In this document: positions 1 to 64,000 of the stretch, in pieces
Layout of the letters: each line of letters starts with the position of its first letter
How positions within the stretch are numbered: position 1 is the stretch's first letter
DNA from: Utricularia gibba
Lineage: Eukaryota; Streptophyta; Magnoliopsida; Lamiales; Lentibulariaceae
Length of the DNA: 64,000 nt
Direction of reading: 5' to 3'
Assembly: GCA_002189035.1 (NCBI GenBank)
Contig: NEEC01000019.1
Coordinates: 1,736,001 to 1,800,000 of the forward strand
Made by a program: the position numbers and the translations under genes
Notes under the pieces: model-generated
Seen by the model: only the letters and a program-made list of their open reading frames with translations
What the model was told of the DNA's origin: nothing
Database searches by the model: none

Positions 1-107
1 TGTACCCATTAAATGCGCATACAGCATCAATGTGATATCACTTGTACTATTTTATGAACGGTTAAAACTACTGATTGACTGCAAGTTTTGATCCATTTTC
101 TAATGAG

Positions 108-253
108 TTTGGGGAGACATGTTTCACTTGGGAAGCAGTGTGGCAGGCGGGGTTTCTGCTGCGCATATGAGGGAGTTTCTCTTCTATGAAGATCTGCTCA
201 GGAAGATCCAGATCCATACTCCTGATCTGTTTAGCTGGTACCGAAAAATATGA
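108..253 (+). CDS. Possible 3'-terminal exon of an unrecognised protein (partial)
   Basis: After a possible acceptor AG at 106-107 a reading frame runs to a TGA at 251-253. It encodes about 47 residues, including the stretch AAHMREFLFYEDLLRK and ending in DLFSWYRKI. The composition is protein-like and the codons are GC-richer than the DNA after 260, so I take it as the end of a gene that begins left of the window. I do not recognise the family. The same frame has a TGA just upstream of the proposed acceptor, which fits an exon start but is weak support. It could also be a chance open frame. Confidence 0.3.
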
Positions 254-1310
254 AGATATTCATTAAATAATGATTCTTTTTTTCTCAGTATTTCCAAAAT
301 GGGTGTGGCCCAAATCATGTAAATGGGATTCGAAAGCCCTGAAATTATCCCAATTAAAGCAGCCCATGATAAGGCCCAAATGTTAACTAAAAATTACATA
401 TTTCATTTAGTGTTTTATAATCATGAATTCAATCTAAACATATGCCTATAATGTTTAATTTATTTAAAAAATAATTTGTTTCTTTAAATTTAAAACATAA
501 TTGAAAATTGCTATTCCGACAACTCATTATAAAAAAATATTCAGTTGAAATCTATAATTAAATTAAAAAATTAATTCAATCTATTTTTGAAACACCTTCT
601 CTGTTATCTGTGGTCCCAAGAAGCCGAATGATTTAAATATATCATTGTTTACTAATAATAATAATAAAAGGGATACAATTTCTAAAAAGAAATTGCATTA
701 TGATGAATGGTGGAGATTTGAGATGACAAAGCGAAGTGACTACTCAAAGGACAAGTTTGGAATTGTGAAGAGACAGAGATAGAGGGCGAGGGCCCCTTTT
801 AAAACAAGTTTCTCTCCAAATCGATGAAAATCAATTTTTTACGTTAAAAAAAGTTAAAAAAAAATCATTATTTTCCCTTTTTTATATAAATTTTACCTAG
901 AAAAAAATGTAAGAAAAAGAAAGTATTTTATGATTAAAAATAACACGATTAGATTTTTTTTTTCCTGGGGAAGGACAAGCAGCATGTGAATAAAGGGTTC
1001 TTGTTGATTTCGTGCAGACTTGTCTTCATGGTACGCTTTCTTTTCAATGTCCCTTCGCACTGTAGAAATAGGTTAGGTTTTCATGACATGTCTTCTTTCT
1101 CGTGTTTCATTTGTAATCCTTTTTTGGGCTCTCTTCCAATTGTACAATTACCAGACTTTGTACATAAACTCATTTAGGAAAAAGATACATGAACTTGTTT
1201 ACATTTTCATTTGAATTTTCGAGCATCCCTACTTGTTTTTTCATGTATTTTGCTGTGTTTGCAATTTCTAACCCATCAAACTTTGAAATTACAGCCGCCT
1301 GCTGGCTCCC
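254..1310. other. Intergenic, AT-rich; upstream region of MIR319
   Basis: No supported gene. The DNA is A/T rich with short homopolymers and an ATAATAATAATAA run near 655-668. Short open frames at 986-1177 and from 1189 start at GTG codons or overlap the miRNA hairpin and look like chance. The right end should contain the MIR319 promoter. Confidence 0.5.
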
Positions 1311-1313
1311 CTG

Positions 1314-1321
1314 TATATATA
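1314..1321 (+). promoter_or_regulatory. Candidate TATA box of MIR319
   Basis: TATATATA lies about 84 bp before the start of the miRNA star arm, so transcription could start near 1345-1350, just upstream of the hairpin. The placement is plausible for a plant MIR gene, but the motif is common in this AT-rich DNA and there is no transcript evidence. Confidence 0.35.
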
Positions 1322-1399
1322 CAGCCCTTCTGGTTCAATGTTCCCATGCTCCAGAAGTTGGGACTGGCTGCTTTCTTGTGATGTTTGGTGTCAATAAGG

Positions 1400-1590
1400 A
1401 AGGGAGGGAGCTTCCTCCAGTCCAGTCCATGGCAGCTCGAGGCTGAATACCCAGCTGCCGACTCGTCGGTTCGTGAGCTCGTTTGCAGTAACCAGCTCGA
1501 TGCAAATGGGGTTTCGATCCAATGATGCGGGAGCTGCGTTGAGTTTCCTCTGTCGCGTCTTGGACTGAAGGGAGCTCCCTCAGCTTCTAC
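1400..1590 (+). ncRNA. MIR319: MIR319 precursor hairpin
   Basis: The stem-loop of a miR319 gene. The 5' arm (1405-1425) pairs with the mature sequence on the 3' arm (1560-1580): 18 of 21 positions are Watson-Crick, two are G:U and one is a mismatch. Pairing continues toward the loop, for example GCAGCTC at 1432-1438 with GAGCTGC at 1531-1537, as expected for the long MIR319 stem that is processed from the loop. The fragments CCGACTCG near 1458 and AATGATGCGG at 1521-1530 are also typical of MIR319 precursors. miR319 guides cleavage of class II TCP transcription factor mRNAs and so controls leaf growth, petal development and jasmonate synthesis. It is expected to be a Pol II transcript; its ends are not defined here. 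Confidence 0.93.
1560..1580 (+). ncRNA. miR319: Mature miR319 (miR319a/b type)
   Basis: A 21-nt sequence beginning TTGGACTGAAGG and ending AGCTCCCT, identical to the conserved miR319a/b form. It differs from miR159, which begins TTTGGATTG. The star strand corresponds to 1405-1425 (AGGGAGCTTCC at its 5' end). Confidence 0.95.
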
Positions 1591-1948
1591 TTCATCTGTT
1601 TCCCCTTTGCATTGCTAGTTTTGTTTCTCAATCAAGCAAATATACTCATGCAGCTCCATCCAACTTGATCTGCACGTGCCAAGATGGTGACATGCTTGAA
1701 AATGGTAGGGTTATGGTTCCTTGCGGCTCAATTTGGCTGATCTATTCTTCGTACAATGCACAAACACACACTAGAAAACAGGCTTCGCATTCCCCCACGT
1801 GATGGGAATGTAAAGACAATTTTTTACATCCTTAAAATAAAGTTTTAAAGAAAAGAAAGCGAGCAAAACCCTGCCCTAATACTAACTGTTATTTTCGAAC
1901 CTTCTGTATAAACAATGCGATCATGGGGTGATTCAAGAGATGATGGTT
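1591..1948. other. Intergenic between MIR319 and the FLA gene
   Basis: No gene seen. It probably holds the 3' part of the MIR319 primary transcript and the 3' UTR of the fasciclin gene, which converge here. Confidence 0.4.
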
Positions 1949-2925
1949 TCAAGTTTCGAAGCTTGGAATGACTCCCCGGATGCCATGAATCGACAGCCAC
2001 TCGTTGACATACATGTCGGGGAATGCAACTTCAACTCCATTGATCAGCAGAGCATCGCGATTGTCGTCTCTCGATACCTCCAAATCCAGTCCATTGAGGT
2101 TCTTTGAGATTACTGCGCCATTGTTCATCAGTTCGAGATCGCTCCATCTTGTCCTACACGGCGTCAAATGCCTCATGAACAGTGAACGATCCCTAGAAAA
2201 TCGCCTGAGAACTTCACTAATTCTTCATCAACTGGGGCGAAAACCGTCAGCCGTATCACGTCGTCTGTCAAACTTGCCGGATCAAGGAACCCCATCACTT
2301 GCAGATCAAGAAACGAGGCCATGATCGCGTACCCTCTTGACTTTAGAACCCGAGAAGCCTCTTCGAACTGGGAGACTCTCTGAACGACTTCGCCGCAGGG
2401 GAAGCTCGGGGCAGGGGTGGAGGAGTTTCTTTTATTTATCACCAGGGTGAAATTCACATCGAAGAAATCATGGATTCCGTAGACGATGACAAACCCGTCG
2501 TCGAAGATCGGGGATTCCGATACCCTAACGTTGTCGATCGAAACCGTATCGAGTCCGTTGGATGTCACGATGAGATGGCCGGAGTTCGAGAGAGATCGGA
2601 TGGTTGAGGAGTAAGGCAGGGAAACGAGTGACGTCTGAGATAGGAAAATCGGGGACAAATGTAGCAGGAGATGATCCTCCGACGGCTGTCCAGAAGAGGA
2701 AAACGCCGTGTCCGGCGGGGAAAAGATGGTGAGCGTTGAATTATTACCCAATGGCAGGGTATCGGAGATAAGTTGGAGGGTGAGCGACATCGCCGTGAAC
2801 CCAGAATTAGCTAGAGTTTCCACCGCCGAACGGAGAGATCCCCGTGAAGACGGGTGTGCGGCGGCGGAGAGAACGTAGAGAGTCGTCGCAATGCCGAGGC
2901 AGATCAGTCCTTGGAAAGATGGCAT
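1949..2925 (-). CDS. Fasciclin-like arabinogalactan protein (FLA19/20/21 type), frameshifted
   Basis: A secreted cell-wall protein with two fasciclin (FAS1) domains. The start is the ATG at 2925, which is followed at once by a hydrophobic signal peptide (GLICLGIATTLYVLSAAA); a longer start upstream would put charged residues before it. The first FAS1 domain contains LTIFSPPDTAF, and the second contains LTVFAPVDEEL, the conserved H1 motif. One frame ends at a TGA at 2173-2175; the rest of domain 2 (SLFMRHLTPCRTRWSDL to GVIPSFET) continues in another frame to 1949. Adding one base at the CCC at 2191-2193 (GGG in the sense strand) joins them into about 325 residues. The protein is compared with the non-GPI FLA19-21 group because I see no hydrophobic C-terminal tail. 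The family is reported to act in cell adhesion and wall assembly. The break is either a true mutation or a consensus error. Confidence 0.8.
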
Positions 2926-3227
2926 TGCTCTGCAACCCGCGGTCCTCTTTGGCGGGGTAAGCAACTCTTATTCAATTTAATAATTATTATTACATTTAAA
3001 ATCAGAAAAATGAGAAAAAGACAAGGCAAGCCACGCCCTAAAGTGAAGTAGATACCTAGTAGGAGGTGCATCTCTATTACAAACCTTTCTACTGAATGTG
3101 TATTAATTTTATTTCTTATAATATGTTTTTCATTTAATTTCACTTCATAATAATAAACCATAGCAGTGTGGGCCATGCCAAATCCCGGCTTCTTAAACCA
3201 TTCTTAAAAATTTAAAAATTTAAGGAG

Positions 3228-3444
3228 TATTATGGAAAATTTTTTATATCTATTTTTACTTTTTCAAAATTATTTTTAAAAAGTAAAAGTAAATTGTTTA
3301 TTAATTTTATAAAAATAAAATTTGTATTATAATTTTCAAATTATTTTTGATAGAATTAATTTTACAATTAATAATATTATTAAACAAAATTATTTTTACT
3401 TTTTGAAAAATAAAAATAAACTTTAAAAATTTCCCATAACAATG
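3228..3444. mobile_element. MITE-like element, family A, copy 1
   Basis: A roughly 217-bp AT-rich block whose ends are inverted copies of each other: TATTATGGAAAATTTTT at the left and, read on the other strand, TGTTATGGGAAATTTTT at the right, both followed by a TTTTTACTTTTT-type stretch. The same arrangement occurs at 14634-14865 and 63187-63416. No coding capacity. The target-site duplication is not clear. Confidence 0.55.
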
Positions 3445-4567
3445 ATTTATTTTATTATATCATAAATATTTCTTGGAAAATGTAGTCGGTTTTGGTTCCA
3501 ATTCCATGTGTTGTAGTCAATCTATCAAGACGAATAATAATACATAAATATTTGAAATTAAAATAATCAAATGTATGATAAATTATAAATCATAATTAAT
3601 CAAATTAGATTTAATTTCTGTAATATTATTTATATTTATTATGTAGTTAGGTTTACATATGTTTGTACTATTCATCAGGGTATTTTTAATTTCAACATAA
3701 TCTGATTAAAATCGATTGTAAAGCGAACCGTACGGTTCCTCTTGTACCAGTTTTTCTATAATTTCTTTATAAATTTAAATATTTGTTTCTTATCATTTAT
3801 TTGAGATTATGACGTAATTGAAAGAAAGCCGTCAGTGCACGTGAATAGAGATAATTAAACAAATTAGTTTTTTTCACATTAATATTATTAAATTATTGTC
3901 ATTTATTGAGACATATATGGTAGGGTGTTGGTAGGTGAGATGCGCTGTTCGGGAGATCGGTAGGAGAGGTAGTTGGAGGTCAAGAAACATAATAAATATT
4001 TTTTTAATAAAGTATAAACAAATTGCATACAATAGGATGTATATATTTAATTATAATTCAAAAATCGAAATTAATTTGATTTACGAAGTAAAAAAATTCC
4101 AAAATTTACCAAAATTATAATGGAAGTATCGATTAAGACTGAAAAAAATATTTCGATCGAATTTTAAGATTATAGATCAAATTGTATCTAAATTGAGTTT
4201 ATAATTAAAATGATTGATCAAAATTTTCTTATAATTTCGAACATTCACCTGAAATTTCATATTTTGGTCCAAATCTATAACATGGAATTTTTCAAATCTC
4301 AACCGGGATCTAGCCGTACATCTTCTTTAATCTTTTGGGGGCCAGGAGGTGTAGGATAGATGGGTGGCCGATGATTTGGGAATAACTCCTCCGGTCGGAT
4401 GTTACGACAGGTCTCCTCTTCCATCCGCCAGTCAAGGAACCCCAAAAGTGTGTATCAAGAAACGAAGGCTGTCTGGTGGAATAGCTTTGTGCTGCTGAAA
4501 TACGTGTTTGGTGGATTGTCACAACTAAATCCATATTCGCCAAGGTCTGGGGTAAGCCAAATGACCA

Positions 4568-4741
4568 TGTTGAAATTTAAGATTCGATGAATCATACAAA
4601 TGTAGACGTGAAATTTAATTATACAATAAACATAAATTATAATAGAAAAAATTAAAATCAATCGAATAATTGTGATATGTAGTTTTTATATATTTTACTA
4701 TTCTAATTTTATTTTAGGATATGATAGTGTGTATTGTAACC
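4568..4741. repeat. Dispersed about 175-bp repeat, family B (representative copy)
   Basis: Begins ATGTTGAAATTTAAGATTC, contains GAAATTTAATTATACAATA and TAGAAAAAATTAAAATC, and ends near GATAGTGTGTATTGTAAC. Diverged relatives occur near 6610-6785, 8692-8822, 9590-9745, 9845-10010, 34125-34385 and 35768-35942. It is noncoding and of unknown class. Confidence 0.5.
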
Positions 4742-7463
4742 TTTTGTGTTGCCTAGCATTTTCTTTAAGAAAAAGAAAAACGGATGTATTTCCATGGTGA
4801 AGCACCCACCCACCTACTCTGAGGGCTCACAGCTTCTCTATTTCTATATGATGCCCCTTTCGTCACTTAGAGAACCTCATTGGGAGGGCACCTCCTCTCC
4901 ATGCCGCCACACGATTGCTTTTTCTATCTTTTCCTTCCTTATCATCATCTTCTACCAGCCCTGGGAAAGGAAAAGGAAAGCTTCTTGTTTGCTTGATAAT
5001 CTTTTGGGAGTAGCCCCGATCGACGATCGCGATCATGGATCTGGGAATAAGGTCTGTGGTTTCTGTGCGGGGCTTGCCGAGTGAGCAGTCTGGTTTGTAG
5101 ATAAACCTTTGTTTCGTTGTCTGTTCGACCTGATTATGGAGATCTTTGCTTTTCAACGAAAACTCTCTGTTACCCTCTTCTGATCAAGTTGTCTCCCAAA
5201 AGCTATTCTCATCATCTAGGTTTTTGATCTTTTGGCCTACTGCGATTTCAAAGTTTTACAATTTTCTCCATAGTAGTGAGGTCGGCACGACAACGAATCT
5301 AAGGTAAGACAAGCCGAGGACTGCTGGCTTGCTGAGTCATGGCATGGAAACCATTACCAGGAACCGTACACTGGAAGCACATATCTTGAAGAAGCTCCTT
5401 CTTGAAACCATTCATTGGCATCAGTTTTAGATTCCACACACACACAAAAAACTTTTTAAACCATGTTTCAAAGCAATCCCACCTTCTTCTTCTTCTTCCT
5501 TTTTTTTTTTTCTTGCAGTGAAGAACATCTTGAAGAGGCTGGGAGCTCGATCATCGATCGCCGTAAAGAAACTTCTTTGGTCACAGAAGATAGAAGAAAG
5601 AAGTTTGGCCTCTTAAAAGACATTCCCAGATCGTTGTTCGATGATTAAGAGAAACTTTCAAGACCAAGGAAATGTCTGTTCGCTCATTAGGGCAAGTTTA
5701 AACGATGCTCGAAAGCTTTCCTTTACATTCAATTATACGATAATTGTGTCTTGAACCAAACTCATACTTAACAAAAAGATATCATCATTAATCTTGGAGT
5801 GACAATAACAATGAATACTGAAGCAACGGTATGAAACTCCATGAGATACTTGCCAAGTTACACAACGCGTAGATGAGTCTCTAAATCTTGAGAACAAGTT
5901 GGTCCAGGATAACCTTGATCTTGTACTCGTGTAACAAACAAGAGTCCTTTTTGCTGTCAAAACAGATAAGTTTCCTCTGCTCTCAATCGGTTTGCCTTCT
6001 GTCTGAATCAGGCCTTCCCGCTTGCTAAAAACATTCACTTCATCCCACCAATTAGTTTCAAAGTGTATCTATCCATTCTGCTCATACGAACTGGTTTAGT
6101 TTCTGCAGAACTCCATCCTCGAATTCCCGTGTCTGTGCTTAGGCACCGAAAAAGGAACAAGGGTCTGTAATTGCATTGATCCACACGACGGCATTCAAGA
6201 GCAGGACGTGTGATCTGTTGATCCACACGATGCAATTGACATGCGACAGCATGTTCAGAAACCTCGAGCGGCGAGTATTGTCCTTTTACCTATTCACGAC
6301 AAGCCTTGTCCTGTCACTACCGCAATGGTGCTAGAAAGTTTCTCAAACCTTTTCTCCAAGTGGGGTGAGTAAATACAAATGCAAATTCCCGGAGTACCCT
6401 TTTCTTGCGAAAGTTAGCATGGGAAAAATAAAAGAAAAAAAGTAATTCAAAGATTTATATTGATTTTAAATTACATTTAAGATTTTAAAAAATACTTTCC
6501 TTTCACTTGTCTTTTCCTAAACATGGATAACATATTTAAAATTATCGTGATTTAAAAACTAAACTATTCGTTTGAAATAAATTTATCATCAATATATATT
6601 CAAAGTTACTACATTATGTTGAAATTATCAATCAAATGTATTGGACGAATATGCGTAAAGTTTTATTATATAATAAAAGTAAATTATATTAGAAAAAATT
6701 AGATTCAATATAATTTATAATTTTTTATGTATTTAATCTTTTCATTTTAATTTTTTCGTTGTGATATTGTTTTTGTCTAATACCATTATTCAACATAACA
6801 TAGTATGGAACTTGAAAGTATAACAAGAGGATTTAACATAAATTATGTTGCATTTATTTCGTAAGTTTCAATATTAAATAAATTAGAGATTGAAAGGGTT
6901 CTATTTAATTCTATGGGAGGCTTATTTAAACCTACATCTACCATTATTTACCTAATAATATATATTTTTACATCATATTACAATTTAAAAAAACTAATTC
7001 AATTACATTTTTTAATTAAATATAATAAATCAAATCAAACACTTACTATGTAGTAAGTCGTACCAATTTGTTTAGTCTCTACTGCGTTTTATGATTGACA
7101 TAATTGGAATAAAAAATGTTTAATATTGTTAATATTTATTTCGGGAAAGCAACTTAATGTTTTAAAGATAATATTAAAAGTTAAAATATTTTTTTTAATA
7201 AAAGCTATGTAATTGCTTATTTTATTTATATTTTTTTTATGAAAATAGTTATCAAATTTATTAAAACCATATTTTTATTAGCCACATACTTCTACATATT
7301 TCGAGAAAGTCACCCTTAGATAGTATGGGCAGCGAAGGTTCCAGATTTTCGGTCGTGGCATCCTCTGTTGCACGCCGCTTTCATAATATATATGGCTGTG
7401 CTTCCCCACTTTCGACGTCAATCAATGGTAGCGTTTCTGGGAGTATTTCTCGCTGAATCTGAA

Positions 7464-8148
7464 ATGGGTATTTCAAGATTGGGGAGTGGGAGGTCGCCGA
7501 CCCATTACAGCGTTCTTGGGCTGAACTCCAGCGCCTCCGATCATGAAATACGTCGCGCTTATCGACATCTCGCTAAGGTACTACATTTGTTGATCTGGTA
7601 ACTTAATCCGGGTTACGAAGTTGTGATTCTGAGAGTTGGTGAATTATCGCGCAGCAATGGCACCCGGATAAATGGACTAGAACCCCACGCCGGCTTGTTG
7701 AAGCGAAGCACAAGTTTCAGCAGATACAAGAAGCGTATTCGGTGCTTTCAGATAAGAAAAAGCGGTTGTTGTACGATACGGGGCTATATGATCAGAATGA
7801 TGAAGAAGATGAGGTATATTGGCACATTCCTCTTGTGAAAAGTGGATTTAAAGGAGAGGTTTCTACTTTCTAGAGTGTTGAATTGATGGTGTTTTGTAGT
7901 CCACGTTTCAGGGATTTGCTGATTTTGTTGAAGAAATGGTATCTCTTGTTAAGAAGGAGAAGCGGAGTTACAGTCTGCATGAACTACAGAGCATGTTCTG
8001 TGAAATGGCCGAAAGTTTTGAAGCTTCTTCGAATTTGGAGATGCCAAACACCTTTCAAAAGCCATCTCCAGATTCCCACGAGGTGTTTAGTCCTTTGGAT
8101 GCTGCGGAAACGATGCCGCACAACGCGCAACCGGGCCTTATTCTTTGA
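7464..8148 (+). CDS. Short J-domain (DnaJ-like) co-chaperone, 169 aa
   Basis: Three coding exons: 7464-7577, 7655-7813 and 7912-8148, with GT-AG introns of 77 and 98 bp. The J-domain occupies about residues 12-80: [20 protein letters not shown] (helices I-II), the diagnostic HPD tripeptide in QWHPDKW at the exon 1/2 junction, then [26 protein letters not shown] (helix III-IV). The C-terminal part begins with [13 protein letters not shown] and ends QPGLIL, resembling the small plant J-proteins with a short acidic tail such as the At1g56300 group. J-proteins stimulate the ATPase of Hsp70; no targeting signal or membrane segment is visible, so it is probably cytosolic or nuclear. The ATG at 7464 was chosen because it places MGISRLGSG just before the domain; upstream in-frame ATGs exist. 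Confidence 0.88.
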
Positions 8149-11100
8149 GTTCCAGGATGCATGAGCACGATCCCTTCGAATAAATCACTGTACCGCATCC
8201 CCCCTGGTAGTCACAGTACAGATAAGACTGAGAGCCTCCGGGAACCAGTCGCACACCGTGTGTTCCGAAGAGTTGGGCTGTAAGACTGGGCTGTGTGTTG
8301 GCATAACGAGGCGCACAACAGCAAAAGGGGTGGGTGGCGGGCACACTCAGACAAGCAGAAAAGGGCGCTATCTCCTTCAATGACAACATCCGGAGAGATT
8401 TGTGGACGAGAAGAAGCCTGGGCCCTGGGAACGCCGACGTTTCCGCTGATAGCGACGGGTGGAAATGCCGATTCCGCATTATTTGGGCCTACCACTTAGA
8501 AGCCCATCAACATGTGAACCGCATGGCCCATCCCACTCATTTCATTTGCACATCAGCACTCCCCCCAGTCCCCAGGCCTTTGCCTCCATTTACATATTTT
8601 TACAGAGTATTTTATGAATGGTGGATTGATTGTTCTCTAAGTACGATTGTTTCTATCTAGTTGGTATTTAAACACAAAGGGAGTTACTTCATGTTGAAAT
8701 TAAAGATAGAACAAGTATAATAAAACATATGTAACATTAGAAAACATTAAGTTTAATTGATAATTCGTAATTTGTAATTTTTTTTATATATTTCGTTATT
8801 TTATTTTTAAATTTCAATACAAATTTTTTTATTCTAATTCTTCAAAGAGTACATGATCTCTGAATCCAACTATGCCTAAACTTTGTGTGAAGGTGGAGTT
8901 ATAAATAGGAAGTGTAGTTGGTTTGCTTCTCTATGTTTGACGCGTTATTTTGGAATCCTTTTAAAAAAATATCTATTTTGTATTTCTCTATCACATATTA
9001 AATATAAAAAATTACACATAGGATGCATACTTTTATCACACAATCATTTGACAGTAATTATTTTTCAAATCACCCGTTATTTTGATTATCTTTTCCGTCC
9101 ATGTAAAATCCTGATGATACGTTAGTGGAGGAGTAGATTCTTTCTGCTACAAGATGTTGCGAACGTAGGTGTCTGAGGATTAATGGCTGTCTAATTCATG
9201 CATTAACTACTGATGGTCCAAACCCCATATGCATGCGAGAGAGAGAGAGAGAGAGAAACTGTACACGCACGCTAGATAACACAATTAAATACAGTTGTTG
9301 GGACATGAGAGAAGAAGAAGAAGAACAAGGAACATGGGGATGGGCCAATTGCAAAGGAGCAGACAATAATAATAATACTACATCAGAATTGTTTGGCAAT
9401 CGCAACCATGTCCTTCGATGTCGCTGGACCACGATCATCAATGAATGATGATGCCATATGCTTCAAAGTCGGGTAATTTACTCAGTGATCGTGCTACCAC
9501 CAAGGAAAGGAATTACAGACGAGCAGGCGGCGGGTGTGAATCCGGATCCATTGCCACGCAAGTCACACTCCTCACCCTCGACGGGTATGTTTAGAACATA
9601 CAAAATTTATATAATCAAGTATATAAAAAATTACAAATTATTAATAATCGGTTAAACATAATTTTTTTAATGTAATTTATATTTTTTATATACTTAGGTT
9701 TTATATGTACGTTCACCAAAACCATTAGATCTTGGATTTTAACATAATATTAGAAGGTATCAAATAATAATTCAAGTACTACCTATAATTATAAAAAAAA
9801 ACATAAGTTTTAAATGAATCGAACACTAATATGACTTGAGAATAGGTGTTAGAATATACAATACCATATTGGGATATAAAACTGAAATAGTAATTATATA
9901 AAAATTATAAATCATTAATAATTAATTGAATCTATTTTTTAATGTGATTAATATTTTTTTGTACTTAAATTTTATGTGTGTACTCAACCTACGTATCTAA
10001 TCTTGAATTTGAACAAGTATACCATTTCTTATGTGGATTCTCCCCTCCTCACTTTTCTCAACACATAAGACACCTACCAATGCCTTTCATCGATGAATAG
10101 TTTCGAGATTGCCCTGTAAAAAGGCGGATTCTTGGCATTCCCGTGACACTCTGAAAACAAGAAAAGGAATCACATGAAGAAGGTTAGTGTGGTGATGTGG
10201 GGGTGGGCGAAGGGCCATGACATGCGTCCCGGCGGGTCGGCGAGGGATGAGTTAAAGTCAGCGGGTGGGGGGCCATCCCCATGTATGCATGAGCCTGTCC
10301 CCATGTGTCTCCTCCATCATACCCACATGCATTGCATCTCCCTTACCTCTCTTGTACTTTATCTGTTTTTTTTTTTTTTTTTTACTTTTTTCTATATTTA
10401 AATGATCTGAAAAATATTTTATTTAGATTGTATGCATTACCTTCACCGCTCTCTTCTTCTTTTTTTTACATTCACAGTCAGCTGACGTAAACGTATGCCC
10501 ACATCATCCTTACTGGAAATTCCAAGGTTACCCCATTTACTCTCTTACCATTTCCATTAGGGGTGACATGGACTGGTATTTTTGCTGCAGAATGGGTATA
10601 CAACACAGAGTCGACCCCCCAAATGTTTCAGAAACACAACAATTTTTGCAGCAGAGGTTCAAAAATGTCAGCAGAAAGCGCTATGTTCTTGCACTGTTTG
10701 TTATTTCTATGTGATTGTTGTACATGACTAGTCGTACAGGCAACAGAAATGCTACTGTTTTCTGTAAAAACCCGTGAAAGATAAGGATTTCTCTGTAATC
10801 TTAAAAGTGATCTTGTGGGATGGTTCTGTAAGTGCCAGTAGAATCATTGTGTCGAGCTCAAAAGGCCTGGCAGATGCATATGGCCGAGACACAGAGAGGG
10901 ACCGGATCAGACCATCTTGTCTATTGAAAATGTTTCTAGAACCAAATTAATTGCACGGGTGCGTGAGAAAGGCGGATCAGTCTCACAACCCAACATCACT
11001 ATTATTTTCATTAACCCCCTAAAACTATCTTAAAAAAGCATACAAAGTTCGTAGATCGAGATGGGATACTGCAAGAGGGTTCAGTAATGCGTTTTTACTG

Positions 11101-11726
11101 CTCTTTTTTACCATAGAGAACAGAGAATCTTGAGAATTGGAAGCCCTGAAAAGCTCGTTACTTGCTTCGGCAGCAAAGTAACATGTAGGTGAACAGTCAT
11201 TCTTGGTCTTGCCTTTACTTTAAACTAAATACACTAAGCGGTAAAAAAAAAAAGCACAAAGTCAAGGCAAGGGAGATAAGTCTCTCTTTTCACACACAGA
11301 AAAATAACAACAGAAGCTACATTCAAGAGCTTGTTCTATGACATATTTTACACAAGTTGTGTTGCGCAGAGGGAATCACGTGAAAAACAACAGCAACTCA
11401 TGAGAAATATATCGAAGAACAAGCTCTCAATAGGATTATCATTCGGTACATTATTTCGGAACCCCAATAACTTCGACATCTATCTCCAACATAAGTTCAA
11501 CACCAGGATCAGGGAATCGATAATCGGAGCCAGTTGAGTATACGAGGATCTGGAAAATGTATGCATGCTTTTACTCCTCGAGATGGGTCTCTGAGTTTTT
11601 TGGCAAACCTTGTTATGCTCCGCCGTGAAAAGGCGTTTAACGGGGACTCGATCTACGTCAGGCCATTCGGACAAAAAGAATCATGGTACGCCGGTCGTCA
11701 CTGTTAATTCTGGTCTGTAGTAGTTC
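8149..11726. other. Intergenic between the J-protein and PIN genes
   Basis: No supported gene. The GC-richer segment at 8,149-8,500 is probably the 3' UTR of the J-protein gene. Beyond it are AT-rich DNA with family B repeat copies (8692-8822, 9590-9745, 9845-10010), a GA microsatellite at 9237-9257 and an 18-bp T run at 10366-10383. The segment 10,170-10,320 is G-rich but has no recognisable product. 11,330-11,700 is probably the PIN 3' UTR or spacer. Confidence 0.5.
9237..9257. repeat. GA dinucleotide microsatellite
   Basis: About ten GA units in a row, next to GCATGC. Confidence 0.9.
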
Positions 11727-14083
11727 TTACAGTCCCAGAAGAATGTAATACACCAGGGTGATGGGTAGAGCGATCAGCATGCCGAATATAACACTGAAAA
11801 ACAAACATCAAAACAAGTCATTACAGTATCTTAACTCAAGTGTGAAGGAAAATGTTAACTTACGCTGTACTTAGAATCGCGGGATGAACATTATACTCTT
11901 TTGCAAAAACGAAGGGGACTATCCCTTGAGGAAGGGCTGCCTGGACAATGGCCACGTGGAGTAGAGTACTGCGCAGGCCGACCGCGAAGGAAGCGACGGC
12001 CATGACCGCCGGACCAGCTAGAAACCTGACGGCCATAGCGAACAGCGCCATGGAGTTCCCACATGCGATGATCTTAGGCTGAAGGGCCATGAACAAACCT
12101 AAAGGGTTTCAATTGAAGATGCAATCAGGTCAAATTTGTAAAAAACACAAAAAAAGTAAATTGAATTCAGTCCCAATCGAAGCCCACGTTAAGTCCAGTT
12201 AAGGTCTGAAAATGGCCGCTGGGCCCATGTGTCGACCTCATGGATTCTTTCCGGTAAGAAAAATGAATATGCCACAAGAATGTGGGCGCACCTAAACTGA
12301 ACATGGCCATTCCGAGGCCGGCGTCGGAGAGAATGGAAATCGATTTCTCGACTATCCTCGGCATATGAACATTCCACCTGAAAAACCCAGAAGGAAAACG
12401 TTGAGTTTGGTATTGAATAGCAAGTGCCTGCTTCATTAATCGGGGGGTTTTAAGTTACCTAAACGCGACCAGGGACCAGATTAGGCCGATTAAGCTGGAA
12501 TAAGTGTTTGGGTTGCGGATGAGCTTCCGCCACACCATTATCAGGATGAGGCGAGTCATGACACTTGCTGGTGGCATGTGTTTTCTAGTCCCGGAATCGT
12601 CGCCGCTGGCGACTTTTGGCTCTGCTCCGGCGGTGGGAGTGGAGCCCAGTTTTGGGACTCCGCTGGGTAGTTCCCTGTCTTTATCCTCATCAACTTGTGC
12701 TCTACCGAAGCTGAAGTCCTCCGGCAGATCTTCTGCGGTATGCGTCACGGCTGAAGGGGGGAAAAAGCAGAATGTCAGAATGGCTTTGTTGGAAAACGTG
12801 TTTTGAACAGAGCATTTACCTTTACTGGCCCCGTTTTGCGGGTGGTCGCTCACCAACAACCTGATTTCTCTAGCGCTTTGATCAGATCGTCCGGTTGGCT
12901 GCTCAGCGGCGCCGTACTCAGGCACGTTGAAAACGTGAAGCCCGCCGCCGGTGATTTCGGAAACAGGGGAGGAGCTTGAACTCCAAACGAACATATGAAG
13001 CTCCTTGGCGTCATGATTGGACTTCGTAATCTGTTGAGGGTGATGGGTTTTTGTAGATTTGGTCGCGGCCGTTGAGATTTCAGGGTTCGGTGCTGGGTAG
13101 GAAGGCGGCGGCGCCGATTGGGCGGGGTAGCTCCCAAATTTGGGGGAACTCGTCAATGCCGCCGGAGCTGATTTTTCTTCGAAATTTGACGGCCGTGGAG
13201 TAGGCCCCCGTGAGGATTGAACCGAATACATATCAGCGATGTTGAAATTCGATAATCTGCCGGTGTCGGAGTTTCCGAAATTGGACAATCTCCCCGGGAA
13301 CCCCATCATCGAATAGAAATCGGCATGATTGAAATTAGACCCCCGCGGCGTCGGATTCCTCGAGGAGCTCATACTGTAAATTTCAGCGCCGGTCAAATTC
13401 GAGGGCCGCGGCGTAATGGCGTGGAAGGATCCCTGCCCACGCGACCTCGAAGCGTTCGATTTCCTCACAATGACGTGGATCTTGCCGTCGTTTCCAATTT
13501 CCGCGTCGGTCTCGAGAAAGTCCTGGCCGTCAAGTGAAACGACGTCAGATTCAACCTTAAGCGACACAATCGACGCCGCCGTCTCCGGGAACTGTTCCGT
13601 AATCAGCATCTTCGCACCACGGTACTCGAACAAGAAAAGCAGAAGCGTGTACCAGATTATACACTGAAGAACGACGATCTGAACCATAAGGCTGCCGGAA
13701 TACTCCCCGTACATCGCGATAAGCAAGGGAATCCCCATCACGAGGGTATTCGGCAGCGTGGAGAGCGAGAAAATGGTAATCGACCATTCCAAACTACCGC
13801 GCTTACTGAAACTCCCCCAAATCGCAAGAACAGCCAGCATGATCGCTTTCTGGACAGTATCTGCCGCGATGAACCGGAAATTCATCGCGTAGATGTTGTT
13901 CTGCGAGATAAAATGGAAGGACAGCAACGGCACAGCGAAGATCGCGACGAAGCGATTGATGCCGGAGCACTGATCCGGCGTGAAAATCTTCCACCATCTG
14001 ACTGAGCCGTACGCCAATATCATAGCCACGTAGAGCGGTATCACCGCCGTGAGAACGACGTAGAGATCGTGCCAGGAGATCAT
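11727..14083 (-). CDS. PIN3/4/7-like: PIN-FORMED auxin efflux carrier, long-loop type (PIN3/4/7-like), 647 aa
   Basis: A plasma-membrane exporter of indole-3-acetic acid. Five exons on the minus strand, 14083-12820, 12750-12459, 12377-12292, 12098-11864 and 11793-11727, add up to 648 codons with all phases matching. The N-terminus [19 protein letters not shown] begins the first membrane bundle (about residues 1-160), with [13 protein letters not shown] as the conserved NTLVMG segment. The central hydrophilic loop (about 160-490) is long and carries three TPRxSN sites (TPRPSN, TPRGSN, TPRPSN), targets of PINOID/AGC3 kinases that set polar localisation. The second bundle ends [26 protein letters not shown]. 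Loop length and the [10 protein letters not shown] motif place it with canonical PIN3/4/7 proteins; PIN1 cannot be fully excluded. The first intron is in frame, so a naive reading inserts 23 extra residues. No frame break is present. Confidence 0.95.
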
Positions 14084-16037
14084 TTCCCCGTGGACCGGAA
14101 ATACAACAGAAACTGGAACTGCTCCTCCGTCCTCACCTCCCCTCCCACCCGGACGCCACAGGGAAGCAAAGTAGTTATGTAACTGTCAGCAATTGGTGCG
14201 TATGGATATATTTCTCTGGTTTGCCTTCAGGAGCCGTGAGAGAGCACAGAGTCGAAGGAATCATTCATGAGCAAGAAAGGTACAACTCATCCATGCCCAT
14301 ATGCCATGCCATGCTTCTACTACCATTCATATTTTTGTATTTAAAATCCATTTATCAACAAATACTCCTGCTGTCAAATTATTTATTTATTTCTTTCTTT
14401 TTATAGACTGCGTGATTCGTGAAAAATGAACCGAGGGACCGGACCGGACCGACAGGTGGGCGATGGAGACCAGGCCGTGTGCCAACATTTCACGTGCGGC
14501 AGGTCTCTCCCCTGGATTGCCTGGTGCGCCTCACCGTACCGGTGCATAACCCCTCCCAAATCCACCGTGCTATTTTATTTTTTTCCCTCAAAATTATTTT
14601 TAATAGTAAAAATAGGTATTAAATAATATAAACCGTGTTTTGAAAAATTTTTGAAGTTTATTTTTACTTTTTAAAAATAAAAATAAGTTTGTTATAGAAT
14701 ACTATCAATTACAAAAATAATTCTATCAAAAAACACTTTTGAAATTGTACTACAAAAATTATTTTTGGAAAAGTAAAGATTAGATTATTTTTAATTCTTA
14801 TTTCTACTTTTCTAAAATAATTTTAAAAAGTAATAATAGTTTACAAAAATTTTCCAAAATATTGTTTAATGCTATTTTATTAAATAATATATATATGTAT
14901 ATATCTTGTATAGTAATATTATTTATATACTTATTTTTTAAATATTTAGATGATATATACAAATGAAGAAGATGATTAATTATATTTATATCATTTTATA
15001 TATTTAAATTTTTATTTTCGAATATCAAATATTATATATAATTGATTATATACATAATCAATAATATTATATTTAAATATACTAATATCTTATTATTAAA
15101 TAACTTAAAAAATGATACACGTATTCTTTTTCTTTTTTTTTTTTTTTTTTTTTTGAAAAGAGGGAGAGCTCCTATCAAAGTGTCGTTTGTGGGTGGTGCG
15201 ATGATTGGGAGTGGAAGACAACATGATATGTCCATGGGAAAAGATGATGCCTTCTTTTTGCGGGAATCCTCCCACAGCCGCCCACTTTCCCCGATCACCG
15301 CGAAACGCAGGGCTGGCTTTTGGATTCATTTCTCTTGAGAGCCTCATGTTTGGAACCATGGAAAGTGCGAGTTAGTGTTTCTTTTTTATTCTTCATTTCA
15401 CTCCCAGCTTCGGTTTCATGCGGAATCTGCATAGTTTTGTTCAGTGATGTTGGGCCACAGACTCCACGACACAGAATGTGAATTGTGAATGATGATTCTT
15501 CCTTTTTCATTTTTATGACATTAAAAATATCGCTTAAGTGACCATTAAGTTTTCTTTTTGTTCTTCTTGTTGTTGTGAATAAATGCAGATGGTACAGCAA
15601 AATGGACAGAATAACGAGGTTCCGTATGCCCACGACGTCGTTTCTTTGGATCATCCACTGAACTATTTTGGCGCTCGGCCCATTTAGAATGGGTCGCAAA
15701 GCCCAAGAAAGATGGGCTGATGAGCACAAATTGGTTTCAAAAAATATTGTTATAATATAAATTGCAAATACCCATCAGAAATAATTTTGATAGTCCAAAC
15801 TATTATTCCACTTAATCATAGACTTAGATTAAAATTTTTAATCCAAAAAAGTTTTAATTAAATGAGATATTAAAAAAATACAATAATAATATAGAAGAAA
15901 AAAAAGCATATTCACTAACCACAAAGAAAAAGTTGCCATAACCATCAAAGTAGAGCAACACAAGAAGAAACCTTTGATTCAGACAAACAAGAACAGAATC
16001 ATGTTTTTAGATAGACAAGACAAGGTGGAGCATGCAT
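14084..16037. other. Intergenic; PIN upstream region and repeats
   Basis: 14,084-14,560 is GC-richer and should hold the PIN 5' UTR and promoter. Then come MITE copy 2 (14634-14865), very AT-rich DNA, a 22-bp T run at 15133-15154 and a more balanced stretch at 15,160-15,730. A 144-codon minus-strand frame at 15295-15729 has no family features. Nothing is annotated with confidence. Confidence 0.5.
14634..14865. mobile_element. MITE-like element, family A, copy 2
   Basis: The left end GTTTTGAAAAATTTTTGAAG and the right end, read on the opposite strand as ATTTTGGAAAATTTTTGTAA, form long imperfect terminal inverted repeats. The internal AATTCTATCAAAAA segment matches copies 1 and 3. Confidence 0.55.
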
Positions 16038-16286
16038 TTAGTCCTGAAACTTGACAAGGATTATGTTCTTCTTCTTACGCACACATTTGATCCTTCTGGG
16101 GCAATCCTCGGGGAGACAATGGAACTCATATACACGTCTACGGTTGGATGGCTCCACCACCATGATCCTCAGAAAGTTGCCGTGTGCCACTTTGGCTACG
16201 AATTGAGTCACATTCGGTACCACTTCCTGCTTGAACTGATACATCCCTTCTGTGTGTTTTGCAATCTCTATTTTTCCGATACTCAT
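16038..16286 (-). CDS. Alpha-crystallin-like small protein, isolated copy (82 aa)
   Basis: Belongs to the family that forms the 29.7-42.2 kb cluster. The start is the ATG at 16286 (MSIGKIEIA), matching MxxGxIEI in its relatives; a TTATATAA box at 16331-16338 sits about 45-50 bp upstream. The core reads MYQFKQEV, then FVAKV, FLRIMVVEP, a basic turn, YEFHCLPEDCPRRIK and KKNIILVKFQD. The pattern of alternating hydrophobic strands, with LPxDC before a final strand, resembles the end of an alpha-crystallin domain. There is no signal peptide, no membrane segment and no C-terminal tail. It is intact but unproven as a gene, and its function is unknown. It lies 13 kb from the main cluster and has no CSLD fragment beside it. 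Confidence 0.7.
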   Translation of the reverse strand: MSIGKIEIAKHTEGMYQFKQEVVPNVTQFVAKVAHGNFLRIMVVEPSNRRRVYEFHCLPEDCPRRIKCVRKKKNIILVKFQD

Positions 16287-16330
16287 TTTCACCTCTTTAT
16301 TATTTGATTTTTGTGGGTTTCTGGTATGAT

Positions 16331-16338
16331 TTATATAA
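16331..16338 (-). promoter_or_regulatory. TATA box of the isolated small-protein gene
   Basis: TTATATAA, at the same distance from the start codon as in the cluster members. Confidence 0.6.
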
Positions 16339-16339
16339 G

Positions 16340-17971
16340 AGTTTATGTTTAATGAGTATGTTGGGTGATTACATAAAAAATTAAAAAAAATTCAAAGATT
16401 TGTTAGAAAAAAGATTAAATTATGGTAGTTTTAGGAATTTTTGTGTTTATTTTTTATATTTTCTTGAATGCTGAAAATGTTCCTTCCTATTCAAATTTAT
16501 TTAGAATTTTTTTGTAATTATTTCGGGAATATTGATTGTGAAAATTCTATTTATATGTCGTATTGTGCCATAAAACATGTAATAAGTAATCAATATACCT
16601 TTTACATCAACTTGTAGATATATATGTATCATTAAAATTATGAAAAAAATATTAGCACTTTTTCATTTATACTTAAAATATCATGATTAAAAGTAATTCA
16701 TTATATGTTTAATTCAGAATTTATAAGCTCTAATATAGCATATTTTAATGTACATTTTGAGTTGAAGCTATACTGAAAATTTAAAGTGCGATTTCCAGTT
16801 CATTGATTTTGATAATTCTATTTATGATGAATCTCATTACTATGGAAGGAAACATATCATATTATGTCACAAAACTTGTAATAAGTAATAGTATTGTCAC
16901 ATTATATAACATTTACATTAAAGCATATGTAATATATATATTTAGTACTAATATGAACAAAATATTAGCATTTATTCATTTATTTTAAAATTTTATATGT
17001 TTAATTCAAGTTTCTAATAATATTCATATTTTTGAAAAAAATAGGATTCTAGATTTGATCCGATTTGGAAATTTCTAGGTTTTTACAAAATTTAGTTCCA
17101 TTCTATTACATTTTTACTTGAGGAATTATAAATTTTTAGTGGGCCCTTTTTGGGTAAGGCAGGTGAGAGGGGCTGGTTCACTCTTACAGCCCAACACGCA
17201 GATCCAGAGCGCGGAGCATCAGTAACGGCATTTGCCCCTTTACATGGCATGGGTTCTTTCGGCACGTGGGTAATTGGACAGCAGCATCTGGAAGCCCCGG
17301 AGCCTGACCCATTTGGAGGGGAGGCGTCGGCCGACTGGGAATTCGCCGACGGGCAACCGCCCAATTATGGCCCTTGGGCCACCCAGCCGGCAGGTCGTCC
17401 CTTTTATCGGACACTGTTCTAACTTCTCTGCTTTTTTCTTTTCTTCTGAGAAGTGAAATGATACACAGTTTATTGAACTTTCTAAAATGAAAGGATGGTT
17501 TTTGATATCACGACATTGATTTAAACTTCAGTGGTTTGTTTATGAGAAACTGTTTCAAATAACTCGAAGATGAGTCCTGCGCGGAGGAGGAACACGGCAG
17601 CAATGAATGGCGCCGGCCCCAGCAAGTCCATTTCCTTGCTTGTAGCACCCGATCGCTACCCTCTTTTCGTCCCTCTTACTCCACTATGAAAAAAACAGAC
17701 AAAATGCTCAGAGTTCGAAGATCTTTAAGAAGAGTAAATGAGAGATACCATTCAATTATATGACTATGAAATCAACCAATGTCAACATCATTTGAGCTAT
17801 TGGATGGCCACACAGACTAGTAATTCAATTTCTGTCCCCATTTTCTCTAACTCTTCTTCTTCCATTTTTTTACGTATGTTTTTCAGATCCAATCCATTTC
17901 TACTCCACTCTCCCTTTCTTTTTCCCACATTTTCCTCCCAACAGCTTTCAGCGAGCGTGCAACTGCAGAAA
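16340..17971. other. Intergenic upstream of the CLE gene
   Basis: AT-rich to 17,130. A GC-rich island at 17,140-17,410 has overlapping open frames on both strands but no domain I recognise. The pyrimidine-rich stretch at 17,820-17,940 is probably the CLE 5' leader. Confidence 0.45.
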
Positions 17972-18223
17972 ATGACTGTTTCTTTGAAGGAAAAGAGAAA
18001 ACGATGCGAACCCATTTCAAAAGTTGTTATTTTCTCACTTGGGTTCCTCTTGGTTCTCTCATTCGTGAATGCATCCAGCCCATCACGGTTGCCGCCGGCG
18101 AGAAAAGCGCGGTTCTTTTATTCCAAAGCTTTGAATAATGAAACGGGGGATCATCGGAGGTACGATAGTTTCGAAGAAGAGAAGCGATTGGTGCATACGG
18201 GGCCAAATCCTCTTCACAACTGA
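17972..18223 (+). CDS. CLE16-like: CLE-family signalling peptide precursor (CLE16/17 type), 83 aa
   Basis: A secreted prepropeptide that is processed to a 12-13-residue CLE ligand for CLAVATA1/BAM-type receptor kinases. The last twelve residues are RLVHTGPNPLHN, directly before the stop, with the invariant glycine and the Pro residues that are hydroxylated in the mature peptide. This dodecapeptide is the CLE16 form as I know it. The precursor starts at the ATG at 17972 (MTVSLKEKRKRCEP), followed by a hydrophobic signal segment VVIFSLGFLLVLSFVNAS, then a variable basic/acidic spacer ending SFEEEK, the processing site. The open frame extends upstream, but that part lacks a signal peptide. Single exon, as usual for CLE genes. 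The length is typical of the family. Confidence 0.93.
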   Translation: MTVSLKEKRKRCEPISKVVIFSLGFLLVLSFVNASSPSRLPPARKARFFYSKALNNETGDHRRYDSFEEEKRLVHTGPNPLHN

Positions 18224-20604
18224 AGCTCAAACTCTCGAGACAAAGGAAAAACTTTGCCTCTGTGAATCAACTACGTGAGTTTCTCCTCTCCCTCATCATG
18301 GTTGTTGTGAATTCTGATCCTCCATCAGAAATAATTGTAGCAAAGATGGTTACTCCAACTCAGAAAATCAAAATGGAGCTTGTCTGATGTATACAATAAA
18401 GAGTTACCTACATAATCAACTTATTACAATATTTTATAACTTGCTACAAAAACATATTTTACCAACGAAACTCCATAATCTAAGACCTGCAAAGTTACCA
18501 GCATCATTACAGTCCTAAGCGAACAAAGAGATGCAGTTTGTGGTGTCGGTCTATGCATGCTTCTGTGTGTTCTCCTTCCTGCAGTCGTGTTCTGGGTCGT
18601 TGTTTTCGTCCTCTCCCTCCCTTTGGTTTTCACTGCAGCATTCTGTTAAAACATTTACTGTTTCTGTATTTAATGCTGAAGTTACTGTTGCTCATCTACT
18701 CTTCCCGTCGCCACCCTTGGAAGCATTTGATATGATTCTTCTCCGAAGCAGGGAACCTTGGCGAGCTCCCATTCCCACAGCCTTCCAACACACTTCTTTT
18801 TCCAGAACGATTTCACTCTAACACACTTCTTTTATTCACTGCTACCCGGAAACCCTAATCCCCCTTTCCCTGAAAATTTTCACCCAGGTCTAATTTTTTA
18901 CGAAATGCGAGATATTGATAACCCTAATTTTAAATCTGAAAAATGATTCCATCTTCAACAAGCTGATTCACCTTCAGCCCATGAGATCTTGCTGCTATCA
19001 AAAGATCCAAAATTCACGAGTGCGCAAATATAATTCAAGTAAAAAGCGAATTTAAATATTTTTTACTTAAATATATATAGTTTCAAATTTTGTTTATACC
19101 CAGTCAAGTTGAGACATGAAAGGTCCAATCAACTCGAAATGAGGTTCAAAACAGTATGATGTGGAGTGATAATTATCACGATTTGCAAGATATCATATAA
19201 TATTTATATAGATTCAACGCAATAGAATCAAAACTAGAGATTTGTAAAATATCAAAACTAGAGATTCAATGTAATAGACTCAAAACTAGATTCGAACCTC
19301 ATTACAATCCAGTAGCATTGACTCCACTTTTCAATGTAATCCACCCTAATCCCAAATCTAGGTTGACATTATGTTCACCAAAATGGAAGACATGGAAAAT
19401 AAGCGAATATAATGAGAAATGAAGTAAAAAAAACTCATAAAAAATGATGGTAAAAGCGTTAAAATGATATTTATCATGAATTATAGGGTGGTTAGTGATA
19501 GATAAATGATGATCTCTCACGCAATCAGTTGAGTGGACCATTTAGAAAATTGATAACTCGTGATATACATAAATAAAATAATTATTTTCAAGATTAAGTT
19601 TTTTATTACTATGATAACAAAAAAAGGGATAGATAGTTACTTTTTTGGATGACCCAACCGTGCGCAAATCATTGAAAAAAGGAACATGGAATTCAATGTT
19701 GTAGTTGAGTTTAGTAGCACATCATTCTCAAAAAATGATGACAAAGGTCACCCCTTTTACTAAAGATATCCAATTTTATCATACAATAAAATTAATATTG
19801 CCAGATTTCTAATACATCTATTTTACTGTACAATTAGGTCGCTCCAAAATTGCAATATATACTGATAAAAATAATTCTTATATTACTGGTATTGTAAATT
19901 TGGAATATTATTATTCATTGCACCAGTAACAAAAAAAATGGAACGTGTGTCAAATCATTAAAAAAAAAAGTAAAAACACTGGTTTAAGGGTAAATGGCAA
20001 CAATGGAAATGGACCCCACATTCCCACGTGCCATACAACGCCACGTCATCATAAATACACCATGAGAAAAAGATGCTGTGCACGATCGTACAGTCACATC
20101 CCCTCACTGTTACAAATTCGTCGTCCAGTTTTGTAAAAAACATTGAGTTTTTTTTTTTTTTTTACTACGAAAGAAAAAAAATAAGGGATCAAAATCTGGT
20201 TTATTTTTCTCCATTTTGGGTTAAAATCTGGGAATGGCGAATGCAGCCCCATGCATTAATACGGGGAATACGAATGCTCATAGTCTGCTTCCTTCTTGTG
20301 TGGATAGTTGGTGATGCTTTAACTACCTTCACACTAGTGATCGCTACAAGGCTTACCGAGTTGTTCTTATCTCCATTTGTGTAGTCAGTCATGTGATAAA
20401 TTGATGATGCCATTGGAGTGGATCACTACAATGGTGAAAATGTATAGGAAACGAGAGTTGGAGTTGGGGTAATTAGTTGTTCCCAACACAGTCTAGTGAT
20501 TGCTGCTCTTATTTCAGAAACATGTTGCCTACAACATCTTCTTCCAGAGGAGTGACATCATGTGCATCAGCCTCATGGATGTGTTTTTCTATGATTCTCC
20601 TCTC
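18224..20604. other. Intergenic between the CLE and CAR genes
   Basis: 18,224-18,500 is likely the CLE 3' UTR. The open frames at 18,530-18,950 look like chance. 19,000-19,960 is AT-rich. 20,020-20,050 carries CACGTG and CACGTCATC motifs just before ATAAATACACC, which would fit a small plus-strand promoter, but the 26-codon frame that follows at 20234 has no recognisable product. The end holds the CAR 3' UTR. Confidence 0.45.
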
Positions 20605-21509
20605 TTAGCCTGATGTGTGGGTTAGGCTGCGGGAACCGGAGTGATCAATCCATTCCAGCTGTATCTCGACTTCCCCATGTTCTACATTTTTGAGTTTGAG
20701 AACCATGTCTTGTTTCAGCTTCCCCTTATCCCAAACCACAGAGCTTTCACACGCCAAGGAGTTGTCATTGCTTGGATGAATGGTTGCAACCACGGCTTTA
20801 TCAGAGAGAGCCACCGATCTGTTTCTGAGGCATTCTACATAAGGCTTGATGTCTATAACAGCATCTCCCATTCGATCATCGCCCGAGAATGTGTCGAGGT
20901 CATGGACACTCTAGGAAGCATGGAAATATGAGTCACTTGGGAAATGAATACAAGTGGGAGACCCTGTAGCTCCAGGATAAAGTATTGAATGGTATATCGG
21001 GACTCACCAGAATGATGGGAACATCAAGATCCGTGATGCAAATAGTTAAGGTTTCGTCCCAAACAGGATTGCAGTCGTTTTTCACCGCACGCGTCTTCAC
21101 TTTCTGAAACCAAAAGAAAGCAGCACTTATCCAGGAGAAGAAAAAACAGAGGAACTCAACATATTAGTGTAGCACTTAATGGAAGCTAATGACTTTCAAG
21201 TAATACTTCTCATCAGTGTACCAATCTGACACCATTCTTCAAACACTTCAATTAAGTTCACAATTCTCCATGATGAATACAATACACTAAAATCCTCCCT
21301 GAATCCACAACTAACATTAGCTTATAAGGCAAAGCAGCGTAAAACGAAGCACAAAAGCACCGATTTGCAGCGAAATTAAGAGGGAAAGAAGTTGAGTTGA
21401 CCTGCGGACCATTTTCGACGACAGCGTAGGGATCGCTAGACCTTGAGTCGCGGACCACCAGATTAATCCCTCGCACAACTCCAATTCGCAGAAGCCCCAA
21501 GCTATCCAT
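20605..21509 (-). CDS. C2-domain ABA-related (CAR) protein, 169 aa
   Basis: A small single-C2-domain protein of the CAR family, which binds phospholipids in a calcium-dependent way and brings PYR/PYL abscisic-acid receptors to the plasma membrane. Three exons on the minus strand: 21509-21402, 21103-21008 and 20910-20605. The start is the ATG at 21509 (MDSLGLLRIGVVRGINLVVR); an upstream in-frame codon is GTG, not ATG. Strands then read RSSDPYAVV, NPVWDETLTI and SVHDLDTFSGDDRMGDA, keeping the aspartates of the calcium loops. The family signature follows: IDIKPYVECL, then VWDKGKLKQDMVLKLKNVEH and VEIQLEWID. Oddity: after DPYAVV the usual charged KMGxQ is ENGPQ at the exon 1/2 boundary. The other possibility is the related single-C2 ARF-GAP-like group, which shares the same C2 type. 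Confidence 0.93.
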
Positions 21510-22881
21510 CCACTCTGCAACTTGCTCACCACTCACCCACTCTGGGCCGGGAACTGAAACAACAAGCGATGAGATCTCCTGCAGTGCTTAATTACGCGTC
21601 CAAATGATACTGCTAACAAGGTCTTAATTCAATTAACTCCCATTTAATGCCGCAAGGCCCAATAGGCACCGCCCAAGACTCTATTATGGGCCTCCAGGCC
21701 CACAAGGCAACCCTAATTTCATTTTCTTCCCACGTATACATATTTTCTAACAAAATAAAATAAACACCCATGAGAAAGTAGTCCATCCACACGTGCCCCA
21801 ATACCCAGCGAGTTCTTCTTCATCTCAACTTCCCCATGCCATTTTGGGCAATCCACACGTGCCTAATTCGGTCTGAAAACGATCATCCTCTTAAGTGGGG
21901 AATGATCACAATGCCTAGTGCAGTGCATCTCCACCTAACCACACGCAATTAGGCAAACTAATCGCCATAAATCACCTTCTATTTTGGTGTTAACGTCAAT
22001 CGATGAAACCCATTTCTTGCTATTTTAAGATCGATACGTATTGCGATGAATCAGTTCCTATTGGGTACAATGATGATAAGGATGATGATTTGATAATTTT
22101 CTTGTCCTGGAAGACTTCTATGGGGTAATATTTCGGACTTTTGGGGCAATTTTATGTTGGGCGGGCACCCAGTAAAGTTACAGGTGGCAATAATTTGTGG
22201 CAGAAGTACATCCGGAAAAACAAGTAAGTGGGGTGAGCTTTTTAAAATAAAAAGGCTCAAAAGAAACAATGAATAGGTCAAAAATCCGTGCCCCGCCGTC
22301 CCAATCGCACGAAACTTTTATAATTTAAATTTATGTCAACACCATGCAATTATTGCTTCTCCATTATAACAATATTATATATATATATTTTACATTCATT
22401 CTACTTTAATTCTTGTATTTTATATCAAGATATTAACATATTTATACTTTGTTCTGTAATTTAATTTACGGTTGTGCTTTAAATTATGTGGAATAGAATC
22501 ATTTTTAAAATTATGTAAATAGATTCAGTTTTAAAATGATACAAATATGTATGTGTTGTGAGATAATATAAAATTAAGAATCAAAACCAAATAAAACAAT
22601 TTTAAGAATTTACAGAAATGGCATTGTCGATGTGGCAAACATAATGGTACTTATTTGGACAAGGGCCCCACAGTTTTTGTGGGTTGAGGCAAATGGTCCC
22701 TGGACTTGTGATTAATTACCCAGTGAACCCTCGAATGTTATGTCATTTTCAAGTGCATATCCCAAAATAGGGAGCCTCTTATTGGTGTAAAATTAAAATG
22801 ACATCCCACACAGAAATGGAAATTCCACATTTCAGCCCCACGTCGGAAAATTGCTGCAGTTCAAAAATGTACCGAGGGGCT
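21510..22881. other. Intergenic between CAR and DELLA
   Basis: Contains the CAR promoter/5' leader on the left and the DELLA 3' UTR on the right. No open frame with family features; 22,320-22,620 is AT-rich. Confidence 0.5.
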
Positions 22882-24653
22882 TCAGATTTCCGGCGCGCGG
22901 AGGCGGTTTGGAGATATCCGGCTGTTCCGTCTCTCGGAATAGCCGCCATTCATTGTCCAGGCGGAGGTGGCGAGGAGTGCCCGAGTGTGCCAACCCAACA
23001 TCAAACAACCATGATTCTCCTCCACGGTGTAACCGTCGCCGCCGTAGAAGGCGAGGAGCGTAATTGCATCCCTGTAGACATTGGAACCGAGATGAACAGG
23101 CTCCAACCCTGCGGAATTGAAGCGGTTTCTCCATTGTGTCAACGGCTCGTGCCTCTCAATTCGATCGACGCCTTCACAGGCGACGACATTGAAAATCTGC
23201 TGCCCCAGATAAGCCTCGGTCATTATCTTATTCTTACGGGTAACCGCCGCATCGGCGCTACCGTCGCCGTCGCAGGTTTCGAGAGAATCGAAGAGGGTAG
23301 AGTAGTATTGCAAGGCTTCAGTGAACCGGCCCAAGAAAAAGTAACTGTTGTGGTTGGCTTCTTGTTCAGCAACAGTCAAAATCTCCGGCTTCACTTCTCG
23401 GATGAGGCGCAGAACCTTGTCTATCGCTCCGGGCTTCGCGAGCAATTGATGCAACTCGAAAATAGAGTTCACTGCCACGGTTTCATCGTCTCTGATATCC
23501 AACATAGCGGCTTCAAGATCAGCTAGCGATTTCGCTACAAAACCTCTGTACTCGAACTGAACATTGACTGTTTTCGCGAACTCGGCTAATCGGAATCCAA
23601 CTTCTTGCAAATAATCGGTCTCATCCAGCGACGGAGGCCCGATCCCGGTGAGGCGGAAAGTGGGGGGCCTCCCTCTCTTGAAGCTAGAGCCTGAAGAAGG
23701 GCCGGCCATTGCATCCCCTGCTTCATACTGAAGTCAATGACATGGACATGGTTTTTGCCTGCAAAAGCTTCAAGAATCGCTTGATTTGCAGTGAAATGGG
23801 AGAATTTAAGACACGGGCACGTTTCGTAGAAATGCATCTGCAGCATATCGGTGAAAGCAGAATCAGGACGATGATCATTCATATGATAGGGCCTGTAAAT
23901 TTTTCTAGCCAAAGCCTCTGCAAAGTATGTGGCCACTTTTCGCATAGCGCCAGCCTGAGAAATGGCAAGGAGGCCGATGTTCTTCACCAACGGTTTGGCT
24001 AAGTTAAAATTCTCCAGCTGCACAGCTTCCGCACAAGCCATTAAGGTATGAACAAGTCTGATTCCATTTTCCTGTGTGTCCATCAGAACAGACCGCGGCG
24101 CCTGCGGTAGCTCCGGCGGGGGTGCAGAATCTTGCACACACGGCGATGTTTTCGCTTTCTTCGCCGGCGGCTGGTGCTGATTCCGAGTCTCCGGCGAAGT
24201 ACGGTGAAACTGGGCGTTAGCAAACACAGCTTTCCCAGGTATAGCGATGAGATCCGACCCAAAATCTAGGTCAACCGCCGCTAATCCGCCGGTTGAAGTT
24301 GGAAGAAAATGATCAAGAGAAGAGTCAAATCCCGGCAACGAGTTGAGCCCAGAAAGCATAGACTCAAGCCAGGAAGAGAGATCCGAGGGATTATAATGAA
24401 GAGTGCGATCCATGGCGGGGAGCTGCGAATACCCATCAACTGCAGCGTTCCCCATGGCCACCTCAATCTGATGAATCTTGTGAGCAACCGCCGCCATGTC
24501 CGACGACTTCACCTTATACCCCAAAACCCCAAAGAGCTCATCATCAACTCCAGCCTCCTCCACCTCACACTGCCTCATTTTACCTTTATCCATAGAACAA
24601 GAGCTCGCAGAACTCAAGAAATAATCCCCGTGATCCAGATTTTCCCTCTTCAT
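22882..24653 (-). CDS. DELLA-type GRAS transcriptional repressor, frameshifted in a C run
   Basis: A nuclear repressor of gibberellin responses that is destroyed after binding GID1. The start is the ATG at 24653 (MKREN, as in GAI/RGA). The N-terminus has a variant DELLA motif, [16 protein letters not shown], at residues 38-53, and a variant VHYNP motif, [16 protein letters not shown], at 85-100. PPAKKAK near residue 162 is a likely nuclear signal. The GRAS domain starts near [14 protein letters not shown] (199), followed by [20 protein letters not shown] (303-322). At GGPP (residue 331) the frame breaks at six G on the plus strand (23662-23667); a seventh would restore [18 protein letters not shown] and the rest, including FEYRGFVA, the RVER-like [10 protein letters not shown] and [14 protein letters not shown], to 22882. 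The repaired length would be about 590 residues; as written the product stops after 355. Single exon, as is usual for DELLA genes. Confidence 0.92.
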
Positions 24654-27545
24654 CCTTCTTCCCCAGAAGCAAGAATAAACGAAAGCAGCAAGAACAGGAA
24701 TAACACCGCTTGGTTTTTCACAAAGGCTACCGCTCCTCTGTTTCTGTGATTCTTTGATTTCAGAAAGAGAGAGAGAGAGGCACAAAGTAAGGAGTCAGTG
24801 TGTGGGCATCGCAGAGAGGGGTGCCATTTGGGAGGGAGGGAGGAGGAACAATAATGCTGCCACGAATATATACGCCAACACCTAATTAATTATCCAATAA
24901 ATAATATAATTAAATAAATATCTCTCATTTTAAATTTACAATTTAAATTTCTTACATACACTCATCGGAATTTACAATTCATGCCTTTTCGAATAAGTTG
25001 TTTCACATGGGACGATGGAGGGTAAAAAAAAGGAAATAATGAAAAAGTAAAAACTTTTTAGGGGTAGAGCAACAGATGGTAAAAAACAACACTAATTTCT
25101 CCGTCTCTATCGCATAAACATGTACTATCGTCTGTGTCCCATCAACGTTGCGCCCATTCCATCAACAAATTCGAGGAACTGAAACGCGATGGACGGCCAG
25201 ATCTCACTCATTCAAATCCGACGGACTCCATGCTTACCAGCCACCAAGTCACAAACTTATTTTTCTAATAATAAATTTAAATATTTAAATTAATAATCGA
25301 AAAATGATTCAATTCTTGTTTTTGATGAGTATATTAAATTTATTACCTTAATTTTCTTTTTATTTTTTTTAAGTTTTTGAGGGATAAGGAGGCGCGTGGG
25401 GAACTGTAGGTTGGATGGGGGCGTGAAGGAGACTTGGCGAACACACGGGATCAAATGATAACGAGATTTCGAACTCAGGCCTGCCCCAGCAACAGGGAAC
25501 AAATTGACCAACGGACCCCGCCCACCGCCGTTAAAGACCCTACTAACCGCTCAGTTAACGGCGTTACAGTCCCCTGCCGTATCGTCTCAAATTCCGGTGC
25601 CGTCCAATCCAATCTCCTCTGCCTTTTAAAATCCCGAGTGTGTGTGTGATACACGCACAACCCACACCAAGTATCATTATTTTATTCAACTATGAGAGGC
25701 GCCAGGCGGGGACTATCGAGTACTGCTGCATCTCCGTATTCGCGGAGTTCATGAGTTGATTTTACTTTTCTTAGAAGCAATCATGAGTTCCCATTTGCCC
25801 CTCCTGCACTGACCAATGATATGCACTGTAAATGAGTCGACGTGGTACGCCGCAGAGGTGGAAGCCAAGTCTTGTGGCTCAAAATGAAGTGGAGCACACA
25901 AGTTGTTCGATGTAATGGCTGACAGGGGGCATGATGGCAATTCCGCTTCCTTTTTATGTATGTATCCTCATAATTGAATGGTGGAGCACACGAACTGCTC
26001 CAAGCAATGGGTGACAGGGGCGAAGGCAGGCAGTGCTAGTGAGTAAAATAGTGGAGCACACTGCGTGTTCGACGTAATGTTTGAGAGAGTGTGTCAGATA
26101 ATTTCCCCGGAGGGGGGAATGCAGCACCAACATTGGAGTCTGGAGTAAAGCAGGACCAGGATATATCTACAGTACAGAGCCTGCCTGCAAGCAGAAAAAC
26201 AACTGATCTATCATTTATTTCTGATTGCATGGCAGGTAGGGTGAGAGAAAGAAAGATGAAATGACAATCCAATCCAGAGACGGTAGCTACCAAGTGGGTT
26301 TACTCAATTTTCTCTGCTGCATCATGTGAAGCATGTCAGTTCACACACGACCACAACCTTCTTAGCACCTCATCTGACGCTCTAGTTTCAGGAAAGAAAG
26401 TCTCACATGAACCAGCCGGAAGCCATCCCACCCGCTCCGATGAATTCAAACTTCGTTGTGTGAACATCAATTATTGGGGAAAGGATCTGTGTTAGTCGGA
26501 AGAAGAGCCCTGGGGGTCACTGAAAATCACCTTTCCGAATCGGGAAATCCAAGTCTCTTCACGTGAGTCGTGGGAAATAACTTTTGCAGGGGGAGACAAG
26601 AAAATGAACAGCAGAAAAAATTTACGGCGTTGAGCGGAACCACCACGGTTTTTGGCTGAGATACTTGGGGGTGAAGAGACTGAACCATGGGGGAGAAAAA
26701 TCTGAAGCGAAAGCTATCGGTGGATAGCTGCTGCCGTATTGAATGCGTTGGTGTACGCACTGTGTGCTGGGTCTGAAACAACAGCTATGAAATTGAACTG
26801 CAGTGGCAGGAACACACTCATTTTACCGATTAGCATTGGGAAAAGAAAATTGAATACAAGGATGTATTACCGGCCGCTTTTTAGCACTGGACTGCATGTT
26901 GGTGGGATCCAATGAAGACTCCGCCCCAATTTCTCCCAAGAAACCTGAATCATCGCACGAAGAGCGATATGAATCAAGCGAGCGAATTCCTCCGACATCC
27001 TTTGAAACCAAACGTCGAACACTTACTCTACACACCCGTCATTCCCCTGTTCTTCCAAAAGGAGCCTTCAATGCCCACATTTTCACAAACAACGTGTCTA
27101 CTTTTCTCATCGCCGACCGATTACACCTCATCGCGTTTGAGAAATTAAGCCATGGCCGTCTCGACTATCGGTGAATGATCTGGACTCGCAGAATGGATCA
27201 CTGGTTTTCTGAAAATGGAAGCGACTGGATGATTCATCACACCCAAGAATACCTCCATGCACCGACTGATGACGGATCTTTTCATCGCCTTACGCTTCTT
27301 CCGCTCCAACCTTCCGTCGTCGTTTTCCGACATCTTCGGCTTCTCCGCCCCCGTCTCGTCACCACAACCAATATTTGAATCGATCAGTGAGAAACAAAAC
27401 CCACTATAATATCCAGAGAAACGGGGAAATTGCCACATTTTTCAAAAGTACCTGGTTTTTATATTATTATTTTATGAAAATTAATGCTACATTCATACCT
27501 TTATTTTACAGTCAATGGCTTTCAAGAGGATTTCAAGTTACGAAC
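24654..27545. other. Intergenic: DELLA 5' region to the LUSTR gene
   Basis: 24,654-24,850 is the DELLA 5' leader, with an AG run at 24765-24779. The region 25,690-27,440 is not AT-rich, contains three short repeats listed separately, and may be transcribed. The longest plausible minus-strand start is the ATG at 27333, a 62-codon frame (MSENDDGRLERKKRKAMKRS to 27145) with a possible splice donor after CMEV. No known domain is present, so I do not call a gene. Confidence 0.45.
25888..26090 (+). repeat. Three imperfect about 40-bp direct repeats with a PPR-like coding pattern
   Basis: Copies start near 25888, 25979 and 26050. Each has GTGGAGCACAC, then a (T)GTTCGA-like core, then GTAATG or GCAATG. 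Translated in the repeat's own frame they read SGAHKLFDVMADRG, GGAHELLQAMGDRG and SGAHCVFDVMFERV, which resembles the second helix of a pentatricopeptide repeat. The copies are not joined into one open frame. They may be relics of a PPR gene or short upstream frames of a transcript. Confidence 0.35.
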
Positions 27546-28853
27546 ATGTCGGTCGCTGGCGTCGCCGTGATTCTCCTCGCCGTGCTGTCGCTTGCCGCCG
27601 CCGAAATTCGCTTCTCAGAAGTAAGATCCGATCCCCGCCCAATAATTCCTTTTGACGAGTTCGGGTTCACTCCTCGCGGCCAGTTGGAACTGAACGTGAC
27701 CCATCTTTCCCTGTCGGGGTCTCCCGACCAGTCGGCGTTGGACAAAGTGGGATTCTTTCTCTGCACCAGGGGCTCCTGGATCCATGTGCTTCAGCAGATC
27801 GAGGACGCCGAGATCGGCTGCGTTCTCGAATCCGATGCTGTGCAAAAAGTCTTCACCTTCGATCAATTGCCCAGCCCTGAGCCTTCCGGATTCAATCACT
27901 TGAACGCCGAAACGGTTGCAGATCAATACACACTCGTTTTCGCCAACTGTCTCACGCAGTCGAAGGTCACGATGGACGTGCGATCGGCGACGTATAATTT
28001 GGAAGACGGCAAATCGAATCGCCGCGATTATCTCTCTGCCGGTAAAACCTTCGTACCCAGGTACTTCCTGCTTTCCATGGTCTATTTCGTTCTAGGTGGC
28101 ATTTGGATCGGTGTTCTGCACAAGAACAGGACCACCGTTTTTCGAATCCACTTCTTTATGTTGGCTGTTGCGCTCCTAAAAGCGGTGAATTTGCTCTGTG
28201 AGGCTGAGGATAAGTCGTACATCAAGCGAACCGGGTCTCCTCATGGCTGGGATATCCTTTTTTACATCTTCAGCTTCATGAAGGGGATAACTCTGTTCAC
28301 TGTGATCGTCTTGATCGGTACTGGGTGGTCGTTTCTGAAACCCCATCTTCAAGACAGAGAAAAGAAGGTCTTGATGGTCGTGATCCCTCTTCAAGTAGTA
28401 GCCAATGTGGCACAAGTTGCGATCGACGAGAGTGAACCCTTTGGCCAGGACTGGGCGACATGGAAGCAAGTCTTCCTGCTCGTGGATGTTGTCTGCTGTT
28501 GTGCAATCCTCTTCCCCATCGTCTGGTCCATCAAGAACTCACGGGAGGCCGCCAGAATTGATGGAAAAGCTGCAGTGAGCTTGATGAAGTTGACTCTCTT
28601 CAGGCAATACTACATCGTGGTTATCTGCTACATCTACTTCACAAGAGTTGCAGTCTATGCACTCGAAACCATCACCTCGTATCGATACCTGTGGACCGCC
28701 GTCGTCGCCGGAGAGTTTGCAACACTCGGATTTTATGTGTTCACAGGCTACAAGTTCAAACCTGAGGCCAACAATCCGTACCTCGCCGTTGACGATGAGG
28801 ACGAGGAGGCTGCCGCACAACAGTTCAAGCTTGAAGATGAATTTGAATTGTGA
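27546..28853 (+). CDS. Lung seven-transmembrane receptor family protein (LUSTR; CAND6/7, GPR107-like), 435 aa
   Basis: A Golgi/endomembrane seven-pass protein related to animal GPR107/108 and to the Arabidopsis candidate GPCRs CAND6 and CAND7. Single exon. The start is the ATG at 27546 (MSVAGVAVILLAVLSLAAAE), which begins a clear signal peptide; the longer frame upstream starts at TTG. Residues about 20-170 form the luminal domain, with SALDKVGFFLCTRGSW and the paired cysteines. The seven helices follow from about 172: YFLLSMVYFVLGGIWIGVLH, then FFMLAVALLKAVNLLCEA, GITLFTVIVLIGTGWSFLKP and so on, including the family signature LKPHLQDREKKVLMVVIPLQ. The tail is acidic (DDEDEEAA). Arabidopsis CAND7 is also intronless and about 440 residues, so the length fits. 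It is intact with no frame break. Confidence 0.94.
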   Translation: MSVAGVAVILLAVLSLAAAEIRFSEVRSDPRPIIPFDEFGFTPRGQLELNVTHLSLSGSPDQSALDKVGFFLCTRGSWIHVLQQIEDAEIGCVLESDAVQKVFTFDQLPSPEPSGFNHLNAETVADQYTLVFANCLTQSKVTMDVRSATYNLEDGKSNRRDYLSAGKTFVPRYFLLSMVYFVLGGIWIGVLHKNRTTVFRIHFFMLAVALLKAVNLLCEAEDKSYIKRTGSPHGWDILFYIFSFMKGITLFTVIVLIGTGWSFLKPHLQDREKKVLMVVIPLQVVANVAQVAIDESEPFGQDWATWKQVFLLVDVVCCCAILFPIVWSIKNSREAARIDGKAAVSLMKLTLFRQYYIVVICYIYFTRVAVYALETITSYRYLWTAVVAGEFATLGFYVFTGYKFKPEANNPYLAVDDEDEEAAAQQFKLEDEFEL

Positions 28854-29768
28854 ATGACTCTCTTCTCATTTATATTTTGTTGATGATGGTTTATTTAAAG
28901 TTTATGATTATTCACGAATTTTCATTAATAAATATAATATATTTATATTTTAATATAAATATAAATAAATTAATATTTTTAATATAAAACATAAACATAA
29001 TATTTTTAAATATAAGTTAATATTTTATATATTTTAATCGAGAAAAATATAAAATCATTGATAATTTAAATATTAATATGATTTTTTTAATATTATATAT
29101 ATTAAAGAATAATTACATTATGGTTATATATTGATTAATATATATATATATATTATTATTTTATATCAATCTAAAATATATAATTTTAATATAAATATAT
29201 TGTAATTGAATAAAATTGAATATAATTGAACATTGATCTTATTTGTATTTGTTTAACAAAATAATCAAACATATATTTTATTTATGTTCTTTTTATTTAT
29301 ATTATTCAAATAAAAATAAATAATTTTAATCGAATCGAACACAATTTGAACATGAGTTGTTCGAACATGAATAAATTTTTTGTTCGATAAAATTAAACAA
29401 ACGAACACAAACATAAATGTTCATGTTCGTTCATTCGATATAACATCCTTATATATACATACAAATTTCTATTTATACTGATTTCATTTCATTGTAAAAG
29501 TAGTTGATGAGAATATAAAGAAGACATCATTCTGTAACTAAGAATTAGTATATTCCAACAATTTTCGATACTGAAATTATTAGAACAAATAATTTCACAT
29601 CAAAATTTGGAATTCAAATAAGTAAATATATTAGGATTAATATTTTCTAATATGATTCATTCATGTTTTATGATCGTCCTATCTATCATATTCTTAATTT
29701 CAATAGAAACGGCAATACAAGACAAAACCCTTGTTTCAGTACTCAAAACATGCATATCAATTAGGAAC
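28854..29768. other. AT-rich intergenic region left of the small-protein cluster
   Basis: Extremely AT-rich with many ATATATA tracts, for example near 29,143-29,155. No gene seen. Confidence 0.6.
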
Positions 29769-30059
29769 CTAAGAGCATTCACGGCCGATCCCAATACTCG
29801 AAGGGGTTTTCTGAACGATCTCAATCTGGACCACGATGAAGTTATCAATCTTAAACCATGATTTGATTATTCTGGAACAATCATTGGGGAGATAACAGAA
29901 CTTGTATTCATGTATATCCCCGCGCGGATTCACCACTGTGATTCGTAGAAGCTTGTTATCCAACACATGCGCCATGAACGTCACATCACCTTCCACCTCA
30001 AGCTTGAACTCATAAATGGACTCATTGGGTTTTGAAATCTCTATATTTCCAAGGATCAT
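29769..30059 (-). CDS. Alpha-crystallin-like small protein, cluster copy 1 (96 aa)
   Basis: An intact member of the tandem family. An upstream ATG at 30116 is in frame, but it lies only a few bases from the TTATATAA box (30122-30129) and so would be before the expected transcription start; the family-wide position favours the ATG at 30059 (MILGNIEISKPNES). The core reads YEFKLEVEGDV, FMAHVLDNKLLRITVVNPRG, DIHEYKFCYLPNDC and IDNFIVVQIEI, followed by a short tail ending GIGRECS. The order and spacing of hydrophobic strands, and the LPxDC turn before the last strand, suggest a shortened alpha-crystallin fold. No signal peptide, so probably cytosolic. Downstream of a CSLD 3' fragment (30290-30700), as in the other duplicated units. 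Function unknown. Confidence 0.7.
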   Translation of the reverse strand: MILGNIEISKPNESIYEFKLEVEGDVTFMAHVLDNKLLRITVVNPRGDIHEYKFCYLPNDCSRIIKSWFKIDNFIVVQIEIVQKTPSSIGIGRECS

Positions 30060-30289
30060 ATTCACCCCTTTCTTATTTTTTTCCTTGAAGATTTTGTGGT
30101 TTGTTGATAGGTTCATGCAACTTATATAACCATCATATTTTGCGAAATAATAACAAAAAATTCAAAATATTTATTAATAAGATATTAAATTATATCAGGT
30201 TTACCGAATTTTTGTAATCATTTTAAAATTTTTCCTAGAATATTGAAAAAGTTCCTTATATTCTGCTAAATCAAATTTAATGTTTTTAA

Positions 30290-30700
30290 TAAAAATTTGT
30301 AAAAAAGTACATAAAATTGTATTTTATTCTGCTAAATTTGAAAATCATGGAAAGGTGAGGCCAGTGGAACCCGAATTGGGCTACCCGTTGTTGGGCTTGA
30401 CGGCCGCCTACAGCAACGAAAGTGTTATCCCAATAAGCCCACGTCAGCCGTAGATGATCGCCGGAGTTTTTGCTCGTCGGTCCATAAAACTGAACACAGG
30501 CAACGTTTCGTACACCGTCCTCGAGAAGGCTACTACCACTTCACCAGATAGAATGCTCCTCTGCCGCAGATTTCGCGGTGAGCGTGAAGGATATCTCAAT
30601 CCCCGTGATCACTTCAAGGAGTCCTTCCACCACCGCCGCCACGGAGGCGCTGGTGCCGGAAATCAGCCAGAACCGCTCGTTCCTCCACGAAAAGGGTAGA
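30290..30700 (-). pseudogene. Broken 3' fragment of the CSLD gene, copy 1
   Basis: Matches the 3' end of the CSLD gene at 42,640-43,190 on the same strand: it begins in the 3' flank (AAAGTACATAAAATTGT), continues through the last coding segment and the TTTCGTACACCGTCCTCGAG block, and stops at a shared breakpoint CTCCACGAAAAG. Two internal deletions of roughly 60 bp each remove coding sequence. It encodes no catalytic motif and is a relic of segmental duplication. Confidence 0.85.
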
Positions 30701-31317
30701 AACGTTTTAAGGTCAGTATAGAATATTTATATTTAAATTGAAATATATATGATTGTTTGATTGATTAATATATGAATATCAATTTTATATTATTATAATA
30801 GACATTTGATAACAAGGTATTAATATGTATAAATATAATGTAATTAATTATGTAAACAATTAATTGTATATAATGTTTGATATACGAGAATATAAATTTA
30901 AATATAAACGATATACATATAACTAGGTTTTCATCTATTTATATATATTATTCATATATTCAATAAATGAAGATGTGAATAGTATAATTATATTAAATTA
31001 ATATGCATATATTAATCAATCAAACAACGATATATATGTAAATTTATATATATAACATTTATACTTTCTTATCAAACAATATCTAACATACTCATTTTTT
31101 AAGTATATCATTGATATACACAAATAAAGTAAGTACTAGTTATGTGTATAACAATCATATATTAAAACATAATATACAATTGAATATGTATAATATATAC
31201 ACATTCAATTACATCATACTTAAACATATTAATAATTTACTATCGAAATGACACCAAGGTAATTAAGAATGCAGTATATTCCAAATACACTCAAAGTAGC
31301 TCAAACGGGAAGAACAT
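30701..31317. other. AT-rich spacer
   Basis: Nothing recognisable; mostly A/T with TATATA tracts. Confidence 0.6.
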
Positions 31318-31437
31318 TCAGCGTCGGATCCCAGCATCGGAAGACGCATTTTGAGCGATCCCCACACCCTAAGAAGCACGTTCATCGAGGTTAAACTCGA
31401 CTACGACGAAGCCGTCAATCTTTTTGGTTGATTCAAT
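31318..31437 (-). pseudogene. Small-protein family relic (C-terminal part only)
   Basis: Reads KKIDGFVVVEFNLDERAS, an in-frame TAG, then VGIAQNASSDAGIRR and TGA. This is the last strand and the repeat tail of the family, most like copy 32516-32893. The N-terminal two thirds are deleted, and the DNA to the right joins directly to the family's promoter-type sequence. Confidence 0.8.
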
Positions 31438-32224
31438 TACGGAAAAGTTGCATAATTTTTGTATTCATTTTTAGGACATGCAATTCTTTTTGCTACTAAT
31501 ACAAAATAGTTATGTTGTATGGAGACGTTTAAAGAGAATCTGTTGAGTTATATAAAAAAGATTAAAATCAATTGAATATATTTAGAATTTGTAATTTCTA
31601 AATGAGGCAGCGAGTATAATAAAAGACTATTGGGATTCTTTTATGGCTTTTATATTGAGTAATTTTTTCTTTATTCTTAATTTTTTTAAATAGCGAAAAA
31701 AGGTTCATTAGCTCATTCTCTATTTAGACTCTATGGCTATGTTTAGAATTTTTTTGAATAATATATATATTACCTTTTTTTCTACGAAAACATTTCTTTT
31801 AAATCATTTTTTAAAAATAGTGACTACAAAGAATAGAATAGTTGATTGATTCAAAATTTATAATTTCCATATATAAGCTTCAAATTTGAATTCCGAAATT
31901 AAACTATAATTAGAAATTTAAGAATTTGACTGATAGGAGGAACACGATATACATAAAAAAATATGGATTATATTTTAATAAACTAATTCTAATCAATTAT
32001 TAATAATTTTTAATTTATTGTATATTTAATCATATCATTTAATTTTAATTTTGTCCATGTACTATTTTTTGATGTAATAAAGAAGGCTCCACCAATGAAC
32101 TGCTATTCGGCCAAGGAGTGTATTACAAGTCTTACAATTCTTGATGAAATATATGAAAAATGGTCATTCTCAATTAAAATTTTTTATCTGAATATGTGAG
32201 AAATTGAAAATACTAAGAATTTTG
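31438..32224. other. Duplicated upstream flank of the small-protein unit
   Basis: AT-rich sequence that parallels 33,040-33,810, the upstream flank of the next copy. Noncoding. Confidence 0.55.
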
Positions 32225-32360
32225 TAAATGACCCTTCGACCCCGTTTCGTACACTATCCTCGAGAAGGCTACCACCGCGGCGATGATGCTCACCATTCCG
32301 ATCACTATGTGCCGGAAATCAGCCGGAACTGCTCGTTTCTCCACGAAAAGAGTTGAAACG
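32225..32360 (-). pseudogene. Broken 3' fragment of the CSLD gene, copy 2
   Basis: A short block with TTTCGTACACTATCCTCGAG and CCATTCCGATCACTATG, then CTCGTTTCTCCACGAAAAGA. It ends at the same breakpoint (CTCCACGAAAAG) as copy 1, so both probably come from one ancestral truncated copy. Large internal deletions. Confidence 0.8.
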
Positions 32361-32515
32361 TTTTGAGATCATCGTGAATTTCACACAAGGTAATTAAGAA
32401 TTCAGCATATTCCAATGCACTGAAACATCAAAGCAGCTCAAACAAGAAGAAACTCTCAAAGCATGCAAAACCAGCAAATGAATCAGGAACCAAATAAGCA
32501 AACAAGGAAGAACGT

Positions 32516-32893
32516 TCAGAGTCTGAGCCCAGCATCCGAAGGCGCATTTTGAGCGACACGCGCACCCGAAGAGGCATTTTGAGCGATCTGCACACCGGAA
32601 GGCGCATTTTGAACCATCCCTACAGCCGAACCGGCATTTCCAGCGAGCTCAAACTCGACCACGATGAAATTGTCAACCTTTTTGGATGATTTGATCTTTC
32701 TGGTGCAATCCTTGGGGAGGGGACAAAACTTGTATTCATGAATATCGCGGCGGCTGTTCATCACATCGATCCGCAGAGCTTCACCCATCACCCTCGATGA
32801 AAACTTGGTCACAGAGTCTTTCACTTGAAGCTTGAACTCGTACCTGGATCCTGTGTACAGTAAACTCTCAATGTCTCCGATTATCATGTTCAT
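32516..32893 (-). CDS. Alpha-crystallin-like small protein with decapeptide tail, cluster copy 2 (125 aa)
   Basis: Intact. The start is the ATG at 32893 (MNMIIGDIESLL); the open frame extends past the TTATATAA box at 32952-32959 and so cannot begin further up. The core reads YEFKLQVKDSV, FSSRVMGEALRIDVMNSRRD, IHEYKFCPLPKDCTRKIKSS and VDNFIVVEFELAGN. After the core come about three copies of a ten-residue unit, VQNAPSG/AQNASSG/AQNAPSD, each encoded by a 30-bp repeat, ending DAGLRL. No signal peptide. The core parallels the C-terminal half of alpha-crystallin domains (strand, turn, LPxxC, final hydrophobic strand). The tail is polar and probably disordered. It has its own promoter box and lies beside CSLD fragment copy 3. 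Function unknown. Confidence 0.75.
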   Translation of the reverse strand: MNMIIGDIESLLYTGSRYEFKLQVKDSVTKFSSRVMGEALRIDVMNSRRDIHEYKFCPLPKDCTRKIKSSKKVDNFIVVEFELAGNAGSAVGMVQNAPSGVQIAQNASSGARVAQNAPSDAGLRL

Positions 32894-32951
32894 TTTCGTC
32901 TCCTTCTTCGATTCTCTAGGCTTCTGTGGTTTCCTGCAACGTTGCTCCGGT

Positions 32952-32959
32952 TTATATAA
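32952..32959 (-). promoter_or_regulatory. TATA box of cluster copy 2
   Basis: TTATATAA about 60 bp before the start codon. Equivalent boxes occur at 30122-30129, 37972-37979, 39644-39653 and 42147-42155 before the other copies. Confidence 0.6.
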
Positions 32960-33814
32960 GGGTTTCGTTTTGATAATATATTGGGTAATTACCAAAGAAA
33001 AAACAGAAATAATTGGAAATATTCATTGTTGAATATATTGATTATGGAAAATTTACAAAATTTTTGTATTTATTTTTAGAAAATATGCAATTTCTTGGAG
33101 ATTTCTTTTTGTTACTAATACAAAATAGTTATCTTATATGTAGACGTTTGAATTGAATCTGTTAAATAATATTAAAAAGATTAAAATCAATTAAATATAT
33201 TCAGAATTTGGTAATTTCCAAACATGGCAGCGATATTGGGATTCTTTTGTGGCTTTTATATTGAGTAATTTGTTATTTATTCTTATTTTTTAATATAAAA
33301 AAGTTCATTATCTCTTTCTCTACTTAGATGTTTAGAATTTTTTTGATTAATATAGATTACTTTTTTTTCTATGGAAACGTTTGATATTAATTTTTTTAAT
33401 CAATTTTAAAAAATAGTGACTATAAGGAATTGAATATTTGATTGATTCAAAATTTATAGTTTCCATATACATGTTCAAATTTGAATTCCGAAATTAAACT
33501 GTAATTAAAATTTAAGAATTTGATTGATAGGATGAGAACGAGATATATAAAATATGAATTATATTTGAAAAAACTAAGTTAAATAGATTATTAATTATTT
33601 ATAATTTATTTATTATTTTTTTATCATATTTTTTAATTTTAATTTTCTCGATGTGCTATTGTTTGATGTGTAATAAAGAAGATGCCGCCAATGAACTGGT
33701 GCACTTCACCTCGGATGTATTATAAATCTAGTTATCCTTAATAAAGTATGAAAAAAATATTATCCTTAATTAAAAATTTTTAATTTAGATAAAATGAGAG
33801 GGTGGACAATTTTG

Positions 33815-34095
33815 TAAATGATCGATCCGGCCCGGTTTTGTACACTGTCCTCGAGAAGGCTGCTACCATGGCGATATGTTCACTATGCCGATCACTATGG
33901 GGAAATATGACATCCAGTAGCCCTTACAGCACCGCCGCTAAGTGGGTTGCTGGTGCCGGAAATGAGCCAGAACTGCTCGTTTCTCCACCGTTGCTCCCGC
34001 TCTACGCCGACCAATTCACTTCCAGAATGGCTAATCCGATGAGGCAGAGAACAGAGACAGTGCGTGGAGAAACCAGCAGACGATGAGAACAGAAA
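33815..34095 (-). pseudogene. Broken 3' fragment of the CSLD gene, copy 3
   Basis: Matches parts of CSLD between about 42,930 and 43,360: TACACTGTCCTCGAGAAGG, then GCTGGTGCCGGAAATGAGCC, CCGATGAGGCAGAG and AACAGAGACAGTG, with several deletions between blocks. It extends further into CSLD than copies 1 and 2, so it represents a different or less truncated copy. Confidence 0.8.
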
Positions 34096-34506
34096 GAGGT
34101 AGTCTGTTGAAAGATATTATTTTGGGACTCAATGTTAAAATTCAAGATCTGATCGATAGAATAAGCATGCATGTATGTGAAATTTAAATATACAAAAAAA
34201 CATAAATATATTAGAAAAGATTAAATGTCACGGATAAACATGCACATGAAATTTAATTATACAAAAAAACATAAATATATTAGAAAAAATTAAATGTAAC
34301 TAATTAATCCTGATATTTAATTTTTTTATATATTTAATTAATTCATTTTCATTTATCGATTAGTATTATATATTATAACACATAAATATATTCCAAATAC
34401 TCAAAAGTAACACAAAACAAGAAGAAACTCTTGTTTAAGTACCGATCATGCAAAACAAACGTACTAATTAGGAATTGAATAAACAAACAAGGAAGAACTT
34501 TCACAT

Positions 34507-34664
34507 TCAGGGCTTCAGCTTGACCATGATCATGTTAATAATCTTTTTGACTGATTTGATCCTTGTTGAGCAATCATCCGGGAGAGTACAGAACTTGTGT
34601 TCATGTATATTCTCGCGCGAATTCTCCACCTCGATCCGCAGACGCATCCACACGGCAAAATTGA
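34507..34664 (-). pseudogene. Small-protein family, 5'-truncated copy
   Basis: Starts inside the core at MRLRIEVENSRENIHEHKF, then TLPDDCSTRIKSVKK and INMIMVKLKP with a proper stop. The first strands and the TATA box are missing; to the right is unrelated AT-rich DNA (about 34,665-35,470), which may have replaced them by insertion or deletion. An upstream in-frame ATG exists but has no family sequence after it. Confidence 0.8.
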
Positions 34665-35737
34665 GTTTCATAAGTGGAGGCTGGGTTGGGTAACTCACAG
34701 CTTGTTTGAAACCACATATATTCTATTAAATTCAATTCTATTCTTGTAAAATTGATTCTATATTTCAAACATGTATTTGATTATTTTCTATGAAAATCGA
34801 TTTTTGAAAATCAATTTAATTTTCAAAGAAACATGGTTGTGCAGCTTCTAATACAAACTTGTTTTTTTAAATTGATTTTATGAAATGAATTTACTATTAT
34901 AATCATTTATTAATACATAATTACAATTAATACCATTTTTTTAAAAATAAATACGAATTTGCATTTTTTAAAAAAATTTATTCATTCTACTTATATGGAT
35001 TAGGGTTTTACAAATTTTAATTAACAATATAAGAATAATTGATTTTAACAATCAAAATAAAATTTTTCTTTTCCCTTCTCAATGCATCATTTTTCGTTGC
35101 ACTAATGCAATGATTATTTCAGTTGGTAGCAATTTTCTGTTTCGGTAGTACAAGTCTTGGGTTCTTTTGTCGGGACCATCCTATGCCTTCTTTTGTGAAT
35201 TTCTCAAGTTATTTTTCATATGATTAGTTAATAGTTTGATAAATGTTAATGTTATATATATATATATATGTTTTATTTAAATAAATTTTAAAATATGATT
35301 ATTAATGGATAAATATATACTTAATTATAAAAATCACTTTTTATTTTTTCCACTCAAAACATTAATTAATTTTATAATAATCATTCTTAAAAAACACTTA
35401 TATATATATATATATATATCAATTAATTTTTGATTTTGTTAAAATCAATTTGAATTGATATTTCCAAACGTTGACTCAATATGGTATTTACTCATTCTCT
35501 AGCCACTATCTCTCTAATACCTCTCTTCCCCCACGTGAAAAACCAGCAAACCAGAAGAAGATGAGAACAGAAACAAGTCGTCTGTTTCAATGGCCTATTT
35601 GGTGCGATAACCATGTAACTTTGAACAAATACATTCCAAACACTCAAAAGTAACACAAAACAAGAAGAAACTCCTGTTTAAGCACCGATCATGCAAAACA
35701 AACGCACTAATTAGGAACCTAGAAGAACTTTCACATT
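34665..35737. other. AT-rich insert-like DNA and duplicated flank
   Basis: 34,700-35,470 is AT-rich, unlike the other units, and its ends contain GTTTGAAA and, inverted, GTTTGGAA; it may be a nonautonomous element, but this is weak. TA runs at 35258-35268 and 35400-35420. 35,520-35,600 resembles the end of CSLD fragment 3, and 35,625-35,737 is a copy of the family 3' flank. Confidence 0.4.
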
Positions 35738-35766
35738 TAGGGCTTCACTCGACCACGATCATGTTG
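35738..35766 (-). pseudogene. Small-protein family relic (last few codons)
   Basis: Only the NMIVVE end and the following 3' flank remain. It is followed on the right by a family B repeat copy (35768-35942), which may have caused the truncation. Confidence 0.65.
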
Positions 35767-36096
35767 TTGAAATTCAGGATGTAATGGGTTGGGCGAGCGC
35801 AACATGTGAAACCCAAATATACAAAAAACGTAGATTACAATACAAAAAATTAAACCTAACCGATTACTTGTGATTTATAGTTTCTTATATACTTGATTAT
35901 TTTATTTTCATTTTTCAATATGAGATTGTGTATTATGACACATGTTAATAATCTTTTTTACAGATTTGAACAAATATATTCCAAACACTCAAAAGTAACA
36001 CAAAACAAGAAGAAACCCGTGTTTGAGTGTACTGGATCATGCAAAACAAACGCATTAAATAGGAACTGAATAAACAAACATGAAGAACTTTTACAT

Positions 36097-36250
36097 TCAG
36101 GGCTTCATCTCAACCACGATCATGTTAATAATCTTTTTGACAGATTTGATCTTTGTTGAGCAATCCTTTGGGAGAGTACACAACTTGTATTCATGGAGGA
36201 TTCCTTGTCTTTACAAATCTCTATGTTTCCAACAATAATTTTCTCTTCAA
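36097..36250 (-). pseudogene. Small-protein family copy with lost start and internal deletion
   Basis: The N-terminus EEKIIVGNIEICKDKES joins directly, in another frame, to HEYKLCTLPKDCSTKIKS and INMIVVEMKP. The middle strands are deleted, and the start codon has become ATT (AAAATTATTGTTGG against AAAATGATCGTCGG in copy 37489-37917). Confidence 0.85.
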
Positions 36251-36359
36251 TCCTATGAATCTTTCGTGGCTGCTTCCTGCTATGATGATCTGATTTTATA
36301 TGTGTTACATTTTGTGAATATTTTTGGTAATTACCAAAAAAATCACACAAATTCAAAAT

Positions 36360-37488
36360 ATTTAATGATAAAAATATTTAATCATGGTAGTTTTACCGAA
36401 TTTTGTTATTTATTCTTAAATATTCTTAGAATAATGAATATTTTTCTTATTTAGAATACTGAAAAGTTACTTTTGTTATGAGTAAATGTGTGGAAATAAT
36501 ATTTTGAAAATATTAAAATCAATTAAATATATTTTAAGTCAGAATTTCTAATTTTTAAACATGGAAGCTATTATAATACAAATTGCCGGGACTCTTTTAT
36601 TAATTAAATTGAGTAATGGTTAAAGTTATTTAAAAGTCATTTGATAGTAGATTATAATACGTTTAAGTATAATATAATTGGATATATATAATATACGTGA
36701 TTATATATAATATTTTATATTTAAGAATAAAAGTCGTAATATGTGAGTATTATAAATATAACTAATTCAAAAAATGAGTATATGGGTTGTATAATCACAC
36801 AAAAATTGATATAAATATATTAGTTAATCAAACAACGGTTTATATATAAATTTGAGTATAAATATTCTATAATATACTATCAAATACGTTTTTAGAATTG
36901 TTTTCTATGTTTAGAATCTTTTTGCTCATATAGATTATGTTGTTGGGATATAATTTGTATTGATGTATTTTCATTTAACTTTAGTCAATGAGATTGTTCT
37001 AATAATATTCAATGTAATACATTAAAATAATTGTTTATAAGTATAAACAGTATATATTAACAATAGTTAATACAATTACTCAGAAAATATTTAAGACTCA
37101 TAAATATTACATGAAGTTTAATATTCAATATATAAAATTTACATTGAATATAAACATTCGACTCATTTATAATTTTAAAAAATTATTTACATGAAATAGT
37201 TTTAAAAGTTTATTGAATATATAATAAAAATAACATTATTTTTCATAATAATAACAATATTTGTATCAATATATTAATAAACTCAGTTGAATATATAACC
37301 AAAAATTAAAATATGATTTTAAAAAATATACCTTATACAATATTTTTTCATAAAATATTTTTATATAAGAACTGAAATTTTAAAATTAAATTCACAAATA
37401 TTGCTTATAAATTAATATATTTCACATAAAGTATAGTACAAACAAGAATATCAGCATCCAAGCAAATAAACACATGAAGGTATAAGCT
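36360..37488. other. AT-rich spacer inside the cluster
   Basis: No gene or clear repeat boundary; very high A/T content with short TATATA tracts. Confidence 0.55.
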
Positions 37489-37917
37489 TCAAATGGTCCC
37501 AATCCAATCCCAAATGCTCTCTTCACCCTTCTTCACAAAATCCAAATGAGCATTTCTAATGATCTCCGTTCGGGTTCGAGCGACCCCAGGATCCGTACCG
37601 GTGGTTGGAGCGATCGCGGGTTCCGTAACGGTGTTTGAACCGACCGAGGAATCTGTATCGGTGTTTGGATCGACCTTAAACTCGACGACGACGAAATTAT
37701 CAATCCTTTGGGCGGATTCGACGGTTCTGGAGCAGTCAATCGGGAGAGGAGCCAGCTTGAATTCATGTATATCGCGGCGCCGATTCACCACCTCGATTTC
37801 CAGAAATAGTTCATCTATGATATTCACTTTGATCTTGTGGGCATTATCTCTCACTTCAAGCTTGAATTGATATGTGGATTCATTGGGCTTTGTAGTTTCT
37901 ATCTCTCCGACGATCAT
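37489..37917 (-). CDS. Alpha-crystallin-like small protein with repeat tail, cluster copy 3 (142 aa)
   Basis: Intact and the longest member. The start is the ATG at 37917 (MIVGEIETTKPNES); the preceding in-frame codon is GTG. TTATATAA at 37972-37979 lies about 55 bp upstream. The core is the clearest match to an alpha-crystallin pattern: YQFKLEVRDNAHKIKVNII, FLEIEVVNRRRD, IHEFKLAPLPIDCSRTVE and IDNFVVVEFKVD. The Thr/Pro/Val-rich tail that follows (DPNTDTDSSVG, then related units) is encoded by about three diverged 30-bp repeats and differs in sequence from the tail of copy 2. The protein ends EESIWDWIGTI. No signal peptide or membrane segment. Function unknown; structure prediction should be most informative on this copy. 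Confidence 0.75.
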   Translation of the reverse strand: MIVGEIETTKPNESTYQFKLEVRDNAHKIKVNIIDELFLEIEVVNRRRDIHEFKLAPLPIDCSRTVESAQRIDNFVVVEFKVDPNTDTDSSVGSNTVTEPAIAPTTGTDPGVARTRTEIIRNAHLDFVKKGEESIWDWIGTI

Positions 37918-38769
37918 TTTCACTGATTTTTTCTTCGATCCTTGAGGTGCTTGTTCATATGCTGATGTGATTTATATAAGAGTTATATTTTATGAATATG
38001 TTGCGTAATAAAATTCAAAACATTTCTGGATAAAGATATTAAATTATGAAAAATTTACAGCATTATTGTATTTATTTTCAAAGCTTTTACTCAATTTTAT
38101 TCCGAATATATTGTAATTTCTTTGAGAATTCTATTTATTATTGTATTACATGGAGGCGTTTAAAAATAATATTTTACATTAACTAAATATACATTTAATT
38201 CAGATAGAGTTAGACCCGAATACATCCTAGACGAGTTACGGGTTGGACCCATGGTTTTAGTTAAAGTACGGATCTATTGCGGTTCGAAACCACGGGTCAA
38301 AATTAAAAACTAAACCATAAATAATTTCAATCCACGGATCCAGTTATGAGTTTAACCCTTGTGATCAAAGTATTCAAAGCATGCAAACAATCATCTTATT
38401 AGGAACCAAATAAGCAAAGTAGGGTTAGTATATATTATTACTTTATCAGAATTTCGATTTTGCTATAATCAATTTTAGAAAAGTTTTTCCACATGCAACC
38501 ATAGTGTTCTTGATGATGCAGGTACACTACTGCATTGTAATTATATATTAGATTTACTTCATCAAGAAATTGTTATAATAGTAGTTGATGAGACTATAAA
38601 ACTTTGTATCTATAAATACTACAATAACCATGTAACATATAATTAGTATATTCCAAATACTCTTTCATACTAAAACATCATAGTTGCGTGACACAAGAAG
38701 AAGCCCTATTGTTTTAGCACTCAACAGATGCAAACAAACACAAGCATATTAATTAATTAGGAATATGGT

Positions 38770-38811
38770 TCAACGCTGAAGTTTGATGAGGATGACATAA
38801 TCTCTCTTTTT
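38770..38811 (-). pseudogene. Small-protein family relic
   Basis: Reads KKRDYVILIKLQR and stop, the last strand of the family. The rest is missing. Confidence 0.7.
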
Positions 38812-39343
38812 GAATATGTTGTATAATTTTAAAAAAATAAATTCATAATATTTATTGGTAAAGATATTAAATGATGTGTTTTGTGTAAGTTCGTATTCAT
38901 TTTTAATATTTTATAGAATACTCAATTTTAGTTTGAATATTTTGTAATTTTTTATGTATTTTGTTTTGTTATTAATTTAAATTATTATTTTTATATGAAA
39001 CGTGTGAAAGGAGTCTTTTAACTTATTTTAAAAAGATTAATATCGATTAAATATATGCTTATATTTTAGCTATCATAACAATGTTTACAGAAATTCTTTT
39101 ATTGATTAAAATAGTTTTTTTAAACGTAACCATAATGTTCTTTATGACGTAAAACATAAAAACATTATCTCTGTAAATATTAAAATAACCATGTAATTAA
39201 TAATTAGTATATTTCAAATACTATAATATTACACCACGCGACACAAGAAGAAGAAACCCTATTGTTTTAGTTCTCAATACATGCACACAAACACAAGCAT
39301 CTTAATTGATTAGTAACTAAATAAATAAAGCAATTAAAAATAT

Positions 39344-39592
39344 TCAATGCTTAAGTTTGACGATAATGAAATTCTTTTTCTTTTTCACTTATTTGATCTT
39401 TTTCGGACAATGGGAGGGGAGACGTATGAACTTGTAGTCCCATTGAAGCTTCTCCAGATCCAGCACTTGGATCGAAAGAAGATCATCCAACACCTTGGCA
39501 TCGAACGTTATCACATTATCATCCACCTCAAGCTGGTATGCATAACTACAAATTTTTAGTGAACATACCCTCTGTATATTTCCCCGGCTCAT
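39344..39592 (-). pseudogene. Small-protein family copy with a premature stop
   Basis: The ATG at 39592 starts MSRGNIQRVCSLKICS, followed by YAYQLEVDDNV, FDAKVLDDLLSIQV and YKFIRLPSHCPKKIK, then TAA at 39389-39391. Beyond that stop the same frame continues KKKKNFIIVKLKH to a TGA at 39344, exactly the missing last strand. So a single codon change removed the C-terminal strand. A TATATATAAA box is present. It may still make a 67-residue product. Confidence 0.8.
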
Positions 39593-40782
39593 TTTCACCT
39601 CTTTTTTCTAAAACTTGTGTGGTTTGTTGGTAGGTGGATGAAATATATATAAAGGTTAAGTTTTGGGATAATTTGAAAAGAAGAATTCAAAATATTTATT
39701 GAATTATGTTAGTTTGTGGGATTTTGTATTTATTTTTAACATTTTTTGGAATACTCAATTTAATATTTTGGTATATTTTGGTATATTTTGTTTTGTTAGT
39801 AATATAAATTACTTTTTTATATGTGTGAAAGTAATATTTTTTAATTATTCTAAAAATATTAAAATCAATTGCAGCTATCATAATAATGTTTACTGAAATT
39901 TTTATATTTCTCAAATTGAGTAATCTGTTATTTATTCTTAAAATTTTTTGCTATCTTCTGAATTTTTATTCTTTTTTTTTTCTATGAAAAATGTTTGAAA
40001 TAATATTTTAAAAATTTTGTGAATATGTTGCGTAATACAATTCAAAATATTTCTGGATAAAGATATTAAATTGTGACAAATATACAGAATATTTGTATTT
40101 ATTTTCAAAGCCTATGCTCAATTTTGTTTGGAATATATTGTAATTTCTTTGAGAATGATATTATATGGAGACGTTTGAAAATAATATTTTAAATTAACTA
40201 AATATACATTTAATTCAGATAGAGTTGGACCCACATCCATCTAGACGTGTTACAGGTTAGATCCATGGTTTTAGTTAAAATACGGATTTATTATGGTTCA
40301 AAACCCGTGGGTCAAAATTAAAAACCGAAGCGTAAATAGTTTCAACCCATGGATCCAATTATGAGTTTAACCCTTGTGATCAAAGTATTCAAAGCATGTA
40401 AATAAACATCTTTTTAGGAATCAAATAAGCAAAGCAAGGATAGTATATATTATTAATTCATGAGAATTTTCAATTTCGCTATAATCAATTTTAGAATAGT
40501 TTTTCCACATGTAATCATATTGTTCTTGATGATGCAGGTACACTACTGCATTGTAATTATATATTAGATTTACTTCATCAAGAAATTGTTATAATAGTAG
40601 TTGATGAGACTATAAAACTTTGTATCTATAAATACTACAATAACCATGTAACATATAATTAGTATATTCCAAATACTCTTTCATACTATAACATCATAGT
40701 AGCGTGACACAAGAAGGCCTATTGTTTTAGTACTCAATAGATGCAAACAAACACAAGCATCTTAATTAATTAGAAAGATGGT

Positions 40783-40830
40783 TCAATGCTGAAGTTTGAC
40801 GAGGATGACGTTATCTCTATTTTTTAATAT
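40783..40830 (-). pseudogene. Small-protein family relic
   Basis: Reads KNRDNVILVKLQH and stop; the copy B counterpart of the relic at 38770-38811. Confidence 0.7.
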
Positions 40831-41304
40831 GTTGTATAATTTTAACAAAAGAAATTCATAATATTTATTGGTAAAGATATTAAATCATTTGTTTTGTGGA
40901 ATTTTTGTATTTATTTTTAATATTTTATGGAATACTCAATTTTAGTTTGAATATTTTGTAATTTTTTGTGTATTGTGTTTTGTTATTAATATAAATTACT
41001 TTTTTATATAGAAATGTATGAAAGTAGTCTATTAACTCATTTTAAAAAGATTAATATTGATTAAATATATGCTTATATTTTAGCTATCATAACAATGTTT
41101 ACAGAAATTCTTTTATTGATTAAAATAGTTTTTTTAAACGTAATCATAATGTTCTTTACGACGCAAAACATAAAAAACATTATCATTGCAAATATTACAA
41201 TAACCATGTAACTAATAATTAATATATTCCAAATACTATAACATCATAGTCACGCGACACAAGAAGAATAAATCCTATTGTTTTAGTACTCAATCGAAGC
41301 ACAC

Positions 41305-41803
41305 GTGATTGCGACTCGGCCGGTTAACCGGCGAGTCAAACCGGTTAACCGGTTTTCCTTGTCTCACCGGTTAACCGATTAAACGGGTATTGGTTTTTTA
41401 GGATTTTTTTGTTAAAAGCAGCCCTGATATTGATTATCTCAACTTGCAAGGTAATGATTGTTTATTTATAATACTATCTATGGTTCTTGGATAAACATTG
41501 CACAATATCAATTCTTAATTTTTCTTTTTTCAATGCTTGTTTTGTTTTTGCAATTGTATGTAAATGACATCTCAAATCAATGTATTTTTCTGATTTTTTA
41601 TGCTCAATGTTTGAGTTAATGAAAACTTAATAATAATGTTAATGTTTAGAGTTTTATGATTGAAGTTATTATGTTTGTAATTTATTCAATAATAATAATA
41701 ATAATATAAAATAATGAAAACTCAGAGTTTGACCGGTCAAACCGGTTTTTGAAACCGGATCAGTGGAGTACCGATCCGGTTTTGAAACCCGAGTCGCAAT
41801 CAT
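41305..41803. mobile_element. Nonautonomous DNA transposon, 499 bp, with empty-site paralogue
   Basis: Ends are inverted: GTGATTGCGACTCGG at the left and, on the other strand, ATGATTGCGACTCGG at the right. Subterminal CCGGTTAACCGG and ACCGGTCAAACCGG palindromes repeat near both ends. The flanks are CGAAGCACAC (41295-41304) and ACATGCACAC (41804-41813), a diverged 10-bp target duplication. The paralogous duplicated copy near 39,270 lacks the element and has a single ACATGCACAC, confirming the boundaries. No coding capacity. The duplication length suggests a Mutator-like or hAT-like origin. Confidence 0.85.
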
Positions 41804-41868
41804 ACATGCACACAAACACAAGCATCTTAATTGATTAGTTACTAAATAAATAAAGTAATTAAGAAGAT

Positions 41869-42091
41869 TCAACGCTTAAGTTTGACGATAATGAAGTTCT
41901 TTTTCTTTTTCTGAGGAGAGAGGCATGAACTTGCAGTCCCATAGAAGGGTCTCCGGATCCACCACTTTGATCCGTAGAAGATCATCATATACCACCTTGG
42001 CATCGAAGATCTTCACATCATGATCCACCTCAAGCTGGAATGCATACTTGCAATTTTTTAGATCTGCAATCTGTATATTTCCCTTGCTCAT
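41869..42091 (-). pseudogene. Small-protein family copy with C-terminal frameshift
   Basis: The ATG at 42091 starts MSKGNIQIADLKNCK, then YAFQLEVDHDVKIFDAKVV, LLRIKVVDPE and CKFMPLSS. A deletion then removes the LPxxCPKKIK segment and shifts the frame, so the product ends EKELHYRQT; the original last strand (KKKKNFIIVKLKR) is still present in another frame up to 41869. TATATATAA box at 42147-42155. This is the copy closest to the CSLD gene. Confidence 0.8.
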
Positions 42092-42703
42092 TTTCACCTT
42101 TTTTTTTTCTGAAACTTGTGTGTGGTTTGTTGGTAGGTGGATGAAATATATATAAAGTTTGAAATTTGGGATAATTTTAAAAAAAAAAGAATTCAAAATA
42201 TTTAATGAACTATGTTAGTTTTTGGGATTTTTGTATTTATTTTTGTGTATTTTATTTTGTTAATAATACAAATTACTTTTTTATACTTGTGAAATTAATA
42301 TTTTTTAATTATTCTAAAAATATTAAAATCAATTGCAGCTATCATAATAATGTTTACTGAAATTTTTATATTACTCAAATTGAGTAATTTTTTATTTATT
42401 CTTAAAATTTTTTGATATCTTTTGAATTTTTATTCTTTTTTTCTATGAAAAATATTTGAAATAATATTTTAAAAATTTTGATTAAAATAAATTAAACATA
42501 TGTTTTATTCAGAATTCCCAGATTCCAAACATAGAAAAAAAAAGTCGAAATTCTGAAGACCCAATTTGTATTTCTTAGTGTAAATGTTTATCTAAAATTA
42601 TTTTAATATAAAAAAACATAAGTGAATAAAAACACTTTTTCAATAAAAATTTTTAAAAAAAGTACATAAAATTGTGTTTTATTCTGCTTAACTAGAAAAA
42701 AGA

Positions 42704-45700
42704 TCATGGGAAGGTGAAGCCTGAGGATCCCGGAGTGGGCTGGCCGTTGTTGGGGTTGACGGCCACCCAGAGCAACGAGAGTGTTATCGCAATAAGCCCA
42801 GACCAGACGTAGATGATCGTCGGAGTTTTAGCCTGTCGGCCCATGAGGCCTTTCGCGAATGGGTAGAGATGAGCCAGCACCCAGAAACTGAAGAAGGCGC
42901 CGCCGATGAACTTGCTCCACGCCGGCACCGTTTCGTACACCGTCCTCGAGAAGGCTACCACCATGGCGATGATGTTCACCATTCCGATCACAATGGGGGG
43001 TATCATGAGGGACGTCCATTTCACCAGATAGAGATCTGCATAGATGTCGTCCTCATCCTCCGCCGCGGATTTGGAGGTGAGGGTGAAGGAGATCTCTATC
43101 CCTGCGATCACTTTCAGGAGTCCTTGCACCACCGCTGCTAAGTGGGCGCTGGTGCCGGAAATGAGCCAGAACTGTTCGTTTCTCCACCATTGCTCGAGCT
43201 CCACGCCCGACCATTTGACTTCCAGGATGGCTAATCCGATGAGGCAGAGTGACATGCAGAGGAGGAGGACCAGGAATGTGACATCCAGATTCTGTACTAT
43301 GAAATACCCAGAGAACAGAGACAGTGCGGGGAGAAAGCAGTAGACGATGAGGAAGAAGGAGGTGAAGGGGTAGATCCCCACGTTCAGATACGCCAAGCGT
43401 TGGAGAAGCTTCAGATTCTTGCTGGCGAGAAAGGCGTTGTTTCTGGAGAAGAATATCTCGACAGAGCCCGTTGCCCATCTCAGAACCTGATGAAGCCTGT
43501 CTGTGAGATTGATCGGAGCAGAACCACGAAAAGCATCACGCTTGGTTACACAGTACACCGAGCGCCAGCCACGGTTGTGCATCCGGTAGCCGGTGACCAC
43601 ATCCTCCGTCACCGATCCATAGATCCATCCAACGCGATCGCCCCACTCTGTTTTGTCCTCGTACCAGCATGATATCACAGATACCGACTCCGCCACCGTA
43701 GTAGCATTGAGGGGCTGCCGGGGCGCTCTGAGTATTCCGGGGGGCCTTCCATATTTCACGGCGGGATGATCCGCGATGGGCCGCCCATGGAACTCTGCAA
43801 CAGGTATAGACTCCGCTAACATGGTAGAGTTCCCGAATCTCTTGGGTAGCAAATTGACATCCAAATCGGGATCAAAATCGGTTGCCTCCAGAGCATTCGT
43901 CTCTGATTTCTTTTCCAAGCTCAGCATTTTATCAACTTTCGGTGGCTCAAAGCCGTAGAGAGCAAATCTCCGGAACATGCAGCCAGTCCCGACGTACACC
44001 GGCCCTTGGAGGCCATCGAGGGCCCTCATGTTCCCATCGAAGAAGACAGTATTGTGATTAGCATATCGATCGGAAGGGTCGATACCCTCGAACCTCTGGG
44101 GAAATTGGATGTAGCAGATGTCTTCGCCGCCTCTGTCCATCATGAAACACATCCCTTCTCGAATAGCATTCGTGTTGTATATGTAATGATCGCAGTCAAG
44201 ATTGAGGATGAAGGGGCCATTAGAGAGGACTGCAGATGCTCGCACCAGAGCATTCATTGCCCCAGCTTTCTTGTTGTGGTCGTATCCGGGGCGCTTTTCT
44301 CGGGAGACGTAAACGAACATCGGCAAGCGTATGTCGACGTCGCTGAAGTCTATGAACTCCTCGTTTGAGCTTCCCATCAATGGGTTGCTACTGGGAGGCT
44401 TCAGCATCACCTGATAAACAGGGGAAGTGACTGATCAAGTGTACTTTTCAGGCGATGAGATTGCTGTTCTGTTGTACCTGGAGAATTCCGGCGTGGTCGC
44501 CTTTGGCATGCTCCCGTGAAGAAGGAGCCCAGGTACCAGGCCAATGTGTGCCGTCTGCCATCCAAGTTGCTTTGAGAACTTTTATAGGTTCCAGATTGCT
44601 GCCCCCACTCTCCCTCAGATTCTTTATCATCTTCATTTCTTCTCTTGCATTGAAAGCCTCTGATCTTCTCCGAATCGAATCAGGGAGCCCATTGATTCTG
44701 ACCTTAAATTCATCGTATTCCCTCTTCACCTTCCGCCTATCCTTCACAAAATCGAGTCTTTTCTTGTTCTTTGTTGGGTCGCCCTTTAGACTGAAATAAG
44801 TATCTGGATTCCGAGGTTCAATATCGTGCTTCCTGCAAAAAGGCACCCATAAATCTGCAAAGCTCGCTGCCTCCGCCATTGCCTCAAAGGTAAGAAGAGC
44901 TCCACCGTCATCAGAAAGATAGCACGACAGCTTCTCCACCGGGTAGTTAACGGCTAGAATCGACAGTATCGTGTTTGCGGTCACCAATGGCGGCTCCTTC
45001 TCAGGATCAGCAGTAGAAACAAAAAAATCCAATCCTGGAAGATCAGAGCGCCCTGTTGGATTGGAAGGTGATGGCATTTCGAACTTATCACGCAGCAGAT
45101 CCAGATCAGCAGACCGATTAACCGGATGAACCTTAGGAACCTGATCCAGAATCCAAGAAAACGCAAACCATATCTCGCATGTAACTGACATAAGCCATAG
45201 CCAGATTGCCTCTGTGTTGGGATGCCTTACTCTCCATGTCAAGAAGAAACCCATTAAAATCAACCTCGTCACAATCAAAAGCCTGTATGGGCTGATGATG
45301 CTGGTGGGCACCAGTATAACCCGACTGAGAGGCCTCCAGGGCTTATCAGATGTCTCCAGCATCCCCTGATGCATTTCGCCGTCGTCGTCTTCCCCGTCCT
45401 TCGGCCAATACGCATTCCCATATCCATAGGTTCCCTGTGTCGTCTCAAACAGCCATTTGTTATGGTCGAATTCACCATTCTGGTTCCTTTTCATTATAGA
45501 CATGTTGTGACTCTCCCTCTTTGGATTATTGGGTGCTGTCAGAGACAGTGCTCCCTTTGAGTAGTTGGGTATCTCGTTATCATCATCAAATTCATCAACT
45601 TTGTAGGGCTCCTTGCACCCCGGACAGAGCCCAGTGTCTTTGAAAGCGTCCATGTAGCAGTCTCTGCAAATTTTAAACCTGCATTCGCAGGGCACAATGT

Positions 45701-46141
45701 CGTCCCCTCTCTCGTCCTTCATCACATTGCCGTCACAGGCCGTCATTGCGCAGGAGGCACCTTTGGACCCCGCCATCTGGGGATGCCGAACCTCGGAGTC
45801 AATCACCTTGTCCATGAGATGAGCTCGTGTCACGCTGTTGAATCCCCCGTGAAAAGGGAGTTCGACACGTACTGCTCCTCCGCCTTGGTGGCGACGGAGG
45901 AATCCATCGGCTGGTTGTCCGGCGTGGGCGGAATGTGAACGGTGTAGTTCATGTAATCCCCGGAGAACTCTCCGGACATGTCCAGATCTTCCTGAGACAA
46001 GCTCACGTACCTCCCGCTGGAGGTCCTGCGAGCGAATTTCACCGTTTGGGCGTTGGATCCACGGTTGCCCCCTTGGGAGCTCTCCGTGGAGGAGCCACGT
46101 AATGATTTCTTGGGAGGCGGTTGGCTTGTTGCAGTCGCCAT
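42704..46141 (-). CDS. CSLD: Cellulose synthase-like D glycosyltransferase (CSLD), frameshifted near the N-terminus
   Basis: A GT2 membrane enzyme that makes beta-1,4-glucan or mannan-type wall polymers in tip-growing cells and at the cell plate. Two coding exons, 46141-44478 and 44410-42704, about 1,123 residues. The N-terminus has the CSLD motif [14 protein letters not shown], then a cysteine-rich zinc-finger-like region ([30 protein letters not shown]). The catalytic set is present: [40 protein letters not shown] and [14 protein letters not shown]. Two helices precede and six follow the catalytic loop. The sequence resembles CSLD2/3 and CSLD1/4 about equally by eye and is not CSLD5-like. 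One base is missing in the five-C run at 45844-45848 (sense GGGGG): as written, the frame ends at SLFTGDSTA; with one more G it reads [17 protein letters not shown]. Confidence 0.94.
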
Positions 46142-47187
46142 TGAAGATCAGATGAAGCTTTTGAACCCCTCGTAGTCAATGGCGATGAACAGCATTCTCC
46201 CGGGAAATGAGAAATAAATCCATGAAACTCGTCTCCATCATCAGAAATCGCCTGCGAAACTATTCTCAACCTTCCGGCGGGACCAAAACTCTTGAACTAA
46301 ATTATTCATCAACTGAAAAATCGATTTCTTTATCGATTTTTTCGCTCTTTCGATCCTTTTGCTTGTTTTTTTTTTCTATAAATAGGAATTTTTGTTTTAC
46401 TTTATATTTTCAGAGAGAATAATTATTTACCATTATTAAAAAATAATATTTTACAAATTAATTTAATCTATTATATATTTTGATTACTCATATTCAAATC
46501 CATTAATAGTTTATAAATTATATGTTAAATAAATTATTTATGACTATATGTGGTTATTTGCAAAAAAAAAAAAAGTGATGGGTTATTTGCAAATTTCTAA
46601 TTCATCAGACAATTATTATTTACAAAAATGGTCACTATGATATTATCTCACATATTTAATAAAAAAAATACACAAAACAATTATTTTTTTCACACAATAT
46701 TTGGCATATGACCCATGAATCATACACAACAAAAACGTCCCGGTCGCAGTGATGAAGGAAGAGAAGAAATGGTAACCACACAACTTGGTGAAAACTAAGC
46801 GTGTTTCCCATGTATGACTTGGAACGGTCGATATCTACTTTTTTGTTTGAATTTCAAAATTCGAAGACTAAAATGCCTACAAACGAAATAAATTATTATT
46901 TTATAATATAGTATCTAATTACGTAAGTCGATAATAAAAATTTGGGTATTATTATTTATTATATATTTTGACTAATTGACTTTGTAATTTGTTTATATTT
47001 TTAATAAAAAATGGAAAATGTATAATCGGTGGAGCTAATCTGGACGCTAACTCATATATTTGGGTGGCCGGAACGGCGAGGGTTCGCTTTCACGTTTCAA
47101 TATTCGAATCCGCGTTCCCGGTGCTTCTCCCCGTCTCGATTGTTTGTCGGTGTCCTCTTTCGTCTCACCGTTGAACAGATTCCGGAA
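46142..47187. other. Intergenic between CSLD and the RING gene
   Basis: The left part is the CSLD 5' leader; 46,400-47,000 is AT-rich with no gene; 47,040-47,187 is the likely 5' leader of the RING gene. Confidence 0.55.
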
Positions 47188-49016
47188 ATGGATAACCTTA
47201 ACCCCAACGCCGACAATGCCCCTGAACAAAACCCTACCGATAGCCAACCCCATGAAAACGCCGACGCCGAGGCGAATCGCGCCCAGCGGAGGACGCCTTT
47301 TACGGACCTCAGTCAAGTGGAAGCCGATCTTGTCCTTGCCCGAACTCTCCAGGAGCAGGTTCCCGGAAGTTTTGATTGTTTTGTTTTTTGCACTTTATGT
47401 TAACTGGCCATTCGCGATTTTAACTTGTGATGATTGGGCTCCTTGTTGTACCCTTGATTGTGTCAATATGCTTTCTTTTTTTTGTGTGTTTTAGGTTCGT
47501 TAACAGCTTATGGCCCCTTGTTGAAAATATGCATAATTTTTGTAGTTTGATGTTGTTCAGGTGTAGTTGTTGTTTTGTAAAGGTATCCTATTTTTGATTC
47601 GATGATTTTTACTAGCATGAGAACAATACGAAGCTCCTTACTTTTTCAATTGCAACCATAACATTGCTCTCCTCTCATGGAATATTGGGTGTTGTGTATC
47701 TCTTTCTCTTTCTCGAGCAGGAAAGGGCTTATATGATGCTTACGATGGATGCCAGGGAGAGCAGCGATTATGGGAGTTGGGATGCTGACACTCATGAGCT
47801 TGAATATGAGATTGATGGTAATGATTACGATGATGCTAGTGAAGAAAATTACGATGGCTCAGATGTGGAGTTGGATGATGGGGATGAAGATGCATTTGAT
47901 GTCAATGCTCATGCACAAGAGGTTGAAGAGGAAAACCACAGCGGTGATTTGGATCCTTCTGCTTACTCTAGTGATGAGGCCTATGCAAGAGCCTTGCAGG
48001 ATGCTGAAGATCGGGAGATGGCAGCTAGGTTGCTAGCTATGGCTGGGCTAAATGAAAATATGAGTTAGTCACTTTTGTTTCTTTTTATTTTCTTTTAATT
48101 TGATCCCACCCTGGTGTCTCAAAACCATTAGATGATTGACATTCACTTAATTTCTCTGTAGTGTTAGTTGGGGTTGATGAAGATGAGGAAGAGGAGGAAG
48201 AAGATGATGAAGATGAGCATGGTGGTGATTCTCAGGTAAGATCATGAAGCTGTTTGTTTCTGTTCCTTATTTTCCAAAAGCCATATTTTTATGCAAAAAT
48301 AATAATAATAAAAAATAAAAAATTCCCATGTGTTGTACTTATTTTCTGGTGAACATGTGTAACTTCAGGATGCCTGGGAGGATATTGATCCTGACCATCT
48401 ATCATATGAGGTAACTATCATGGAATCATAGTTGTATGTATTTTTTCGCGCCTTTTGATTTTAATTCCTGTTCCTATATTTTGTAGGAGTTGCTTGCCCT
48501 TGGTGATGTTGTTGGCACTGAAGGTAGAGGCTTATCTTCAGATGCAATTGCTTCATTGCCTTCTATCAAATATAAGTCAGAAGGCACTGATGAAGGAGGC
48601 TGCGAATCGTAAGTTTTTGGAAATAATAGTCTTTTTAATTTGTGGGGTAACACTAACAAAGCCAATTGTTGTGTGCCAGCTGTGTTATATGTAGGCTTGA
48701 ATATGAAGATGGTGACACGTTGACTGCTTTGTCTTGCAAACATTTATACCATCCGGAATGTATAAATAACTGGTTGAAGATAAACAAGGTACACAGATTG
48801 CTGACAAGCAATGTATATATAACGTGAGATTGTTCTACAACAATGCGCAATTTGAATGTAGAGATCAATATGCCATTGTCTGCATGGTGCTTCCCATTCG
48901 AATTTTCACACTGCCTTGACATTCACTTCCCAATGGTCGTGATAATGCTTCCTTGATTGTTTGTGTAGGTTTGTCCTGTGTGCAGCACTGAAGTTTCTGC
49001 CTCTGGAAGGACTTAA
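47188..49016 (+). CDS. RING-H2 E3 ubiquitin ligase, BIG BROTHER-like, 302 aa
   Basis: Seven coding exons: 47188-47358, 47721-48063, 48162-48235, 48369-48410, 48487-48608, 48680-48788 and 48969-49016, all with GT-AG junctions and matching phases. The product has a Pro/Asn-rich start (MDNLNPNADNAPEQNP), a long acidic middle (DDGDED, EDEEEEEEDDEDEHGG), the family block WEDIDPDHLSYEELLALGDV followed by GLSSDAIASLPSIKYK, and a RING-H2 finger CVICRLEYEDGD, CKHLYHPECINNWL, CPVC with C3H2C3 spacing. This arrangement matches BIG BROTHER-related plant ligases such as At3g19910. They transfer ubiquitin from an E2 to substrates; BIG BROTHER limits organ size, but a target for this protein cannot be inferred. 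Confidence 0.94.
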
Positions 49017-49774
49017 TGCGGTTACAGGTACGGTACACCTTCCTGCTCTGTTCTCCGCCGAGGACCTTATTCTTGAGCTGAAGGTTGTAATCTCTGATTC
49101 ATTGCATAGGATCTCAGGCTACTAGTTGTACGATTCTCATGAATAATTACACCAAGGCTTTTATTTACTTCTATTTGTTTGATACAATGTGAAATAATCC
49201 CCTGTTCATAATTGTAAGTGTTGGTCTGCCGGCATGGCAAATCACATGAAAACATGATTCTATTAATTCTTTTTTTGAAGAAACGATCAAAGAAGTATCT
49301 TTTACTTGTAATTCTATTTAAAAAGTAATAATTTACATGTAGTGTAAATAAAATATGTAAGAAAAATATGAGATTAGTGTCATTTGTTAATAATATAATG
49401 AAATATTTCAAGCAACTGTTATTTTTTATTTAATAATGCAACTTAGAAAATAATTTGGCTATTAACTTCGCATTTAATTATTAAAAGGATATTATTATTA
49501 TATTATAATAAACTATGTTCAAGTACTTTATACTTAAAAGAGAATAAAAAATAATGAAACAAAAATTTAAATTAAAAGTATTAAAAAAATAAATGAATTA
49601 TAAAATATGAAAAAAAGAAAACATTGTAATTACATTAATGACTATAAAAAACAGATGAATTTGGCGAAAAAAAGCAATTGATTTATTAATTTTGGAGTTA
49701 CGTCTAAAATTCTGTAGATTTATGCGGTCCTAAACTGGAAGCGTGTACTTCTCCCTCAACTGTGGTTGCCGGCG
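49017..49774. other. Intergenic, AT-rich
   Basis: RING gene 3' UTR followed by AT-rich DNA. No gene seen. Confidence 0.6.
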
Positions 49775-50907
49775 ATGACGAGCATCCTCGCTGGTCATAC
49801 TCCGACGCGCCTCCGCGAGCACTTCGACGTGCCCACCACCATCAAATCGCCATTTGAGAATCGAATTCTCTGTTTTGTGCATCACGAGGTTTGTTCTTCC
49901 ATCCGTTCCCCAGTGCCCCCTTTCCGAAACCGCCCCTGCCGCAGACCAGTTTTTGCCTCGAACTCAGAAAACTCAGGTGAAGGAGATGCTAATATTGAAG
50001 ACGATTTGAACCGTATAGATCCTGTAAGTTGTATTTTTCGAAATACATATGATTCTATTCATTCTAAGTCCTAGTTTTTTCGAACAGGTTAGCAGCGACA
50101 AATTGAGGGAAAATCTCGAGAAAATGGTTGGCGGTGATGACTCCAGTTTTAGCGGAATTGATCTAGCGACCCTTATCCGGAACAAGTATGGAAGATCTTA
50201 CGATGTTCAATTGATAAAGAAGGTGAATAACAATGTGAATCTGATGAAGGGACTACCCAACTCCGTTGCTGTTTACTGCTTTTTCACATCCACTTTTATG
50301 CAGGAGTTCATGGGTCGCAATCTTCTTGCTATGAATGTTATGTGGAAATACAGGGAGCAGGTTAGCTGAAACTTTACTTAAAAACAACTGCTGCATGCTC
50401 CTTATCTTTACACCCAATGAATCGTGTTAAGTGTTGGAAAAAGATATTGGCGTTACCCAACTGCTGTGAGTGCGGTTCATTTCTGCGGTGAACTGATCCT
50501 GCACTTACGCCCCATCGGGATCTTGAAATTTTATGATAAGGTGCTTATAAACCTATAAAAAAGTAGGAATGAATAGTTTACTTACATCAATGGATTGGTG
50601 TTCTCAGAGATCATTTCCACTTAGTGAAGAAGAGTATATTTTGAGACTGGACGATGTGGCTAATATGTTAAAATGCTGGGGAGCTGTGTCACATGTAAGA
50701 AACAGCCTTGAGAAGGTGAAAGAACGTCCTCGGATTGGAAAGGTAGATAGCTGATGGCACCCAGCTCTCTTGGTCCTCTTCTTGGTTTTTACTTACTGAA
50801 AATTCCTTTTAAACTGTCTATCTTTTGTGCTGGTGGTGCAGGCGGTGAGCATTTTTATTGATATGGATGAAACCGGGGGACGTGCCAATGAGTGGATATA
50901 CAAGTAG
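49775..50907 (+). CDS. Plastid-type DUF3067 protein, 213 aa
   Basis: Five exons: 49775-50023, 50088-50222, 50304-50360, 50608-50742 and 50842-50907. The ATG at 49775 (MTSILAGHTPTRLREHF) begins a Ser/Arg/Pro-rich region of about 70 residues that looks like a chloroplast transit peptide. The conserved part then reads DLATLIRNKYGRSYDVQLIK, NVMWKYREQRSFPLSEEEYI, DVANMLKCWGAVSHV and RPRIGKAVSIFIDM, with a short C-terminal ANEWIYK. This is the cyanobacterial/plastid DUF3067 family as I know it, which points to a cyanobacterial origin and a role in the plastid. The biochemical function is not established to my knowledge. Confidence 0.88.
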
Positions 50908-51668
50908 CCTAAGGCTGCTGTTAGAATGGAAAGTCTTTGTTGATTGTGTTGTAGATATCTCTGATCTTGGACCAGTCTGGAAATGAAGTTTATGTGTATA
51001 AGTTGCAATCAAACTGGCCGCAAGTTTTGCAATGAAGGTGAGTACCACCACCCATCATGGTTCTCTTTCCGACACCCCAATGATTCCCTTCGCCAATTTC
51101 GGTTTGATTCCACGTCTTCCTCATCTTAAAGTTCATTCTGTTAGTTCTCTGATTTAATTGCAACTTTGGATCGAATACATGTTTGAAATGAATATATGTG
51201 TGAACTCTCCCCGCCTACTGTTGAAGTTCTACGCATCCTAATTCTACAGCACGGCTAATGCAGTAAGATATTTGGATGCTGAACAGAATCTCACGTTTCG
51301 TACTGTAGCTAAGTGCCTGCTTAACTTTTACTCTTTTATTTCGAGGGAAGTGCCTGCAAGCTTTTCTAATCCCATTCACTGAACACAATCAACCGCTCTT
51401 TTTGGTTTGATTCTTTTTAATTTTGCACGTGTTGATTAAGGGGATAATGTGTCCCCCATGAATGGAAAGATGCCATTTCGCCATAGATTTGGATGCCAAT
51501 GTCCCTAAGCCAATCACGTCCGTTACAGAAGACTTGGATGCTCATTGCAACTTGGGAGACAAGCAACTGTTCATACATTCCGCGTTCCTATTCCCCTTTT
51601 TGTTTCCTGCATCATCTCCTTCTCTATATAAAGTATCAGACTGTAACACCTTCATCTCAAAGCAAAGG
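50908..51668. other. Spacer between the DUF3067 and WAT1 genes
   Basis: DUF3067 3' UTR and the promoter/5' leader of the transporter. A short frame in front of the transporter ATG begins with GTG or an out-of-context ATG at 51462 and is not part of the product. Confidence 0.5.
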
Positions 51669-53198
51669 ATGAACAATACCCTCGTGGGATTGTACCCTGT
51701 TATCCTAATGATAGTTATTGATATAGCTTTTGCTGTTAGTAACATACTTGTGAAGGAAATTGTTGGTGAAGGATTCGATCACTTGGTGTTTGTAACATAC
51801 CGGCAAATTGTTGCTGTGCTGTTTCTAGCCCCGATTGCCTTCTTCCTCGAGAGGTTAGACAGTTTACCTGCTACTGCTTCATTGCACTTGCTTATCAGTA
51901 GTTTGTAACTTCAACTTGTTCTTCGTATTGCTAACTGCTTACTGCTTGTTTGTCTCTGACTTGCGCTGCTTTGCAGGAAGACTCAGCCCAGACTCACTTT
52001 CAGAATCATGTCTCAACTCTTCCTCAGTGCGTTGTTGGGGTCAGTTCACGATCCCAGTTGATGAAAAACATAGCTGGTCTCCGGAATGATAACTCTTTGA
52101 TCCTTCTCCAGGGCAACTGTACCCCAATATCTCTTCCTTCTGGGGATAGAAAACACATCTGCAACATTTGCTTGCGCTTTCCTGAACATGGTGCCCGTTT
52201 TCACGTTCATAATGGCTTCACTCCTGGGGTAAGTAACAGTTGGATTGTTTTTCTCCGGTTTCATCTTCTCCACTGCATAATATGTGCCTCACAAGAACAA
52301 ATCCTTCGGTGTGTTCAGGCAAGAAGAGGTGAAGCTGAGGGAGAAGAGCGGAATCATGAAGCTTGTGGGCGCATTAGTGTGCATCGGTGGTGTAATTCTA
52401 TTAACTTGCTTCAAGGGAACACCGCTGATTCACTTCTCAAGAGAACAACCTGTAGATTCCAATCCCAACTCAAAGAAATGGGCGTTCGGTTCAATGGCGT
52501 TGCTAGCAGGGACGCTGTGCTGGTCCTCCTGGTTCCTTCTGCAAGCAAGATTAGGGAAGACATATCCCTTCCAATACTCGAGCACGGCCTTTATGTCGCT
52601 GTTCAGCGCTCTACAGTCAGCCGTAGTCTGCTTATCCATAGACAAAGATGCCTCCATCTGGTTCTTGAAAAGAAACTCCGACATACTCATCATTCTCTTC
52701 ACTGTAAGAAGACCAGCCAACTGTTCTCTAACATGACCCAGCTTTCATTCCTTTTCTCTGTTACTGACACACGGAAGAGCCTGCCTTACAGGGAATCATA
52801 GCATCGGGATTGTGCTTCGCGGGGATGGCGTGGTGCGTCAAAACACGGGGCCCTGTTTTCACGGCGGCGTTCAGTCCACTGGTGCAAATCATGGCCGCTG
52901 CATATGAAGTCCCAGTGTTTAAAGAGCAGCTGCATCTGGGAAGGTCTGCTCTCCAACGTCGTTGCTCTCATCATTGAGCTGCATCCACTTGTTATCGAAT
53001 TCACCCGAATCTTGTTGCATGTTACACAGTGTAGTAGGATCGGGTGCCGTGGTTGCAGGACTGTACCTTCTCCTATGGGGAAAAGATGGCGACATGAAGA
53101 GGAATCAACAAATGATAAGCACAAGTGAAGAAGAGATCAAAGAAGAAGACAGAGAATCACAAATCATCAAGATCTGTTCTGAACAGAAAAACCCCTAA
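51669..53198 (+). CDS. WAT1-related EamA-type (UMAMIT) transporter, 356 aa
   Basis: A ten-helix transporter of the drug/metabolite superfamily. WAT1/UMAMIT members move auxin or amino acids across the tonoplast or plasma membrane. Six exons: 51669-51853, 51977-52039, 52112-52228, 52319-52703, 52792-52943 and 53030-53198. The short 72-bp second intron explains the apparent frame break after LFLSALLG. Key segments: MNNTLVGLYPVILMIVIDIA (helix 1), VFVTYRQIVAVLFLAPIAFF, ATVPQYLFLLGIENTSATFA, AFLNMVPVFTFIMASLLG (EamA core), GALVCIGGVILLTCFKGTPL, GLCFAGMAWCVKTRGPVF and LGSVVGSGAVVAGLYLLLWG. The acidic/basic cytosolic tail ends EQKNP. In KTRGPVFTAAFSPLVQIMA the residues typical of the last repeat are kept. 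The substrate cannot be told. Confidence 0.93.
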
Positions 53199-53843
53199 CA
53201 ATCTCAGAATCCTCTGTAACTTGTGTGCATGTAACCTGAAGTCCTCAACAGGACGCCATTCAAACATCATTCTCATCGACATTGACCACAAAAGGCATCA
53301 ACAAAGACTCCTCCTTTGGATAACCATGATTATTCTTTTGAAAAAAAAAGCATTTTAATAATAAAAATAATTTATTTATTTTAAAAAGATCAAAAAGTTA
53401 AAAAATATTTTTTATTTTTTAGAATAGCCACATTCAAAAATTATATAAACACGAAATTAGATTAAGCATGGGATAAGAAAACAATTTTGCCCTTCCACAG
53501 AAACCCTAACCCCCAAAATATGAGCCCCGGCGGCGACGACGTGAAGAGAGAAAAGGCAAGGCAACAGTGTCGGAGAAGAGAAAATGAAGCTACCGAAGCA
53601 CAGTGAAACACCGACGCCTCCCATTGACTTCAAACCTCCGATGCCTCACAACACTGCTGCCTTCTCTCCCACTCGAGTTGTCTTTCGATGGCTGAGAGAA
53701 GAAGATACCTGAAATTCCGTTCCACGGCCACGTAGATCTGTTCGGGCATGTGCAATGTGTTCTGGTGCCACTTTGATAAGAGGCCGACACGAAGGATTTC
53801 TGTGGGTTCACTTTGTCCACTCGACGACGCTCGGAGCAAGAGG
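53199..53843. other. Spacer between the WAT1 gene and the MULE
   Basis: WAT1 3' UTR, then AT-rich DNA. 53,500-53,850 is GC-richer with open frames on both strands (for example MSPGGDDVKREKARQQC, 28 codons at 53520). It may be part of a transcript cut by the transposon, but I do not recognise a gene. Confidence 0.4.
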
Positions 53844-54718
53844 GCATTCGATGGGGAAATTTTGTAAAATACCCTTGTCAGATAAATTTTGTTACCCATA
53901 TACCCTTCCCTCGTTAATGCATTTGTTATTTACCCTTTTTATCATTTTTTATTGGCAATTTACCTTAGTTAGTGTATTTCTTTGTGTTTTACCCTTTTTT
54001 ACATTTTTATTAACAATTTACCTTCAACTTTCATTTATTTTGGCCATTTACCTTTTTATACATTTTTTTAGTAATTTACCTTAAGTATTCATTTTTATTG
54101 ATAATTTAGTTTATTAGCCATTTATTATATTCGTTCAAAAGTAATTGACATAAATAATAAATAACATATATAGTATTGTTAATCAAATAAAGATTAAATA
54201 TTATATTATATTTAATTATATATATATATATATATTAAAATAATCAAAATAATTATAGTTATTGTGTTTGAATAATTATTATCAAGTTCAAAATATAGAT
54301 TAAATAAAAATTAAAAATATTATAGTTATTTAATTATATCGATTAAAATAATCAAAATAAAATATTATGTTTGAATGGTTATTATCAAGTTCAAAAATGT
54401 AAAAATGCATAAATAAATAATTTATCAACATCATTTCTTCTTGTCGTTCCTTGATAGTCCAAAATGCTGTCCCAAACATCCCAAATGAGATTTTTGTGAT
54501 GATCTCAATAATGAATCAGATGGGATGGTCATAGAAGTAAATGTGAGCGTTGATGGTTGAGGATGCCACAAAGAATTTCTAGCATCAGTATAGCGTGAGG
54601 TATCAGGTCTACTACTTTCTCCTTAATATGATGAATGTATGGATGCTTGTGATCCAACATGAGAATCATAGGGCAATAGCATCTGTTATCTCGTCTTTGG
54701 GGTAGCATACATGATACG

Positions 54719-56046
54719 TGTCGTTTCCACAACAAATTTTAATACTTTTAAAACTCGTAAAACATTAAAGCGTAGTACGGGTGTCGAACACAGGAAGTTG
54801 TTTTTGAGTGAAAGGTGAGGCACCCCGAATACAACTGTCACGATTTGTAAACGGTTTTGAAGTTAAAAGGTGCGAGAAACGTTGATGATGAAGCTTGAGT
54901 AAAGGAAAGAGAGAGGTTTTGAGCAAACAACTAAAATGAACGTAAACGATGAACCTTAAATAAAGTAAATGTTCCTGGGTTTGGAATCTTGTCCAGCTAT
55001 GTTCGTCGAGTCTTCACTCTTCTCTGGTTCTCTCGAGTACTCAGTTATAGAAGTAAAGAATTGTCTACCCTCCCTTACACTCTCTTGCAAGAAGGCATGA
55101 GAATAGCCCGGTGTTACTCCCCTTGGACGAACGTGAGAATAAGAGGTCCTGCCAACGTACCCTCACGGCCGAATTGTGCGCGTGTACCCAAGTGTTGCCA
55201 ATGACCCAATGAGTCTAGATACGAGGTCACTACCTGTCCATTGATCCTGAGGTACGGCCACAGACAAAACGTTGTCTTCCTCCTGCCAAAAGGACTCGAG
55301 TTGGTGCTTTCCACCTTGCTCCTCTCCAAAATCCGTGGATAGTGATCAGCTAACCATGAACCTTGAATAAGGGGACTGTTACAGAAAGACTGCAACATAG
55401 TCGCGCGAAGGCATACGAAACCCGTTCGGATTCAGAGAAAATGTGAAGATAAGCTAACGATACATAAATCTGGGGGTGTTCCAACCCAGAAACGTAAGTT
55501 TCTAGCCGCGAACGGCCATACAAACTAAAGGAAACGAAACAAGGTTCTAGAGAGAAGCTAGAGGAAAATTACTCTAGAGAGAGAAACAAAAGGGAAATTA
55601 AACTGAAAGTAAATTAAACTTGTCTGAACATAACTGAACTTCATTGAGAGTCTGAGCTTTCGTGTCCCTATGATTCTGTTGAACTTGGGATGACTTGCAA
55701 GCAACGTCTGACACTGGTACGCTAATGATGCCGCCTGTCAGAGACTCTCGTGTTCCGCACGTCAAGGCTCATGATTAGGTGTCTGCAGTCTTCCGGAAAT
55801 CAAGGTAATGTCAGCTCGGGAAGATCCAATTTGTCGCCATCTGATGCCCTCTTTTTCTCACTTATGTGCCTCTAAAAAAACTCAATTAAAACTATTAAAA
55901 TTAATAGATAAAATACAAGATTTAAGATAATTAACCTAAACTAGATAAGAACCTAAATCTCATATTATAGACTCTTAATTAGACAGTCCTAATCATAATT
56001 AAGCATAAAAACAATCTAAGAATTAGTAATAAAATGACACTTAACA
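54719..56046. mobile_element. Probable solo LTR nested in the MULE, about 1.33 kb
   Basis: Starts TGTCGTTTCC and ends CACTTAACA, the TG...CA termini of an LTR, and is flanked by ATACG (54714-54718) and ATACA (56047-56051), a 5-bp duplication with one mismatch. It differs in base composition from the surrounding MULE and has no long open frame. The CGGGTGTCGAACACAGG segment at about 54,780 is of the type found in plant LTR elements. No internal coding domain is present. Confidence 0.5.
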
Positions 56047-56075
56047 ATACACCTTGAAGGGCAAGGTGAATCACG

Positions 56076-58405
56076 TCAATGTATCGTCTCATGATAAGAT
56101 TGATCAGGAGGTTGAGAATTGAGATCCATAGCATCTGATTCATTTGTAACACCCTTATGGCGTCTCCCTGAATTCTGAAAGTCTGCAAGTCCCTTGTGCC
56201 TTGTCGAATTACTTCGGCCACGTTTTGTTTGCTTTCTTGATGGATCAACTTGAAATAAAAATGGTGCTGGTGCCCAATAACGTTCATCTCGTACCGGCTG
56301 AACTTGAGTATTATATGTATTCACCAAATATGAAACCTTATAATACTCGCTCGTCTGATCTCTTGGGTTTATCTGAAATTGATGACAAGCCTACATTATT
56401 GTAAGAGTGAATATCATTATCAATATATAGTTAATAAATCATTGAAATAAATTGGATATCCTACCTTTTGTGCATGAGCACATGGATATCTATCAAGTTG
56501 CCAAACTCCACAATCACATGTCTGCTCTCGAACGCATACCCTATTAGTTGTTGTACCATGAGGGCCTACTAATTTAACTTCTGCAACCATATTTCTTGTA
56601 TCATATATTGTGCACGTAAGCAAAGAAAGTTTTCTGCAGGCCTCCTCATACTTCTTAATAACTTGATCACTAAAGGGAATCCCTTTATTTTGTTTATGGA
56701 GTGCATCTACCCTATGCCGTTCAAAATATTGTCGAGCCTTCTCAAATATCACATAAATAAAGATATATACATATGATTATTGCAATATATAATAAATTAT
56801 ATTGATAATGAGATTACCTTAGCAATCCATGTAGGTGGAAGACGTCGACTCTCTCGAAGTACATTATTTAAGGACTCCGCATGATTAGTAGTCATTATTG
56901 TATGTCTGATCATCAAAAGATAAATTTAATATAATATATATAAATCAAATTATTTAAAATATAATATAAATATAAAATAAAAAGAAGTATCTATAGGTTC
57001 CATCATAAAGCATCGTCCATTCCTCGTATGGGATATTATTCATGTACTCTGCTGCTTTTGAGGATCTGCATGCCAACAAGTTCATTGCATGCGTGAAATC
57101 TATCACATTCTGAGCATATGCTACTTGCATAATCAATTGTGAAATTCCTTTGGATTTTGAGCCAATATGACTCATGCAATTCTTTCTTATGTGAAATACA
57201 CACCATCTATGTATTCCATGAGGAGGATTGAATCGTGGATAAGTTTCATAAGCAGAAACGAGTCTTGAACCATGATCACTTATCACACAAACTCCCTGTC
57301 TTCCACGGACTACATGTATATCCAACATTCGTAAAAACCATGCCCAATCAGATCCAAACTCCCACGGGACTATTGCATACGCGATAGGACATACACAGTT
57401 ATTAGCATCAACAACAACAACTACCAGGAGCTTATAATTATATCGTCCATAAAGATGAGAATCATCAATACATAAGACCGGACGACAATAATGAAAGGCA
57501 TTCACTGAAAATCCATAAGCCCAAAATACACGATGTAGTAAATTGATACCATCTTCACCCATAATAGACTTAAATTTCACAATAGTTCCAGGATTTTGTT
57601 TACGCACCTCCATAAGATATCGTGGGAGATCCGGAGTTGATGTTTCCCATGAACCATATTGTAATTCATATGCCCGCATTAAACAAGCCCATGGATGCCA
57701 ATATTTCACTTCATAATGGAATTTCTCATTAATGATCATCATAACTCCCTTAGCTTTCAATTGAGGGTGTAGTAGAGGAACTAAACGAGGAGCAATATAT
57801 TTAATGGACAAGTTGACATGTGTATTATTGCCCAATTCTGATGTGATATCACATGTATGAGGATGCACAAATTTAGTAATTTTCCACTTACCCGTCCGTT
57901 TCTGAATACCCGCACGTTTCTGAATACCTGCACACAAGTAGAATGGACAAATGATTTTTTCAGAGTGAGCTTGAGCACAATGTATCCTATATTGAGCATT
58001 ATCATTCTTTTTCACCTTAAATTCACTTTGAGCCACATAAATATGATATTTCACAACCGCATCATTTAAGTTTTGTCTATCTTTGAAATGCATACCTTCT
58101 CGTAACTCCATTCTTTCTTCATTGTAGTAATCTATTTCCATTGATGTATCAAAACTATCTACATAATAGAAGTCATCTTCATCATGATGAAAAGTATTTT
58201 GGTTGTTTGACTGTAAGGTTGAATTATATTGTTGATGTAAATTACTAGGAGATTCAAAATCTTGATCCTCAATAATATCTTCAGGACTAGGAATTTGCTC
58301 ATCAGTTGAATTCTCAGACAAATGATCAAAGTCAGCATATGAATATTCAGGAAATGTATGATCCTCTTCATCATCATATAAATAAGAGATTCTTTGAGAA
58401 TTCAT
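56076..58405 (-). pseudogene. MuDR-type MULE transposase, probably defective
   Basis: Catalyses cut-and-paste movement of Mutator elements. The first exon starts at the ATG at 58405 and encodes an acidic N-terminus, the MuDR DNA-binding region (LREGMHFKDRQNLNDAVVKY, then FKVKKNDNAQYRIHCAQAHS), and the MULE catalytic domain with CIDDSHLYGRYNYKLLV (first catalytic Asp) and VCVISDHGSRLVSAY (second Asp). Later segments are 56905-56818 (HTIMTTNHAESLNNVLRESR), 56740-56465 (SWIM zinc finger, CDCGVWQLDRYPCAHAQ) and 56390-56076 (CHQFQINPRDQTSEYY to a stop). After GGAACCTATAG the expected GT donor is AT (ATACTTC), although the acceptor at 56906-56907 is normal; without splicing the frame ends shortly after DGTYRYFF. 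A different donor cannot be ruled out. Confidence 0.85.
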
Positions 58406-59829
58406 ATAGTCATAAGGGCCTACATGATGAAAATATATAATAATTAGGTGCTTATGATAATATTTAATGAATCAAAATATCAGATAACTAATTTATGGAA
58501 TAGTTGAATATTGTAATTTTTAAAATTATTTAGAAATTTACATAGTTTCTGATTTTTACTTTAATAATTTACTCATTATACAAAAATCTTTTATAAAAAT
58601 ATACATTTTTAATGATAATTATAAGCATATCATTATTTGAGAATTTTATCAAAACTTATTAATTATTATAGAACAAAGAATTTAAAATATAAATATTTCT
58701 AATTACATTAAAAGTAATTATTTTAAATTTAGTGATAAAAGAATTTTTATATTTTAATATCATATTTTTACAACTCTATCATTCAATATAAAGAAAGAAT
58801 ATTTATTAATTTATACAACCAAGAAAACAAGTGATCTTTTTATTTTTCTAATGTTTTTTCAGCTTTATTTATTACTAAAAAATCAATATAGATGAAGAAT
58901 TTATTAGATTTTCAAGGCTAGTTGCAATTAAAATCATAAAAATGAAAATTTTAAATTTATTGAAGTGACGGCTAGTTTAATTACATGTTTGGGTAGTTCT
59001 AAATTTTCAAACCAGACAAATGAAAGTTCTCTAATATTTGAAATCAATAAAAATTTATTTTAACTATTCAATCCAAAAAATATTAAGAATGACCATTTAT
59101 TTGATATTGTTTTAAACACTACCAAATCTATATATCAACTTCATTGTAAGATGGAATAACATTTTCTGGTTGCTCTCTTCTTTTGGATCCACGATTCTCT
59201 AATTTCTGTTTAGCATGAAATGAAAAAGATATAATGATTATAAGTATAATTGATTTTCTAACAAAAATCAAGATGCTACAAAATAAATGTAAAAGAATCA
59301 CATGACCTTCATAAAAGGGATGAGATTGACTTCCTTCACCGCAATGCCCCTTACTAGCTATATGGAACGAAAAGCCGATATTTCGTCTTTGAACAAACCT
59401 GAAGAATAAATGTTAACTAGTGACCCCTATTTCCCCCTATTTAAAGCCTCCAAGAAACATAGGAGTTAACGTCATTCATTTAAAAATGACATAGTTATTA
59501 ACGCCATGTAAAAAAAATGAAATAATAATATTTAAGAAGGACATAGTTATTCACGTCATACAAAAAAGAAATGAAATAATAATTTTTAAAATAGAAAGTA
59601 AGGTAAAATATAAATAAAATACGAAAATGAAGGTATATTACCAATTATGTTGAAATTGTTAAGGTAAAATCTCATTACATCCTTTAGTTGAGGTATTTTA
59701 AAAATAGTTACAAAAGATCAGGTAAATTACCAATTAAATTATAAAATTAAGGTAAAATAATAATAAATTTCAAAAATAAGGTAATGCGAAAATTTAAAAA
59801 AAAAATCAGGGTAGATAACCTATTATCTC
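58406..59829. other. MULE right arm, noncoding
   Basis: AT-rich DNA upstream of the transposase and the right terminal region with GGTAAA-type blocks. No gene seen. Confidence 0.6.
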
Positions 59830-60108
59830 GCATTCGATGCCCTCGAGGATGTCTTTGGGCTGCCTTGGTGTTGGGACTTGGGCCCGGCCCAACATTTGGC
59901 ATTACTACATAACAGAGTCCACATCTCCGTACGATAATTCCATGATGTTGAAAATTGGCACCACGACGGATGGTACGGGTACTGTTACCTGTCCACACCA
60001 CACGCACCCACTCCTACAATAATAAATCGACACCCAAAAAAGTGCCTCTGGGGGGATTCGTCTGTCTGCTTCCAGTTTTCGCTTTTCAAGAAACCCGGTG
60101 GTCCGGGG

Positions 60109-61495
60109 ATGGCTGTGGTGAGCTTCGCCTTCTCGCCTCTGCGTCGCCTCCTCCTCCTCCTCTGGGTCTCAGGTGAGCCCCCCGCCTGCATCTCTCGCTT
60201 TTTCTTTCTTGCACTCACGTTGTCTTTGCAATGCAGCTTCCTTCTTCACGCCGGCGCTTCTCCTTGGAATCAATTACGGCCAAATTGCTGATAACCTCCC
60301 CCACCCAGACGCTGTTGTTCCCCTTGTGGATTCCATGGGCGCCACCGGCGTGAAGCTCTATGACGCTGATCCGCGTGTTCTGAAAGCCTTCGCCGGCACC
60401 GGCGTCCAGTTCATCGTCAGTGTTGCGAACGAAAATTTGCCCCTATTCCGGGATCCCAAACAGGCCTTCGCTTGGGTGAAATCCAATGTCTACTCTCACC
60501 TCCCTTCGACCAACATTACCTGCATTGCCGTCGGCAATGAGGTCCTCACTCTGAACAATTCTCTCTTATCCGCCAGTCTCCTCCCCGCCATGGAAACTGT
60601 TCATTCCGCTCTTGTGTCCCTCAACCTTGACAAGCAAGTCATGGTCACAACTGCCCACAATTTGGCCATTCTCGATGTTTCGTACCCCCATCCGCTGGCA
60701 CATTCCGCCGCGATCTGACACAGAAACTTTCCTGTTTACTGGAGTTTCACCGGAAAGTGGGTTCTCCGTTTCTCATTAATGCCTACCCTTACTTCGCATA
60801 CAAAGCTAATCCCAAGCAAGTTTCCCTTGATTTTGCCCTGTTCGAGCCTGGCCCAGGGATGATTGACCCTGTTTCTGGGCTTCACTACGACAATATGTTC
60901 CACGCCCAGATCGACGCGGCGCATTCAGCCATAGAGAAGCTCGGGTACAAGAACGTGTGTTTGCAGATCTCAGAAACAGGGTGGCCGTCCAAAGGGGATG
61001 CCGATGAAGCTGGGGCATCGCCGGAGAATGCCAGAAAGTACAACGGGAACCTGATCAAACTGATCGCGGAGAAGAAAGGGACACCTATGCGGCCTAAATC
61101 AGATTTGAATGTCTATGTTTTTGCTCTGTTCAATGAGAACCAGAAGCCAGGACCAACTTCAGAGAGAAATTTCGGACTTTTCAAGCCAGACGGAACGCCT
61201 GTGTACAATCTGGGCTTCAACATCACAAGCTTGATGGCCACCAACTCCACCTCCACGCCTTCTCCGCCTCCAGTAGTTACCGACTCTTCATCTTCTTCAA
61301 ATGGGTACCTCTCAATCACAGACGATGCTGTGAGTCCCCTCGGTTGCTTCTCTTTTCCCTTAATCTCTTTAGAAAAAAAAACCTTAGATCAAAATGGGTT
61401 TTCAGGTACGGGGTGCGGACTCCGACCGGAGGAGGATAGTCTACTCGCTGTGTTGCCTGATGATCTCCGTCGCGGTGGCTCTCCGGCGGTTCTGA
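60109..61495 (+). CDS. GH17 glucan endo-1,3-beta-glucosidase, frameshifted in a C run
   Basis: A secreted enzyme that hydrolyses callose (beta-1,3-glucan). Exons 60109-60172, 60237-61329 and 61406-61495. Exon 1 encodes the start of the signal peptide (MAVVSFAFSPLRRLLLLLWV), then LLLGINYGQIADNLPHP begins the mature domain. Catalytic residues: the acid in ITCIAVGNEVL and the nucleophile in VCLQISETGWPSKG. Further signatures are FLINAYPYFAYK, FNENQKPGPTSERNFGLF and PVYNLG. A Ser/Pro/Thr-rich linker (STSTPSPPPVVTDSSSSS) leads to a C-terminal hydrophobic stretch (VYSLCCLMISVAVAL), possibly a GPI signal; there is no CBM43. It resembles the glucosidase 11/14 group. As written the frame stops after SYPHPLAHSAAI; one more C in the five-C run at 60685-60689 restores SYPPSAGTFRRDL and about 415 residues. 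Confidence 0.93.
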
Positions 61496-63781
61496 AATCA
61501 AACTTGGGGAAAAGGTGGATTCCAATGTCCCAACACTCTTTTTCCCTTTTCTTTTTCATCTCTAGGGAATCACCCAAACAAAAGTGAAGTTCAAATTCCG
61601 GAAGGAGACGCTGTTCTTTCTTTTTTCTGCTGGCAGGTGTGAAGTTGTCTTTTCGCTCGGCTGAAGCAAACCCATGTGCCTGAGGGCGGTGCCGGTTTGT
61701 ATCCTGTTAAAATCACTGCAGATCTGAATCAGTGAAAACAGAGACAGATAGACCATTCATATGTGTTATCACGAAAATGCCTAATGTTCTGTTATGTACC
61801 AAATGTTGACCTGTACACATATTCTCTCCTTAAAAAATGAAGTAGATTTGGCTAGGCAGCTACAACATGTTGGCAACACTACCTGAAACCGATGCCGATC
61901 CACCAAATAGTTAATGAGTAGCCTCAGAACCTATCAAGCAGCCACTTCAGACTGCTGATGTTCCATAGTCGTCTTCCTCCTCACTAGATAGATCATCTTG
62001 GTTGGATCTTTCAGCCACTCCTGTGAAGAAGCAATAGCCACTATTTCTTCAGAGAATGGCTTCTAAGTCCATCTGTGGTGTCATAAACTGCAGTCCCTTC
62101 GTTCCTGTGCATCTTTCAGCCGAGTATCCATAAAAAAAGTCTACGCAGTAGAGGTTTTTGTTCAGAACCTCAGACAGCTTTATGTTGAGGTCACAGCTGT
62201 GAACAGAAGAGACCCCCACCGAAAAGAGACCCCTACCATCACTGCTGCTCATAGAGCCCAAGATCAGCCATGCCAGGCGCAAAGGGAGGTGAAAGAAACC
62301 ATTTTTCGTGAATTTGTGAGTGGATGCAGTGGGGGGCAGCTTGGGATCGGAGGTGAGACTACGTATCCTTTTTTAGGACATCGAATCTAGATAACAGAAC
62401 AGGTTACACTTTTATTTTTCAGAAGATTGAATATTATAATAACAACTTCATTCAAGTGAGAAAGCTCTCCCACAAAAGAATTCTGGGAAGAATCATTCGG
62501 AACCTGATATTAATTTATTGTCCAATTTCAATCACCTCGATGGATCTGAGACAGCAGCAAGTGGAGTAAGAAGTGTACTAAAATTCAAGAATCTAAGACT
62601 CTAGCTTTAAAGAACTCTATCAACTATTTTTCCTTGGATAGAGCACATGAATGCATTTTGCATTAAAATAGTACATTATCCATCAAATCACAAGTAAATT
62701 ACAATTCAACTATGAAGAAAGGGATTAAAAGGCACCTTACATATCAGCATATCAAAGCAGTGAATGAATATTCACTAACAGTAAATGTTGGGGTAACAGT
62801 AGAAGATCAGTCAATCCCAATAATGTAACAAAAAAATTCAACTCTCTCAGAGATGCCAATATGAACAAGCTAACATTTAAACTTCTGTACAGATACAGAG
62901 TTTCAAACCCATGAACACCATTCTAATAAAATGCATGACAGCAGCATAATCACACTATAGCGCATGGAATCCAAAAAACTTCAGCAGAAAAACCTCTTCG
63001 CCGATCATGAGCAAGTATGAGTGAAGCCCTCAATCGTGCTGGCAACAAATACACTTCTATCTATACTTCCACGGATCCATGAATTTTCTATCTAACAATT
63101 AATCGATCCTAACTACAAATTAAGTAATAAAATAATAATAAAAAGAGGTCAATTTTATGGTAATGGATTTCAAAAAATATTTAATGAATGTTCTGAAAAT
63201 TTTTTAAAACTTATTTCTATTTTTCAAAATTAAAAATAGTTTTGTTTTAGAACATTTTTAATTATAAAAATAATTCTATTAAAAACAATTTTAAAATTAT
63301 AATTTCAAAAATTATTTTTGAAAAAATAAGAAATTGGTTACTTTTATTTTTTACTTCTATTTTTCAAAATTATTTTTGAAAAGTAAAAACAAATTTAAAA
63401 AAATTTTCAGAACATTATTTTAGTTTTATGTGAATACTTGAGATGAAGATAATAAAAGTGACGAAGGATGATACTATAATGTTGATTATCTTATGTTGAT
63501 GAACTATTTCTATTTATGTAATATTATTTTTATCGTAATTATTTGATTGTTGATTTGTTATAATTGATTGTATTTGCTAAATTAATTATAATTATATTTT
63601 ACTATAATTCTTTCTTTTGCTCACATTTAAATCATTCATCCAATATTTATTATTTTCAACAAATGCAATTTATTATTATAATTATAAGGTTTCTTTTTTG
63701 GTCATTTTAGTTATGAGGATCGTTTTTCAGATGCTTTTATTAAAAATGCAAAGGAGCATTCTTGGATTGCTTGGTGTGTCC
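61496..63781. other. Intergenic between the glucanase and glutaredoxin-domain genes
   Basis: Glucanase 3' UTR to about 61,800. 61,860-62,350 is not AT-rich and has a 77-codon minus-strand frame (62049-62282) with no family features. 62,400-63,130 holds no gene I can see. MITE copy 3 lies at 63187-63416, then AT-rich DNA that includes the 3' flank of the glutaredoxin-domain gene. Confidence 0.45.
63187..63416. mobile_element. MITE-like element, family A, copy 3
   Basis: The best-preserved copy. AATGTTCTGAAAATTTTTT at the left matches, inverted, the AATGTTCTGAAAATTTTTT end at the right, followed on both sides by TTTTTCAAAATTAT-type sequence. About 230 bp and noncoding. Confidence 0.7.
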
Positions 63782-64000
63782 TCAAGAACAGATTGGGCAG
63801 CGAACCAATCCGTTCTCGTTACAGTCGCTGCATCTGATGACTAGGCTACAGCGCCTCTGTTTCAGGGGCGCCGGTTTGATGATCTTGCAGCTCCCGTCAC
63901 AAGTGGAACAGGGCAAGAATCTAGCACCTCCGCATCCTCGACAGACATAGCCGCCGGTCATCTTGGGGAGCCCCTGAAGCAGCTCCGCTAGGGATCCGCG
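63782..64000 (-). CDS. Glutaredoxin-domain protein with C-terminal Cys clusters (3' end only)
   Basis: The last 72 codons of a gene that continues past the right edge; the stop is TGA at 63782-63784. The frame reads LAELLQGLPKM, then the C-terminal zinc-finger-like module VCRGCGGARFLPC, CDGSCKIIK, CSDCNENGLVRCPICS, with four CxxC-type pairs. This module is the signature of the plant glutaredoxin-domain family (GRXCR-like, At5g39865/At1g64500 group), in which a class-like glutaredoxin fold precedes it; the glutaredoxin part is outside the window. The function of the family is not well defined. Confidence 0.9.
   Translation of the reverse strand, partial: RGSLAELLQGLPKMTGGYVCRGCGGARFLPCSTCDGSCKIIKPAPLKQRRCSLVIRCSDCNENGLVRCPICS

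Follow-up and report, generated by a model that had tools for sequence, protein, structure and literature searches.

The window, the whole 64,000-nucleotide stretch of Utricularia gibba DNA analysed here, carries on its minus strand four intact single-exon open reading frames, at 16.2 (c16), 30.0 (c29), 32.9 (c32) and 37.9 kb (c37), together with five clear relics and two scraps of the same family (Table 1). A family profile run over all six frames of the window matched nine places with E<1, each of them on this strand. An earlier note on this DNA had given coordinates and strand for three intact copies plus a fourth at 16 kb, all of which check out, as does its length range of 82–142 residues (intact products of 82, 96, 125 and 142 aa). 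Its count of eleven copies or relics is nine by profile, and eleven is reached only when the two scraps, found by DNA self-comparison, are included; the larger of these is mostly non-coding. In whole-genome searches, the four intact copies recover one another far above chance (E 2.6e-6 to 1.7e-21).

Five members searched against the entire 100-Mb genome gave matches in one 26-kb stretch only, in a search that weak matches may escape. Beyond the window, the profile picked up no further copy in the 8 kb flanking each end, nor in the ~4 kb that lie downstream of each of the three paralogues closest to the cellulose-synthase-family gene in the window (best 3.1 bits, E 1.4). The end of that gene, which we take to be a CSLD, was carried along in the duplications, and pieces of it lie upstream of c29, c31 and c32. 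We infer from these sequence matches that the family probably spread by local duplication of a unit consisting of the gene end plus the small gene.

Table 1 Family copies, repeats, upstream blocks and cellulose-synthase-family segments in the window.
Feature	Coordinates	Strand	Profile match	Remarks
c16, intact, 82 aa	16038–16286	-	16044–16286	13 kb outside cluster; no tail
c16 upstream block	16287–16446	-		TATATAA at -51
c29, intact, 96 aa	29769–30059	-	29820–30059	Tail ~15 residues, I-G-I at 89-91
c29 upstream block	30060–30219	-		TATATAA at -69
Cellulose-synthase-family 3'-end pieces	30283–30688	-		Three segments, at 83, 95 and 84%; immediately upstream of c29
c31, relic	31324–31440	-	31390–31440	Domain end and tail, in-frame TAG; E 0.11 by profile, 1.5e-6 by tblastn with 32.5-kb copy
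Cellulose-synthase-family 3'-end pieces	32242–32344	-		91-92%; upstream of c31
c32, intact, 125 aa	32516–32893	-	32648–32887	ATGs at 32893 and 32887; tail ~42 residues, decapeptide repeats
30-bp tandem repeat, 2.7 units	32532–32612	-		Codes most of c32 tail
c32 upstream block	32888–33047	-		TATATAA at -71 of second ATG
Cellulose-synthase-family 3'-end pieces	33827–34100	-		87-89%; upstream of c32
c34, relic	34507–34671	-	34513–34671	5' part missing; second half open
Scrap	35627–35765	-		85% to 34384-34536, of which ~30 bases are the c34 coding end
Scrap, 29 bases	35941–35969	-		Matches 36121-36149
c36, relic	36100–36239	-	36103–36210	Start codon changed to ATT; pieces in differing frames
c37, intact, 142 aa	37489–37917	-	37672–37917	Tail ~60 residues: degenerate decapeptide repeats, then weakly predicted helix
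30-bp tandem repeat, 3.4 units	37573–37675	-		72% matches; codes first part of c37 tail
c37 upstream block	37918–38077	-		TATATAA at -61
c39, relic	39350–39592	-	39350–39592	Complete domain, single in-frame TAA
c41, relic	41876–42091	-	41903–42091	Frame-shift before last two strands; closest copy to cellulose-synthase-family gene
3' exon, cellulose-synthase-family gene (PF03552)	42704–44410	-		End carried along in duplications

The motifs described earlier as common to every copy belong to a real family; their universality was overstated. Across eight aligned sequences, the Leu of LPxDC is the sole invariant residue, HEYKF is exact only in c29 and c32, and ends resembling DNFxVVEF are clear in c29, c32 and c37.

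We looked for a known family by sequence. In Pfam, six members (c31, c34 and c36 left out) matched neither HSP20 nor CS at E values up to 10; a positive control from the same genome, L010, matched PF00011 at 7.4e-10. The only Pfam line, SEN1_barrel for c37, had an E value of 0.15, below its cut-off, and was rejected as unrelated. Searching PDB sequences with a single protein produced no match, and the sole match by profile, ribosomal L35 (E 0.026), was taken as chance. Using hhalign against 11 HSP20 sequences and two presumably RTM2-like sequences (L010 and L031) of the same genome, with three weak loci of the 15 (L011, L012 and L013) left out, we obtained scores of 14.8–16.2 and probabilities of 1–2.5%, two of the three alignments being out of register. 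The HSP20 set by itself returned one low-scoring match of nine columns, which places the LPxDC turn on LPEN, the expected place. Sequence comparison offers nothing that stands alone for kinship with HSP20 or CS, and only fold prediction places the family. No characterised family, which the earlier note would have taken as a refutation, turned up in Pfam or PDB, and the family is apparently undescribed within Pfam, PDB and open-licence papers. Utricularia and alpha-crystallin were not found together in the open-licence PMC literature. Open-licence papers found on alpha-crystallin-domain, orphan and tandem plant genes were, by title, about HSP20 genes.

AF2 models of c29 and c37, both generated from the same eight sequences (four of them relics), show the same seven-strand sandwich, comprising beta2–5 and beta7–9. 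Mean pLDDT was 89.6 for c29, with blocks of 95–97 across residues 1–80, and 76.1 overall for c37, with 86–95 across residues 1–80. Following VIA re-alignment, small heat-shock proteins (sHSPs) or crystallins filled 43 of the 50 best rows for c29 (best Z 10.9), the others being five CS domains, 8elf Get3d and 3igf; for c37 they filled 49 of the 50 (best Z 11.0), the last being a CS domain. The core of pea HSP18.1 (5ds2_A) aligned to the c29 model with a Z of 10.3 and an rmsd of 2.3 over 77, and to the c37 model with a Z of 10.0 and an rmsd of 2.5 over 79. Identity to the sHSP matches in these tables was 4–22%. Foldseek against the PDB gave no match at E≤0.001 (best 4.3e-3 for c29 and 1.2e-3 for c37). 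The c29 patterns had no match in viral contigs, and viral predicted structures gave none at E≤0.001; among the best 16 viral predicted-structure rows, those with names were of HSP20 or CS type and the rest were unnamed or uncharacterised.

The two models bear out the alpha-crystallin-like beta-sandwich suggested earlier, with sHSPs as the best solved matches. As had been foreseen, a confident sandwich was predicted at low identity and no other fold emerged, so that at the level of structure models the guess at the fold is supported. AF2 might instead have forced a different beta-sandwich into the well-learned alpha-crystallin domain (ACD) fold, which would fit the shallow alignment, half of it relics, and the lack of HSP20 or CS matches in Pfam and of such chains among PDB sequences. 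We consider this improbable: c29 and c37, 45% identical and predicted as separate targets, arrived, each at high confidence, at an identical set of seven strands, and the best 50 VIA rows are nearly all ACDs, with rank-50 Z still at 8.2–8.5, whereas models without a clear relative usually reach a best Z of 7–8.

Upstream of the start codons, TATATAA or TATATAT lies at 51–71 bases in six of seven copies, a count made in AT-rich DNA with no chance control; c36 has TATAAAA at -61. The TATA-like boxes of the seven copies examined line up in alignment. In a consensus scan, heat-shock elements (HSEs) exceeded chance in none of six family promoters (c36 left out), compared with four of seven HSP20 promoters of the same genome. 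The c16 promoter came nearest to an HSE signal, with 10 of 100 simulations equally good. Heat-shock regulation of the family was set aside on this count.

It had also been claimed that the proteins have no oligomerisation arms, which holds for the N terminus and fails for the C terminus. The predicted sandwich begins nearly at the initiator Met, and in both models the first long strand runs from residue 7, with no N-terminal arm; the positions of the TATA-like boxes fit such short starts. Both models also lack the dimerising beta6 loop, the beta5–beta7 loop having six residues in c29 (between E37-43 and E50-56) and four in c37 (between E38-45 and E50-57). A survey puts the L57 loop at 13 residues in the group where it is shortest, the animals (PMC2850924). 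At the C terminus, three of the four intact copies carry tails. Judged by residue pattern, an I/V-x-I/V motif occurs in c29 and c32, is absent from c16 and has been lost in c37. The c32 tail presents V-G-M, V-Q-I, A-R-V and A-G-L at a 10-residue rhythm, and that of relic c31 V-G-I and A-G-I.

Such motifs would suit a true small heat-shock chaperone that assembles into an oligomer through C-terminal I-x-I tails, the c32 repeats serving as several docking motifs; in the same survey, 90% of the sHSPs contained I/V-x-I/V motifs (PMC2850924). We regard this as unlikely, since c16 is tailless, the second hydrophobic residue is missing from the c37 repeats, and the family has no N-terminal arm, no beta6 loop and no HSE above chance. 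A further idea, and a long shot, is that a lineage-restricted, bare and arm-less ACD with ordinary promoters is regaining oligomerisation or partner capture by means of a growing decapeptide-repeat tail that would dock into its own groove.

Pooled pN/pS was 0.76 (bootstrap 0.59–1.00, with 12 of 500 replicates reaching 1 or more), pointing to weak purifying selection, and no pair had a dN/dS above 1. One intact pair, c29–c32, shows purifying selection, whose absence from all intact copies the earlier note had counted among its grounds for refutation: its dN/dS is 0.39 and its pN/pS 0.53 (0 of 500 bootstraps at or above 1), and its residue identity is 0.56 compared with ≤0.50 in 300 neutral simulations, although the lowest pN/pS in those simulations (0.47) lies under the observed value. 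Within the c29/c32/c37 group, coding sequences are 68% identical, compared with 42–48% in the 250 nt past the stop. Upstream blocks are conserved about as well as coding sequence, and for c16–c37 more so (72% versus 57%), so the upstream comparison does not support coding constraint.

These data bear on whether the family is dying, that is, whether formerly functional ACD genes are now drifting and the four open frames are survivors without a present role. At least five copies have decayed, in line with the decay described in the earlier note, and five of the nine clear ones are disabled. The pooled bootstrap reaches 1.00, the c29–c16 pN/pS of 0.83 falls inside neutral simulations (mean 0.94, minimum 0.45), and the disabled pair c39–c41 evolves neutrally (pN 0.21, pS 0.22). 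We take this possibility seriously and would still bet against it, given the apparent constraint on c29–c32, the better preservation of coding sequence than of 3' flank in the c29/c32/c37 group, and c16, which remains open although it lies away from the cluster and is 44% identical to c29.

The birth and death of tandem copies, and the high dN/dS among them, would also be expected of a stress or defence ACD family like RTM2/SLI1, with fast duplication and divergence driven by pathogens or pests; PMC7077274 describes RTM2 and SLI1 as HSP20-like resistance proteins. This is doubtful, as no pair exceeds a dN/dS of 1 and none of the four intact proteins has a membrane-like segment (maximum KD19 0.75–1.34, versus 2.04 and 2.97 in L010 and L031). 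Against these two sequences, hhalign gave a score of 16.2, a probability of 2.5% and 26 columns out of register. The RTM2-type parallel drawn in the earlier note is unsupported, and RTM2 membership was set aside, because the hydrophobic end segment of L010 and L031 is missing and the profile match is out of register.

We favour, with a probability of roughly one half, a fast-evolving tandem family of minimal, divergent ACD proteins that probably act as non-heat-regulated adaptors or holdases. Such a family would descend from a plant ACD gene, with long divergence thereafter. Its small products would bind partner proteins at the exposed edges of the sandwich and in the beta4–beta8 groove; they would not be induced by heat and would mostly be monomeric or loosely assembled. 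Because it has no arm, no dimer loop and no heat-response signal, the family may, judging from the models, have a protein-binding job different from that of ordinary sHSPs, and its function would be nearer to the CS domains of SGT1/p23 or to ACD adaptors of IDM2/IDM3 type than to heat-induced oligomeric HSP20s. Current views of how sHSPs assemble and bind clients give a central part to the arms and the dimer loop. Bare ACD genes lying beside relics, with and without repeat tails, would form a natural series for testing the bare domain, which would let one follow the conversion of a chaperone fold into something else. That a gene family missed by sequence profiles was placed by fold prediction alone also bears on plant 'orphan' genes.

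Compared with HSP20 proteins (PF00011; for example, the pea HSP18.1 core 5ds2), the family is alike in predicted fold and strand order, and in the proline turn ahead of the last two strands. It differs in having no Pfam match (six members), no arm and no beta6 loop; its last strand shows no Gly-x-Leu on inspection by eye, and no HSE exceeds chance. The CS domains of p23 and SGT1 (PF04969) offer a similar sandwich, the family models likewise being without beta6, and supplied the second-best structural matches (Z 8.2–8.7), lower than the best sHSPs and with no PF04969 match in six members. Proteins of RTM2/SLI1 type are likewise ACD-type proteins outside the heat-shock class. In L010 and L031 the beta5–beta7 loop also looks short by eye. 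As differences, L010 matches PF00011, L031 is reached only through L010 (E 0.012), and both end in a hydrophobic segment, which the family lacks. The family is likened by description only to the Arabidopsis ACD proteins IDM2/ROS5 and IDM3/LIL, although LIL, at 51.9 kDa and with its ACD at the C terminus, contrasts with the 82–142 residues of the family. PMC5462541 presents IDM2 and IDM3 as plant ACD proteins of the MBD7 complex and proposed bridges between partners; it reports ROS5/IDM2 as a ~670-kDa assembly, and adaptor ACDs therefore need not be monomers.

We searched all six frames of the window by tblastn with seven family members and by profile scan, identifying nine members of this family of tiny single-exon genes, all on the minus strand and named here by kb position. 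DNA self-comparison added two further scraps; the eleven copies or relics on one strand counted in the earlier note therefore comprise nine members and two scraps. Its four intact genes, three in the cluster and one at 16 kb, are open, and each reads as one exon. Some cluster frameshifts could be artefacts because the assembly may hold indel errors: a nearby DELLA/GRAS gene (22882-24785) lies in two reading frames, one holding DELLA and the first third of GRAS and the other the remaining GRAS, which is either a real frameshift or an assembly indel.

Family members in the window and their state
Member	Position	Strand	State
c16	16038-16286	-	intact
c29	29769-30059	-	intact
c31		-	remnant: domain end and tail only
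c32	32516-32893	-	intact
c34		-	first part missing
c36		-	start codon gone, pieces spread over frames
c37	37489-37917	-	intact
c39		-	disabled: TAA in frame
c41		-	disabled: frame-shifted

Upstream DNA was compared in seven copies (c31 and c34 left out). Six carry TATATAA or TATATAT 51-71 bases before the ATG and c36 has TATAAAA at -61; these TATA-like boxes line up in the alignment, a count made without a chance control. The TATA position disfavours an upstream in-frame ATG at 30116 as the c29 start. Pairwise identity of the 160-base upstream blocks in six copies is 58-86%.

An alignment of eight sequences from the window, four of them intact copies and the other four relics, served as input for structure prediction. 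The c29 model (mean pLDDT 89.6, pTM 0.77; residues 1-80 in blocks of 95-97) has seven predicted strands (7-12, 15-22, 27-33, 37-43, 50-56, 61-71 and 74-81). The c37 model has the same seven (pLDDT 86-95 per block at residues 1-80, overall mean 76.1); confidence is low in its tail, and a helix at the C-terminus is weakly predicted. Foldseek against the PDB returned nothing at E<=0.001 (best 4.3e-3 for c29 and 1.2e-3 for c37, probability 1.00). In line with the alpha-crystallin domain (ACD) fold proposed earlier, small heat-shock proteins (sHSPs) dominate the best structural matches of both predicted models, with 46 of the best 50 of 290 for c29 and 48 of the best 50 of 578 for c37. The remaining rows among these best 50 are CS/p23-type; we take 2kmw, present in the Foldseek rows, to be of that type. 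In VIA-align, a re-alignment of Foldseek's own list and no independent search, sHSP/crystallin rows fill 43 (c29) and 49 (c37) of the best 50. Wheat 1gme_D scored Z 10.9 (rmsd 9.2 over 91) with c29 and 11.0 (3.0 over 83) with c37, and pea 5ds2_A 10.3 (2.3 over 77) and 10.0 (2.5 over 79). The SGT1 CS domain 2jki_S reached 8.7 (3.0 over 80) and 8.6 (2.9 over 81), within a range of 8.2-8.7 for CS rows altogether. An sHSP-type fold is thus favoured over a CS-type one by a modest margin of about 1.5-2.4 Z units.

Pfam gave no family for the six members scanned, and PDB sequences gave no match or one chance-like match. Using hhalign, the family scored 15.6 against eleven HSP20s, over nine columns only, with the LPxDC turn placed on LPEN; scores against two RTM2-like sequences (16.2) and all thirteen (14.8) came from out-of-register alignments, and probabilities over the three comparisons were 1.0-2.5%. 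The HSP20 parallel drawn in the earlier note is thus seen in a low-scoring match at the turn but not in Pfam, while the RTM2-type parallel is not supported, the alignment being out of register and hydropathy of the four intact proteins revealing no membrane-like segment. The HSP20-like genes L010 (656-1417) and L031, which lie outside the cluster in the same genome and are presumably RTM2-like, have a hydrophobic segment at the end and a beta5-beta7 loop that looks short. As sequence kinship is near absent, the suggested descent of the family from an HSP20-like gene rests on the predicted fold.

The proposed lack of oligomerisation arms holds at the N-terminus, where the first long strand of the models starts at residue 7, but not at the C-terminus: c16 has no tail, while c29, c32 and c37 carry tails of about 15, 42 and 60 residues, the latter two underlain by 30-bp tandem repeats. 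The c29 tail contains I-G-I, and an I/V-x-I/V motif fits the c29 and c32 tails but not that of c37. The beta5-beta7 loop is 4-6 residues in the models, against 13 in animals, whose loop is the shortest of any group in a survey that ties this loop to dimerisation (PMC2850924).

Selection was assessed by Nei-Gojobori over 81-83 codons in pairs of intact copies. dN/dS was 0.39 for c29-c32, 0.55 for c29-c37 and 0.73-0.88 for the remaining four pairs; pooled pN/pS was 0.76 (bootstrap 0.59-1.00; at least 1 in 12 of 500), and c39-c41, both disabled, was neutral (pN 0.21, pS 0.22). Across 300 neutral simulations per pair, residue identity of c29-c32 (0.56) exceeded every run (at most 0.50), although its pN/pS of 0.53 was higher than the lowest run (0.47). 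Purifying selection is therefore suggested for c29-c32, but c29-c37 (0.49; neutral <=0.51) and c29-c16 (0.44; neutral <=0.48) lie within the simulated range. Within the c29/c32/c37 group, coding sequences are 68% identical, post-stop DNA 42-48% and upstream blocks 59-70%; where c16 is one of the two copies compared, conservation is often higher in the upstream block than in the coding sequence. A consensus scan for heat-shock elements, up to 400 bases upstream of six family members (c36 left out), found 7-8 of 9 core bases, equalled by 10-87 of 100 simulated sequences. For four of seven HSP20 promoters, the score on one or both of two measures was reached by no more than 5 of 100 simulations; the other three fell short, two having fewer than 200 bases to scan.

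In the 100.09-Mb, 516-contig assembly, c37, c29, c16, c39 and c32 gave 7, 8, 7, 6 and 8 matches, all inside C142:1752026-1778091, on the contig of the window. Within the U. gibba genome the family thus appears restricted to one locus, in a search that scores best candidates only and could miss very weak relatives. The cluster holds none of the 15 HSP20 (PF00011) or nine CS (PF04969) loci found genome-wide, and profile scans found no copy in the 8 kb flanking the window on each side or in about 4 kb downstream of the three paralogues most closely related to the CSLD gene (best 3.1 bits overall).

Pfam neighbours in the window are a cellulose synthase beside the cluster, which we take to be CSLD, together with a regulator of the DELLA/GRAS type, a seven-transmembrane GOST protein and a carrier of the Mem_trans family, a set that indicates a flowering plant. 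In DNA self-comparison, truncated pieces of the CSLD 3' end (42636-43363) recur upstream of c29 (30283-30688), c31 (32242-32344) and c32 (33827-34100), in the same arrangement as the CSLD gene itself upstream of c41. This points to a duplicated unit of CSLD 3' end plus small gene, the scattered pieces apparently having been carried along. Further local duplications probably occurred, for example 37987-39288 and 40014-41304, 1.3-kb tandem segments of very AT-rich DNA that are 90% identical. The same comparison of the window found no CSLD piece near c16, which may reflect an older or separate move. A dispersed repeat (14636-14867 and 63189-63420) is 79% identical.

Our reading is that the family probably encodes bare ACD proteins, weakly constrained and without heat-shock elements by scan. 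With arm, loop, heat-shock elements and membrane anchor absent, an adaptor-type role would fit best, the proteins perhaps acting mostly as monomers or loose assemblies without heat induction. Plant ACD proteins include RTM2 and SLI1 in defence (PMC7077274), and IDM2 and IDM3, proposed as bridges between partners in PMC5462541. The family would resemble the latter as adaptors, but ROS5/IDM2 is described there as forming large assemblies, which makes the proposed monomeric state the weakest part of the comparison.
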